Source: Amblyomma americanum (Eukaryota > Arthropoda > Arachnida > Ixodida > Ixodidae). From it: 64,000 bases of DNA. Below the pieces are notes generated by a model that saw only the letters and a list, made by a program, of their open reading frames with translations, made no database searches and was not told the DNA's origin. Positions within the stretch are counted from its first letter, which is position 1. The number at the start of each line of letters is the position of its first letter. Shown in pieces: positions 1-64,000 of this stretch. Both the position numbers and the translations under genes were made by a program. The stretch lies in NCBI RefSeq assembly GCF_052857255.1, contig NC_135498.1:161968124-162032123 (forward strand), read 5' to 3'.

Positions 1-3000
1 CCAGGCCTGGAGTGCGGCCTGATCTCGGTGACCAGAACCGACAACGCACTCTTTCACCAGAGCAGGATTTGGCCACCCTGGTGTAGTACTTGCCGCAACC
101 TTCTATGATCAAACCAATTAACCCTCGGCCCTCAGTCCCCAGCGGCTGCGGAGCAACTGACCACGGCGACGGTCAGACCTGTGCCGCAGCGGAGGGTGCT
201 AAGAATCTCTGGCTCCGGACAGGCCGCCATTGGAATCTGAACCTGGCAACGTTTAACGCTAGAACTTTAGCTAGTGAGGCTAGCCTAGCAGTGCTGTTTG
301 AGGAACTAGCGGGAATTAAATGGGATGTGATACGGCTTAGCGAAGCTAGGAGGACAGGTGAGGCATATACAGCACTAAAGGACGGACACATACTGTGCTA
401 TCGCGGGTTAGAGGATAGACGAGAACTAGGTGTGGGATTCCTCATTAATAAGGATATAGCTGGCAACGTAGAGGAGTTCTACAGTATTACCGAGAGGGTA
501 GCAGTTATAGTAATTAGGCTGAATAGGAGGTACAAGCTGAAAGTGGTGCAGGTCTACGCACCCACATCCAGCCATGATGACCAGACCGTTGAAAGTTTCT
601 ATGAGGACGTAGAATCGGCAATGAATAAAGTAAAATCGCAGTACACTGTACTGATGAGCGACTTCAATGCGAAGGTGGGCAAGAAGCAGGCTGACGACCA
701 CGCGGTAGGCGACTATGGGATAGGCTCTAGAAATAGCAGGGGAGAGTTATTAGTCGAATTCGCGGATAGAAATAATTTACGGATCATGAATACCTTCTTC
801 CGCAAACGAGAAAACAGGAAGTGGACATGGAAGAGCCCCAATGGTGAGATTAAAAATGAAATCGACTTCATACTATGCGCTAAACCTGGCATCATTCAGG
901 ATGTGGCCGTCCTCGGAAAGGTGCGTTGTAGCGACCACAGAATGGTAAGGTCTAGAATTAGCTTAGACTTGAAGAGGGATCGGAAGAAGCTAGTGAAGAA
1001 GAAGACCATTAACGAGTTAGCCGTAAGAGGGAAAGCACAGGAGTTTAGGTTAGCGCTGCAAAACAGATATTCGGCTTTAACTGAGGAAGATAATCTTGAT
1101 GTTCATTCAATGCACGATAATCTGACAACAATAATTACGTAGTGCGCAGTAGAAGTAGGCGGTAGGACAGTTTGAAAGGATACCGGGAAGCTATCTCAGG
1201 TGACGAAAGATCTGATTAAGAAGCGCCAAAACATGAGGGCATGTAACCTTACCGATAGAATAGAACTAACAGAGCTGTGAAAGTTAATAAATAAGCGCAA
1301 GGTAGCCGACATAAGGAAGTTTAATATGGAGAAAATCGAGCATGCTATAAAGAACGCAGGTAGCCTAAAAACAGTGAAGAGGAAACTAGGCATAGGTAAA
1401 AACCAGATGTATGCATTAGGAGACAAGCAGGGCAATGTCATTACCAATATGTATAAGATAGTTAACGTAGCCGAAGAGTTCTACACAGACCTGTACAGTA
1501 GCTAATGTAATCAGAGCGCTAATGAGAAAGACAGCAGTGCACAGCAATGCGTCATCCCGCCAGTAACGAAAGATGAAGTAAAGAAAGCCTTAGAAGCAAT
1601 GAAAAGGGGAAAAGCAGCTGGGGAGGATCAGGTAACAGCAGATCTGTTGAAGGATGGAGGGGACATCGTGCTAGAAAAACTAGCCACCCTGTATACGCAA
1701 TGCCTTATGACCTCGACTGTACCAGAAGCTTGGAAGAATGCAAACATTATTTTAATTCATAAGAAGGGAGACGCCAAGGACTTGAAAAATTACAGGCCGA
1801 TCAGCTTACTATCCGTTGCCTACAAAGCATTTACAAAGGTAATCGCTAATAGAGTGAGGGCAACGTTAGACTTTAATCAACCAAATGGTCAGGCAGGCTT
1901 TCGTAAAGGATATTCCACAATAGATCATATTCACACTATCAATCAGGTGATAGAGAAATGCGCAGAATATAATCAACCTCTATATATAGCTTTCATTGAT
2001 TACGAGAAAGCATTCGACTCAGTGGAAACCTCAGCAGTCATACAGGCATTGCGTAATCAGGGGGTAGAAGAGCCTTATGTCAAAATACTGGAAGATATAT
2101 ATAGCAACTGCACAGCTACTATAGTCCTCCATAAAGTCAGCAATCAAATTCCAATAAGGAAGGGCGTCAGGCAAGGAGACACGATCTCGCCAATGCTGTT
2201 CACCGCATGTTTACAGGAGGTATTTCGAGGCCTGAATTGGGAACAGTTGGGAATAAGAATAAATGGAGAATACCTTAATAATCTGCGATTTGCTGATGAC
2301 ATTGCCTTGCTGAGTCACTCAGGAGGTGAACTGCAAATCATGATCAATGAGTTAGACAGGCAGAGCAGATCGATGGGTCTAAAAATTAACATGCAGAAAA
2401 CCAAGGTAATGTTCAACAGCCTAGCAAGGGAACAACAGTTCACAATCGGCAGCGAGAGCCTAGAAATTGTGACGGAATACGTCTACTTAGGGCAGGTAGT
2501 GACAGCTGATCCGGATCATGAGAGGGAGATAACTAGAAGGATAAGAATGGGGTGGAGCGCATATGGCAAATTCTCGCAGATCATGAGTGGCAGTTTACCA
2601 ATTTTCCTCAAGAGGAAAGTGTACAACAGCATAATCTTACCGGTACTCACCTACGGAGCAGAAACGTGGAGGCTAACGAAAAGAGTTCAGCTTAAGTTAA
2701 GGACAACGCAGCGAGCCATGGAAAGAAAAATGATAGGTGTAACGTTAAGAGATCGGAAGCGGGTAGAGTGGGTGAGGGAACAAACACGGGTTAATGACAT
2801 CCTAGTCGAAATCAAGAGAAAGAAATGGGCTTGGGCAGGGCATGTAATGCGAAGGCAAGATAACCGCTGGTCCTTAATGGTAACGGAGTGGATTCCCAGA
2901 GAAAGTAAGCGGAGCAGGGGGCGGCAGAAGGTTAGGTGGGCGGATGAGATTAAGAAGTTTGCAGGCAAAGGGTGGATGCAGCTGGCAAAGGACAGGGTTA

Positions 3001-3063
3001 ATTGGAGAGACATGGGAGAGGCCTTTGCCCTGCAGTGGGTGTAGTAAGGCTGATGATGATGAC
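1..3063 (+). mobile_element. RTE-clade non-LTR retrotransposon, 5' end cut by the window edge
   Basis: The element runs from its 5' untranslated part at the window edge through an AP-type endonuclease and a reverse transcriptase. It ends at a short GAT/TGA-repeat tail (about 3050-3063) just after the ORF stop, and short microsatellite tails of this kind are usual for RTE elements. A second, 5'-truncated copy of the same family lies at 60408-60935 on the other strand and stops at the equivalent place, which fixes the 3' end. The target duplication cannot be checked because the 5' end lies outside the window. Confidence 0.93.
90..3044 (+). pseudogene. RTE endonuclease / reverse transcriptase ORF with four nonsense codons
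   Basis: This would be one polyprotein of about 985 codons that nicks target DNA and copies the element RNA into the nick (target-primed reverse transcription). The N-terminal ~300 residues are an EEP/AP endonuclease, with NARTL near the start and SDFNAKVG and CSDHRM towards the end. From about 1599 the reverse transcriptase has YRPISLLS, the GVRQGDTISP block and an intact FADD catalytic motif at 2289-2300, followed by the C-terminal domain with WAWAGHVMRR. The two long open stretches (90-1142 and 1599-3044) share one frame. They are separated only by in-frame stops at 1140-1142 (TAG), 1173-1175 (TGA), 1278-1280 (TGA) and 1503-1505 (TAA), with no frameshift. The endonuclease motif reads SDFN where GDFN is usual. 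The start codon is uncertain. Confidence 0.9.
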
Positions 3064-6000
3064 TTTGGTGACCAAGCCGCGGAAAGCTGGCTATCCGAGC
3101 CATTTGCTTGTGTGGCAATCAGAAAGCCTGTGCCACTTTTGTTGTGCAGATTTGATAGTTATTATACAAAATCCCACTATAAACAAAAGTGGCATACTCT
3201 ATCATGTGGCAGAGTGTTTTAGCAGATTTGATGAAGTTGTTTTCTAAAGAATTCTAGTGCTCCAAAGGCCTCTAGGTGATACGCCAGCCTCTCTGGTTTA
3301 TTCGGGTTAACCTTTTAAATTCTCACATGTTTGCATTTTAACTACTCTGAGAGGTACGAAGGCATGGTTTTTTTCTCTTGAACGGGACAGTACAGCAAGG
3401 TGGGCGTTGTGTACGCCACATGGATCAATAATTAGACAATAACTTTTATCCATTGTTTAATGAACTTTTATTTTTGGCCCGAGCAGCGTCATTATAATGC
3501 TAAATTTTTGCCCGTCGGCACCAAAGTGAACCGCTCTGTTAATTTTTGTTAATTGACAATTTCGTTCGATATATGGGACATCAAAAATACGCGTTTGAAA
3601 TCTTCCGAACTTTGCTGCCCCGCAATAATTATTTATAAAAGAGCATAGCTGCACGCGGTATCGCACTTAAATGAAGTTAACTGCTTTCTCATCATCAAAT
3701 ACACCAACCTCAAGACGCAAAAAACGAAGGCGTGTAAATATGCATTGCGGGAATGCCAACTCAAAAAGTTTACTATTTGCGAACTTTTCGTATTTCCGTT
3801 TTTTTTTAGACGTTCGATAATGCACTAGAGATTGCTGAATAATATAATTTAAAAACATGGCAGACCTTCGATGTTAACGGGGGTCAATTCTGGAACGTAC
3901 CTTAAAGTGTTTAAATAAAATGTAAAAGTGTATTAGCTCATTGCAGTTAATCCATCGTTGAATAATCAGTCCATATCAGGCACACTATATCCACCTTGCT
4001 GTACAATGCAGTTCAAAAGATGCCTCCTACATATCTCATAGTTTTTAACATGAAAATCTGTAAAGGTTAACGGGATCCCCCTGTATATGTATGACCGCCG
4101 CAGAAACAATCTAGTAGACCTCTGCGGACTCACAAAGTGCGACTGCATTTTCGCGTTTTATTTTACAGGCTGTCTTCCTTTCAACTCGGTCTTTTTCTGT
4201 GTAGACCGCTCCTCTCAATTTAATTTCTTATTAGGAGTTGAGAATACTACATTTACACTATACTTGGTCCCCACTCTCTTTATTTGTGCGAGAAAGAGTG
4301 GACGTAGGGCATTAGTGCTACTTGTTTGCTTCTTTCATTTGGACTAATGCGCTGTTCCGAGTCGCACTCAGATGATTTAATCATCCAGAGGACTTTATCT
4401 GCCCACAAGCCAAGGACCGAGTCTTGAAACCGGCACTCTGCAGACGTGAGCCTGGGCTGAGAGACATGGCTCAACATGTGAAGACAAGATTTTTTCACTG
4501 AAAACCAGTGAACCGAGTGCTAAGGCGTTTTTACTAGCTTTTAGTCGACGGACGTGTAGTTTAACAAAAGCTACTCGATTCTAAGAGAGCGTTTCCAACA
4601 GAGGTGGCTAGGTTTGAACGTCATCTGAAAATTAAAAAAGGCTGTTGTTTAGCTTTGGTTAAATCTGGAGTGACGCGATAGCTACATCTGGTCGAGTGGA
4701 ACTCAGTCAAATTGAAAATTCAGTCTTTCGCCGCTCCGTATCACTCGGCGTTCATTCATCTTCGTCCCTGGACCTGGATTCACTGGATTCACTTTCCTCC
4801 TCTCCCCTCTCCACTCTCTCCCCTCCAATATGTTTAGCCGGCGCACCGCGCCACCGGCAGCTGCTCCGCACCACGTGACCAACCACTTGACCAGCTACGG
4901 CACCACCACGAAGCTCAAGAGTTGCCACGCTGAAGGCTCGAAGTGGTAGCATAATGTAGCTATCGCTACAAAAATTGCGCAGTCCTATGCTTGGGAACTT
5001 CATGCATGAACTTGAGGACTCAGCAACTTTTTAAAAAATATCGAGGACATGGGCCACAGTTTCTAGCTCAAGAGATCTGAAAACGTCTGAAGAGGTATCC
5101 ACGTATGAAAAAATGTGCCTGAACGCGAAAGGAAAATCATACACCACCTTTTTATCAACCTGGCTAAGAAAGAATTGGAGCGACACTTATGATCCGCCCT
5201 AAATGTATCGAGCGATAGAGATAATTTTCTCTGCCCATAAGAGAGGTGCCACGCTTTTGAAGCCTAACGCCACCTGTGACTGCAGCTCGTAGATTAGATC
5301 ATCGAGGTATGGTGCGCTATAGTATAATTTGGTGTGCCAAATGACGTTTAACACCATGAAGCTCCACGATTGCTTCAGAGCTCGCACATTTGAGTACACG
5401 GATCTAATTTCGACCACCAAAAGAGATTTACGTATGTGACACGGCATCATGGAAGGGCGTCTTTGTGTTTCGTGTGCATACACCTCTAGATGCCGGGTCC
5501 GATATTCAATTCTGGCACAACGTTTTCAGTACTGCCTATGAAACATTGAAAGCTATATTAAAAATGGTGCACAAACAGGAAGCAAAAAGATCGGCATTCA
5601 CAGAGCCTTTCTCTTTTGTTGGCCTCAGTTGCAAAACGCCATAGCCGCGATGCTTCTGCGTCAGGTGCTGGCGCGATTGAAGAACGCTTTTACAGAAGAA
5701 GATAACGAAACAACCCAGGTAGCAACCGGCGGAACGACACAAAGATCAGAAGGTAGTAAACAATGACCTATATGGTGCCTTACAAGATCAATTCCAGTCT
5801 GCGCGTGCATTGCAGCGCTAATGGTGGATACTTCAACGCGGCAAAGCAAACTAGTATAGCTGTGGTTGTACCTAGAATCGCGAGGCCGCAGACTTCCAGC
5901 CGCCGATAGGACGTCCTTGTTATTCTATGCGAAAGCCACAGGCAGAAAAGAATACCAGTGCAAATTATAAAGGGTGCTAGTATTGCTTCTCACTGAAAAA

Positions 6001-7725
6001 ACTTACAAGTTGCTTTGATGCACCAGGAAAGAGTCAACTTGGATTGTGGCACGCATTCTCCCGTTTCTTCTACAGTAACGCTACAATTATCTTACAGCGT
6101 TCATGAGTCCTGAGGGCAAATACACTGACGACGAGAGAAGCGCAATGCTACACATTCTTAAAAAATAAGCAGTTCATTACTTTCTCTGCGCTTCCTCTAA
6201 TTCTGGAGCTACCAGTATTTAGCCTTGGCATCGTCGTTAAAAAGTCCGTTTCTTCATTTGTGTCGAAAGTCCTGCATTTCTCAAAGTCATCGTACTCGCC
6301 AACTAATCCCCTTGTCTGCCTGCACGGCTTAGACCAGTTGCTTCGCATAATGACCTTAATCACCGATGACGCCACTCAGCATCATGTCTATTTATTGTGC
6401 TTATTTTTGTCAAAGGGAGGGGGAAAAATGTGAGTGCTGAATTGAGAGTTAAACATGTGAGAGAAGAATTATCGGGCAGCGCGTTTGCCTGCACGCGATT
6501 GCCTGCCACCACCTGAAGAATACGAGCGTGGCGAGAGGTACGTGTGCGCTCCTCTTTGACCGGGTGCGCGATCGTCTAAAGTCATTATTTTCCATGGTGA
6601 AACATCCATTTATCGAACCTATCTGTAAGTAAAATGAAGATCAGCTAAGAAGGACCTGTAGAATTAGAAAATGGCGGCCTACACGCACAACCTGAGCCTA
6701 TTAGGGATTTTCGGAAATCTGGGTAAGCTCATTGCTGGAGGCATACCCTTCGAAAATGCCATAAAGTAGGCCCACACCGCAGCGGCAGAGTTATAAAATC
6801 TGAATTGTTTCAGTGAAAGAAACGGTCAATGGCTTCATGCGTTTTTACACTTCCCGTCAAACTGCTCGAAGTATTCAGCAAAGGATCCTGTCGGCTGCGA
6901 GCGAAAGGTCAATCACCATTTTCATATCACTGCTTACTGTTGCGACTTAATGCCGTTCGTTGACCGCATGTGCGCGATCAATACGACCGGACGTAGATTC
7001 TCACCAAGGAAAAGGTATATTGTTTTCAACTGTTTATCGGTCGCCAAAGCGCTATGACGTCTTAAACTTCATTTTTATTAGCCTTTACCTCGCGGAACCC
7101 GGAACCCATGCCAAAATATAAGGACCTTTGGCCATCGTTCGGAATTAGGCACCCGGAGCACCGTACTTCGAACGTAAGCTGATTATCTTTCGCTGTGTTT
7201 CACTCTGGTTTCTGCCTGAGGGCTTGTATGAGCAGTTCTTGGCCAGAACGGAAATATGCCTATGATATCTTAGCCTGCAAGAGTTCCTGAACATCGTTTT
7301 GTACCCTGATGCACAGGGAGTGTAAAGCTTTAAAGAATTTTATTGAATTCAGCCCCAGCCAGCGAAAAAAGCCACTTTAGCTCAGAACATTGTATAGTAA
7401 CGTTGTATCACTGTGTGGTTACTCACTCTAACGCTTTAAGAAAGGCAGATCCACGAAGTACTGCGAATATTCTCCGTAAATTTAATGACAATATTTACAT
7501 GCATAAACTTTGGTTAGCTGTTGATGAAACCATAGTACGTGTCATGAGAGGGATTATCATGTGTTGCATAGCTTGAAGTTAATCACAATCTAGTAACTGG
7601 CGTTGTAGATGGATGAGAGTCGGCAGTAGAGGGTTCCGTTCGACAGAAGAAGAGAGGAAAGCCGCTCGACACAGTGCATTACTCGTTGCTTGTTCTATAA
7701 AATGAAAGTATATGACCCGGATGGT
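3064..7725. other. No recognisable gene
   Basis: AT-rich sequence in which all open frames are short and carry no motif I recognise. A pyrimidine-rich tract at about 4785-4830 leads into a GC-richer patch with a CACGTG E-box near 4871. It could be an LTR or promoter fragment, but nothing adjacent supports either reading. Confidence 0.5.
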
Positions 7726-7960
7726 TTATCGTTTATCGGGCTTTGAAGTCCGACAGCCACAAAGGTCATGAGGGACGCCACAATGAAGGGGTTCCGGAAA
7801 TTTCTTCCCGCGGAGATTCTTTAAAGTGCACTGACACCGCACAGTGCACGGGCCTCTAGAATTTCGCCTCCATTCAATTTCGAGCGCCGCGGCCAGAATG
7901 AAACCCGCGTCTTTCCGGTCAGCAGCAGAGCGCCATAACCACTGAGCCACCACGGCGGCT
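7726..7960 (-). mobile_element. tRNA-derived SINE of the tick Ruka type, nearly full length
   Basis: Read on the minus strand it begins GCCGCCGTGGTGGCTCAGTG, which contains a Pol III A box. A degraded B-box region follows (GGGTTTCATTCTGG), then the typical body with the GAGGCCCGTGCACTGTG and AAATTTCCGGAACCCCTTC blocks. It is closely related to the copy at 51630-51859 and to the shortened one at 19238-19352. Any open frame across it is incidental. Confidence 0.87.
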
Positions 7961-9290
7961 TTATGACCTGGAATCGAGTCTATTATTATTAATATTTAGA
8001 AAAATCTCCTCTGGAACTTGGATGGTGTAGTACTATGGCTATCTTATACATGGGGCAGACTAAAATAAAGGGATGAATTTCGTGTTCATTGGGTACATCA
8101 TAGGCTCATACCCACATGGGCCGTGAACCTGGGCACAACAAAGGGGAACCTTTCTCAAAGATACGGGTGAAGTTGCTGGGAACCATGAAATTTATCGAAT
8201 CATTACTGACACGTGTAATCACGAAATGTCTCATGGGCATGCAGATTTTCGTTCACAATGAACGAGGGGAGTAAAGGAGAACAAATCGATAAATATCAGT
8301 AGCTGTAGTCAACAATATCTAACAGGGCGCGGGAATTCAACGAGGAGGGGTTGGGGACGGGCATTTTTTGCGGATGTCAAAAACGAACGTATCAGAAAAA
8401 TATGCATTCATTGTTTTCCTGAGGTTTTTATTCGGCACTTAAAGCAGCCTTTTATTCTGTCGTTTGAAGTTCAATCATTGTTTTTATTTGCACAGCATTT
8501 CGCGTAATATATCTTCGTACAACACCTAATAATGAAATCGAGTGTTTGGATTCGTTGAAGGCAAAGTAGAACAAAACATTAGATCGGAACTTCTCTTCTC
8601 CGAAAATAAGCCCTGATCTTTACGATAATTATGAAGCAAAGCCATTGTTTCAACATTATATTCGACTGCTATGTTGCCTAATTTTATCAGAGATGGTATA
8701 AATGAAACCACATCGAAGTTGTTGAAAGAGTGCATACTTTCAGTGTAATTTCGGTTTATAGCGCTAACCGATTTCTGTTCGTTTATTGAAAAAAAAAATC
8801 TACATTAACTAGGAACTTCTAATACAACCCGTGCAAATTATGCAAGCTATTTTGCCAGTGCGGAATTCACTGCGGGGGGTGCTTAGAAGTATCATTTAAA
8901 GCAAAAAACCACATGCTGCTTACCACACTTTAGAAAGCCACGTCGTACCACTGCGCGAGACAATTACGGTGATATTTTATTTTTCTGATATAGAAGCAGC
9001 ATGTTGGAAAGTCGCGACTGACAGATGATACTTAATAGGTGTATCATAATCTTTACTCGTTAGCACAAAGAGCAGCTTTCCCGCAGAGACCGCAAAAGAA
9101 GACAACCAAATGAGCTTCATACAAGAGGCTTTGTTTTAAATTCGGCGATCCTTAGAAAAAAATGTTTCGCTCAAAGATGGCGACGTTTCTTTCAAAACGA
9201 AATGGTAGAATTGATTTCTTTACCAAGCCAATTTAAACAGCTCGCACTATTGAATATTTTCAAGCCTGTTGTTAAAAATTGAATTTTTGC
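7961..9290. other. No recognisable gene; upstream flank of the mini-exon gene
   Basis: AT-rich, with no long frame and no repeat recognised. Any promoter of the gene that starts at about 9308 should lie in the last few hundred bases. I see no convincing TATA box at a usual distance, only AT-rich runs such as TTTAAA near 9232. Confidence 0.4.
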
Positions 9291-9307
9291 ATTCAGCCGC
9301 TTTTCAG

Positions 9308-9374
9308 GCATCCAATATGGTCTACGTCGGCATGTTTTCGCTCCTACTGCTCACGTTGGATCTTCTCTTTTTAG
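9308..9374 (+). other. Candidate first coding exon: signal peptide
   Basis: ATG at 9317 opens MVYVGMFSLLLLTLDLLFL plus the first base of a Gly codon. Nearly all of residues 7-19 are hydrophobic, a typical h-region. It ends in phase 1 at the donor GTGAGG (9375), the phase required by every mini-exon downstream. A pyrimidine-rich stretch ending in TTTTCAG at 9301-9307 could be an acceptor, which would imply a 5' UTR intron; otherwise the transcription start lies just upstream. Confidence 0.5.
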
Positions 9375-12300
9375 GTGAGGAAACTTTACGTTAGTAAACA
9401 ATAGTCTGCCTGATCCCAAACTAATGTACTGGAAAATGGAATCAGCGATTAGAATCGACAGAGTCAGTAACTCAGTGTGCTTTCATCACGAATGCATGAT
9501 GCACCCGAGGACCGTCAGGGCCACAGTTTCAAAGCCTGAGAAGAATTTTCGGAGGCCTTGATTTTTTTTGGTTCCCGTTAGAATACTGATCAAGACTGTG
9601 GTTAAACTGGTTTAACCTGTCAGCATTTTTAAACTAAGGGCTATCGCAAGAACAGAAGCATTAAAAACGGCGGGTCCAATAGCCTTCATAGAGAGAGGCG
9701 ACCTGTTTGAGGATTGGTATGAGGTTCAGCTTATCTCTTTGAAAAAAAAATTAGTAGAAAAATTGACGCATTTATTTCGTCAGTAAAAGCGTAACAGCTG
9801 AAATATTTGCTTCCCGTCTAATAGTTCCCCCAGCAAGTGAGTCTAGAGGACATGTATGTTGAAAAACCAGACAGGTATACACAGCAGGAGCGCAGAATGC
9901 AATGTTTTCGCGTCTCTCGCTGACATTTTATATCCACAGAGAAGGTAGAGATTGCCAGCTGATAACATGCATGCTCATTCGTGATCGATACCGGAAGACG
10001 CGTATCCGGACATGTCGGCCATAAGCAGTCCTTTACCCTAAAAAATGTCAGGGGTCTGGGGCCTCCTAGCGAGAGCAAGCGTGTCGGGAGGCTCGCTTCA
10101 GCCAACGGACTCCCGTTTCTAACGATTCCTGGCCTTGGCGATATGCTATTGTTGTCTCACTGGCATAGTCCATCTGAGAAAAGATAGACTCACTCACTAT
10201 AGGACTAACCCCAGTGGACGACTACCGATGCCAAACGGTGTCGACATGCCAACGCTTCTGATATAGAGACGTCTCCCACTGTAATCATATAGTTGCCTGA
10301 AGTTGGTGTCGCGGTGTGGGGTAACCACAGCTTCCACGATACACCATAATGGCGTCATCAGGCGGCCAGTCTCGACAAAAAAGCCTGTTCAGAAGGCGTT
10401 TCGGCGTCTGTAAACTTTTGTCTGGTACAGGAAGAACTCGCGAAAAATTCTCCGCTGGGATAGGCAATAGACTGTTGATGGGAGGAAATGTTCGAGCTTC
10501 ATCGCAAGTTTGACTAAATAAAAAGGAGATTAGACACTCATTCCTTTACCCAACAAGGCAAACATCAAAGAATGAACCCTTTTTTAGCCTCACAGTTTTC
10601 TTCAGGCATCAAAAAGAACAGCCAGATTCCTATAAAGTATCGTGCGAATAACTGGGCCAGCGGAGAGTAGCCACTTCATTACTACACCGCGTGTCCTACG
10701 GATTAACTTAGGAGGCAAGGAATATAATCCTGGCATAGGTCCTTATTATATATTAATATAATAAGCACCTGTGCTTCAACACATTGGATAGATCTGTTTA
10801 TCAGCTGAATATACTGCCTGCCAGAATTTCCAGAAGCATACAAGAAATGTATAAACTTTTGAATGGAAGTTGTGAACGGTTTTAATAGTTACGAAAAAAC
10901 TGAATACGTAGTTGGAGCAGCCAATATGTAGATAAGCCTCGAAAGTAAAATATCGCTGCAGTATTGAAAGCAATTAGGCATCCGTTCGCCTTGTATAATC
11001 TAGTACGAAACGAAATTTCATGCAGGCCATATTGTCTCGAATTCGAATCCTTTAAGCCATTTTGAAGAGAAGAATGGGTCTTTTCGGATTGTGAAGAAAT
11101 TTATCGTTATACTTATCATTTTCTTCAAAGAGAAGCATAAACATAGCAGAACAGGACAAGAAGAAGCCACGAACTTGATAATGCGAACGAAAGAATCGGT
11201 GGCGACGGTACCCCACAAATTTGCATTTTCGCAAACATGCATCCTTCGCAGCCAGAGTTGTGAAGGAATTATCACGAAAGTACATAGTACAATAGTGGTC
11301 GCAGACCTTTGGTACAGCGAATAAATAAAACGCTTTGGACTCAGAATATTTATCTAAGTTGTGATGCCTCTTGCAGATGCAATATACGATAAACGTCAAT
11401 TTAGTGGCGTTGTTTGCACCCTTTGCTGCTAATTGTTTCTTCCCGTAAATATTCGAGAGCGCAATGCAATCAATCAAAACCTGACGCAGGAGCTGCGGAA
11501 GAAATACCAGCAGGCAGCGCAGAGCGATCCTTAGGGGGAGGAGTAGGTATGTATGGCCAAATTGTGATCTGTAATAACCGACACTTTTGAATGATTTATT
11601 GTACATGTTTGCACAAAGAACCATTCTGGAAATTTGACAACAGCACAAACAGATATCTTACACTGGAAGAACAAGCCCAGACATGGCTTTAGTCCCGCTG
11701 TCCTTCGTGGAAGTCCAGGCGAAATGGTTACAGCACGATATAAGAAATATGAATAGCGCGGCGCCTACGCACCCCTTTGTTAAACTACGGCTTAAACGCG
11801 ACGTCATGGCAATCAGCCGAGGCAAAGGGCTGTAGGCCTCCTTTGAGCGACATATAACACTTTATCCTTGAGTTTACAGATAAGGTTCTGACTTTTGAGA
11901 TTTGGTGCAGATGCCAGTCTTTCAAGAACTCGGACTCAATTGGAAGCCTCAGCAGGCCCCAGGAGGAAACCTGTCCTAAAAACAGAACGTGACAACGGAA
12001 AACATTGCTTGTAAACTATGAGCTTTCTTATGATACTAAAACTCAAGGCATGATTCCAGTAAAGCAAATTTATACTAAATGAGGATGCAAAACACATTAA
12101 GCTTTAAAGAAGCTGTACACAGGAAAAATTTATAGAACCATGTTGCGCAAAATATCTTCTAATTATAGATACATTTCCGCCCTTGTTGAGATGTAATTTC
12201 ACACTTCGAAAGATTTATAATCTGAGGCACAACAATGGTGACATAATATGTTCAGCAAAATCTCAGAATATTATATGCCCCATCAATGATGCAAAACCGT

Positions 12301-15300
12301 TTAATGCGCGAAAAAAGTACCCGTGTTGTAAGGAGGCAGTCTTAACAAAAAATGCGTAACTAAAATAAACCTTGTCTGTAAACATCACTAAGGCTGGTTG
12401 GTTTTCAGCATAATGCCGCAAATAAGAAAATTATAAACAGTAGAAAACTACCGAGTGAATATTTTGGCAATGCCAGGGTCGTTATCTGCGTTTCAGAAGA
12501 TTGCCCATTTAAGCAATACATTAGAAGTGCACTCGGATAATTGCAGAGAACACATCGGACACAAAATGCTTTAAAAATACGCATGTTGACAGTGCTTAAA
12601 GTCTTGCAGGGGCACGTGATCAGCTTCATATCTTTGCTTAACGTCGTTCCTAGAAATTTAGTGTACACGTTTTCTTGTTAGCAATTAATCGCCTGAAACA
12701 CTAAATGATATTCATGCTGGAGCAAACAGCGGATTTGACACTGGCCAGGCTGAAGGGTCATTGGGCAGAGGAGTAGGTAATCGTAGTTAGATATGATTGC
12801 TTCTGATGTACATTTTTAAGAAAGAATTAAGCGCATTTTATTAGAAAATTTGTGCTCACGGAGCTAGAATAAAAGAGGCACCATTCGCAGTGTATCTCCG
12901 TCGAGATTATAAAACAAACGTCGTCAGTTTCAAATCCGCGCCAGCGTAGGTTGTTCCAAGCACTTTAGTGTATACCGTATTCTTTATCACCTGAAACATT
13001 TACTAATATCCATGCAGGAGGAAACAGCGGAATTGACACTGGCCGGGCTGAGCGATCATTGGGCGGAGGAGTAGGTAAGTGAAGTTAGATATGATTGGTT
13101 CGGATCTAGAATTTTACGAAAGAATTGGGTACATTATACTGAAAAATTTGGGCTCACGGAACACGAATAAAATGGGCACCATTCGCGGTGTATCTCTGTC
13201 GTGATTATCAAACTAACGTCGTCCGTTTCAAATACGCGCAAGCGAAGGTTGTTCCAAGCACTTTAGTGTAAACCTTATTCTTGATCACCTTATGGCTGCC
13301 TGAAACTCTTCATAATATCCATGCAGGAGGAAACAGCGGAATTGACACTGGCCGGGCTGAGCGATCATTGGGCGGAGGAGTAGGTAAGTGAAGTTAGATA
13401 TGATTGGTTCGGATCTAGAATTTTACGAAAGAATTGCGTATATTATACTGAAAAATTTGGGCTCACGGAACACGAATAAAATGGGCACCATTAGCGGTGT
13501 ATCTCCGTCGTGATTATCAAACTAACGTCGTTTAAAATCCGCGCCAGCGTAGGTTGTTCCAAGCACTTTAGTGTAAACCTTATTCTTGATCAGCTTATGG
13601 TTGCCTGAAACTCTTCATAATATCCATGCAGGAGGAAACAGCGGAATTGACACTGGCCGGGCTGAGCGATCATTGGGCGGAGGAGTAGGTAAGTGAAGTT
13701 AGATATGATTGGTTCGGATCTAGAATTTTACGAAAGAATTGCGTACATTATACTGAAAAATTCGGGCTCACGGAACACGAATAAAATGGGCACCATTAGC
13801 GGTGTATCTCCGTCGTGATTATCAAACTAACGTCGTCCGTTTCAAATCCGCGCCAGCGTAGGTTGTTCCAAGCACTTTAGTGTAAACCTTATTCTTGATC
13901 ACCTTATGGTTGCCTGAAACTCTTCATAATATCCATGCAGGAGGAAACAGCGGAATTGACACTGGCCGGGCTGAGCGATCATTGGGCGGAGGAGTAGGTA
14001 AGTGAAGTTAGATATGATTGGTTCGGATCTAGAATTTTACGAAAGAATGGGGTACATTATACTGAAAAATTTGGGCTCACGGAACACGAATAAAATGGGC
14101 ACCATTCGCGGTGTATCTCCGTCGTGATTATCAAACTAACGTCGTCCGTTTCAAATCCGCGCAAGCGTAGGTTGTTCCAAGCACTTTAGTGTAAACCTTA
14201 TTCTTGATCACCTTATGGTTGCCTGAAACTCTTCATAAAATCCATGCAGGAGGAAACAGCGGAATTGACACCCGCCGGGCTGAGCGATCATTGGGCGGAG
14301 GAGTAGGTAAGTGAAGTTAGATATGATTGGTTCGGATCTAGAATTTTACGAAAGAATTGCGTACATTATACTGAAATATTTGGGCTCACGGAACACGAAT
14401 AAAATGGGCACCATTCACGGTGTATCTCCGTCGTGATTATTAAACTAACGTCGTCCGTTTCAAATCCGCGCCAGCGTAGGTTGTTCCAAGCACTTTAGTG
14501 TAAACGTTATTCTTGATCACCTTATGGTTGCCTGAAACTCTTCATAATATCCATGCAGGAGGAAACAGCGGAATTGACACTGGCATGGCTGAGCGATCAT
14601 TGGGCGGAGGAGTAGGTAAGTGAAGTTAGATATGATTGGTTCGGATCTAGAATTTAACGAAAGAATTGCGTACATTATACTGAAAAATTCGGGCTCACGG
14701 AACACGAATAAAATGGGCACCATTAGCGGTGTATCTCCGTCGTGATTATCAAACTAACGTCGTCCGTTTCAAATCCGCGCCAGCGTAGGTTGTTCAAAGC
14801 ACTTTTAGTGTAAACCTTATTCCTGATCACCTTATGGTTGCCTGAAACTATTCATAATATCCATGCCGGAGGAAACAGCGGAATTGACACTGGCCGGGCT
14901 GAGCGATCATTGGGCGGAGGAGTAGGTAAGTGAAGTTAGATATGATTGGTTCGGATCTAGAATTTTACGAAAGAATTGCGTACATTATACTGAAAAATTT
15001 GGGCTCACGGAACACGAATAAAATGGGCACCATTAGCGGTGTATCTCCGTCGTGATTATCAAACTAACATCGTCCGTTTCAAATCCGCGCCAGCGTAGGT
15101 TGTTCCAAGCACTTTAGTGTAAACCTTATTCTTTATCACCTTAGGGTTGCCTGAAACACTTCATAATATCCATGCAGGAGGAAACAGCGGAATTGACACT
15201 GGCCGGGCTGAGCGATCATTGGGCGGAGGAGTAGGTAAGTGAAGTTAGATATGATTGGTTCGGATCTAGAATTTAACGAAAGAATTGCGTACATTATACT

Positions 15301-18300
15301 GAAAAATTCGGGCTCACGGAACACGAATAAAATGGGCACCATTAGCGGTGTATCTCCGTCGTGATTATCAAACTAACGTCGTCCGTTTCAAATCCGCGCC
15401 AGCGTAGGTTGTTCAAAGCACTTTTAGTGTAAACCTTATTCCTGATCACCTTATGGTTGCCTGAAACTATTCATAATATCCATGCCGGAGGAAACAGCGG
15501 AATTGACACTGGCCGGGCTGAGCGATCATTGGGCGGAGGAGTAGGTAAGTGAAGTTAGATATGATTGGTTCGGATCTAGAATTTTACGAAAGAATTGCGT
15601 ACATTATACTGAAAAATTTGGGCTCACGGAACACGAATAAAATGGGCACCATTAGCGGTGTATCTCCGTCGTGATTATCAAACTAACATCGTCCGTTTCA
15701 AATCCGCGCCAGCGTAGGTTGTTCCAAGCACTTTAGTGTAAACCTTATTCTTGATCACCTTATGGCTGCCTGAAACTCTTCATAATATCCATGCAGGAGG
15801 AAACAGCGGAATTGACACTGGCCGGGCTGAGCGATCATTGGGCGGAGGAGTAGGTAAGTGAAGTTAGATATGATTGGTTCGGATCTAGAATTTTACGAAA
15901 GAATTGCGTATATTATACTGAAAAATTTGGGCTCACGGAACACGAATAAAATGGGCACCATTAGCGGTGTATCTCCGTCGTGATTATCAAACTAACGTCG
16001 TTTAAAATCCGCGCCAGCGTAGGTTGTTCCAAGCACTTTAGTGTAAACCTTATTCTTGATCAGCTTATGGTTGCCTGAAACTCTTCATAATATCCATGCA
16101 GGAGGAAACAGCGGAATTGACACTGGCCGGGCTGAGCGATCATTGGGCGGAGGAGTAGGTAAGTGAAGTTAGATATGATTGGTTCGGATCTAGAATTTTA
16201 CGCAAGAATGGGGTACATTATACTGAAAAATTTGGGCTCACGGAACACGAATAAAATGGGCACCATTCGCGGTGTATCTCCGTCGTGATTATCAAACTAA
16301 CGTCGTCCGTTTCAAATCCGCGCAAGCGTAGGTTGTTCCAAGCACTTTAGTGTAAACCTTATTCTTGATCACCTTATGGTTGCCTGAAACTCTTCATAAT
16401 ATCCATGCAGGAGGAAACAGCGGAATTGACACCGGCCGGGCTGAGCGATCATTGGGCGGAGGAGTAGGTAAGTGAAGTTAGATATGATTGGTTCGGATTT
16501 AGAATTTTACGAAAGAATTGCGTACATTATACTGAAATATTTGGGCTCACGGAACACGAATAAAATGGGCACCGTTCACGGTGTATCTCCGTCGTGATTA
16601 TCAAACTAACGTCGTCCGTTTCAAATCCGCGCCAGCGTAGGTTGTTCCAAGCACTTTAGTGTAAACGTTATTCTTGATCACCTTATGGTTGCCTGAAACT
16701 CTTCATAATATCCATGCAGGAGGAAACAGCGGAATTGACACTGGCATGGCTGAGCGATCATTGGGCGGAGGAGTAGGTGTGTGAAGTTATATATGATTGG
16801 TTCGGAATTAGAACTTTACGAAAGAATTGCGTACATTATATTGAAAAATTTCGGCTCACGGAGCACGAATAAAATGGGCCCCATTCGCGATGTATCTCCG
16901 TCGTGATTATCAAACTAACGTCGTCAGTTTCAAATACGCGCAATCGTAGGTTGTTCAAAGCACTTTAGTGTATATCTTATTCTTTATCACCTTAGGGTTG
17001 CCTGAAACACTTCATAATATCCATGCAGGAGGAAACAGCGGAATTGACACTGGCCGGGCTGAGCGATCATTGGGCGGAGGAGTAGGTAAGTGAAGTTAGA
17101 TATGATTGGTTCGGATCTAGAATTTTACGAAAGAATTGCGTACATTATACTGAAAAATTTGGGCTCACGGAACACGAATAAAATGGGCACCATTAGCGGT
17201 GTATCTCCGTCGTGATTATCAAACTAACGTCGTCCGTTTCAAATCCGCGCCAGCGTAGGTTGTTCAAAGCACTTTTAGTGTAAACCTTATTCCTGATCAC
17301 CTTATGGTTGCCTGAAACTATTCATAATATCCATGCCGGAGGAAACAGCGGAATTGACACTGGCCGGGCTGAGCGATCATTGGGCGGAGGAGTAGGTAAG
17401 TGCAGTTAGATATGATTGGTTCGGATCTTATATTTTACGAAAAAATGCGCATATTTGATTGAAAAATCTGCGCTCACGGCGCACGACTAATTTTGGCATA
17501 ACTCTCGATGTATATCCGAAGTGATTATCAAATTAACGTCTTCAGTTTCAAATCTGTGTCACCGCAGGTTGTTCCTAGCAATTTAGTGTATACCGTATTC
17601 TTTTTATCCCTATGGCTGCCTGAAACACTTACTAATATCCATGCAGGTGGAAACAGCGGAATTGACACTGGCCGGGTTGAGCGATCATTGGGTGGTGGAG
17701 TAGGTAAGTGCAGTTAGATATGATTGGTTCTGATCTATGTATTTACGAAAGAAATGCGCACATTTGATTGAAAAATCTGCGGCCACGGCGCGCGATTAAA
17801 ATGGGCATCACTCTCGATGCATCTCCGTTGTAATTTAAAACTAATGTCATCTGTTTCAAATCCGTGTCAGCGTCGGTTGTTCCGAGCACATTAGTATATA
17901 CGGTATTCTTTATCATCCTATGGTCGCCTGAAACAGTTACTAATTTCCATGCACGAGTAAAGAGCGGAATAACACTGGCCGGGTTGAACAATCATTGGGT
18001 GGTGGAGTAGGTAAGTGCAGTTAGATATGATTGGTTCTGATCTATGTATTTACGAAAGAAATGCGCACATTTGATTGGAAAATCTGCGGCCACGGCGCGC
18101 GATTAAAATGGGCATCACTCTCGATGCATCTCCGTCGTGATTATAAAACTAATGTCATCTGTTTCAAATCCGTGTGAGCGTCGGTTGTTCCGAGCACATT
18201 AGTATATACGGTATTCTTTATCACCCTATGGTTGCCTGAAACACTTAATAATATCCACGCAGGAGGAAACAGCGGAATTGACACTGGCCGGGCTGAGGAA

Positions 18301-19645
18301 TCATTGGGCGGAGGAAACGGTAAGTGCAGTTAGATATGATTGCTTCTGATGTAGAATTTTACGAATGAAATGCGAACATTTTATTGCAAAATTTGTGCTG
18401 ACGGCGCAAGATTAAAATGGGCATCACTCGCTATCTGCATCTCCGATGTATCAAACGTTGGTAATTAGACTTTCAGAATTACCTTTTTGATTATAAAACC
18501 TTTATTATTTAAAGCAATTTTTTTTCACTTGCTAATTTACTGATGCAGTCATGTTAGGTGAGCCATCGTACGCAAATATTTTTTTTGCGCTGGAACTTGG
18601 CGTCAAGCTTGAGTGCAGCAATTACATTTAATCGAATATGCATAAGAGCGTGCTGTGCAAAAATGTGTGCAGATGCATTTCCAAACCTTGGGAGTATTCA
18701 GAAGTGTGTGCTTTAAGCATTTCTCACTGAGATGTCGCATGGCTTTCTGTCCTCAGATCGTATTCCTCGCATGTATTGTGCCCGTTAGTTGGCGCAGTTG
18801 AACAAAGTTACAGTAAAACCACAACTTCACTACAAAAGCTGCAAATGCTTGGCCATCGGTGAAGCCTTGGCCTTTAGCTTGAACAAATAAATACAAGAAA
18901 TAATGCCGGGACTTGGCCCCACGCGCACATTCGTAACGTGGTATTTATAACTTTTTATTAAGATTCCTGAGTGCAAAAGAAACGCATGCGCAGAATGGAA
19001 AAAAATTTCTTTAGTTGTGTGGTGCAGCTTCCAGGTTCGTAATATAGCGGGAACATTACAGTCATATGAAAGCTTTGAATATAGTATTTATTTGAGGTGT
19101 TTTCTTTTAGATCTTTAAATTTTAGATGTTTTATAGAGTTCTCGCGAGGGACAGATTGAAAGATATACAAATGATCTATGCTGAAAAACTGCCTCTTTTT
19201 ATTCTGGGCTTGACGACAAATATTCTATAAAATTCATCGCGGTCACTGAGGGATTATGGTGCTTGGCTGCTGACCAGAGAGACTCGGATTTGATCCCGGC
19301 CTTGGCGGTAGCATTTCGATGGATTTGAAATGCAACCCCATAAAACCCCATCAAGCCAAACATTCTATAAAAACGGCCTGTGCTAATTGTCGAAGTGGAT
19401 TGCTGGACAAATCAGTTTCAGCTATCATTTTCAAGATAATTAAATTTATTACGCACGGCCAGGAATTAATAAATAATTGGGACATTTCGTGAGAAGTTAC
19501 CGTGTTTCAATAAATCAACAGATGACATTACGATGCACTAATGAAGTTCTTTCTTTTAGTTAACCTTGAATTTTCTACGCACATAGTATTAATTACCTGT
19601 TGTCTTCATTCAGCGGACGCATTTCGGCCTGAAAATTATACATGA
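9317..19645 (+). CDS. Candidate tandem mini-exon gene for a secreted glycine-rich 19-residue-repeat protein
   Basis: This is a gene model inferred from splice signals and phase, not a recognised family. Exon 1 (ATG 9317) encodes a hydrophobic leader and ends in phase 1 at a GTGAGG donor. Twenty related mini-exons follow: 11490-11546, 12720-12776, fifteen between 13018 and 17395, 17647-17703, a broken one at 17955-18010, and 18263-18319. Typical ones are 57 nt, enter after CCATGCAG and leave at GTAAGT. In phase 1 each reads GGNSGIDTGRAERSLGGGV or a variant; the other two phases contain a stop. All introns are phase 1, so exons can be gained, lost or skipped without shifting frame. The product would be roughly 390-400 residues, signal peptide included, with about 37% Gly in the repeats and near-neutral charge. 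The exons at 10712 and 19614 are guesses. A secreted structural role such as tick cement is inference from composition only. Confidence 0.6.
10712..10738 (+). other. Possible small phase-1 exon (9 residues)
   Basis: AACTTAG precedes a 27-nt stretch and a GT follows. Read in phase 1 it gives GGKEYNPGI, which is Gly-rich, in frame and symmetric like the mini-exons. The acceptor lacks a good pyrimidine tract and the donor (GTCCTT) is weak, so this may be chance. Confidence 0.22.
11490..11546 (+). other. Divergent outlying 57-nt mini-exon
   Basis: The acceptor is CTGACGCAG and the donor GTATGT. The exon is exactly 57 nt and reads GAAEEIPAGSAERSLGGGV in phase 1, ending with the same AERSLGGGV as the array exons. 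Its flanking introns show no obvious similarity to the array introns, although the exon does. This is what purifying selection on a real coding exon would leave behind, and it is strong support for the gene model. Confidence 0.6.
12720..12776 (+). other. First array mini-exon, acceptor shifted by 3 nt
   Basis: The position homologous to the normal acceptor reads CATGCTG instead of CATGCAG, so AG is lost. An AG three bases inside (12721-12722) would give a 54-nt exon in the same phase, reading ANSGFDTGQAEGSLGRGV. The donor is GTAATC. Several amino-acid changes mark it as an old unit. Confidence 0.5.
13018..17395 (+). other. Fifteen homogenised core mini-exons
   Basis: Exons lie at 13018-13074, 13327-13383, 13632-13688, 13941-13997, 14250-14306, 14559-14615, 14869-14925, 15178-15234, 15488-15544, 15797-15853, 16102-16158, 16411-16467, 16720-16776, 17029-17085 and 17339-17395. 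The consensus peptide is GGNSGIDTGRAERSLGGGV. Variants: 14250 has DTRRAE instead of DTGRAE; 14559 and 16720 have DTGMAE; 16411 has a synonymous ACC. The units at 14869, 15488 and 17339 have CCATGCCG in place of CCATGCAG, losing the AG, but keep an in-frame AG 3 nt inside, giving 54-nt exons that lack one Gly. All donors are GTAAGT except GTGTGT after 16776. Confidence 0.62.
17647..17703 (+). other. Older mini-exon with Gly codons preserved by synonymous change
   Basis: The acceptor CATGCAG and donor GTAAGT are intact. The exon reads GGNSGIDTGRVERSLGGGV. Against the core consensus it has GTGG for GAGG (Gly kept), GTT for GCT (Ala to Val) and GGTGGT for GGCGGA (both Gly kept). The preference for synonymous changes at Gly codons fits coding constraint. 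Confidence 0.6.
17955..18010 (+). pseudogene. Decayed mini-exon
   Basis: This is the homologue of the 57-nt exon with one base missing (56 nt). The acceptor region reads GCACGAG instead of GCAGGAG. Any use would shift the frame and hit TAG at its end. The donor GTAAGT is still present. Because the neighbouring introns are phase 1, skipping it costs nothing. Confidence 0.65.
18263..18319 (+). other. Last array mini-exon
   Basis: Acceptor CCACGCAG, donor GTAAGT, 57 nt. It reads GGNSGIDTGRAEESLGGGN, with Glu for Arg and a final Asn replacing Val. The unit's similarity to the array fades at about 18455. Confidence 0.6.
19238..19352 (+). mobile_element. Ruka-type SINE with an internal deletion
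   Basis: It carries the head of the SINE (A-box-like GGTCACTGAGG, then TTGGCTGCTGACC, a B-box-like GGATTTGATCC and CCCGGCC, then CATTTCGATGGA). It then jumps to a tail-like AACCCCATAAAACCCC. The middle of the body is missing compared with the copies at 7726 and 51630. It lies in what would be the last intron of the mini-exon gene. Confidence 0.7.
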
Positions 19646-19724
19646 ACTGGTACTAATGCTGAACGTTTATGTCGCAGAGCTCTCGCAAGCATAGTAGCTT
19701 GTTCAGCTTTAAAAAATCAATAAA
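19614..19724 (+). other. Candidate terminal exon and poly(A) signal of the mini-exon gene
   Basis: A good pyrimidine-rich acceptor (CTGTTGTCTTCATTCAG, ending at 19613) precedes a short phase-1 frame reading ADAFRPENYT and stopping at TGA 19643-19645. An AATAAA occurs at 19719-19724. Other acceptors downstream (for example TTTTTTACAG before about 20184, or CCTTTAG before 20436) could serve instead, so this is only the nearest reasonable choice. Confidence 0.3.
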
Positions 19725-19739
19725 TTCTTCTAAACATGA

Positions 19740-22370
19740 CGAAAACAGTGCGGACAAGCGACGACACAAAAATAAATTCTAAGCCCTTTCATAACGAGCT
19801 GCCTGTGAATTGGTAATCACGTATATAAAGCAAACGTGCTGTCATGAAATTTAAGAGCGTGAACACGGCAGCGCATTGCCGATAGCCTCGAGCGCTACTT
19901 GTGGCGATACCTTAGTCCTGCTTTCCGCAACGTGGTGGAAGGGTTAATGCTGGTTTGCCTGCTTGCGGAAAGGCGAAGGACACATCCCCCTTTCCACATT
20001 TTTTTATGAAAGCGGCGCCGCGTAACGCCACCTTTAGGGTTCGAGGCTTTCGGGAATGCGCTGCCATGATCACGCTCATTGTCGAGTTCACCATTGTCAA
20101 GGTGGTGTCCCTCATCTGTTTTTCTTGAGTTATCCTAATGTCCTTAGAATGTTTACTCACCTGAGCTATCAACTTTTTTACAGGATTCTAATGGGCTCGT
20201 ATTATCGCAACCTACCTGCATATCCAAGAATCGCTTTCGTTCGATGAAGTCATCAAAGGCTCCTGCAGTCTGAGATCCTTGCAACGAAAGACAAATAAAT
20301 CAACGTTTTAAAGCATAAATAATGCGGTTTTGAGGGATAACTTGCTTTCAGATTTGTTGATTTTATTTGCTGCACTTGTCGGTACGTCTGTGCGCTGCCA
20401 TGATGTCTGCAGACATTGAATGCAAAACATCTTCCTTTAGATTTCACAGAAAGGAGAATGCGTAGATGCGGCTAGAGTCTCATAAAACTCAAGAACGAAG
20501 CGGGTTTTCCTCGTCAAAGGGTCCCCTTCCAGCCAATTGCGTCGGCCGGTTCTCGTGACCCCGTTGACGTGACAGCGCAGGCAGTGCCAGATAAAATGGG
20601 ATGGTTGCCTCCCTTCATGGTCACAGACCGTCCCCTCCAAGCATTATAGCGCCGCTGCCCGCATTGTCACAACTGTATGGCCATGAGAATTGGACAATGC
20701 CGTTGGCTGGAAAGGGTGCTTTGACGGTGAAAACCCCCTTCGCTCCTAAGCTGCAACCGACTATAGCAGTGTTTACCAGTGTACACCAATGTTGTGCCCC
20801 ACGGATATTCACTGCATGTATGCAGGTTTTATCACCGCCATATGCTGTGACAGGTCTATCGAGTAGAAGGCACTGGATTTCGCCCAACCAGAAAAAATAA
20901 CTGCCCAGACAATGAGCGTGTACAAGCCACTCATAGAGGAAGCTGGAGTTTAGCTTCTTGCCCCTATAGATCAGTTTAAGTTGGCATCGCGAGAATTTTA
21001 ATAGTCTAACCATTGCGCCACCTGCAGAAGCGCCATTTAGTTGCCGTCAAGTTCTTCTTAAGGAGCTTGTATTGTAGGAAAGGTCGCGGTAGGTTTCACT
21101 CACCCTGCTTCATGAAGCTGCTTTACCAGCATTCTGTCCGGTGTAATTAATGCTGCGAGGGGTGAACTGAGTGAAGCTTTCCATTTTCAGTCATCCACAA
21201 GATGTGAGCACTCGCTGCTCATTACTCGGCGCTCATTACTGTTTCTGCCACACATGCCGCAAAAGTAATGCCGCATGCACTCAAAAGTATTTTTTTAAAT
21301 CATAACAGCGGCCGGGCGACAAAATTGTCATATTGATTGTTCGACAGAGAAGTGTTAATGCGAAATATTGCTGATAATTTCTTTGCTTACCTACCTTTCG
21401 CCTCGCGTAAACGTGCAGGCCCTTTTAGTAGCGTATATTTCGGTCGAAATATCGCCTGCATGTTACTTAGTACTTCTCATTATACAAAAAAATATATCAT
21501 GGCTTGAGACGGCTCCACTGCGGCGCAATCTAGCATAGCCAGGCCAGCACCGAAATAGTAACAGGTCGCGCAACAGATGCTCCGAAAGCACATATAAAAT
21601 GACGGTATGAAAGCAAAACAGTGCCGCAACAGGCACTAATTATATGAACCTTAAAGCAAGGTTACTAATCACTAGTGATCCCGAACGCAGCCCATTAAAA
21701 AATTCCAGTCTTGTCTTCCTTTCTGATTTAACGCAGGGTATACGCGCTTCTCACAGATTTCTCTAAAGGCACGCTCTGAGGTCGGTCAGATTGTCTGACC
21801 CAGTCTGCCCGCCTTCCTTTGTATTAGAACGCATGTAAGACAGCCGAGACAAACGTTTTGCGGTCCCGCATGGGCCAGATTACCTTGGGGAATTAAGGGA
21901 GGCTGCAAACCTATTTGCTTTATCACTAAGCTCCAGTGATCGGCTGCCCATGCTGTACTGGTGGCAGTGTTCTAGAAGGGCGATTTCCTAGTTATCTCTA
22001 GCCTCCGTAAGGGTTCCAGCCGGGCAGCTACAAAGATCATGAGTGTAGAGCCTAAAAAGATTTGAAGGAGAATGCTTCAGGGTTCACCCACTTGCATCAA
22101 TGTCCTCTAATACTGGTTATTTCTTCAAGAGGGCTGCAAGAAATACATCAGCTCAGCTAGCTTAAGTATTTGTCTATCCTCCATCGGCATGTCTCTCTCG
22201 GTGTAAGTTGCCATCACGACACAAAAATATTTTTAGCTGGAACGAAAGTAATTATCTTCATATCGCGCTAGTTTGCACACAGAAAAAACATTCTCAATAA
22301 AACGCGGAGCTCGCGACTGATAAGGCTAGACGCCACCATAAAACCAACTGGACGGTTTACTGTTGTCCTT
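19740..22370. other. No recognisable gene
   Basis: Mixed AT-rich sequence with a GC-richer patch at about 20480-20700. A 10-bp inverted repeat (CTTTCCGCAA at about 19920 with TTGCGGAAAG at about 19963) and a small hairpin, GGTCAGATTGTCTGACC, near 21787 are present. Frames of up to 130 codons at 20600-21010 show no domain. Confidence 0.5.
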
Positions 22371-22418
22371 GTGGCAAGGCCATTTCCTGTAGTCAGGCGT
22401 CCCTACCCTCATGCCGCT

Positions 22419-25401
22419 CCGTGAAAGTCTTGTTAACGCTTTCTGCAATATTGGCTTCAGGATGATAGGGCATTGCCTTTTTGCGCCGTAAACCTAAAGT
22501 CTCTCAAGTATGAACGAATAATCTGCTCGTGAAATAAGTAGCGCTGACCGTGATGAGATGTGCCACAAAGCAAAAGCCACTGAATGTCTCTAAAGGCTTG
22601 TCCTTTGTGTCGGGCTTGCGCAATGGTTACGAAACTATGATTTAGACAAGTGATTAGTTACGAGCGGGGAGCGTTTCCATTCTGTTGTTCTAGACTTCGA
22701 ATCCATCACATCGCCGGCGGCAATGTCCCACGTGTATCGGGTGTACACAGGTTGCATGAGGCCCGCTGGTTTAACAGATGCGAGCGATCGTTTCAGGAAG
22801 TCCATCCTCGTGTGCGGCCATGTCGAGACACGGCACAACATGACAGATTTCTTGCTACAAAAGGCTTGCGGAGGATCTTAAAAAATGACAAGACGGTATG
22901 GGCACTCACCACTGTTCGTGTCGGCAGGAGGCATACACCACAAAACGAGGCATTCGTTGCTTTTTTTGTAGCAGATGTAGCTGCCGGTAGGTGCAACGCT
23001 CTGGTCGGTGCAGGTGCTGTTCAGGCATTGGCATATTGGCTCTGGTCGTCAATAAGCACGGCGTTGAGTAGCTGTTGACGGCAGACCAGTCTGCCCCAGC
23101 CATATGCGGGCATTCCAACAGCCACGACGTGGGGTGTCAACTCGCCATCCGCATTTAGTGGAGCTCGGGACAGGGAATCAGCTAATGCCCTGGAGAATCT
23201 TTTTTTGTAAATACCGCGACAGTATTACACCTGTCGTCAATTGAACTCTGTCCACCGGATACCAGCATATGCTCTCATTCAATAATTGGAGAATAGTATT
23301 GTACACAATTTCATTTAAGGAATAAAAAAAAACTTTGCGCATTTCTCAAAATTTAGGATCCCCAATCTAAGGCTGAGAGAAAATCCGTACTAGACAGGAT
23401 AATGCCGCAAAATCTGCTATAGAGGCAGCGTGCTGGTGCGAGAGACAGTCGCAAGCGGCTCTGTCACAAGAGAGCCCCCTGCCGGATGTCTAAAAATGTC
23501 CTGATTCCGAAAAAGAGACAATTTGGCCCCTCTAAAATTTAGAACCGAAAATTTAGGATGGCACTCAAATCCGGAGAATACCGGATTTGAGCGCGATTGA
23601 GCGCAGTGGTAAGCTGCTCTCGGTAGAGATACGGCGTCATGCTCGTCCCATCATGCTCGAATCAAAGAAAACACCCTAATGCTATCGCATATCCTCTTAA
23701 GAATTGCTTAAGTTGCCCCACCGTTTTACCACCCTATCATTATACTTCAGGAGAGCAAGCGACCAGCAGCAAAAGTGCCTGACTATTTTGCAGTTTTGAC
23801 AACCACAAAGATGCCTGACAACCAGTCTGAGTAATAAACTGAGCTTTATCCAAATATATGTCTACTTCCTGAGTGCAAATACAAATGGCAAGCTATTTCT
23901 TTGCTAGAGAATAGATCTCTTCTGTTCGCGTCACAGTGTGACTTGCAAACGCTAGAGGTCACAGCTTCCTTGATACTCCTTATGCACACAAACGTCGATG
24001 CCACACTCACTTCCATCAGTGTGGATGGGAACGGGCAAGTTAAGGCCGAGGAGTCGAAGACGTGTGTTGCCAGCGATAGTCATTGACAGCTCCCGAACGA
24101 TACATGTTCCGTGGCATTCCAGGACCAACTGGCACCTTCGGGGTGCTGCTGAGGAGAATTGCTAGGTCAGCGCAGTTAGGGTTGAAGTGTCGATAGGAGG
24201 CAATTGTGCCTAAAAATTGCTAGAGGCTTTTGATGCCTGTTGGGGCTGTGAGCTACAGCGTGACCCGGAGATTTTCCTCGTCTGGCCGGATCATGCCTTG
24301 TTCACCAATGAAACCAAGGAGGTTTATCCTACTCGATTCCAACTGAACATTTCGGGGGTTTATGATGATGTCTGCCTCCTGCACTCGTTGCAAAACAGTT
24401 GTTATATGGATGATGTCACCCTTTAGGTTTCCGAAAAGACTACCAGCTCATCCATGTATTCGATCGTGTAGTTGATTTACCATCCCAAAAACCGATATCC
24501 ATTGCACCATAGGGCAATCGTACAAATTCTAACAGCACTCGACGGCAATTGAGTGCACTCTTGTTGGCGTTACCGTGGTCTATATCTATTTGTAGATACC
24601 CTTGTTAATATTTAGCATAATGAAAGACTTCGCTAAGCGGAGTAGATAAAACAGTCGATCGATGGAAAAGGCTACGAGTATTGGGCTGGCACAGCATTCA
24701 ACCGCCGATAGTCGACATACAATCGTGCCGCGCCATTTAGTTCTCGGTGCTAGAACATAGAGAAAAGCCCGAGGACCTTTCGAAGTTCTTACTGCAGCCG
24801 TGACCACCATTTCGCCGAGAACTTCGCAGTAAGCTCTGGCTGGTGGATGCTCAGACGACAAAGGTTGAAATTGATCGGGTGGCCGCAGCCATTGTCGATC
24901 CTGTGAGTCAGCACGTTAGCAGTTGCACGGGCCTCCGTGAGCATTGCGGTGAAAGGCTTAAGTGCCGCCCAGATTTCTGGCCTCTCTGCAAGTGATCGTG
25001 CAAAGTAGGTCAGAACAGTGACAATGCCACTTCTTGTCGCGCTGACCCGGAATTGGTTACAAGCAGTGGCTCCTTACTCTATGGCATTGATGCCATAGAG
25101 ATAGGAGCCCGAATTAGATCGACGACGATTCTTGCTTAGCTACGGAGTTACAGCGCAAGATCACTGCGCAGAAAAGTCCGCCAAGTTGGAAGAAGCGCTG
25201 TGTTAACTTTCGCGCATTTATGGTAACCGTTAAGCGGGCTGCTGGCGTTGCGAATGCCACCTGAGCAGATACCATCGGAAGACTGATGTTTCCATTTTGC
25301 TTATGTAGTCGCTTAGTCTCGCGAGCGTTTTTGACGAGATCGCAGAGAATGTAAACACCAGAGCATGTGTCTAAAGGAGCGGGCATTACCATTCCGGTCA
25401 T
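22419..25401 (-). pseudogene. gypsy pol relic (protease, RT, RNase H, integrase)
   Basis: Protease-like frame at 25114-25401 with PLDTCSG where LDTGS/LDTGA is expected. The RT scrap near 24700-24740 reads YVDYRRLNAVP. The RT catalytic block at about 24433-24470 reads EYMDELVVFSET, so the second Asp of the YxDD box is Glu. RNase H scraps: HTDGSECGIDV (about 23975-24027) and ALADSLSRAP (about 23160-23190). The integrase catalytic-Glu region at 22419-22470 reads YHPEANIAESVNKT. Multiple stops and frameshifts; certainly inactive. Confidence 0.7.
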
Positions 25402-25889
25402 TCTGACTGCAACCAGCGCCGCATTTTCAAGGCGGGCACAATGTAAGTTGAAAAGCCGACAGCAAAACCCTTACCGCTTTTACGCGCTAATGATGAGGCC
25501 GTGATTCAGGCCACGAAGCATTTCACGATGAACAGGCCAACACCATTGATGCCGAAGGTGATCCGGGCAGGAGGGGGCGATCTTTTTCTTCATCTCCGCC
25601 TCTGACGCTTTGCAGAAGGCTGTCCGGGCCCCTGCTTCATGGCAACAGATTTGTGACAACCAAAACAACATGCTCCCTGCGGTCCTCGTTGCGCCTACCA
25701 CACTGTATCTTCACCACACTTTTGAAGGAGGCTGACACGTTTCGCCTGCGAAGCCATATTTTCGGTCAGCTGCCAGAGGAGGCCGATTCGGTTTCTTCGG
25801 TGCGCTGCGGCAGGAGGCGGACTCGGTGCCGGTCTTTAGCACGGAGCCTTGGTGGGCCCATAGCGCACGCAATAGAAGCAGAGTGGAAA

Positions 25890-26126
25890 TCAAACTGGGT
25901 TCCGGTTGGCGGGTGTGTCCCTAGACGGGAAATCGTCGGTGGGCGGGATCGCCGGGTAGAACGCAACCGAGGATATAAGCCATGCCCAAGGCGGCTCAAG
26001 GGAGGCCTCAACAGCGTGAGGTGACTTGTAGTGGAGCTCTGCCAGGAAGAAGGCCTCAATTCGGGACGCTTCTTTCACCACGTCGTTGATGTCCTGAAAG
26101 TGCGGCATCGTGACAGAGCTCAGCAT
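25890..26126 (-). pseudogene. gypsy gag relic
   Basis: A 78-codon open stretch containing EASRIEAFFLAELHYK, which resembles the C-terminal part of arthropod gypsy Gag ahead of the zinc knuckle. Position and strand match the pol relic downstream. Further gag-like frames continue to about 26480 without motifs I can name. Confidence 0.45.
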
Positions 26127-26685
26127 TGGATGGCAATGGTGTATGGCATGAAGTACCTCTGCAATCTCAGGTACGCTTGTGACCCCTACCCTCTTGAAAT
26201 GGCTGGAAGCTCGAGAAACTCAAGCAGGCGCTTACTTACGTATTGCAACCGAAACAAAGCGCGGAATTTATGCGGAAGGCGCCGTCAGGCTTGTGGAACT
26301 TGTTTTGAAAGCGCTCCACGAAATATTGCTTTATTGAGAACGGCAGCTTTGCATAACTTGAAGTTAAGGCTGAACAATCTAATGCCAAAGATGGCATACG
26401 TGTACGCAAAGCGCTGTCCAGAGTTGCCATCAACTCTGGTTGTTCTACTTATCGTCTCCGCACCTCTCATACCTTCTCACTGACAACTTTTCCCGTCCGT
26501 TATAATCCCTGTATAAGGTGCCTATATCGAGGAGAGAAGGCGAGGTTTGAGTAGATTTCCCGTAAGATGATACCGTGCCTTTGAAGTGCCCAATATTGGT
26601 AAGCGAGAAAGAAGCAACCCCGGAAGACTAGTACCAATCCGTCGCACTCAGGGAGCAAACCAATGCTAATGTAAAAACAACTCAC

Positions 26686-26731
26686 CGCCAAATGAAAGCG
26701 TCGCCTTCCCGCGAACGAAGTCGGGAGCCAT
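26686..26731 (-). CDS. Candidate first coding exon of an unidentified gene
   Basis: On the minus strand a perfect Kozak context (ACCATGG) starts MAPDFVRGKATLSFG and one more base. It ends in phase 1 at a good donor, GTGAGTTG (26685-26681). It is preceded by a CpG-rich stretch that looks like a promoter and by a plausible 5' leader. I do not recognise the peptide and could not find exon 2; the following sequence is gypsy debris, which would then sit in intron 1. It may be chance. Confidence 0.33.
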
Positions 26732-26899
26732 GGTCTCGCCCGAAAAGGAACACAGCTGCAGTCAGCATAGAAGACGCCGTTTTTTTTTCTCGGGACGAAG
26801 TTGCGGCACGACAAAGCATGAAACGAGGCGGCGAGCACAAAAGGTCGCATAGGCTCTCGAGCGGGCAATGATAAGGTCATAGTAAAAAGGCCGTTAGCA

Positions 26900-27400
26900 T
26901 CTGAACGTGGCAAAACTACAACGCCGCAAAAACGTGAAAGTGGCAGGCTGCTCCCAGAGCAGCCGCACCCGCAAACCAGTTTTTCCGTCTTTGGCGCAGT
27001 TGTTGCCGACTTCTGTCTTCATACAGATAAGGTACAGCCTCGTCGCACATGCACAGGTACAATCAATATCAAAGGGAATACACGAGCGCGCGGCCGCCCC
27101 TCCTCAGCATGCGCTGTCGACGAGAGTCAAAGGTAATCCGCACAAAGGCGCATGCGCAGTAAGGACGATCAGCTCTTCCCGCACATTTGCCTGGTGCAGC
27201 CTATTCACTGCGCCTGTTGGCGGCAGCGCTTTGTGAAGCGTGGCGGCCACGCGCTCTCGTGTTCCTGTTCATATTGATTCTACCTGTACAAAGCCACAGC
27301 TCGCGCTAGCTGCCAACAGCGTGACCGCGCCCCTACAGCGCTCCCGACGGAATCTAGCCTGCGCTGCTTTTGCGGCCCTTATCTAGTAATCACCGCACTG
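26900..27400 (-). promoter_or_regulatory. CpG-rich promoter-like region with an NRF-1-type site
   Basis: GC- and CpG-rich relative to its surroundings, with GCGCATGCGC at about 27148-27157, an exact match to the palindromic core recognised by the NRF-1 family. A GCGTGG-CGG-CCACGC hairpin occurs near 27238. It lies directly upstream of the candidate minus-strand exon at 26686-26731. No protein-coding evidence was found in it. Confidence 0.3.
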
Positions 27401-27451
27401 ATCGCACGCCAGACGTACGAAGAAAATGTCTCGATGAGCGGACACTCCCAT

Positions 27452-27535
27452 TGGGCCCAGTGGCTCAGTTGACTAGCGCACAAAGCGACTGGAATGGCAT
27501 CTGTTTGTTTTGGGCGTGCGCAGTTTGAATGCTAG
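27452..27535 (+). repeat. tRNA-like fragment (old SINE head or tRNA pseudogene)
   Basis: The A-box-like TGGCTCAGTTGACTAGCGCA (27461-27480) is followed at tRNA-like spacing by a degenerate B box, CAGTTTGAATGC (27521-27532). It does not fold into a convincing cloverleaf, and no acceptor-stem partner to GGGCCC is visible, so it is not called as a tRNA gene. Confidence 0.3.
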
Positions 27536-27782
27536 CTATTGCTATGCGCGGTTGTGATCGGCACCAAAATGGTGCAGTATATTTTTCTCTGTGGTTTGTT
27601 ATTGCATATGCGCGGAAACTTTATCTTTGTTCTAGTAAATTGTGAAAACAATCTAGCTTGCGACTGCTCTCACCAGCCATCAAGCAGCTGTGCCTTTGTT
27701 CAGAAGTGGCATTTGAAAAAAAGGACGCCAGAAACCATGTGAAAGTAATGTTTATTTCGTTCCACATAAACACAAAACATAT

Positions 27783-27933
27783 TGTTGCGGGAAAGAAAAT
27801 ATTTACAGTTATTTACAAAAACGAATGAACAGCTACGGGTGGCACTCAGAACACAGCCAGAGATGAGTTCTCGTCTTCTTCCTCGTCCACTCGTTCACTC
27901 GCTCAATGTCGTCGTCGTCGTCTACCCGCTGCA
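27783..27933 (-). repeat. 3' LTR of the gypsy element
   Basis: A 151-bp TG...CA repeat that includes a short (GTC)n run at about 27908-27921. Preceded by ATAT, which matches the bases after the other LTR. Confidence 0.9.
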
Positions 27934-27965
27934 GGAACCCCGGCTGATGAAACGCCGTCTCGGCG

Positions 27966-30610
27966 TTAGAGTGGTGGCGTAGGAGCGTCGTGATAAGGTT
28001 TGAGGCGGCATACATGGACGACGTCGGTAGAGGGGCCAGAGGACGATGGCGAGGACGCAAGGGGAGCAATTTCATAGTTCACGTCGGTGACTCGGCGCAC
28101 CACACGGTAAGGGCCACGGTAGTGAGAAAAGAGCTTCTCTGAGAGACCGACGCTGCTCGACGGCGTTCAGAGAAGGATGAGTGATCCGGGGTGATATTCG
28201 ACGGCCCGGTGCCGGCGGTCGTAGGCGGACTTCTGAGAAGCTTGAGAGGCACGGAGCCGACTACGGGCTATTTGGCTAGCCAGCGTGGCCTGGGCGATGG
28301 CGTCCTGAGCGTAAGCAGTGGTGGGGACCGAAGAGGGCAGCATGAGTGTGTCCAAAGGCAATAGGGGGTGCCTACCAAACAAAATGTAGAAAGACGAATA
28401 GCCTGTTGTGTCATGCCGTGAAGAGTTGTGCGCAAATGTCACATAAGGCAAGGCTGCGTCCCAATCGCGGTGGTCCGGTGAGACGTACATTGCTAACATA
28501 TCGGTAAGCGTGCGTTTGAACCGTTCCATAAGCCCGTTGGTTTGTGGATGGTAAGCTGTCGCGAGCTGGTGCTGCGTGGCACATGAACGAAGAATGTCAT
28601 CAATCACTCTGGACAGAAAATAACGACCGCGGTCGGTGAGCAGTTGACGAGGGGCGCCATGGTGAAGAATTACGTCTTGGAGAAGAAAATCGGCGACATC
28701 GGTAGCGCAGCTGGTGGGCAAAGCACGCGTGATGGCGTACCGAGTCGTATAATCAGTTGCGACAGCGATCCACTTGTTACCGGAGAGGGACGTGGGAAAA
28801 GGGCCAAGAAGGTCGAGGCCAACACGGTGAAAAGGTTCCGGAGGTACGTCGATGGGTTGTAGAAGACCGGCAGGCAAAGTGGAGGGCCTTTTCCGGCGTT
28901 GACACAGGTCGCAAGCGGCAACGTAACGCTTGACGGAACGATGCAGACCAGGCCAAAATAAGCGGTGCCACACTCGAGCGTACGTGCGGGACACGCCAAG
29001 GTGGCCGGCTGTCGGCAGATCGTGCAATTCCTTAAGGACAGAAGAACGTAGATGTTGAGGTATGACGAGGAGCAGCGGAGGACCGTCGGAGCGTAGGTTG
29101 CGGCGATACAAAATGTCATTCTGGAGCACATAAAGTTGCAGAGACGGAGATCGGTTTGCAGAGCGGAGGCCATCAAAGATAGGTTGTAAAGATGAGTCGT
29201 TGCGCTGTTCGTTGGCGATATCGGTGAGAGCAGTGATAGCTAAGAGGCAGGGTAGGGTCTCAGCGTCTTCGAGGTCAGGTGGCTCCACAGGGTATCGGGA
29301 TAAACAGTCAGCATCCTGGTGGTGACGACCGGACTTGTACACGACGGAGTATGAATACTCTTGAAGGCGCAAAGCCCAGCGACCAAGGCGACCGGTGGGA
29401 TCTTTTAGTGAAGACAGCCAACAGAGAGCGTGGTGATCAGCGACGACAGTGAATGAGCGGCCGAACAGGTACGGGCGGAATTTAGCGACAGCCCAGACAA
29501 GGGCGAGACACTCGCGCTCAGTAATGGAGTAATTTTGCTTTGCGGCGGAATGTAGGCGGCTGGCATAAGCGATGACGCGATCTTGGCCCTGTTGACGTTG
29601 GGCTAGCACGGCACTGATCCCATATCCGGAGGCGTCGGTGCGAATCTCTGTGGGAGACGACGGGTCAAAATGGGCTAAGATGGGCGGAGAGGTTAGCAAA
29701 TGAACGAGGGAGGAAAATGAGTTTTCTTGAGCAGGGCCCCAGATAAAGGGGGTGTCGTTCCTAAGAAGGTCGGTCAGGGGGCGAGCGATGCCGGCGAAAT
29801 CTTTGATAAAACGTCGAAAATACGAGCACAAGCCGACAAAGCTGCGCACATCTTTCGACGACCTAGGAAGAGGAAACTCCTTCACGGCTTGAATTTTGAC
29901 TGGATCTGGGCGTACACCAGAAGCATCAACCAGGTGTCCGAGAATAGTGAGTTGGCGGCGACCGAATTTGCATTCCGATGAGTTCAGCTGGAGTCCGGCG
30001 TTACGAAACACTCAAAATACTGGAGAGGCTTTCGAGGCGCGTGGCAAAAGTAGGCGAGAAAACCACAACATCGTCTAGGTAGCAGAGGCAGGTAGACCAC
30101 TTAAAGCCGCGAAGAAGGGAGGCCATCATTTGTTCAAAGGTAGCCGGCGCGTTACAGAGTCCGAATGGCATGACTTTAAATTGGTATAAGCCATCAGGCG
30201 TCACGAAGGCGGTCTTTTCACGGTCATTTTCATCTACGGCAATTTGCCAGTACCCCGATCGAAGATCAATTGAAGAGAAATATTTGGCGCCGTGGAGGCA
30301 ATCTAATGCATCATCTGTCCTCGGGAGAGGATACAAGTCTTTTTTTGTGATGCGGTTTAGGTGCCGGTAATCAACGCAGAAGCGCCAGCTGCCGTCCTTC
30401 TTTTTTGCCAGGACAACTGGAGAAGCCCAAGGGCTTGACGAGGGCTCGATGATGTCTTTTGCGAGCATCTTATTGACCTCTTGATTTATGACGGTGCGTT
30501 CAGCGCTGGACACGCGGTACGGACGTCTGTGAAGAGGAGCGGCATCACCGGTGTTTATCCGATGCGTCACCACAGAGGTACGAGTCAAAACACGGGCATC
30601 AAAGTCGAAG
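27966..30610 (-). pseudogene. gypsy pol: RT, RNase H, integrase; frameshifted, no protease
   Basis: RT starts near 30600 (VVTHRINTGD, ASPVVLAKKKDG) and has an intact YLDD box at about 30070-30081. A one-base frameshift near 30010 passes to the long frame 30011-28167. That frame holds the RT connection (LGHLVDASGVRPDP), RNase H (IRTDASGYGISAVL, YSITERECLALVWA) and integrase. The integrase has its HHCC zinc domain (HLGVSRT, CDLCQRRK) and the DDE residues (GLDLLG, LLTDRG, TNGLMERF). A further shift near 28165 leads to a C-terminal frame (GPYRVVRRVTDVNYEI) ending at 27966. No D-T/S-G protease motif exists between gag and RT, so this copy cannot mature its own proteins. Confidence 0.88.
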
Positions 30611-30617
30611 ATGTCGT

Positions 30618-31791
30618 CTAGTTTTTCCGCTTACGAGCGTCCGTAGGGGCCAGGAGAGGAGCGACGGCGTAGGGGCGAACGAGACTGCCGACGCAGTCTC
30701 GGCAGCAGGAGCGGCTGGAGCGGGAAATCTGGCCGTCAACGGTAGCACTCTGCTGGGCTGGAGGGGGCGTGAAGTGGCGGGGCTGGCCATCGTTGCGGTG
30801 AGAGCTTAGATGACTGTATGTGCTACGACGAGACCAATAACTGCGACAGTGACGGGAGATGTGACCAATGCGGTGGCAGAGGAAACAAATGGGTCGGTCG
30901 TCGGGTGTCCGCCAGTCGTTAGGGTTACGGCAACGTGGAGCGAAGTAGGAAGGTCGTTCAGGAGGAATCGCAGTGATTTCGAGTGGTGATGAAGGACGCA
31001 CAGGGCTGACGGGCTGGAGACCAAGGTTTGCAAGCTCTTGACGGACGACGGCTTGTACCATCGAGATGGTGGGCAAGTGGTTGTCGCCATCACGTAGAGG
31101 CAGGGAGGCAGGGGACATAGCTTCGAGTTCGCGTCGAATGATGCGGATCACATTTTCTGGAGGCGCAGGAGTTTGCCGGTGCAGCAGGTATTCACATGAG
31201 GAAGTCGCAGCCGTGTTGGGGAGGCGTGTGTACGGCTGACTAATACGTCTGCTTTTAGCTTCCTCGAAGCGGCGACATTCCCTAATAATGCCGTCGACTG
31301 TAGTGCAGTTCTTGCAGACGAGCAGGTTGAAGGCGTCGTCGGCGATCCCCTTCAACACGTGACCCACTTTGCCAGATTCGGGCATGTTATTGTCAACTTT
31401 GTGGCAGAGGGCCAACACGTCCTGAATGTAGGAAACAGGATTCCGTAGACGTTTGAGCTATGCACGCAAGCTCCCTCTTAGCGGCGAGTGTTCGGCCGAG
31501 CGGCCGTCCAAACAGCTCGCGCAGTTTCTGCTTGCAGACGTCCCAGCTGGTCAAATCATTTTCGTGAGTCTCGTACCAGACGCGGGCGGTGTCTTTTAGA
31601 TAGAAGATGACATTCGCGAGCATAAGAGTCGGATCCCAGCGGTTGTACGTACTCACGCGTTCATACATGTTGATCCAGTCGTCCACGTCAACGTTGTCGG
31701 TGCCAGAAAATGTCCCAGGGTCACGAGGGGAAGAAAGAATGAGCGATGGCATTGCCGATTGTGATGTTTGCTGGGAGGCGTCTTGGGTCAT
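30618..31791 (-). pseudogene. gypsy gag with one frameshift
   Basis: Gag assembles the virus-like particle. The N-terminal frame (31791-31393) has the retrotransposon-gag signature VIFYLKDTARVWYE. The C-terminal frame (31418-30618) carries the zinc knuckle CFLCHRIGHISRHC (C-x2-C-x4-H-x4-C, near 30845-30890) after a basic, proline-rich linker. Both frames are otherwise open and collinear, and a single small indel near 31447 separates them. The frame ends at about 30618, only tens of bases before RT similarity begins. Confidence 0.85.
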
Positions 31792-31870
31792 GGTGAGCGA
31801 AGTCAGCTGGCGGCCGCTGCGGAGCTCCGTCTTCGGTAGGCGTAGACGAAAGCCGCACCTCCACCAAATA

Positions 31871-32024
31871 TGTTGCGGGAAAGAATATATTTTCAGCTAT
31901 TTACAAAAACGAATGAACAGCTACGGGCGGCAATCAGAACACAGCCAGAGATGAGTTCTCGTCTTCTTCCTCGTCCACTCGTTCACTCGCTCAATGTCGT
32001 CGTCGTCGTCGTCTACCCGCTGCA
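31871..32024 (-). repeat. 5' LTR of the gypsy element
   Basis: A 154-bp copy of the 27783 repeat, with one extra CGT in the trinucleotide run and five substitutions. Followed by ATAT. Confidence 0.9.
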
Positions 32025-32028
32025 ATAT

Positions 32029-35000
32029 TGATGCAGTTGGAGTAGCCATTTGGCACGTTACTAAGCTCGTTCCGGACTTCAAGTGGCCTGTAACATTACG
32101 CCCGTAAAACGACCAATTCAGTTGTCAATTATCGTCAAAGTTGCCTTCAAATTTCAGCTTTAGTGCGCGCATAAAGCGAGGTTGGAGTGCTCAGTTTTAA
32201 TGACCAGTTGCGATGACTGATACATTGTGCGACACTACTTAAATAGTGAAGGCTGTGGCTGAAACTATCGTCGAAAACCTAACATTGAAAAGCAAAAGCA
32301 AATGAATGAGCACTCAGACCTGAAACTGATTTCTACCTGAAGTTATGCACTTCGTAAAAAAACTGACAAATGACAAGAAGTTCTAACGGCATTTTGGAGC
32401 AAGATGTTTGCTCAAGTGAACGTCAGTATAATAATTGAAGCCCCAAAAAGTTATGACTGTGGAAGAAGGCATAATAAGCACCCTGTAACCGCTCATCAGT
32501 AGTAGCATAAGAATTTCCACTTCCGCACAATAATACATAAGTCACCTAGGGAGGCCATTCTGGCAGTTACCATGAGAGCATGAGCAAACTACAATCCAAC
32601 AATGTGCGCTTATGCGAGCAAGCCGTGTCCTGCACTTGTGAACCTATTTATGCCAATGAAAGATTCTTGGCAGCAGTAGGCATCATCACTCATGGCATCT
32701 GCTAAAAAAGAAAGCGGGCACGTTAATGATGCTTTAGAATTTAGAATTCAACCCTTAAGTAAACTATACTTGTTTTAGAAACATGAGCACTGGCACAGAA
32801 GTGAGAAAAGAAAGAAAAGCTGTCAGCTGCCATTAGGACCGCTAGAAAATAAAAGGACGGAAGAGAAGGGATGGAGTAATGAAAAAATGGAAGGATTCAC
32901 TACGTGATGACACCACTAAAAAGAACGCAAGCAGCGCTCAACAGGGCTACCTCTGCTAATTGAAAACAATAAAATGTGCCACACCTAGAAAATTAGTTTA
33001 AAGGACTCTTAACAGGCAATTTTATCTGCATGTTTTTTAATTCTGCGTTAGACGTTAAATGATGCATGGACCACACCAGAGTAATCGCCTACGACCATTA
33101 AATAATTTATTATTGCATTTAATTCTCTCATATCGTTTCGATTTGATGAGCCGAAGAATAACTGTGATGCCTAGTTGGCCTTAAGGTGATGTAAGGCACC
33201 CGGGAAACTGCAATGTAAAGTTTAATGTGTAGCTTTAATTCACTACAACTATTAAAACAGCTTGCTTCCATCGCTGAAATGACAATAAACGTCGATTCAG
33301 CAGTTATATTGCCTGTTTTCATTTTGCACACGAACTAAACACGAAGTACACGCCTCAGCCATCGTTCGGATGAAACTTAAGCAACCTGAAGGAGAAAGAC
33401 AATTCTAAAATATTTACCAGTCATAGGCGAATATCAAGGGGGATACATATATATTAGTGTCTAAGGCATAATTTGAAAGACGCAAGCAAATATCCAGTAT
33501 CTACAGATGACTAAGCAACTTAGAGCATGAACCGTTACTTAAATTGATGGCACACTAGAAGATAGAAGTAAAAACAGTAATACTACAACCAGCACTATGA
33601 TGCAATGGCCTTCAGAATGCAGCGGCCTTATGCCTTCTATGATGGGCTTAGTCTGTGCAAGATGCACAGCCATATATGACGACACAGCAAAGCGTGGTGT
33701 ATGTCCCCTACGATCTGGTGCTTTCAAAGGTGTGCATTTTGCAAGTCGTCGAATGCGTCTTTATTAATATGCGATTTTTCACTACAACCACTGTACCTAG
33801 GTGCATGATCGCTAAAGGACCCCCCATCGTCCAACCGTGAGTTACTTAACAGAGATTGTTCTCTGTATAATATGCCGGGTTCCCCAGAAAAGAAAATGTG
33901 CTCACCTCTTTTACATGAGACAAGAGTTATTTGCAGGTATAGGGAAAAATTAACAAGGTATTTGTGTGAGGCGTATCACCTCCATGTGAATGGTAACACG
34001 TGTGTAAGCACAGCTTAGATGCTTCTTCATGATTGTGAGATTAAGTATCTTGATTTATATGATCAGAAGCATTTGCAGAGAAGCATGTGTCCTTATTGTT
34101 TTTCGGCGAGTATTAATACCTGCGTATTTTCCATCAACCTCAATTGTTATTCAGCGCTTGTTTTTCATCCTTCGTTCTTGTCCATCGTTGCTGCGCTGCT
34201 TTTTACTTTTTCAGTATGCACCAACTCTCTCAGTTTTTGGTTCTGCCGATGAACAAATGCGTCACGTTTAGCGTGTCTTTTTTCGGCTTCCGGTCATATG
34301 TATTTTGTCTTTTCTAGTTTTTGGTGTGTGCAATTCCAGCCATATATTTTGGCGAACTCATAATGTAAACTACTGTAAGTTCAGCACGCATCAATATCTT
34401 GTATGCTGTTCTTTTTGAGCTTTATTTAACTCAGTCGTTATGCAGCCTGCCGGAAGGCTGAGTTACCCAGGCCCCACGACAAGCTTATTATATCCTATAA
34501 ATGTAGTAGACCAAGTATATTCACTGAACTCACACAGTGTCGTCACCAAGCAAGTTAAATGGCAACAAACACCAAAACTGACCGAGATAATCACCGACCT
34601 AATGTTTTATGGCGAATATAGTGATGCAAATAAGACTAGTAAGCATGCAGCTTGTTTCATTTAGCATTTTCAGATTTTTGTACAGTGACTATATGTGAAC
34701 AGTCGGAAGTATTTTGGAGTAGATGGTCCTTATTTTGCCCTCAAATCTAGAGGCTGTAGGAATATTGCAATTAGTGTGAGAGGCAATAGAGGGTAGAATA
34801 AAATCTTTGCCTGATTACAAGAGAAGTTGTCAGTAAAGACAGTCTGAGTAAGGCTGAAAGTTCAATTAATGTTTCATGTTTAAGGAGCAATCTTAGCTGC
34901 ACTATATAACACCCTTCATATTTTGACCAAGTGAAATACGGCGCCTTTGCTAAAGCAGTCTCTGAAGAGTTCCACGTGACACCGGCTTTGCTATAGAATG

Positions 35001-38000
35001 ATGACATGGATATCTTTTTGCTATAATTTTCTATGACGGGTGCCATGTGACATGGGTATTAGTGCAATCGGATAACAACGTTGTCCTCCTGCTATAATAG
35101 CTTAGGATACTGCCCTGTAGCCCATCACTTCATACCGATGTTTCGTAATGCGCTGCTTCATCGAAGGGGTCTTAGCTATTAGAGAACCGGTGGGCAGGGT
35201 AACAAAGAGGCAGAGATAGAAAGCGGCTGAGCTGACACCATGCCAGTGTGTTCGTTGTCCTTATGCAGACTTGGAGCAGAGCGCCGAGTTTTGGACTGAC
35301 TCGCTGTGTGAGGGCACGGGTTTCCCTTTTTTCTCCCACCCTTTCTGTTGTCCTGTCATCTTGCATTTTTCTTCGTCGCGGGTTTTAGAAAACGGGGTAA
35401 TGATTCTTGGTAAAAATCACTGCAAAATTTTAGAAATGACAGAAGAAATGTTCCGACCACCATTGAGAAAAAGAAAAATGTGGATGCTTGCTTCGGATTC
35501 ATACAGTCCCTATCATCCACCACGGCAATGCGGGGAGGACAGCAAGGCGCACTTTGCTTGGGCCTAAATCATGAATATGTTTGCAGAAGTACAAATTTTC
35601 TTAAAGTATATAAGAAAGAATGATGTAGTGGAGGATTGTGGAATAATTTGAACCACGAAGGGTTTTCAACGTTCACTTATAACGCAGGGCGAGAGGCAGT
35701 GCATTGGACTCCTTCATCCGTATCAAAAATCTCGATTGCGCATCAGGGACCACTTCGTCCTCGACATGGACCAGGCCGTTGAGCACGCGCTGATTTGTCC
35801 CGATGGTGCAGCTGCCTGTACGTGGCGCCATGTGGCGCCGTCAAAATGATTTGCCCATACGCATTGGCTGCGCACAGCCTCCCGTTATTCCGTTAACGGT
35901 AGCACTGTGCACGGTATGCTAAAGGTGTCTTTTAACTCAGGTACATGGTAGAGTGGCACACGGTCATCAACTTCCAAATTAAACACCGCTACGTGTGGCC
36001 ACCGAAGCCAGCGCAGGGTACCTTGATGTCCGCGGTGCGCTGCCACGCCGAAGCTTTAGGTATTGTGCCTCGATGGACAGCAGGCACCCTATATGCTGGC
36101 CTAAGCATAGTGCTCTTAGAGCGCTATGCCTGGGGTGCCTCGATGGCCAGCGAGAGAAACGATCTACTACGGGAATCTCAGATTCCTTGTCAATATCGGT
36201 AGAGGCAGTGAATCCACCCTAAACCTCTATGAATTTATGCGCTTAGTCATACTCACCATGAAAGTGGCAATAATTTATGATGACGTAATGAGAAGAGAGG
36301 TACAGTCCTTACGAAAAATAACCGAGCAGCGTGCCGGCGGCCGGAGCGGGCTCACAGCCGAGCAACGGCGCTGCTATCTTCAGCGCTGGTTGCTGCTCCG
36401 TGGCTGCGAGTGTAAACTGGCTGAGTAAGCCTGCGCCCTTGCTCAGTGACTGCACACGAAAGGCGCGGAATTGCTCACCGCGCACACTACCTGCTTACTT
36501 CTTATCGTTAAAAGAGGAGGGTGAGAACGCGGGCTTACGCCATTAAGTTTACGCTTGGAGCCGAGAAGCAGAGGCCAGCGCCGAAGCGCTGCCGCTCGAC
36601 GGAGAGCCTGGTCCCGCTGAAGTATCCGCTGCTCGGTTACGTTTCGCAAAGATGGTATACACATTGCATTGAATAGGGGAATGCCATTACATGCCATCAA
36701 CGTTCTGGTTAAAAGCAGACATCGAAACAAACACACTGATCACTGCACAGAGGTCTAATAAACATATTTTAGAAACCTCAATACATACTTGTGTTCTTAT
36801 ACAAACGCTGAACGGGCATAGGCAAGAAAAGCGCCCCTCATATGGACAGTGGAGGCATCCTCTCCAACGAAGCTCTTTTCGGACCTCTTCACTACTGAAC
36901 AGCAGGCACTTCACCTACATAACATGATTTCGAGCTTTGTATTCTTGCACCCACAATGTCTGGCACTTGCTGGCAATTGTTTGCATTGTTCACATTTGAC
37001 ACACACAAAAGGCAATGTTTAGACCGACCATGCTTTAAACACATATTGATATTTGCTCACACTAGTTTTTACGATAAGTTCTACACAGCTTGGGTTCTTG
37101 GAAACCATATAATTGAAATGGTTATATTAAACGGCTCCAAAGCACTCCTATCCAAGGGTTTGTTGTTCGTCAGCATTTGGCAATGATTTTTCTTTACGGC
37201 CGGCTGCCACTAAAAATTTTGAGCTGCAGCCAATGTTACCAATATAACGCAGGTGATAGAGCAGACAGTTTCTTTTTTGCGGTATAGCTGCAACGCGTCA
37301 CTCGATTCGCTCCGTCGCGTGCATGCGAAACAACGTTGACGCGACATCCCCCGGTAGTGTGGGTGGAGTGGCGAGTGGTATTACGAGCTGGTGTAATCCC
37401 GCATCGAATCACTGTACCAAAATATACACGCGCTGCGGATAACACAAAGATAAACAGGCCGAGGAGCACACGCTAAAGGCATTCCGCTGTGGGTCGATAG
37501 TGACGTTAAAAAAACACACGTACACGCAGCCTACAATCACGACCAAGCTTGAACAATGAACAGTCCTGCCACGTGATCTGGCAGCAGGCGTGCTGGATTT
37601 TAACGCAGTTGGGAATGCACGCTACGCGCTGGCGTGTGGATTTTAGCGTTGCACGTGTCACGGCAAGTAATTACTGCAAACTGTTGCAAAATGGCAGATT
37701 GAGCTGCCTCTCACCTCAGCGTCTTACTGAGACCCTAAGTCCCCCAAGTTGCAAAGATCGCGTCGTCTTTAATGCAATGTCAGATTTGCTTGATAGAATG
37801 TGTAATTCACAGTGATGTTAGGCACATAATTATGTTCATATAATAATATTGGCACGAACGAGTGAATAAGACGAAGTGTCCCTGCTAAGGTGGCTGTACG
37901 TCGCTCCAGGGAAAAATCTTGCCATCCGCATAAATACGTTCCTTATATCAAGAGAACTGACTTCGCACCATCTGAGGAAGCTCCCGGGGCTTATGAGCAG

Positions 38001-38270
38001 TGTGACTGGGTGGCAGTAAGCAAATGCCCTTCAGTGATCCCGGCCGCTGGACTGGGCTCCGAGGCTAGGCCTTGTTACGTATTCGACGGCTAGACGCCGA
38101 GGGCGGCAGGACGACCGGCCCAAGGAACAGACGACCCACGCAGCGCCAGGAAGACAATGACCTTTATTCGTTCGGCGACGCGCTTTTTGAGCGCTAAGCA
38201 GCCAATCAGGGAGTGGCAAAAGAAATGAATATATTGTGCCAAGCGGGACAATCTTATCTGTAGATTACAA
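32029..38270. other. No recognisable gene
   Basis: About 6 kb of mostly AT-rich sequence with only short frames. A GC-rich patch at about 36330-36620 resembles a CpG-rich region but has no exon I can support. Around 35835-35850 a GGCGCC palindrome occurs twice within 20 bp. Confidence 0.5.
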
Positions 38271-38276
38271 CGGAGA

Positions 38277-39465
38277 GTGCGACCGGCACCGCGAATGTTA
38301 CAGCCTAGGGCCACCGGTGACGCGCTGGCAGTAGTGGCTTCGTCGGCGTCGGTCCCTGCTCCCGGTCCATCAGCGGCAGCGCACATCCCGCCTTCTCCAT
38401 ATGCACCTCAGCTCGTGAGCGATCTGCCCTCTGGGCGGAACTCGGCAATGCCTGCCCAGCCTCCACGGCTGGATGGGGCTTCAACCGTACAGCGTTAGGA
38501 GGAGAGGTCTCCAATGGACCTGTCTTCATAACCTCCATCCGTGCCACCGGCTTCCCGCAGTTCTCAAAAGCGCCCATCAGGGGACACTGCATATGATTCA
38601 TCTTCTGCCGACTGCAGCTCACAAGGCAAGCGTTCCTGCCAGCGTATGCCAATCAGGTGGCTCTGCCGACATCGGGATCGGTATCGTATAAACTGGCCAT
38701 TAAAGCTGTGGCAGCCAAAAGCCTTACAGACATTCCGAACAGGATTCTTCAGGCGAATCTGGACGCTTGTCTTGGGACCAAAGGTTTTCGTGGCGTCATG
38801 TCTAGAACGAAATGTAGTACCGTCGCTCTGTGGCTCCCGACTTTGGCTGCTGTCCAGCGTCTGCAAACTCTCAAGTGCATATCGACTACAAGCGAGATCT
38901 CGGTGCCCGTCCAGGTGTACTTAGTAGAAGGTTCGGACCTACAGCGCTGTGTTGTTTGCAAAGTCGACGTTGCCGAAGACCAGACGACCCTGCAGCGTGA
39001 GCTGTACTGTCCAACCGACCGTGTCATCCAAGCGCGGTATATGGGAAAGGGGCGCTCGTGCATCGTCACACTACAGGGCCAACAAACTCTCCCAGTACGA
39101 CGTACTTTACCACTATGGCTGTATTCTGCGGCCTCACCCTTACAAACCGACTGCTGTCTATTGCTACAGCTGTTTCAGACCTGGCCACATGCGCCGATCA
39201 TGCCCTTTTGCAACGCAAGATGAGGCTCGGCCACAAAGCACACTGTCTTACAGGTCCGGACTTTGCAAAGACTTAACCTGTGGAATCCCACTCCACGCCA
39301 GTCAATGCTGCAGCGCCTTCGACTACGTCCAGCCCTCATGCGTTTTTCGCAAACTCTACGAGGTCTTCTGCAGCACTGCAGGATAACTCAACATCCCTCC
39401 TCCGATTTGTGGTAAACCAGTTATCTAACCTTACATCAGTTCTGTTCCAACGCTTGGAAGCCTAA
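38277..39465 (+). pseudogene. LINE ORF1 (gag-like, zinc knuckle), frameshifted
   Basis: ORF1 proteins of this group bind element RNA. The N-terminal part is Ala/Pro/Ser-rich (MLQPRATGDALAVVASS) and then basic. A central part at 38657-39080 is open in another frame (YKLAIKAVAAKSLTDIPNRI). CYSCFRPGHMRRSC at about 39160-39205 is a C-x2-C-x4-H-x4-C knuckle. A final frame ends VLFQRLEA-stop at 39463-39465. At least three frame changes and one internal stop are present. The stop lies 6 bases before the presumed ORF2 ATG. Confidence 0.75.
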
Positions 39466-39471
39466 TCGAAA

Positions 39472-42400
39472 ATGGCGAGTACACGTAGTTCTGGTGTTCT
39501 CCAATGAAACTGCAGAGGCCTCTCCACAAAGCTGGGAGAGCTCAAATCTCGGCTTCGCATGAACAATCTCCAGGTGTGGGCCCTGATACTGCAGGAGACC
39601 AATGCCTTGCCATCCATTCCGGGCTTAAATGAATATATATCTCCTTCAATGAACGACCGTCGTGTGCACACTGTTGCCCCTCCGGGAAAGGTGGCGGTGT
39701 ACGTTGATGCGCGTTTACCTCAATTTCGCCTGTCACTAGAAAACTGGTGCACCTCATATCAAGAGGTAGTCGCAGTGGCTGTGAATCTTCCCAAGGCAAC
39801 TGTTGTGGTCGTGTCATAGTATGTAAGACTCGCCGGTGGAGCTCCCTCCCGCATTAATCTGGGGTGGTTATTAACTCTACGACGACAGCACCCAGGGTGG
39901 CCTGTTTAGTCGGTGGTTACTTTAACGTCCCTCATTCGGACTGGGGGTACCCCACTTCAAGCCCCCGTGGTAGGCGTGTGCGGGACGCATTCGCGGAGGC
40001 GCTGTTTGTTTTACTCAACCATCCAGATTCAGCAACGCGGACGTTGCGCCATGCTCGCAGTCCCACTCATGCTCCGGACCTTACGTGGTGGTCAGGACCC
40101 GGGACTCCATCGTGGCACCTGGAGCCACACTGCTGGGGTAGTGACCACCATCCTATCATCATCGGTCTTCATCCATCAAGGGCCCGCCGACTACGCCGTA
40201 GATGTACTGTGGTCAATTGGGACACGTTTCGCACCACCGTCGAAGACCTCTCTATGCAATCACCTACACTACTTGTGGACTGCATACAAACTGCGCCGAA
40301 TAAGGCTACTGCTGTCACCTGGACGGACGTGAATCGCCCGGCGCCGGATGTGGGTCTGCTTAAACAGTGGGCTGCTCGCCGAGAAGCGGAGATGACAGCT
40401 TCCCGAGGCCCGACTTCTGCGCAAGCACGGACAAGGCTGAATTACCTTACTGCCAACGCTCGCAGATATGAACGCGATCTCTCGCGACGGCAGTGGCATG
40501 CGTGGTGTGAGTAGTTCTCGACAAAGTCATCGAATGCTGCTCTCTGGCGAACGTTTGCTGCAATGGAACATGGTTCCCGTCGTCCTGACGCCGCGGCCAC
40601 AGCATGCTTTGCAGCTAACTTAGCTCCGCATGATTTCGCCAGAGAGGCAGCGCGGAAGTTTTTCCCCAAGTATGATGTGTTTCCTCCAAGGGTCATATGA
40701 GCCGAGTTGACTGCCTTTCCAGCATACGTCGATAAGCTCCCATATACAGCCGACGCCGAGGGAATTGCAAGCCCATTTTCAATGCCCGAGTTGTTTTCAG
40801 CAATAGACGAGGCCCGTCGGAAGACTGCGCCCGGACCGGACTTCATTCCGTACGACGTTTACAAGAACTTAAGTTCCGCTGTACTGCCTCAACTCCTCGC
40901 CACCATTAACAAGGTATGGATAGAAGGCGTCGTACCAGAAACCTGGAAATCGGCTATTGTGATCCCCATACCAAAGCTGGGGAAGCTGCCAACAGGCGTC
41001 GGAAATTTCCGGCCTATATCGCTTGCGCCAACATTATGCAAACTTACCGAAAAATGCATGCCACACGACTGTCGTGGTGGCTTGAGCACCATGGTTTCTA
41101 CCATCCCGCCCAAATTGGCTTTCGTACGTCCATAGGCATAGAAGATGGACTGGCTGTCTTGGCTTCAGCAGTTCTGGCCTCAACTCGCAGCCACTATGTA
41201 CGTACTGTACTGGCCATGGACGTTGAAAAGACGTGCGATATCAGTCATGCTGCCATCCTGGAATAGCTTGACATGCTGCATTTCCCCGTTAGGGTGCGCA
41301 ATTTTGTTAAATCCTTCCTTGAAGGCCGACCCTTTACCATACGCCTCGGTGGTGAGGCCGTTGGATCATTTGTGAATTTTCGCGGCCTACCCTTGGGATC
41401 GGTGTTATCGTCACCATTATTTAACATTTATTTTATCTCCCTTGCTTGGCGCTTACATGATGTCTCTGAGATTAAGTTCTTATTTTAGGCTGATGGTATG
41501 ACGGTGTGGAGCACTCACAATGACCGGATGACTCAAGCAGCAGGCCTACAATCAGCCATAGATATTACGTCGACTTTTGCTTCTTCAATTTGTCTGCAGC
41601 TTTCAGTGAGCAAAACCACGTTCGTGTCAGTCGCCAACCACTGGGGGCGCCGTAAACTGGCTGCAGCACCAATTCGTCTTCATCTATCAGGAGCTCCAAT
41701 TCAAGAAAGTTCAACCGTAAAAATTTTGGGCTTGACAATACGCGAGTCAGGAACAAGCACTGCTTGGCTTTCCCGGGCTAAAAAGCAAGCAATTCAGGCG
41801 TTGGGTCTGATTAGACGCATTGCTCCTGAAACAGGCGGAACCTGCTGTCATGTTGCACGACAGTTGCTGCGGGCGGTTGTGCAACCGCGCCTCGTTTCCC
41901 AAGCCCAATTCCAGCATTTTACGAGGGCTCAATGGGATCGTCTTGAAGCTATTAATCGAGAGGCAATGAGGGTCATCTCTTGCCTTCCGCGCATTACCCC
42001 GATCGTGGCGCTCCAAGAACATGCGTAGCTTAATACATTAGATGAGCTGGGGCAGCAACGACGCGATGCTCGCCGCCTAAAGTCAAGCCTAACACACACA
42101 ACGTGTGCACTCAGGGCATATGCTTCATCGCACTCCATTCTACAGCCGCCCCCGCCAGTTCTTCCTCCTTGGCGTTTTGTGCAGCTAAGCGACAACAAGC
42201 CAACTGATCTACGTCGTCCATCATCTACACGCGCGGCATCATCGTTTCGCGACAGAATTACAGAGCAAGACGCCAATCTGCCGCATGGCTCCATCGTTAT
42301 TTACGTTGACGCAAGCATCCAGGCTTTGAAACAACAACGGCAGTTTACTGTCGTTGCAAGCCTGCTCTGAACAAAACGTCAAGGTTTCGCCTCTCAGAAC

Positions 42401-43119
42401 CTCCTTCCTCCTTCTGTGCGGAGACGCTTGCGGTTCAAGAGGCACTTTGCTCCGTGGCCGCCTTTCTCATGCTACCCACGGCCCGCATTGTCATTCGCAC
42501 CAACGCCCTTCACGTCAGACGCCTAATACGTCCAGTCAGTCGCACCCCAGAAATCTGCCAAGACATCCATCGTCCAGCCGCACGCATCCCGCAGCAAATC
42601 CGTGTTGAGTGGGTTCCGCATTGCCTCCTGAGCGCACAAAGCCGCACAGATTCGACGACCTGCCTTTCGACCCCGACCTCGTCTTTGCCACGAGTCCTCA
42701 CTCTGGATGACACCACCCTCCTTTTAACAAGAAAAGAACACCTACGGCACCGCACACGTGCTCTAATCCCTCCGTGTGCGGTAACCCTCCGCCGTGGCCT
42801 TACCCGTGCAGAGGAGGTTGCGCTTCAGAAGATACGGGCCGGGGTTGCCCTAACTGCAGCTGTTATACGCAAGTGGCCACATTTCAAAGATTTATATCCC
42901 GCCCGGGGGTGTCCAGTCTGCAATACGAGAGACTGTGAGGCGGATATCCACCACCTGCTGTGGGACTGCCCGGCGCTGAAGCCGACGAGAATTCGCCACC
43001 TGGCGGCAGTGGGACTCTCACCGGAAAATCTGGATTGCTATATTGCCTGGACACAGGGTCCATATCGTCGTTCACTTCTTGATTTCATCAAATCAGCCCA
43101 CCTTTTTTCATTTATTTAA
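39472..43119 (+). pseudogene. LINE ORF2: endonuclease, RT, RNase H; catalytic RT box destroyed
   Basis: Starts MASTRSSGVLQ and then a stop where Trp is expected before NCRGLS. Endonuclease marks: GGYFNVPHSDWGY and GSDHHPI. RT from about 40707: KTAPGPDFIPY, FRPISLAPTLCKLTEK, DVEKTCDISHAAIL, FRGLPLGSVLSSPLF. The YADD position at about 41484-41500 reads stop-A-D-G. The RT C-terminal part (WLSRAKKQAIQALGLIRRIAPETGG) continues to about 42030. RNase H begins with IVIYVDASIQ near 42295. The last frame (42454-43119) ends with CPVCNTRDC...HHLLWDC, a Cys/His segment typical of the group. Multiple stops and frameshifts. Confidence 0.88.
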
Positions 43120-43309
43120 GCATCTTACTCATTTCGCACTTCATAGTTTTTATGCACTGAGGCATCAAACATCCCTTAAAAAATGATGTAGTAGAAGGAC
43201 GGAGGGTTGTTTGTGGGAGAAGAGAGCTACGGAGGGGAGGTCGCTGGACGTCGTCTCTGTTCTGATATTCCTCCTCCTGTTTCAGTGCTTAAGAACAAAG
43301 TCTGTGTGA

Positions 43310-43650
43310 CCATAAAATGCGTGCCTACATTACCTCTCGCTGGTACAGGTGCAACTGTTTCTGTGATAAGTAGAATATTTAAATGCTTGTGGGGACAAAC
43401 TGTAACGTTTGAGTTGAAACCTCAACGTTTTGTGGCTTAAGTGGCGAGCCGTTTTGTCCTCTGGTAGTGTACGATCTGCAAGTTGAGTTGGGTGGAGTCG
43501 TTTTTCAAGCGGAATTTGTCGTTATCATTAGCTGTAGTGATGACGTCATTTTCGGAATGTACATTCTGATACTGTGTGGAGCAACAGTGGACTATGCAAT
43601 TGGCGAGGTTTATATCGATTGTGCCCAGCCTCATGGAAAGTGCGTGTGAC
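43310..43650 (+). pseudogene. gypsy aspartic protease relic, active-site Asp lost
   Basis: Reads LAGTGATVSVIS where active proteases of this family have D-T-G-A-T/S, so the catalytic Asp is Gly. Downstream, after a stop and a frame change, FQAEFVVIISCSDDVIFGM followed by GATVDYAIGEV matches the C-terminal half of gypsy proteases. Confidence 0.72.
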
Positions 43651-43991
43651 GCCGCCAAGGTGTTCTGTGTATTCCAAGATACAGTCGTGTCTTCGTGGAC
43701 TGTAGCGCGCGTTCCGGTGTTCGTTGCACATACCAGCCGTTAAATGTTTGAAAATCTAGTGGAACCAGTACAGTCGACGGGCTAAAAGCGCATTTTCAAC
43801 TGCCTGTTATTCGTTGGTATATGGGGAGCCCAGGATTGCGGAGAACTAATTCATCTTCTCAAACCGTTGTTTTGCTAAGGGGCTTAAAACGCGCTTTGTG
43901 TTAACCCGATGCGCCTGCAGCTCTAGCGTCGGTCGCGGGTGTCCCAGTTTAACGTGTCTTAGAGTCCAGCGCTGAACGCCCAATTCTTGGC

Positions 43992-46030
43992 ATGATCAAC
44001 GAAACGCTCAGCACCGCTCAACGGCGCTGGCTGTTATTTGTTCTGCTGAAGTGCACGGCTGTCTTCGACTTCTCCCAGCCCCGTGGACTACCTTCTACTC
44101 CCACGTCTCGCACCCGTCACACTGTAGATACCGGATCGCTTCGCCCGATCCGTCAAAAGCCTTATCGTGTGTTGTCGCCGGAGTGCAAAGTAATTGACGG
44201 GCAAGTCAAAGAAATGCTCGACAAGGATGTCAATCAGGCGTCGTCGAGCCCTTGGGCAGCTAAACAAGAAAGACGGCACATGGCGATTTTGAGTGGGTCT
44301 CCGCCGTTGAAATGCCATCACCAAAAAGGATTTGTACCCAATCTCTCGCATTGGTGGCGCCATAGGCTGCCTCTCTGGCGCTCCTTGCTTTTCCTGCATA
44401 GATCTGCGATGAAGCTGATTACAGTGCCTCCGGCCAACAAAGAAAAAACGGCAGTTGTAACGCAGGATGGTGTCATTTAATTTAATGTGATTCCGTTTAA
44501 GCTTTGCAATGTACCTCCTGCGAGTTTTGAGAGGTTTGTGGACAGGGAATTATGCGGCATGCAATGAGATATTTGTATATGCTATATTTATAACATCGTC
44601 ATGATTGGTAAAACGTTCCATGAGCATAACGAGCGCTTAGCTCGTGTGTTGGACTGCTTGCATAACACCGGCCTGACCCTCATTTCAGAGCAGCGCCGCT
44701 TTGCTGAGCGTCAAGCGTTAGTGCTATGCCATCTGGTCTATGAACAGGGCGTGAGGTCAGATCCCAAGAAAACGGCGGCTGTGGGGTGAATTTAAGCACT
44801 ACGGACAGTCAAAGGAGCCTGCAGTTTCTTGCGATTACGTTGCAAAATTCCAGCGTTTTATCCACCGTATTGCCGGCATTGCGTATCCACTGACGTACGT
44901 TCTCAACAAAGGAGCTTCATTTGAATGGACTTTTGAGTGCGATGGCTCATTCCGCCAGCTGAAGTATCTCTCGACCTCACATCCTGTTCTCTGGCATTTC
45001 GAGCCCTCCGCATGAAAACAAGTTCACACTGATGCTAGTAATGATGGCCTAGGCGCTGTTCTGGTTAAAGGCCACGATGATTGGGAACACGTTATTGCAA
45101 AGTCAAGCCGCTCCTTCAGCACGCCAGCTTGCAACTTCACAGTCACCGAACGAGAATGCCTTCATGTGATCTTCGCCCGTGCAGTGGCTCCGTTTATACC
45201 TGCATGGACGCCCATTCACCATCACGACTGATCATCATGCCTTCGGCTGGCTCGTTAATCTTCGAGATTCAATCATTCGCCTCACGGCCTAGGCAGTCCG
45301 TCACCAGTAGTGTGACTTCAATGTCGTATACAAGAGCTGCCGGCGACACGCCATGCAGACTGTCATTCGCGAATGCCGCTGCCCTCAACTGAGTGTGGCG
45401 GTTCCAATTTCGGCCATTACATCTCATCTATTGTTGTATAGTTTCTTGAAATTGAAGTGTTGAAAACTGAGCAGCGTGAAGATCCGCCTTTACAACCCCT
45501 CTATGCCGCCGCGCGCAACCAGGGAGTTTCTTGCAGTTTTTTATCCGCGACCGTCTGTTATAAAAAAGTACTTCCCTGCTGGCCCACAATACCTGCTCGT
45601 TGTCTCGTTGTTCCAACGGCTCTGTTCTGCTCCATTTTGCGTGTCATGCAGCACGACCCCACCTCCAGACATCTGAGATCGACTCGTACACTCCGTCGAG
45701 CTCAAGAACGGATTTACTGGCCAAAAATGCACGCGGTGTCAGCGCCTTAAAACGCCCTACCTCCGCTCCTAGCAGCCAGCTCGAGCATATTGGAATTGAA
45801 ATGCTTGCACATTTTCCCAAATCTCCAATTGGCAATCGCTGGATTGTGGAACGTGTGGACTAACTCACACGTTATTGTGAAACGGCTGGTCTGCCATCCC
45901 CTATTGTGCATCAAGTGTCACTATTCTTCCTGAACTCTGTCCTTTTGCGGCATGGAATACCACGAGTGATAATCAGTGACTGAGGCCGCCAATTCACGAG
46001 CGATTTTGTTGAAGAGCTGCTATACAATCA
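43992..46030 (+). pseudogene. gypsy RT / RNase H / integrase relic
   Basis: RT N-terminus at 44097-44280: HTVDTGSLRPIRQKPYRVLS and SSSPWA. RT core: CFSCIDLRS and KTAVVTQDG. The YLDD box near 44575-44600 reads YIYNIVMIG, so both catalytic Asp are gone. RT connection: VLCHLVYEQGVRSDPKKTAAV. RNase H: HTDASNDGLGAVL near 45025 and FTVTERECLHVIF near 45140. Integrase: YWPKMHAVS (about 45715), GIEMLAHFPKSPIGNRWIV, and LRHGIPRVIISD-stop-GRQFTSDFVEELL ending near 46025. Stops and indels throughout. Confidence 0.82.
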
Positions 46031-46069
46031 GCCAAATAAAATCAACAGTGAACCACCGCGGCGGCTAAA

Positions 46070-49000
46070 CAGCGACATTCCACTACTGTTCTAGGTTCTT
46101 CTACATAAAAGAGTTGAATGGTACTAATGTAAAGTGCATTATTAGTGTCCTCGAACCAATAATTCCACGCTTTAGTGCACACGGCAACTAGAACGAACAA
46201 AACTAACCCTGTTTCTCGTTCTAGTTCAAGCAACTGGTAAAACATTAGAGTTAAAACCACGTGATTTAATAATGTACTTTTCCCACAAACAACATGGCTG
46301 AGCTCAGAGGACAGCTAAGCAACTCCTGAAAAAATCTCGCAGCATTCAGTGAAAATATCTGTCACACAGAGCCACGCGGGCAGTGGTAGGTACTATCTAG
46401 CAGAACTACTAATGGCGCACCGCATCAACTCAAATCTGCCATCCGCCATCGAGATTTGCACGACCAGTTGGGATGACAGTGAATTGAAGCACAAAATTAA
46501 GTGTACGCAGCCGTTGTCCTCCGGCCTATAACGTACTACACGGGTTGTGTGCGGCGTAGAGAACGCATCCCTCCAAATACACTTTTACAAGACCTGCGTT
46601 GTTTGGATTGGTATGGGCGTAGTTTGCGAAGGCTGGCAGGAGGTGTTAAGTACGGTCTACCAACGCGTTTTATTCAGTTAATGGAAAAAAAACAAATATA
46701 CGTAACATTGGTTTAGTAATAAAAAAATGGCAGTAGAGAAACCACAGAAATATTGTGTACTGGCAGCAAAAAGAGCAAGGAAAACATTTATGAAGCTAGG
46801 ATGAAATTCTTGGCAACACCACGTCTCCCCTGTCCAAACTAATACACTCGTCAGGGTGGTTTGATGGGGCAATAGAAGGAGAGCTTACACCTAACCACTT
46901 TCTATGATACGATATTTAAAATCTCAATGACCCCTGTTTTGTCCTTTCGTTTGACCGTTCCAAAACTATAGCCTTTTCAAACATAGGATCTGTTTTAAAC
47001 TCTGATTGGCCAAGTTTCCTTCAGACTGCAAGGAGCGTAAATTTCCTTCCCTCCTCTAAAAGCCAAGAAATCAGGCAACATCCAGTTTGCACCACATACG
47101 ACATGCAGATTGAAAATGGGATCTTATAAAATATCTGCGTTGAGCAACGCACCAAACGTGAAACATGACAAGCACCTCGGCCCGAAACATCAAAGAAGTC
47201 AGTCTTGACTACGAACTCTTCGCCAATTTCCTTCAGTCTGGGCAAAATTTCGTGTACAGGTAGGGCCTCGCTGTATTCTTAATTGCTTCCGTCACAAGAG
47301 CGACGCGTGCTCTCTTAAACACCAGCACATGGAGCCTACAATTCTGACTCTTATTAAGGCACTGAGAGCGTGTGCAGATTTAGGCAATGGCTGCTATCAT
47401 AAATTTGCCATCTAACCATTTTATGCAGAGAACTGTGCACGCCTATCATGAAGCTATTTTAAAAGATCGCAACACAGTCATTAAAGAAGAAGGTCTCTGC
47501 TTGCGCTATTTATTAAGTTCAGAAATACAAAAAAAGCTGTTAAATATTTCTGTAACTTGATTTTGGAGTTATCATCTCCTTTGCAGCACATTTGGTAATA
47601 AATGTTTGATGTGATAAAAACATGATTCCTTCTAACGAAGAAGGAAACAATGGAATAGATAGGAAAGAATTGCTAGTGCTTTAGCCCTCGTTATCCCTTG
47701 TCGAAAGCAAATAACTTCATCTCCCTGACTACGTTTCCGGTGGAGCGACTGGCGGTCTCCACGGTAGGCGTTTCATCACATACACCTAGCGTTAGGCTTA
47801 ATGCATCAAAGTGCACCGGCGTTTTATGCAGGACAGACTTTCATGACCTGCGCATGCGATGCTTGCAGATGCTTTCCCGCTTGACCGAATGTCATGGTCA
47901 AATGTGAAAGTCGAGATACTTCGCCTAACAGCCGCTGGTGTTGCTGCTGCAGCTGACGTCATGTTTCGAACCTGCCTACCACCAGTTACGCTGATGGTTT
48001 GACCTCTAGCTACATTCAAGGTGAAACTTCCGGCCCCGCTAACCTTTACCAGTTTTCAAGGTCAAACTTGCGGCCCCTCTGACGGCTGCAAAAGCTGACG
48101 TTGTAAAGCTTATTGCTTCAAAAGATGGGCTCAGGGATCATCCTCCACGCAGGCTTGTCTAACAAACGTGATCATAGGGCGGTAACGGAGTCTTACTTCA
48201 AGTAGCGAAACCCGTTATAGGGGTCTGTCTGGTTTCCGAGCCGTAAGCGAGCTGGACCACGGCAGGCATTGGCCAAAGTTGCCCAGAAACAACTTTTCGG
48301 CTAGCCTTGTGACAAATAACACAAGGGCGTATTTGACGCACTGCGGCTGCGCACATAAAGCCAGCTCAAATGTTTCTGATGCTATAGGGAACCTGCGCTG
48401 CCCAAATGGCACTGCAATTGTTCCATTCAGCGACTGAAAACTGCTATTGTCAGCCCCTTGGGCCGCTGCAAACGCGAGAACATAATCTGCAGGATTAGAT
48501 ACCCGCGTTTGTATGATAGCATTCATTGCCTAGCTTCTCTCGGCGTAGCCCAAATAGCTGACGCGTGGCTCGTGTGGCTTCGATAGAGCGTGGAGGCTCA
48601 CGACAATAGGCGCATGCAGGTGGCGTGCGGAAATGCACTGAGAGTGCGCCAAAAAGTGCTTGCTCTTCTCGCTGGGCAGTGTGTTATGACACTGTAATCG
48701 ACACTGCAAACTTCAGCGCAGGTTGCCCATAGGCAAAATTATGGTCTTCTTATCGCCGCTGGCGGCATTCTTTTACCGCGTAAAAAAATCCTTGCTGACG
48801 CCATAAAGTACACGAATGGCCGCAGGTGAGCAGTCAGGCGCTATCAGGAAATATACCCGACACAGTAGAATGTCTGTGCGTAAAGCAACGCATTCGAGGG
48901 AAGAAGGCAGCCCTCCGTCTTAGAAGTAAGTGCTCATGACGGAAAGTGTGCCTGCAGGAAAATTCGCTCATCTATGTGACACATCAGTCAGCTTTGCCAA

Positions 49001-50230
49001 AGACCTGAAGGGGCGTAGAAGCAAAAAAGGTAAACATTTATAGTCAGCTTTGAATGTGCCCGACGTTCCTTTTCGAATAATGGGGTTTGGGCACTTATCA
49101 ATGTTTTCTTGCTGTAATTTTCAATGTATTTACGATTTTCAGCAACGGCAGAAAGTCTTTTAGTGGCCCAGTGCAGGCAATAGTAAGACTTTTATTTTGT
49201 TCACCCAGCTCGAGACAAAGCCCAGAGACATGCCCACTTGTATGTGCTTTTTCCGAGGGCGCAGCCTTTATTAGAACAAGAATAATCTCCTCTCAGCTAC
49301 GCATTCTCTAAACTATGTTAAAATCCAGGGTGCCTTGTGTAAGCGTGTTCGCTATAGTAGCCAGGCAGCGCTGTCGTGAAACGTTTGCTTAGATTCTTTT
49401 AGACATACAACTTAAAGGGCAACCTTTCCTTATAAATGAGAAATAATTTTTAAAACAACTTGAGCCACCAAGTCATTCGGTAGATTCTGGTGACCTTCTG
49501 ATGAAAGTCGGAAATAGTTTGGTAGTAAAGCATTTAAGACTGTATGCATGACGCCTGGGTCACTCAAGTCCACCATCATGGAAACATGTTAGCATTGTAT
49601 TGATTAAAATTAAGCTGATATCAGAAGCGTGAAGAAATGCATGATGGTTTGGGCCGCGCAGATCAGCCTATTGCTTTTTGCACAAGAGATATTGTGGTAA
49701 ATGCTGTTAGAATAGAAGAACCGTTGCACTTTATCAACTGAAAAGCAGGCCTGTATTATTAAAATGTACTCCGGAATGCACTGTGTTTTTGTTACCGATC
49801 AGGACAATGGTGATTTCTATTTATACACTGAGTACCTACAGAGTGTGTCTTTATGTAGCTTGAGAAAAAGTCGAAAATATGGCACACCGCTCAAGAGTGA
49901 AACCAACCACATTTAGTTTGCGGTCCTGTTGAGAAACCTCGGGTATTTTTTTACTGTGCCAAATTTTTAAACAACGTAAATTAAGACAAATTAGGCAGAA
50001 TTTTTCGTATTTATTCTACGCCCAAACGTAGTTAGCTGTGTTTTAGAGGAAATTCAGGAACAGAAATTCAGTTTACTGTTGCACTAAACCTATTACACGT
50101 TTTTTATGGGGATTTTAAAATCCCGCTAAGTACAAGAGAAACCACTCGACTGCGCATCTAACGTTATGGTCTCAAATGCGCTTTGAATTATTTGAAGTAA
50201 GACTTGATGATGGGCTAGTCGATACATTGT
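46070..50230. other. No recognisable gene
   Basis: AT-rich with short frames only. A two-copy ~40-bp direct repeat (TTCAAGGT-AAACTT-CGGCCCC pattern) lies at about 48015-48090. Nothing else was recognised. Confidence 0.5.
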
Positions 50231-50232
50231 GA

Positions 50233-50609
50233 ATGGGAAAAAAAAGGAACTGCGAGAAGAAGATGGGACAAGAAGAGGGACAAAGACGCACAGAGAAAGC
50301 GCAGAACCGGGGCTTTTGTAGGAAAGAGGCATAAGGCGACTTGAGGAGAGAGTCTGTTAAAGGGGCGCTACTAAAGGGGCTGAAGGTTTGCTTCGAACCT
50401 CCAACTGGTTGCTCGGAGTTTCTTGCCACGGTGCCACGCGTCGGCTCACACGCCTCCAATCAGACGAAGGAACGCGCAGTGAGTGAAAGCGTGGACTGCC
50501 TTCTACGGAATGTAAGTCCCCTCTCCTCTACAAAAGCTCTGTTCTGCGCTTTTTGTGTGCGTCTTAGCGCCTCTTCTTATCCCGTTGTTTTCGTGCCCTT
50601 TTTTCGCAT
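50233..50609. mobile_element. Fold-back (MITE-like) element with ~95-bp inverted arms
   Basis: The left arm (50233-50330) contains GGGACAAGAAGAGGGACA, GACGCACAGAGAAAGCGCAG and GGGGCTTTTGTAGG. The right arm (50515-50609) carries the reverse complement with scattered mismatches. The loop of about 185 bp has no ORF. No clear target duplication is visible and no transposase is encoded, so it would be non-autonomous. Confidence 0.65.
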
Positions 50610-51629
50610 TAGCTTGGAACTAATGAAGGCGGTGCGCTTAACTAGTCGCCGCAGCGGCCGTCGCTGTCATCATTGGCCTGAAAGTGCGTGAGCATGCACC
50701 TTCATCAGGAATATATCATGCGTGCACCTCCATCTCTGACGGTATGCGGGTGGCAGCAAGGCGATTGAGACGAATTTGCTTTCACGGCTTCAGCACACTG
50801 GCAAAACAAACGGGATGAAAAATTCTCTACATCTCGCTTTGCAAGGAAGCGTTAGTATTCATTTTTATAGAACAAACGAGTAAAAACTTTTCGTCAGGTC
50901 AGAAGCTTCTTCCATTGAAAGCACAACACACAGCGTTGCGAGATGGTGTCGCAAGATCCAAGTCAGATGTTTTTATTGTTCATTTTCAGGCTTTCATTGA
51001 GCGCTAAAAGAAAGGTGTGATGCCGTAGCTACGCTGCTAAAATATACTAATGAGTAGTTGCTTGCTAGTATAAATCGACTTCACAGTGAGGATTTCCGAC
51101 AATCAAATCGTTTCTGCACGACCTCAAATAATTTTCAAAGAAGACTTGTACAAAACTTGAGTATTACAAATTTACATATTAATTATACATATTTATCTAA
51201 TTTCTCGACAGTCAAAAAATTTACAGGATGTTTACGCCCGTGCTAATACAATTAATCCCACCGCAGAAGTAGCACGAAATGCCGATGCCAGCCGGAGTGT
51301 TCAGTTAGTCCCAGTAGGCGTGCATTTTTGTGAGAAAATTGGAGTGGCCTGGGGCAATAGGCAGTGATGGAACCTTTTTTGCGTACTACCGTGCGGCACA
51401 GTGTCTCCAAGCGGACATACTACCTTGCCACCCAGCAGACCCTCTCTTCGCTACTCAAGCGTGGCGTGTTCCCACCTGGCTCCTGAACGAGTCACTTAGG
51501 GGTGGTACCATGCAAGTAAAATACGGTTGTATTCGCATCCTTCTCCATGCCTAAAAGGAAATTTCGTGCACTGGAACCTCAGCCTCACATTAGTGTCACA
51601 TCACTAGCGCGCCTATCTGATCAGGTCCA

Positions 51630-51859
51630 GTTTATGAGGCTTAACGTCCCAAAGCGACTCAGGCTATGACGTATATCGTAGTGTTGGAGTCCGGATAGTT
51701 TTGGCCACCTTGAACTCTTTAACGTGCACTGACATCGCACTGTAAACGAGCCTCTAGCATTCTGGCTCTATCCAAACGCGACCGCGAGGACCGGGGTGGA
51801 ACCCACGTCTTTCGGGTCAGTAGCCTAGCGCCATTTACACTCAGCCACCCCAGCGGCCT
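51630..51859 (-). mobile_element. tRNA-derived SINE of the tick Ruka type
   Basis: On the minus strand: AGGCCGCTGGGGTGGCTGAG head, GACCCGAAAGACGTGGGTTC B-box region, body with GAGGCTCGTTTACAGTGCGA, and the 3' end with AGCCTGAGTCGCTTTGGGAC followed by GTTAAGCCTCATAAAC. It is collinear with 7726-7960. Confidence 0.87.
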
Positions 51860-52149
51860 CTTTCGCCCTTATCTGTTCGTCAACAGTGAGGTTATGCACT
51901 TTCGGACTCCCAAGTAACTTAACCTCCTTGTCCTAAATCAGAACGCAATTTCTTCAACGATAAACTAAGACCAACTACATTCTTGCCCTCACCCCCTTAA
52001 TCTCTGGGCACTCCGCAAGCAAATAGATGTATACGTCACCTAGTATCCGTTTGTTCAAAATGGCAAAGCGGAACTTCAAAGAGTAACGCCTAAAGCGTGT
52101 CCGTATTCTAAGCACCTTCTCGACAAGCGCTGGACAAAGTGGTGTTCTC

Positions 52150-54060
52150 TCCTCAGCGCTCATGTGGGGAACCGCCACCTATTGCTTGTATTTGATCCCA
52201 TGAAACACAAGCACTCCTTCAAAGACTACGCCAAGAGCGTTTGCTTTACCATTCATCTTACACCAGACGACCTTGCGGCGCATGCGGCCCATCAGTTTTT
52301 TTCCGAATTAGGACTGCCCCCTGAACCTGTTATAGTCATTCTTTCGAAACATGAGGCAGCATAAGGTCACATGCCCGGTCCCCATGCCTGAGCATACAGT
52401 TGCCATTGAAGACACCCGACATATCACTGCTCCTGACCATGTTGGTGTACGCTATGCCCTAATGCGCACTCTGGACAATGAAGCATTGATTTCAGTTCTA
52501 AGAATTTCAACGAAATCTGCATTTCCAGTAAAATGCCATCAGATTGGAAGCATTCAATGATTGTCCCATTAGCAAAACCTGGCAAATTACCCATAACTCT
52601 TGGCGCAAGAGACCTAATTGCTGGGCTGGTTGGTTCATTACGCACTGAAGGTCAAATCAGCGGAAATAGACGTAGGACAAGAAATAGAAGGCACGCACAT
52701 GCTGGGCCTCCTTTATCGGTAGCGTTGTGCCTGTACGTCGTAATTCTGTCCTGCGTGCATTTTCGCTGGTTCCACCTCCTCTTGGTGCACTACGTCTAAT
52801 ATATCTTGCCCCAACTATGTGCAAGTTATAAGCAAAACTGCTTGCCACTGGATTCTCCTGATATATCGACCATCATAAGAAATATTCGTCTTCCAAACTG
52901 GCTTCTGATCATATTACAGATCTGACCATTCTGAAGACCGTTTTACCGCTGATGTAGTATGTTGGTCTCCTCATAATCGTCTCGGAAGCACAGCCTTAGG
53001 AACAGATATCACGAAGCCCTACGAAAACAGTCTCCACACAGCCATTCTCAATACAATCTAATAATTTGCCATGCCATTGCACTTCTGTTGAGGAATTCAT
53101 GTTTTTCTTGCACATTGAACATTTGCTACCCACGCAAATGCTACGCCCACCGGACACTTTACTTCTAATCGTGAAGACAGCAGGCGTGATTTGTAGCTCC
53201 ATCTTTATTTAACATCGCATACATTCCTCAAATACACGGTCCCTCTGCCATTCCTAATGCTCAAGCTTTTGCGCATGCAGATGACATCACTCTCTGGTCT
53301 ACAAACCGCTCAGATCAGGTGCAGCAAGACTTCCTGGAAAATGCCTTAAATCTTCCAAATTATTGCCGAAACCGGCCTCTCCCTAAACAACTTCAAAAAC
53401 TGCTATGTTCATGTGGGAAATAAAGATGGCCCGCCGAATTTTCTAAGCCACTCCGTTCGTACTCACTACTAATAATGCACCAATTCCCAAAGTGGAACAT
53501 ACCAATGTTTTCGCGTGGTTATTCATTCTTCAGGAAAACCCACAGCCTGATCTTAAATTATGCTCAAGAGCGCTATAAATACACTTGGCCCCATACGCAG
53601 AATAGCAAGCCTTTCTGGAGATGGTCGCTGAGATTCAGCTTTCCGACTTGCTCTTTGTGTCTTTTAACCTCAGCTGCTATACTAGGCTAAATTTTAACAA
53701 CATACAAAACGAAAATGGTCCAAACTTGGAGCACTCAACTACGAATCTATGCGAGCCATAAGTGGCTTACATGAAGCAACTCCCATCTGTCTGCTCAAGG
53801 AGTTTGCCCAGCTCAAAAAAACACATGCAGAATTAATTACCCAGGGACAAACCAAAACAGCAAGCAACACTTTCATTCGTACCACGTTCAGGACTACTGC
53901 CACATTACTTCAAACAAGCCGGCTCGCATTATGAAGTCGGCTTTTTCCTCACGACCATTACCGCCAGCTCCATCTACAAGACTTGAAGGCTCTATCCTTT
54001 ACACGGATGCAGTAATAACCTAATGATTGGGGATCCGCTGCTTTTATAAGCCCTAAACAC
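52150..54060 (+). mobile_element. Decayed I-group LINE relic (RT to RNase H)
   Basis: Scraps in order: a linker-like DDLAAHAAHQFFSELGLPP (about 52270), RT start MPSDWKHSMIVPLAKPGKLP (52533), an RT box HADDITLW for YADDxxLW near 53272-53298, TGLSLNNFKNC (about 53370), LGPIRRIASLSGDGR (about 53590), LNYESMRAISGLHEATPI (53730-53790), and an RNase H start, SILYTDAVIT (about 53995). It is broken by many stops and by the small insertion at 52658-52768. A different subfamily from 38277-43181. Confidence 0.75.
52658..52768. mobile_element. Short fold-back MITE inside the LINE relic
   Basis: 111 bp starting CAGCGGAAATAGACGTAGGA and ending with the near reverse complement (TCCTGCGTGCATTTTCGCTG), so imperfect inverted arms of about 35 bp. 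It interrupts RT similarity between GKLP... and downstream scraps. It shares GGACAAGAA with the arm of 50233-50609. No clear target duplication. Confidence 0.6.
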
Positions 54061-55140
54061 CACCGCCTCGAGAGCTGCCAAACCTACTGTAGTGACACTT
54101 CATCTTCTCTTGCCAAATAACCGCAAGTTATTTCAAATCCGATAGCAGCTTCAGCGGTCGGCAGGTTGCTTTGACTTCACAAGGGGACGTGCCGACTTCT
54201 GTCAACTAATCAGAGAATGTCGCGGTGCTCTCTGACTGGAGAATTGGAGTCGCGTCTCCTTGTTGATGGCATCAACAAATGGACCAATCGCCGAATTTCG
54301 TTAAGGAGAAATCAGAATTTTGTGTGACACGACTGCCTAAATGGTATCGAATTAAAATGTAATCCCCTGTTTTGTTTTGCCAAAGTGTGTCACTTAACCG
54401 ATGAGCCAGCTGAGCGATTTTTACCTCTTTACGTAACGTAAATCTCATGGCGTACAGTGGAAGTTGTCAAGGTTCTGAATTTATTAGTACCGACATCAGA
54501 AAACTTATTTATTAAGCTCCTGAGTGGTGAGCGGCGCGATAAACAGTGCGAAATTTTAGCCCAGCCGCTAAATAAAGGACATGATACTAGTGCACTTAGT
54601 TTGTAGGTTTTAAGTCTATGTAGCTGCAGTGAAGCACTTGCATTGTGCGGAAAATGACTACCTGCGTAACTATCTCGCTTCCTTTGCTCAATACAGCCAA
54701 GCTGTGGCGCTCTAGAGAAGTTTACTAAACTTTGTAGCCATATAGCATGCTTTCCTGAGCTCAGAAGTATGAGAGCTAGGAGAAATGTCCACGTTTTTTG
54801 TGATCGTCTTTTTTGCTATGTGAATGAAAGCGTGAAACACCAACTCGCCAACAACTGATACTGAACAAGTTCATTTCTTCTCAGGGCTCTATCACTCTCA
54901 GCGATCGATGTAACATTGTATCTATGGTAGCAGTGGCCTCGTGCAAGGCCAGGCCACTCGGCTTCTGCATTTGCCACAGGATAACCCCTGCCCATCTTTT
55001 GGCACAGTGTGGTGGCCTGGTACCACCGAATACTATAGTACTAGGATGTGCAAACTCTTGCGCTCGTAGCGGTGACGACAATGCCGTCTCCTTAAAGATA
55101 CCCTTCGGCTGTGGGCCGGCTCAGGCATGAGTCTTGCGAG
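54061..55140. other. No clear gene
   Basis: The tail of the LINE relic may extend to about 54350. The rest shows short frames without motifs. Confidence 0.4.
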
Positions 55141-55154
55141 CGCTGCTTTCCGTT

Positions 55155-55290
55155 GACGGGAATTTTCCCGTGAAGTTGACAGGGCAACGGAATTCTTTTG
55201 GCATCAAGCGCTTCCTACGCTTCATCGGATGCTTCCGTTGAAGATACCGGTACATCGAAAGAATGTCCAAATCGTCGGTAATGTCCAGCT
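55155..55290 (+). pseudogene. Possible LTR-retrotransposon RT connection scrap
   Basis: In one frame it reads IKRFLRFIGCFR-stop-RYRYIERMSK. This resembles the conserved 'RRFLGxCGxYRRFI' segment between RT and RNase H of gypsy-type pol. It is short, has a stop, and no neighbouring pol domain is convincing. Confidence 0.33.
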
Positions 55291-55539
55291 GCGGTCATAT
55301 GTGCGACAGGTACTCAGCTGCGGACCCACGTTCGCCGTGGAGCCATAGAAGACAGCCGCACAACGATTGCGAAGGTGAGGCAGGTGTAAAGTCTGGCGCC
55401 TGGCTCAGAGAGTGGGATATGCCTTTCTGAGGGTGCAGGCGTTTTCTCTCGTTGTAAGGTTCAGGCTCTAAGACTACTCATCCAGAGAACTGTATTGTAT
55501 TTGCGGGATAACTTCAGCGTCTTTTCCTGCCGAAAAAAA

Positions 55540-57450
55540 GGAGGCTCTGTGGCGTTTTTCGATGTCGCGTATAAGGTAAAAGTAAAACAAGCTGTGCTCT
55601 CGGTGTTCAACAGAAGAAATGAGCCTTGGAGACTTAGAGCCCGTAAGAAATTCGACAATAAGGTCATGTAACATCATGAATTTAGATAAGCTTGTAAAGC
55701 CCGTATAAAAGACGGAAAAGATCGGCTTGGAACTTTTCTTTGCTGCAAAAACTCATAAAATAGATTGCCGTATGCCGGTAATTATCTCTGAAAAATGGAA
55801 CATGGAAGGTTCCTGTAGCGAAATTTCAGTTGGCTTAGCATGGACGACACTGTCAAAGTAAAGAACTAGGACAAGGTGATCCGGTTTCTTAATTAAAGAA
55901 CCAAGGCTAATTTGTCGGCTTTCTCAGTCGACAATAAAGTCCTTTACTACTCTATTTCACAGGAAGATCTGTTGACCAGTGCTAGAAACAGCTTAGACAG
56001 ACATAGGGTTATGTTTTTTCAAAAGACTAGTGGTTTGTCTGCAGGCAACTTCCTCGAATTGGTTGCAACATTCCCGAAATCAACTTTCACAGTTTGGGAA
56101 GGCATCATTGTATCACAAAAAAAAAAGAGAAATATGTATTGGCTCCTGCATTGCTCAATGGTTGAGCGATATTTTCCTAGCGAAGCGGGACCGACAACTA
56201 AAACGTAGAAGTGAAGGGTCCAGTTTTGCAGGCATTTTCAGTATGTTGATGATTTTCTCGTTATAACAAACACACAAGATATGTGCGATCACGCAGCATT
56301 GTTCTCTATCATGTCAGTGTTTTCAGAATGGTTTCAACCACTAAGCTTGACACATGAAGTTGCTGTGAACATCATGAAATGTCTTGACCTGGGTATTTAT
56401 TTTTGTGGTCACCATTTGTGTTGAGCCCACGAACCGCAAGGACAGCAACCCATAATTATTTTGGCACACTCCAAAAGTAGTTAAACGAGAAATTGTAAAG
56501 TCTTGCTTTCGTAATGTTCTCGCGAAACCTTGTAAGCATAGACTCGATTCTGCGTTCTCTATTCAGGAAACCCGGTTGAGCGGTGCTGACTACCCTTGTA
56601 CAATCTTGTCAGTTGCCGAGAGCATGCTCAGAGAAAGCAAGAATGTGGTTCCAAAAAAAGGTGTGGCTGACACACAGATCGGAGAAAAATTGTGGCAGTA
56701 ATACTTAAGTTGCACGCCATCGCCCAAAGTCTCAAAAAATAGGAAAAATAGCAGGTGTGCATGTGGTGTCTCCTGCACTATCAAAACTGTGTAAAAAGGT
56801 GAATTGCACCGTTACTGTGAGCAATAATTGCTCTGGTAGAAGCCGGCAATCGTTTGTAGAGTGCGCAAAAAACGCGGTTGAATCGGTACATTTGCCCTGT
56901 GGCCGCGCCTACATTGGCCAAACGGGAAGATGTCTCAACGAGAGCCTCATCGAACACAACGGCGTCATCAGGGCATCTCGCCATCTCAATGTATGCAGTG
57001 CAAAGAACGTGGTTCTTTTTTGGGAAGAACCACGATATGTCACAAGTATGTCAAAAAATCAGCAAGAGAGACACCTGAGGCTGCTGAAATGGCGAGAAAA
57101 AAACTGTTTCAGCAGTTTCAGCACACCATCGGTGTTGTTGAGCAAGAAAGAGCATCGTATCTTGTGAATTTTTAATTAAAATTCATGTTGATGTAGTTTA
57201 CCTCCTAATATTTTGCTGTTTAGGTTTCAGCTTCATGTTTACTTTCTTATACCGATGAAGCGTGTATCCTCGTGCAGTTCGGCGCAACTGCAAGTTCTGG
57301 CATGCCTCTTGGCGTTTTCTTTTTCTTGCTGCGCATGCGCGCTGTGCACTATATGTATATGCTGCGCGCAGGAATAAACGTTGTTGAAGTCAGGGCTTTG
57401 TGGTGTCGAGTTCTCGTACGTGTGATATGTGAAAGACGCACTATGTTTAT
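55540..57450 (+). mobile_element. Penelope-like element (RT plus GIY-YIG endonuclease), inactive
   Basis: RT marks in order, in shifting frames: LFFAAKTHK (55731-55770) and VIISEKWN; SAFSVDNKVLYYSISQEDLL (about 55915-55975); ICIGSC (about 56140) and LSDIFLAKRDRQLKRR (about 56165-56210); the catalytic YVDDFLVI (from 56242); a C-terminal linker. The GIY-YIG nuclease frame (56757-57167) has VHLPCGRAYIGQTGRCLNES, with the YIG at about 56910, then EHN and a Cys-containing tail. The 3' flank to about 57450 has an AATAAA at 57373-57378 and is probably element UTR. The N-terminal boundary is uncertain (FFDVAYKVKVKQAVLSVF at about 55558-55612 may belong). Frameshifts and stops make it a pseudo-copy. 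Confidence 0.82.
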
Positions 57451-58727
57451 TCTAACCGCGCTGTAAGGGGTATAAAACCTTTGAATTGAACTTGCCCGTG
57501 TTTGCGATGGTTTTTTTATCGTCAAATATCATTCAGTCTCCCAATGTTTGTAGGCTATCAAAAATGGCGCTATGTACTCAGAACCGTCTGATTAGACTGT
57601 GGAATAAAGTAAGACTGAAAAGGTCACACAGTGTTCAGGTGTGGCAGATATAGCGAGCTTGATTAAGCTTTACAATGCAAAATCAAATTATTGGAAATTA
57701 ACTCCTCAGAGATGCATGCATATTCTTCATCATGAACGTACTAATTATTAGTTGCATTGCAAGAATGCTGTCGAAGTAGCCAAGAATAAAAGCATGTGCG
57801 GGATTACTTTTCACCCCTCATCCTTTCTTTCCCGAAGCAATTCGAATGTTTTGTCACATCAGAAGGCCCGTTGAAAAGGAACACTGCTACGCAGATGTGA
57901 CAGAACTAATATAAAGGTATACTTATGCTGCATTTAATGACCGCAAGATTACCGGCTCGTTCTCGCGGTTACTGCAGTTGCTGACTTATGTCGACAGTCT
58001 CGTTTATCTTTCTGCTATTATTTTGTTTCCCGCCACAACATATCGCGTTCTTTTTCAGACGCTCCCCTTCAGAAAACGATAGCCTCCGTTGAAACAAGTG
58101 GCCCGTACAGACCGATTTACAGAAAATGCATAGATGAGAAATTCTTATCCTTCGCCTGGAAATAACTGGTGCCGGAAAATCGTTGTTCCGGCTTCTCCAT
58201 GCTTGCGCTAGGTGCTTCAAGAAATGCGACGACCTCCAGAAAGTGCTTTGTAAAAAGGTCTTTAACGCACACTCGTCCGCCAACCAATCACATTTGTGTG
58301 GTGTTGTAGTCTTGTTCTCTGCGTCTTCGTATTTTTTTGCGCTCGGTAACCATTTATCACACCAACGATTTCCTGCCCTTTACTCGGAAATTCAAAAGTA
58401 GACAACATAGACAATGGTTACAAATAGGCTGGACATGCTGGATGAACTTTGCATCTTGAGTTAGCATTATGTTCAGTGTGTTTTGAACGGCGGCTTAGAA
58501 TGCGAGAGACGGTGTCGAGGCTACTAGCGCCGCCCGCTGTGCAGAACACCGACTATTTTATGCAAACGGTATGCAGTAGTAGGATGGCTTCACAGTCTAT
58601 AAAAAAAATTTGGAGAACGCTTAAGCTTCGTCTTTAAGAGTGAGACGCGGCAGCGTGTTGCAGCGTTGCCAAGGAGTTCACGGAACACCACCGCCCGTTT
58701 GGCGCGACACGTGGCCCGTTGGACAAT
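57451..58727. other. No recognisable gene
   Basis: AT-rich, only short frames, no repeat recognised. Confidence 0.5.
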
Positions 58728-58955
58728 TTAAGGAGAGGACGCCTGTCTCACATATCTCGGTGCACACCCGAACCGGGCCGTAAGGGAAGGAAAGTGAAAT
58801 AACAATTGGTTTTAAGGAAAGGAAATGGCGCCTATCTCACAATTCTCGCTGGACACCCGTAACGCGCCGTAAGGGAAGGAAAATCCCTTTCCTTACGGCG
58901 CGGTTCAGGTGTCCACCGATATGTGACATACACTGCGCCATTTTTCGCTCAAGGC
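58728..58955. repeat. Three copies of a short interspersed repeat, two direct and one inverted
   Basis: Copies at about 58733-58797 (+), 58813-58880 (+) and 58884-58950 (-) share the order GGAAATGGCGC / TCTCACA / GGACACCCG / GCGCCGTAAGGGAAGGAAA. The second and third abut head to head, forming a palindrome centred near 58882 (TTTTCCTTCCCTTACGGCGC arms). Repeats of this sequence type are common in tick genomes as I recall them. Confidence 0.7.
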
Positions 58956-59477
58956 CAGCACCGCCGGCACCGATGACACCGCCTTTTCTGCGACACGGGG
59001 CGCTTAACTCTGTTATGTTAAAAAGTGCTTGAGTGGCTACACGCGGATTTGAAAGCACCACTTCCCAAGTTTCATGCTGGCTCCACAAAGCCGTGAATGC
59101 GGTCAGAGAAAGAGAGGTAGAAATGCAGAGTATAACGCTGCAGTGGGTATGTGCCATGTTTTAAGAGGAAGAAGAAGGCTGTAGTGGGGATGGCAGGGCC
59201 GGCGAGTTTCAAGAAGGTAGCTTTATTAAAAATTTATAAAAGAAAGCGGCGACCCCTGACTGTTAACTATTAAGGATATGGCAGTGATCTAAAATAACAT
59301 CTAGACACACGTATAATAAAAGGTGGAAGGCACGCTCAGAGCATTCGTTTCCCCACCTGGTGTACACAACAGCTCGGCTGCTCCGGGTATGCATCTCGTC
59401 TACTCTTTTATAGATGTCGTTTCCTAGAAGAAAACAATAAACGGCAGGCGCCAATTTGAAAGGGCCCCTCTCAATAT

Positions 59478-59930
59478 TGACGCGTATTGGGGATCGAATT
59501 CCGGCTGTCAGGAAGACAGAGAAAAGCTTCTGAAATAAACAATTTATACTTGCACCGAGACAGAAATGTACTGGGCGGCGTTAATAGCGTCAAACGCACT
59601 CGGTGGTCGTCGAAAGACAGAATTATCGCCGCTCTCGGACGTGCTAATTTCAAATTCGACGAGGAACTTTGGATATAATGTTTGGTAATCTCCCGACACA
59701 ATTTCGATAAACGCGCAAACAATTCCATGCGTCTATAAACATTCCAGATGAATGCAGCCGCATCTGTCGTCAGAAACAGTGATAAAGCAACTCGCAGGTG
59801 ACTTCGAGAATGAACAAATAAACATTACAAAGTTTCTCGGCATTGCCCTTCTCTTAAAGAGTAATCAACCCGAATGTTTACGACGAAAACAGAGGGGACA
59901 AAAACAAAACACGGAAATTTCAAGCACAGG
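59478..59930 (-). repeat. LTR-like repeat, left copy
   Basis: Shares ordered blocks with 63536-63930: a TG start with ...ACG...GGGG; GAAAGACAG/GGAAGACAG; GGCGGCGT; CTCGGTGGTCGTC followed by GAAT and CGCCG; GTGATAAAG; GAATGAACAAA; and CAACCCGA/CGACCCGA. Identity is moderate with indels. It directly abuts the 3' end of a minus-strand integrase relic, as a 3' LTR should. Confidence 0.5.
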
Positions 59931-59949
59931 GCGTTCTTTATTGCTCAAA

Positions 59950-60392
59950 ATGAGGATTTAGGCACATAGTACGCACAACATCTGGCCATGCGCGGTGCTA
60001 TTGGGATGATGTGACTGCTTTGGGAACGTTTTCGTAGTCAAGCGCTTTGATTCGAACAACGATCTTGCATGGGCGGAAGTAGAGACGCAAAAGTTTTTCG
60101 CTTAGCCCGCGGCGGCGAATGTCCGTCCACATCCGCACTTTATTATCTGGCTTGTGTCTCGTTGATACGGTATCGGGGTAGATATTTGCGTCGGGCGTCG
60201 GTGCGCAGTTGATCCTTAATGCATACTTGACATACCAACAAACTTCGGCTGCGCGCTGCAGCTAGGCCATGTCGTCGAGGTTGTCTTCGTCGCTGACGTT
60301 CGGTATCATGGCGTCAGTCATAGTGGATTAGCCTAAAAGGCGTCGTCTGCGTGGTTTCCTGCACTTCGGTGTAGTAGGCAAGCACGACGTAC
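59950..60392 (-). pseudogene. gypsy integrase C-terminal relic (downstream half)
   Basis: On the minus strand: YVVLAYYTEVQETTQTTPF, then scraps of the linker with LQRA and QLRTDAR, then VRMWTDIRRRGLSEKLL, LYFRPCKIVVRIKALDYE and VVRTMCLNPH. This is the GPY/F-type C-terminal domain of a gypsy integrase. It continues the core at 60945-61405 once the RTE insertion at 60408-60935 is set aside. Confidence 0.72.
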
Positions 60393-60407
60393 GGGAGTCA
60401 TCGCTAG

Positions 60408-60935
60408 CATCATCAGCCTGACTGCACCCACTGCAGGGTAAAGGTCTCTTCCATGTCGCTCCAATTAACCCTGTCCTTTGCTAGCTGCGCCCACTCTATG
60501 CCTGTAAACTTACTAATCTCATCCGCTCACCTAACCTTCTACCGCCCCTGCTACGCTCCCCTTTTCTTGGAATCCACTCTGTCATACATAAGGACGAGGG
60601 GTTATCTTGCCTTCGCATTACATGCCCTGCCCAAGCCCATTTCTTCCTCTTGATTTCGACTAGGATGTCATTAACACGCGTTTGTTTCCTCACCCACTCT
60701 GCCTGCTTACACCTATCACTTTTCTTTTCATGGCTCGCTGCGTTGTGCTTAACTTAATCTGAACCCTTTTCGTTAGCATCCATGTATATTCTCCGTAGGT
60801 GAGTACCGGTAAAGATACAGCTGTTGTACACTTTTGTCTTTAGGAATAATGGTAACCTGCTATTCATTATTTCAGGAAACCTGCCATATGCGCTCCACCC
60901 CATTCTTATCCTTCTAGTTATTACCCTCTCATGAT
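60408..60935 (-). mobile_element. 5'-truncated RTE fragment inserted in the gypsy integrase
   Basis: The minus strand matches the last ~545 bp of the RTE at 1-3063, from the ATCATGAGAGGG equivalent of about 2515 to the GATGATG tail. It includes VNDILVEIKRKKWAWAGHVM and the segment ending in the ORF stop. It is flanked by a degenerate duplication: GGGAGTCATCGC (60393-60404) and GGGACTATATC (60936-60946). Confidence 0.88.
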
Positions 60936-60944
60936 GGGACTATA

Positions 60945-61405
60945 TCTCACGTATTGCGTTCCGCGTCGGCATACATGGCCAGCATGCCTGCGATGGCCCT
61001 GTTCAGGCGCTCCATGTGACAGTTTTCCTGCTGATGATCCGCGGTTGCGACCGGTGGCTGGTCTAGCAGTTGTGCAGAGTGGCTTGCGTCAGGTCTTCCT
61101 TGAAAACTACTCGTATATCCTTGATGCGCATTTCCGGTACACCTCGACGCAGGAAGCTGCACTCCATGAAAAGGTTCCCAACTACTGCTGCTGTGCCATT
61201 CCACAAGGCTTCGGCTTCGGAGTAGCGTGTCCGCTCGCAAGGACAATACACTTAGTTGAACACACTGACTTCGGTAAAGGGCTCAAGAGAGCCATAGCGA
61301 TGTGATAGAAAGCCTTGACGTGGCTCAGTAGGGTTCAGGAGTCCTGCTGCTCGAATCGGTAGTGTATTTCATCCCTTACAATCTCGACAGGCTTTCGTGT
61401 AATAA
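60945..61405 (-). pseudogene. gypsy integrase core relic (upstream half)
   Basis: Minus-strand scraps in order: CRDC of the zinc domain (about 61390), AGLLNPTEP, EPFTEVSVFN, RYSEAEALWNGTAAVVGNLF, LRRGVPEMRIKDI (the second catalytic Asp region), DLTQATLHNC, TSHRS, MERLNRAIAGMLAMYADAER (including the catalytic Glu region). Several stops. It joins 59950-60392 across the RTE insertion. Confidence 0.75.
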
Positions 61406-61504
61406 ATACTTTTTTTTTCGCATGTACGCAGTCAGCTGACGTGCGACTCTGCTCTTTACTAGAGCGCATGCGCAGAACACTACCTATCTACATGCGTCTT
61501 GCGG

Positions 61505-61547
61505 GCGTACGCACGCTACAAACCATAGCGTGTGTGCGCTACATGCA
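61505..61547. repeat. Imperfect palindrome
   Basis: GCGTACGCACGCTA and TAGCGTGTGTGCGC flank a short loop, matching at 12 of 14 positions. Purpose unknown; possibly a small fold-back element fragment. Confidence 0.35.
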
Positions 61548-61779
61548 CGTTACGAAATGCGTTCACGAGCCGGAGGCGCGCTGCTCGCCCGTTTCGGATA
61601 AATACATGTCGCGACCACATTTTTCGACGTGATAGCTGGCTCTAACTTGGAGCGGTTCGCTTTTGTTTTGCACGCTCTCGCCCACGCGTTGAGGTATAAG
61701 CGACAAGCCCCTGTTCTTTAGATAATTTGGTGATTTTCAAGCTGTTGGGCCTAAAGGAATACAGTGTGGCTGGCTGGAT

Positions 61780-61806
61780 GGTTGGACGGACGGACGGACG
61801 GACTTG
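61780..61806. repeat. (GGAC)n microsatellite
   Basis: GGATGGTTGGACGGACGGAC and further GGAC units, about four and a half units. Confidence 0.8.
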
Positions 61807-61839
61807 CTCTTCACGATTCCCAAATTAGACGCCACTCTT

Positions 61840-63535
61840 GCGTCGTGCAGGCAATCATGTGCATCTGGTCCTGGTGGCGCTATTTACTCACCTCTCTCTT
61901 ACCTCGCTGTGCATGGCCAATCTGCGCTGCTTAATTACTACAAAGAAACGTGGGTTCCGGAAATGTTCTAGAACACTGGAAGATCACCCGCCTGGTTACT
62001 CCCTTGAAGCCTGGAAAGCCTGCTTATGAGCTTAACTCATATCGGCCAGTTGCCCTTGCAAGCTTTATTGGAAAAGTTATGCAGTTAATGGTGTAAGGTA
62101 AGGCTTGAGAGCTATCTAGATAGCAAGTCCCTTTATCTGGACATAATGGCCGGGATTGGGCGAGGACGATCTTCAATAGACAGCGTCTTCAACCTTGGTG
62201 AGACAGTAGTACACAAAACATCGTCGCAGACTCTTAGTGCCTGTCTTCTCTGGCATCAAAAAAGCTTACGACAATGTTCTCCATGAATCCATTATTGATG
62301 CACTTGACGACTCGGGTGTTGGCGGCCGGCTCTACCTGTGGTTTGTGAGCTACCTCAGCGGCTGCTCAGTTTACATGCCTACCGCGGAGTTCCACAAAGA
62401 GGAGCCCTCAGCCCAACCTTATTTATTGTTGCACTGACTGGATCGGTTTGGAAATGGAGCAGAATGCTTCCCGAAATTGTTGCTATTAACAGCAGTTATT
62501 TATTTTACACGATTTGTTTGTATCATCAGATTGTGAAACGTGATTATTTAGTTTGTGTGCATTATTTTGAATTCCGCATCACATTTTGTGGCCCCACTTC
62601 CTTGCTGTAATGTCACAAGGCGATGCAGGTATCTTATAAAGAAATGGACGGCCTGCAAATGGAGTGAGATGCCAGTTAACATTCATATCAGTGCATATGG
62701 CGATGACATCTGCATCTGGGTCTCTGGTTCGACACACTCACAAATGCGTGCGAGATTGCAGCGAGCTATAACATCGGCAACCAGACTCCTACGGCGTCAA
62801 GATTTATTCTTAGCACCAAAAAATTGTGCTGCGGTCGCATTCACGCGCAAATCTGTTATCCGCTACCCGATAACAAAACACGAAGCTGAGATACATTATG
62901 TCTCCCACCACAAATTCCTGGATTTTATTATTGACCGCGGTGTGCCTTGGTCGAGGCACATCAATATGTTAAAGAAAAGGCAGATTAGGTTTTGTCGTGT
63001 CCTTCGCTTTGTAGCTGGCATGAAATGGGGTTCAACGGGGCGCTCTGTACTACGACTACACCGGATTCTGTTCCTAGGCTACATCCGATACAGCCTCCCA
63101 ATTCTCTCTATATGGGCATTTCGTGCTTGCGGTCTTCATAAGGCGTTCTAGCGCAGGCGCTCAGGGCATGCCTTGGATTGCCTCGGTGCAACTCTAACGA
63201 AGGCACGATTGAGGAACCACGTGCCTGCCTAATGTCGACATATTTGTCACATGAAGCCCTTCGAGTGTATTTACGCTTACTTACCTGACACCATTGTCAC
63301 CCACTGAGAAAGATTTTGCATGAGCGGCCGGAGAGAAGTTTTTCAAGTGCACTCCACTGCCATCAGCCCCAAACACCATCAGGCTATGTATGCCCTTCCA
63401 TACCATCCCGTCAAGCCACCGTGCCTGATGGATGAGCCTTCGGTATGTTTGCATGTTTCCGGAATACTAAAGAAATGCATGATGGCAGTCTGTGCACTGA
63501 AGCAACTTGCTCTAGCGTATATCCGGTTAGAATAT
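61840..63535 (+). mobile_element. Decayed I-group LINE relic (RT and pre-RNase H region)
   Basis: Scraps in order: NVLEHWKITRLVTPLKPGKP (61960) and SYRPVALASFIGKV; KKAYDNVLHESIIDALDDSG (about 62260); an insertion-like ~200 bp after PTLFIVAL; then a long open frame, 62555-63151. That frame has the RT box AYGDDICIW (YADD changed to YGDD), FLAPKNCAAVAFTRKS, HKFLDFIIDRGVPWSRHI and LRFVAGMKWGSTGRSVLRLH. Later scraps (LRRRSGHALDCLG, PSVCLHVSGILKKCMM, ALKQLALAYIRL) run to about 63530. A third LINE subfamily in this window. Confidence 0.8.
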
Positions 63536-63930
63536 TGTCACGTGGGGGTTACTGCAATCCAGAGAGCGGAAAGACAGCGAAGGCAGCGTCTAAACAAAAC
63601 TCTTTATGGACTGAATCATTCGACGGCGGCGTAGACACCAGCGTTCTCGGTGGTCGTCAAACTGAATGTCCGCCGTTGATTGCGAACTTTCTGGATAAAA
63701 CCCGCAACATTACTAGAACATTTCGGATTGAGGTAGAATCGAGTCCGCCTAGATGCGATCAATCGAGATAAATCTGGTCGTATAATGCATTCACAAAGTG
63801 ATAAAGTGGCGTGGCTGCAACTTTGAGGAATGAACAAACACTATGCAGAATCGGAGCATTAATTCCTCTCAAAGCATCGACCCGATGCTTTAAATCATAA
63901 GGCAACTAGAAAAAAACGGATTGTGCAAAA
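63536..63930 (-). repeat. LTR-like repeat, right copy
   Basis: Starts TGTCACGTGGGGGTTACTGC and shares its block order with 59478-59930. It may be the other LTR of the minus-strand gypsy element whose integrase lies at 59950-61405, or an independent solo LTR. RT and gag of that element are not seen between them. Confidence 0.5.
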
Positions 63931-64000
63931 TAAATAACGAACGTTGAAACGCAGCTTCCTTAGTTTTGTAGCGCGCATAATAGGGCTTTAGATGGACGAC

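Follow-up and report, generated by a model that had tools for sequence, protein, structure and literature searches.

A probable tandem mini-exon gene encoding a predicted secreted, glycine-rich 19-residue repeat protein in the tick Amblyomma americanum

A tandem array of short exon-like segments on the forward strand of the Amblyomma americanum genome very probably belongs to a real protein-coding gene of about 10 kb, with a predicted secreted, glycine-rich repeat protein as its product. The array was analyzed within a window of 64,000 nucleotides, i.e., the whole stretch of contig NC_135498.1 (GCF_052857255.1) from position 161,968,124 to 162,032,123. In our model, a signal-peptide exon is followed by the exon at 11490, by about 14 near-identical 57-nt phase-1 exons, and by a short terminal exon. 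With terminal exon A, the product has 314 aa and contains 15 spliceable repeat exons; depending on the model, its length is approximately 300 to 315 residues, of which about 33% are glycine. The architecture and the coding constraint are seen at the sequence level, and splicing, expression, secretion, and a structural role are predicted. Most sequence tests upheld the original prediction of a signal peptide joined to 57-nt symmetric exons that encode secreted, glycine-rich 19-residue repeats, although an excess of silent over replacement change is not seen in each of the edge units of the array.

Tandem Repeats Finder detected a single large tandem array in the window (12691-18431; period 309, 18.6 copies, 92% matches), which agrees with the previous description of a repeat of about 309 bp that is organized as exon-intron units. 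In an ungapped scan of the whole window on both strands, in which matches with at least 30/57 identity to the array 57-mer were counted, 20 segments were found on the plus strand between 11490 and 18319, 19 of them 57 nt long and one with an indel, vs. best matches of 29/57 on the reverse strand and 28/57 in one shuffle (Table 1). The spacing is 298 to 310 bp for 19 of the 20 segments, and the gaps between them measure 241 to 253 nt in 18 of 19 cases and 1173 nt after 11490. A profile scan of the window revealed no more diverged 57-nt units above shuffle level; outside the known units, the best score was 25.6, vs. maxima of 21.4 to 30.8 in five shuffles. The protein repeat unit coincides with the predicted exon and is bounded by repeated introns. 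At about 19190-19233, a short reverse-orientation match to an array intron (47 nt, 79%, E 0.003) may represent either a stray piece of a unit or a chance similarity.

Table 1. Predicted features of the tandem mini-exon gene (positions within the window)
Feature	Position	Strand	Remarks
Signal-peptide exon	9308..9374	+	Acceptor CTTTTCAG then G; ATG at 9317; MVYVGMFSLLLLTLDLLFL; phase-1 end before GTGAGG
Outlying first 57-nt exon, GAAEEIPAGSAERSLGGGV	11490..11546	+	36/57 nt and 12/19 aa identity
Degenerate unit, GANSGFDTGQAEGSLGRGV	12720..12776	+	Acceptor TG; weak donor GTAATC
Homogenized core array, 14 units of 57-nt exon plus ~252-nt intron	13018..17085	+	12/14 with AG/GT
Unit with consensus exon	17339..17395	+	CG acceptor; 3' intron 19% diverged
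Edge exon, GGNSGIDTGRVERSLGGGV	17647..17703	+	AG/GT intact; 3/4 changes silent
Degenerate unit	17954..18010	+	Acceptor lost; indel within segment
Final repeat exon, GGNSGIDTGRAEESLGGGN	18263..18319	+	AG/GT intact
Candidate terminal exon A	19614..19645	+	ADAFRPENYT then TGA; AATAAA 73 nt past stop
AATAAA polyadenylation signal of candidate A	19719..19724	+	
Candidate terminal exon B	20184..20190	+	GF then TAA; AATAAA at 20294

The acceptor CCATGCAG is present in 13 of the 20 units and CCATGCCG in three (14869, 15488, and 17339; CG), while CCACGCAG precedes unit 18263 and TGACGCAG precedes 11490; unit 12720 has TG at this position, and the acceptor of unit 17954 is lost beside the indel. Donors are more uniform, with GTAAGT in 17/20 units, GTATGT in 11490, GTAATC in 12720, and GTGTGT in 16720. 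Overall, AG...GT is retained in 15/20 units, and the other five, including the one with the indel, all fail at the acceptor, which leaves about 15 exons that can be used as predicted. The earlier description of the typical unit was thereby confirmed, apart from the quarter of the units without a usable acceptor. When each segment is taken as a 57-mer of fixed length up to the donor, no stop interrupts phase 1 in any of the 20 units, whereas stops occur in phase 0 in 19/20 and in phase 2 in 19/20; the expected single open phase is therefore found (20/20 vs. 1/20 in each of the other phases). Unit 17954 is open only as such a fixed 57-mer: if reading begins at the acceptor that it once had, its length is 56 nt and the shifted frame meets a stop. 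The frame is kept in each of the 15 units with AG/GT, and the sole indel unit is one with a broken acceptor. GC content is 0.586 in the exons and 0.400 in the introns. The acceptors of the array have weak pyrimidine tracts, and that of 11490 lies no higher than the top 9.5% of AGs. The three units with CG have a CAG-to-CCG change in common and carry a GAG three bases downstream, which resembles a NAGNAG arrangement; entry at this site is possible and would be in frame, with the exon losing one glycine.

The window was also searched for an exon that could supply a signal peptide, with a filter that required an ATG, a hydrophobic stretch resembling a signal peptide, and a good donor. The uniqueness of the exon at 9317-9374, which is the sole phase-1 candidate on both strands (two nested ATGs, one exon), rests on relaxed cutoffs (2.1 and 3.5) and altered window handling, since stricter ones (hydrophobicity of 2.6, donor of >4) listed nothing, this exon included. 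The same filter gave one phase-0 candidate at 50943-50967. Ten shuffles, each of a single strand and with only the base composition preserved, produced a single phase-1 case; acceptor scores of >3 did not occur, compared to 4.1 for the exon that starts at 9308. According to approximate metazoan matrices based on general knowledge, the donor at 9374 scores among the best 0.6% of GTs and the acceptor among the best 1.2% of AGs of the plus strand. A predicted signal-peptide exon in matching phase upstream of the array is hence present as proposed, but the distance of 3 to 9 kb given for it has to be corrected: it ends 2.1 kb 5' of the first unit and 3.6 kb 5' of the core array. Joined to 11490, from which the Ala-Ala after the signal peptide is derived, position 9374 reads MVYVGMFSLLLLTLDLLFL-GAAEEIPAG, and the junction LFLGAAEE places small residues where signal peptidase cuts, which we take to be a normal-looking site. 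Further upstream, at 7116-7179 on the plus strand, a TATA-like ATATAAGG followed by a donor-like GTAAGC was noticed by eye; it could represent a promoter and a 5'-untranslated exon.

Exons A (19614) and B (20184) compete as the end of the gene, and both are plausible on their sequence. The first codon of exon A is completed by the G of exon 18263, and its acceptor ranks third among the 15 listed for exon starts between 18331 and 20600; the acceptor of exon B has the best score among those listed and lies above that of exon A. Between the two candidates, an imperfect inverted repeat is located at 19855-20077 (56-nt arms, 82% complementary, with a 111-nt spacer), possibly a small transposon.

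Exons and introns of the array have diverged to different extents from the core consensus. In the units at the edges of the array (12720, 17339, 17647, 17954, and 18263), 24/284 exon sites differ vs. 275/1240 intron sites (Fisher p 2e-8), and in the 14 core units, 7/798 vs. 79/3520 (Fisher p 0.011); these p-values are optimistic, because some differences are common by duplication and the sites are hence non-independent. Unit 16720 accounts for 22 of the 79 core intron differences, and 5/741 vs. 57/3268 remain without it (p 0.03). The two edge units that retain AG/GT show a sharper difference between exon and intron (9/114 vs. 146/496) than do the three whose acceptor is broken (15/170 vs. 129/744). 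Low divergence extends over the exon and one further 19-column bin, i.e., about 19 alignment columns past the exon, and then stops. The introns themselves are homogenized in the core, where 13 of 14 lie within 2.8% of the core consensus and one differs by 8.7%; the five edge introns differ by 15 to 39%.

The codon pattern points in the same direction to a modest degree. Pooled over eight non-consensus units, a set that leaves out unit 17954, pS and pN are 0.139 and 0.080 in the proposed phase, 0.111 and 0.099 in phase 0, and 0.081 and 0.112 in phase 2; the silent excess is thus greatest in the proposed phase. Individually, it is matched by units 11490, 14250, 16411, and 17647. Unit 12720 is even (0.12 and 0.13), the core variants 14559 and 16720 lean slightly to replacement (0.04 and 0.03), and in 18263, which is spliceable, pN exceeds pS (0.11 vs. 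0.03). This missing silent excess in the edge units 12720 and 18263 would be expected if a formerly functional tandem-exon gene were now a decaying relict whose array persists as a satellite, and decay of the array is possible, given the loss of the AG acceptor in 5/20 units and the indel unit that runs into a stop. We nevertheless regard a relict as unlikely, because the spliceable units are in frame (15/15), exon variation is lower than intron variation in the recent core too, both with and without unit 16720, and a signal-peptide exon is still accompanied by candidates for the terminal exon.

As for the composition of the predicted product, the 314-aa model comprises 103 Gly, 31 Ser, 28 Arg, 19 Glu, and 16 Asp residues but only two prolines and two tyrosines, and it contains no Cys, Lys, His, Trp, or Gln. 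Its predicted tryptic peptides include SLGGGVGGNSGIDTGR. From composition and repetition, we regard an extracellular structural or matrix role (secretion, cuticle, or cement type) as the most likely one, with about an even chance. An RTX-like beta-roll was ruled out, since GGNSGIDTG does not fit the general nonapeptide spacing rule, as was a dibasic neuropeptide precursor, since the repeat has no dibasic sites. A polypeptide precursor of another kind would rely on the motif R-A-E-R|S of the repeat, of which R-A-E-R is an R-X-X-R, the minimal furin-type site, at which convertases would release copies of a 19-residue peptide. R-X-X-R occurs in register in 11/15 spliceable units (14/20 overall) and is thus absent from four of them (11490, 14559, 16720, and 18263), which include the first and the last; in addition, the oldest unit has kept the SLGG-type tail and not the arginine pair, and by general rules the repeat has neither a dibasic nor an amidation pattern. 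Processing into peptides is accordingly unlikely, and a secreted structural or matrix protein is the preferred reading.

The most diverged member of the series is the exon at 11490, which differs from the array 57-mer at 21/57 nt and has retained the length, the phase, both splice dinucleotides, and 12/19 residues. Only 0.2% of 200,000 neutral simulations with 21 random substitutions gave a segment that was both open and as similar. The exon has a pS of 0.57 and a pN of 0.29, and in its last nine codons, which encode the retained ending AERSLGGGV, all four changes are silent third-position changes (chance, ~0.009). Its flanks have no significant similarity to the array stretches at about 12758-13387 and 17340-18600 among the best 20 matches, where the lowest E values are 0.85 downstream and 1.7 upstream. 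The earlier observation of an outlying exon that shares length, phase, and AERSLGGGV ending with the array, next to sequence unlike the array stretches compared, was therefore confirmed. Near-identical units with a period of 309 bp are ordinary for satellites, but it is very unlikely that the array is a noncoding one, with a 57-bp block conserved for another reason and with the signal peptide and the open phase due to chance, in view of the conserved length, phase, splice sites, and silently changed tail of 11490 within unlike flanks, the signal-peptide exon in matching phase, and the end of low divergence about 19 alignment columns past the exon.

When a protein database was searched with spliced models of 171 and 314 aa, no match reached E ≤ 10 among the 7985 or 7987 candidates with the most shared words that were scored within the length limits of the search. 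A control of the scoring step, which excludes the upstream shared-word step, found the self match and 6/6 artificial arrays with 10 to 60% of the unit positions altered (weakest E, 3e-14). In Pfam, a repeat of four units was without a match, and no family reached E ≤ 1 for a shortened spliced model of 162 aa (signal peptide and terminal exon A). Among viral contigs, 48 pattern matches contained no confirmed relative, and relatives were also absent from the plasmids and prokaryote contigs searched, as expected for animal DNA. The protein hence looks new within the sets searched. The protein database includes insect proteins and may have little or no tick content; since the sets are perhaps poor in tick sequence, this absence is weak evidence on the animal's own relatives. 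Six peptide strings from the repeat had no occurrence in the searched literature, and no such gene was described in the literature found for ticks together with tandem exons and glycine-rich saliva repeats, or for mini-exons and tick genomes. Likewise, the available parts of the literature on exons and introns of tick cement genes contained nothing on this kind of gene, and those retrieved for exon duplication and for microexons in ticks concerned only lacewing venom and only schistosomes or endoparasites, respectively.

It had been stated that no gene of this form is described, a claim that fails in view of the homogenized exon-intron pairs in some spider silk genes (available part of PMC9779670). 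In the flagelliform and the Argiope MaSp2 silk genes, repeat units are delimited by repetitive, homogenized introns, which have been suggested to promote unequal crossing over and homogenization, and the tick gene resembles these genes in the secreted glycine-rich repeat, the intron-bounded units, and the homogenized introns (available part of PMC9779670). It differs from them in having 57-nt exons and a model product of about 314 aa with only two prolines and two tyrosines and without poly-Ala or GPGXX. Exons of spider silk genes are larger than 57 nt, and spidroins carry conserved N- and C-terminal domains; the shortened 162-aa model matched no spidroin family or other Pfam family (E ≤ 1). 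On the scale of single exons, the counterpart is the micro-exon genes (MEGs) of schistosomes, whose exons of 3 to 81 bp lie between introns of up to 5 kbp and whose products are secreted, as in our model with its short exons between introns and its secreted product (available part of PMC10526429). Unlike in MEGs, one unit was amplified here together with its own intron. The exons of MEGs mostly differ in sequence and are not copies of one unit, and a MEG is defined by having most of its coding sequence in short symmetric exons that follow a signal peptide. With 15 repeat exons of 57 nt and phase 1-1, the model works like such a gene, and it may or may not be related to MEG proteins in sequence (no match at E ≤ 10 among the 7985/7987 candidates scored). 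Judged by its sequence, the gene would work like tandem silk-type genes, at the exon scale of MEGs.

Among tick proteins, glycine-rich groups are treated in the available part of PMC3998978. The predicted product is similar to tick glycine-rich or cement proteins, e.g., the GYY, 64P, and RIM36 types, in being secreted, rich in glycine, and repetitive, but it lacks the Tyr-rich GYY motif and Cys and had no sequence match in the protein searches. The comparison with 64P and RIM36 refers to general descriptions of these proteins. Glycine-rich cement proteins would be recognized by a GYY/GYG motif or by similarity, and the model has two Tyr in 314 residues and no match in the protein database, which may have little or no tick content.

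The duplicated unit would comprise an exon and its intron, and the array would be homogenized by unequal crossing over, because near-identical introns pair readily. Comparison of the array with itself at an offset of 2470 bp gave 95 to 100% identity per 100-base bin over about 13000-14300, 90 to 92% between about 14300 and 14600, and 98 to 100% over 14600-14900; at an offset of 619 bp, identity was 94 to 100% over 14500-15200. To judge from these values, blocks of the array were duplicated recently at offsets of 2470 and 619 bp, an outcome expected from unequal crossing over between near-identical introns. Because the exon length of 57 nt is divisible by 3 and all spliceable exons are phase 1-1, the gain, loss, or skipping of units alters only the length of the protein, and copies with a dead acceptor are tolerated because skipping leaves the frame unaffected. 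The gene might represent a family of secreted proteins specific to its lineage, in which the identical 57-nt symmetric exons of the array vary in copy number and thereby determine protein length. Acceptor loss and skipping would generate ladders of isoforms within and between individuals, and a silk-like architecture would have evolved independently at mini-exon scale; we assign slightly less than an even chance to this proposal. If true, exon-intron units can amplify and homogenize in a satellite-like manner yet stay coding, and coding arrays extend to an exon size of 57 nt, below those of spider silk genes. The array would then be suitable for studying in-frame exon skipping and length variation of secreted proteins. 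Repeat masking readily hides tandem-exon genes from annotation, and secreted repeat proteins of this kind may accordingly be undercounted in arthropod genomes.

Several transposable elements are located in the window on both sides of the gene. A non-LTR retrotransposon at 87-3044 (plus strand) consists of two open reading frames (ORFs), the first for an endonuclease (Exo_endo_phos_2) and the second, of 512 codons, with RVT_1. The latter is 67% identical over 77% to a record labeled Klebsiella pneumoniae, which is probably animal DNA in a bacterial assembly; among the 120 matches listed for this reverse transcriptase ORF, the 14 rows with an organism label comprise 11 insects and 3 prokaryote labels. 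At 28167-31896 on the minus strand lies an LTR retrotransposon, apparently of the Gypsy type, with RNase H, an integrase zinc finger, and the integrase core within 28167-30011, and with ORFs at 30001-31896 that correspond by eye to the reverse transcriptase and gag. A second non-LTR element occupies 39858-43119 (plus strand); the domain scan found no Pfam domain at 42310-43119, a sub-threshold match to RVT_1 at 41489-42028 (E 0.053), and the endonuclease domain at 39858-40514.
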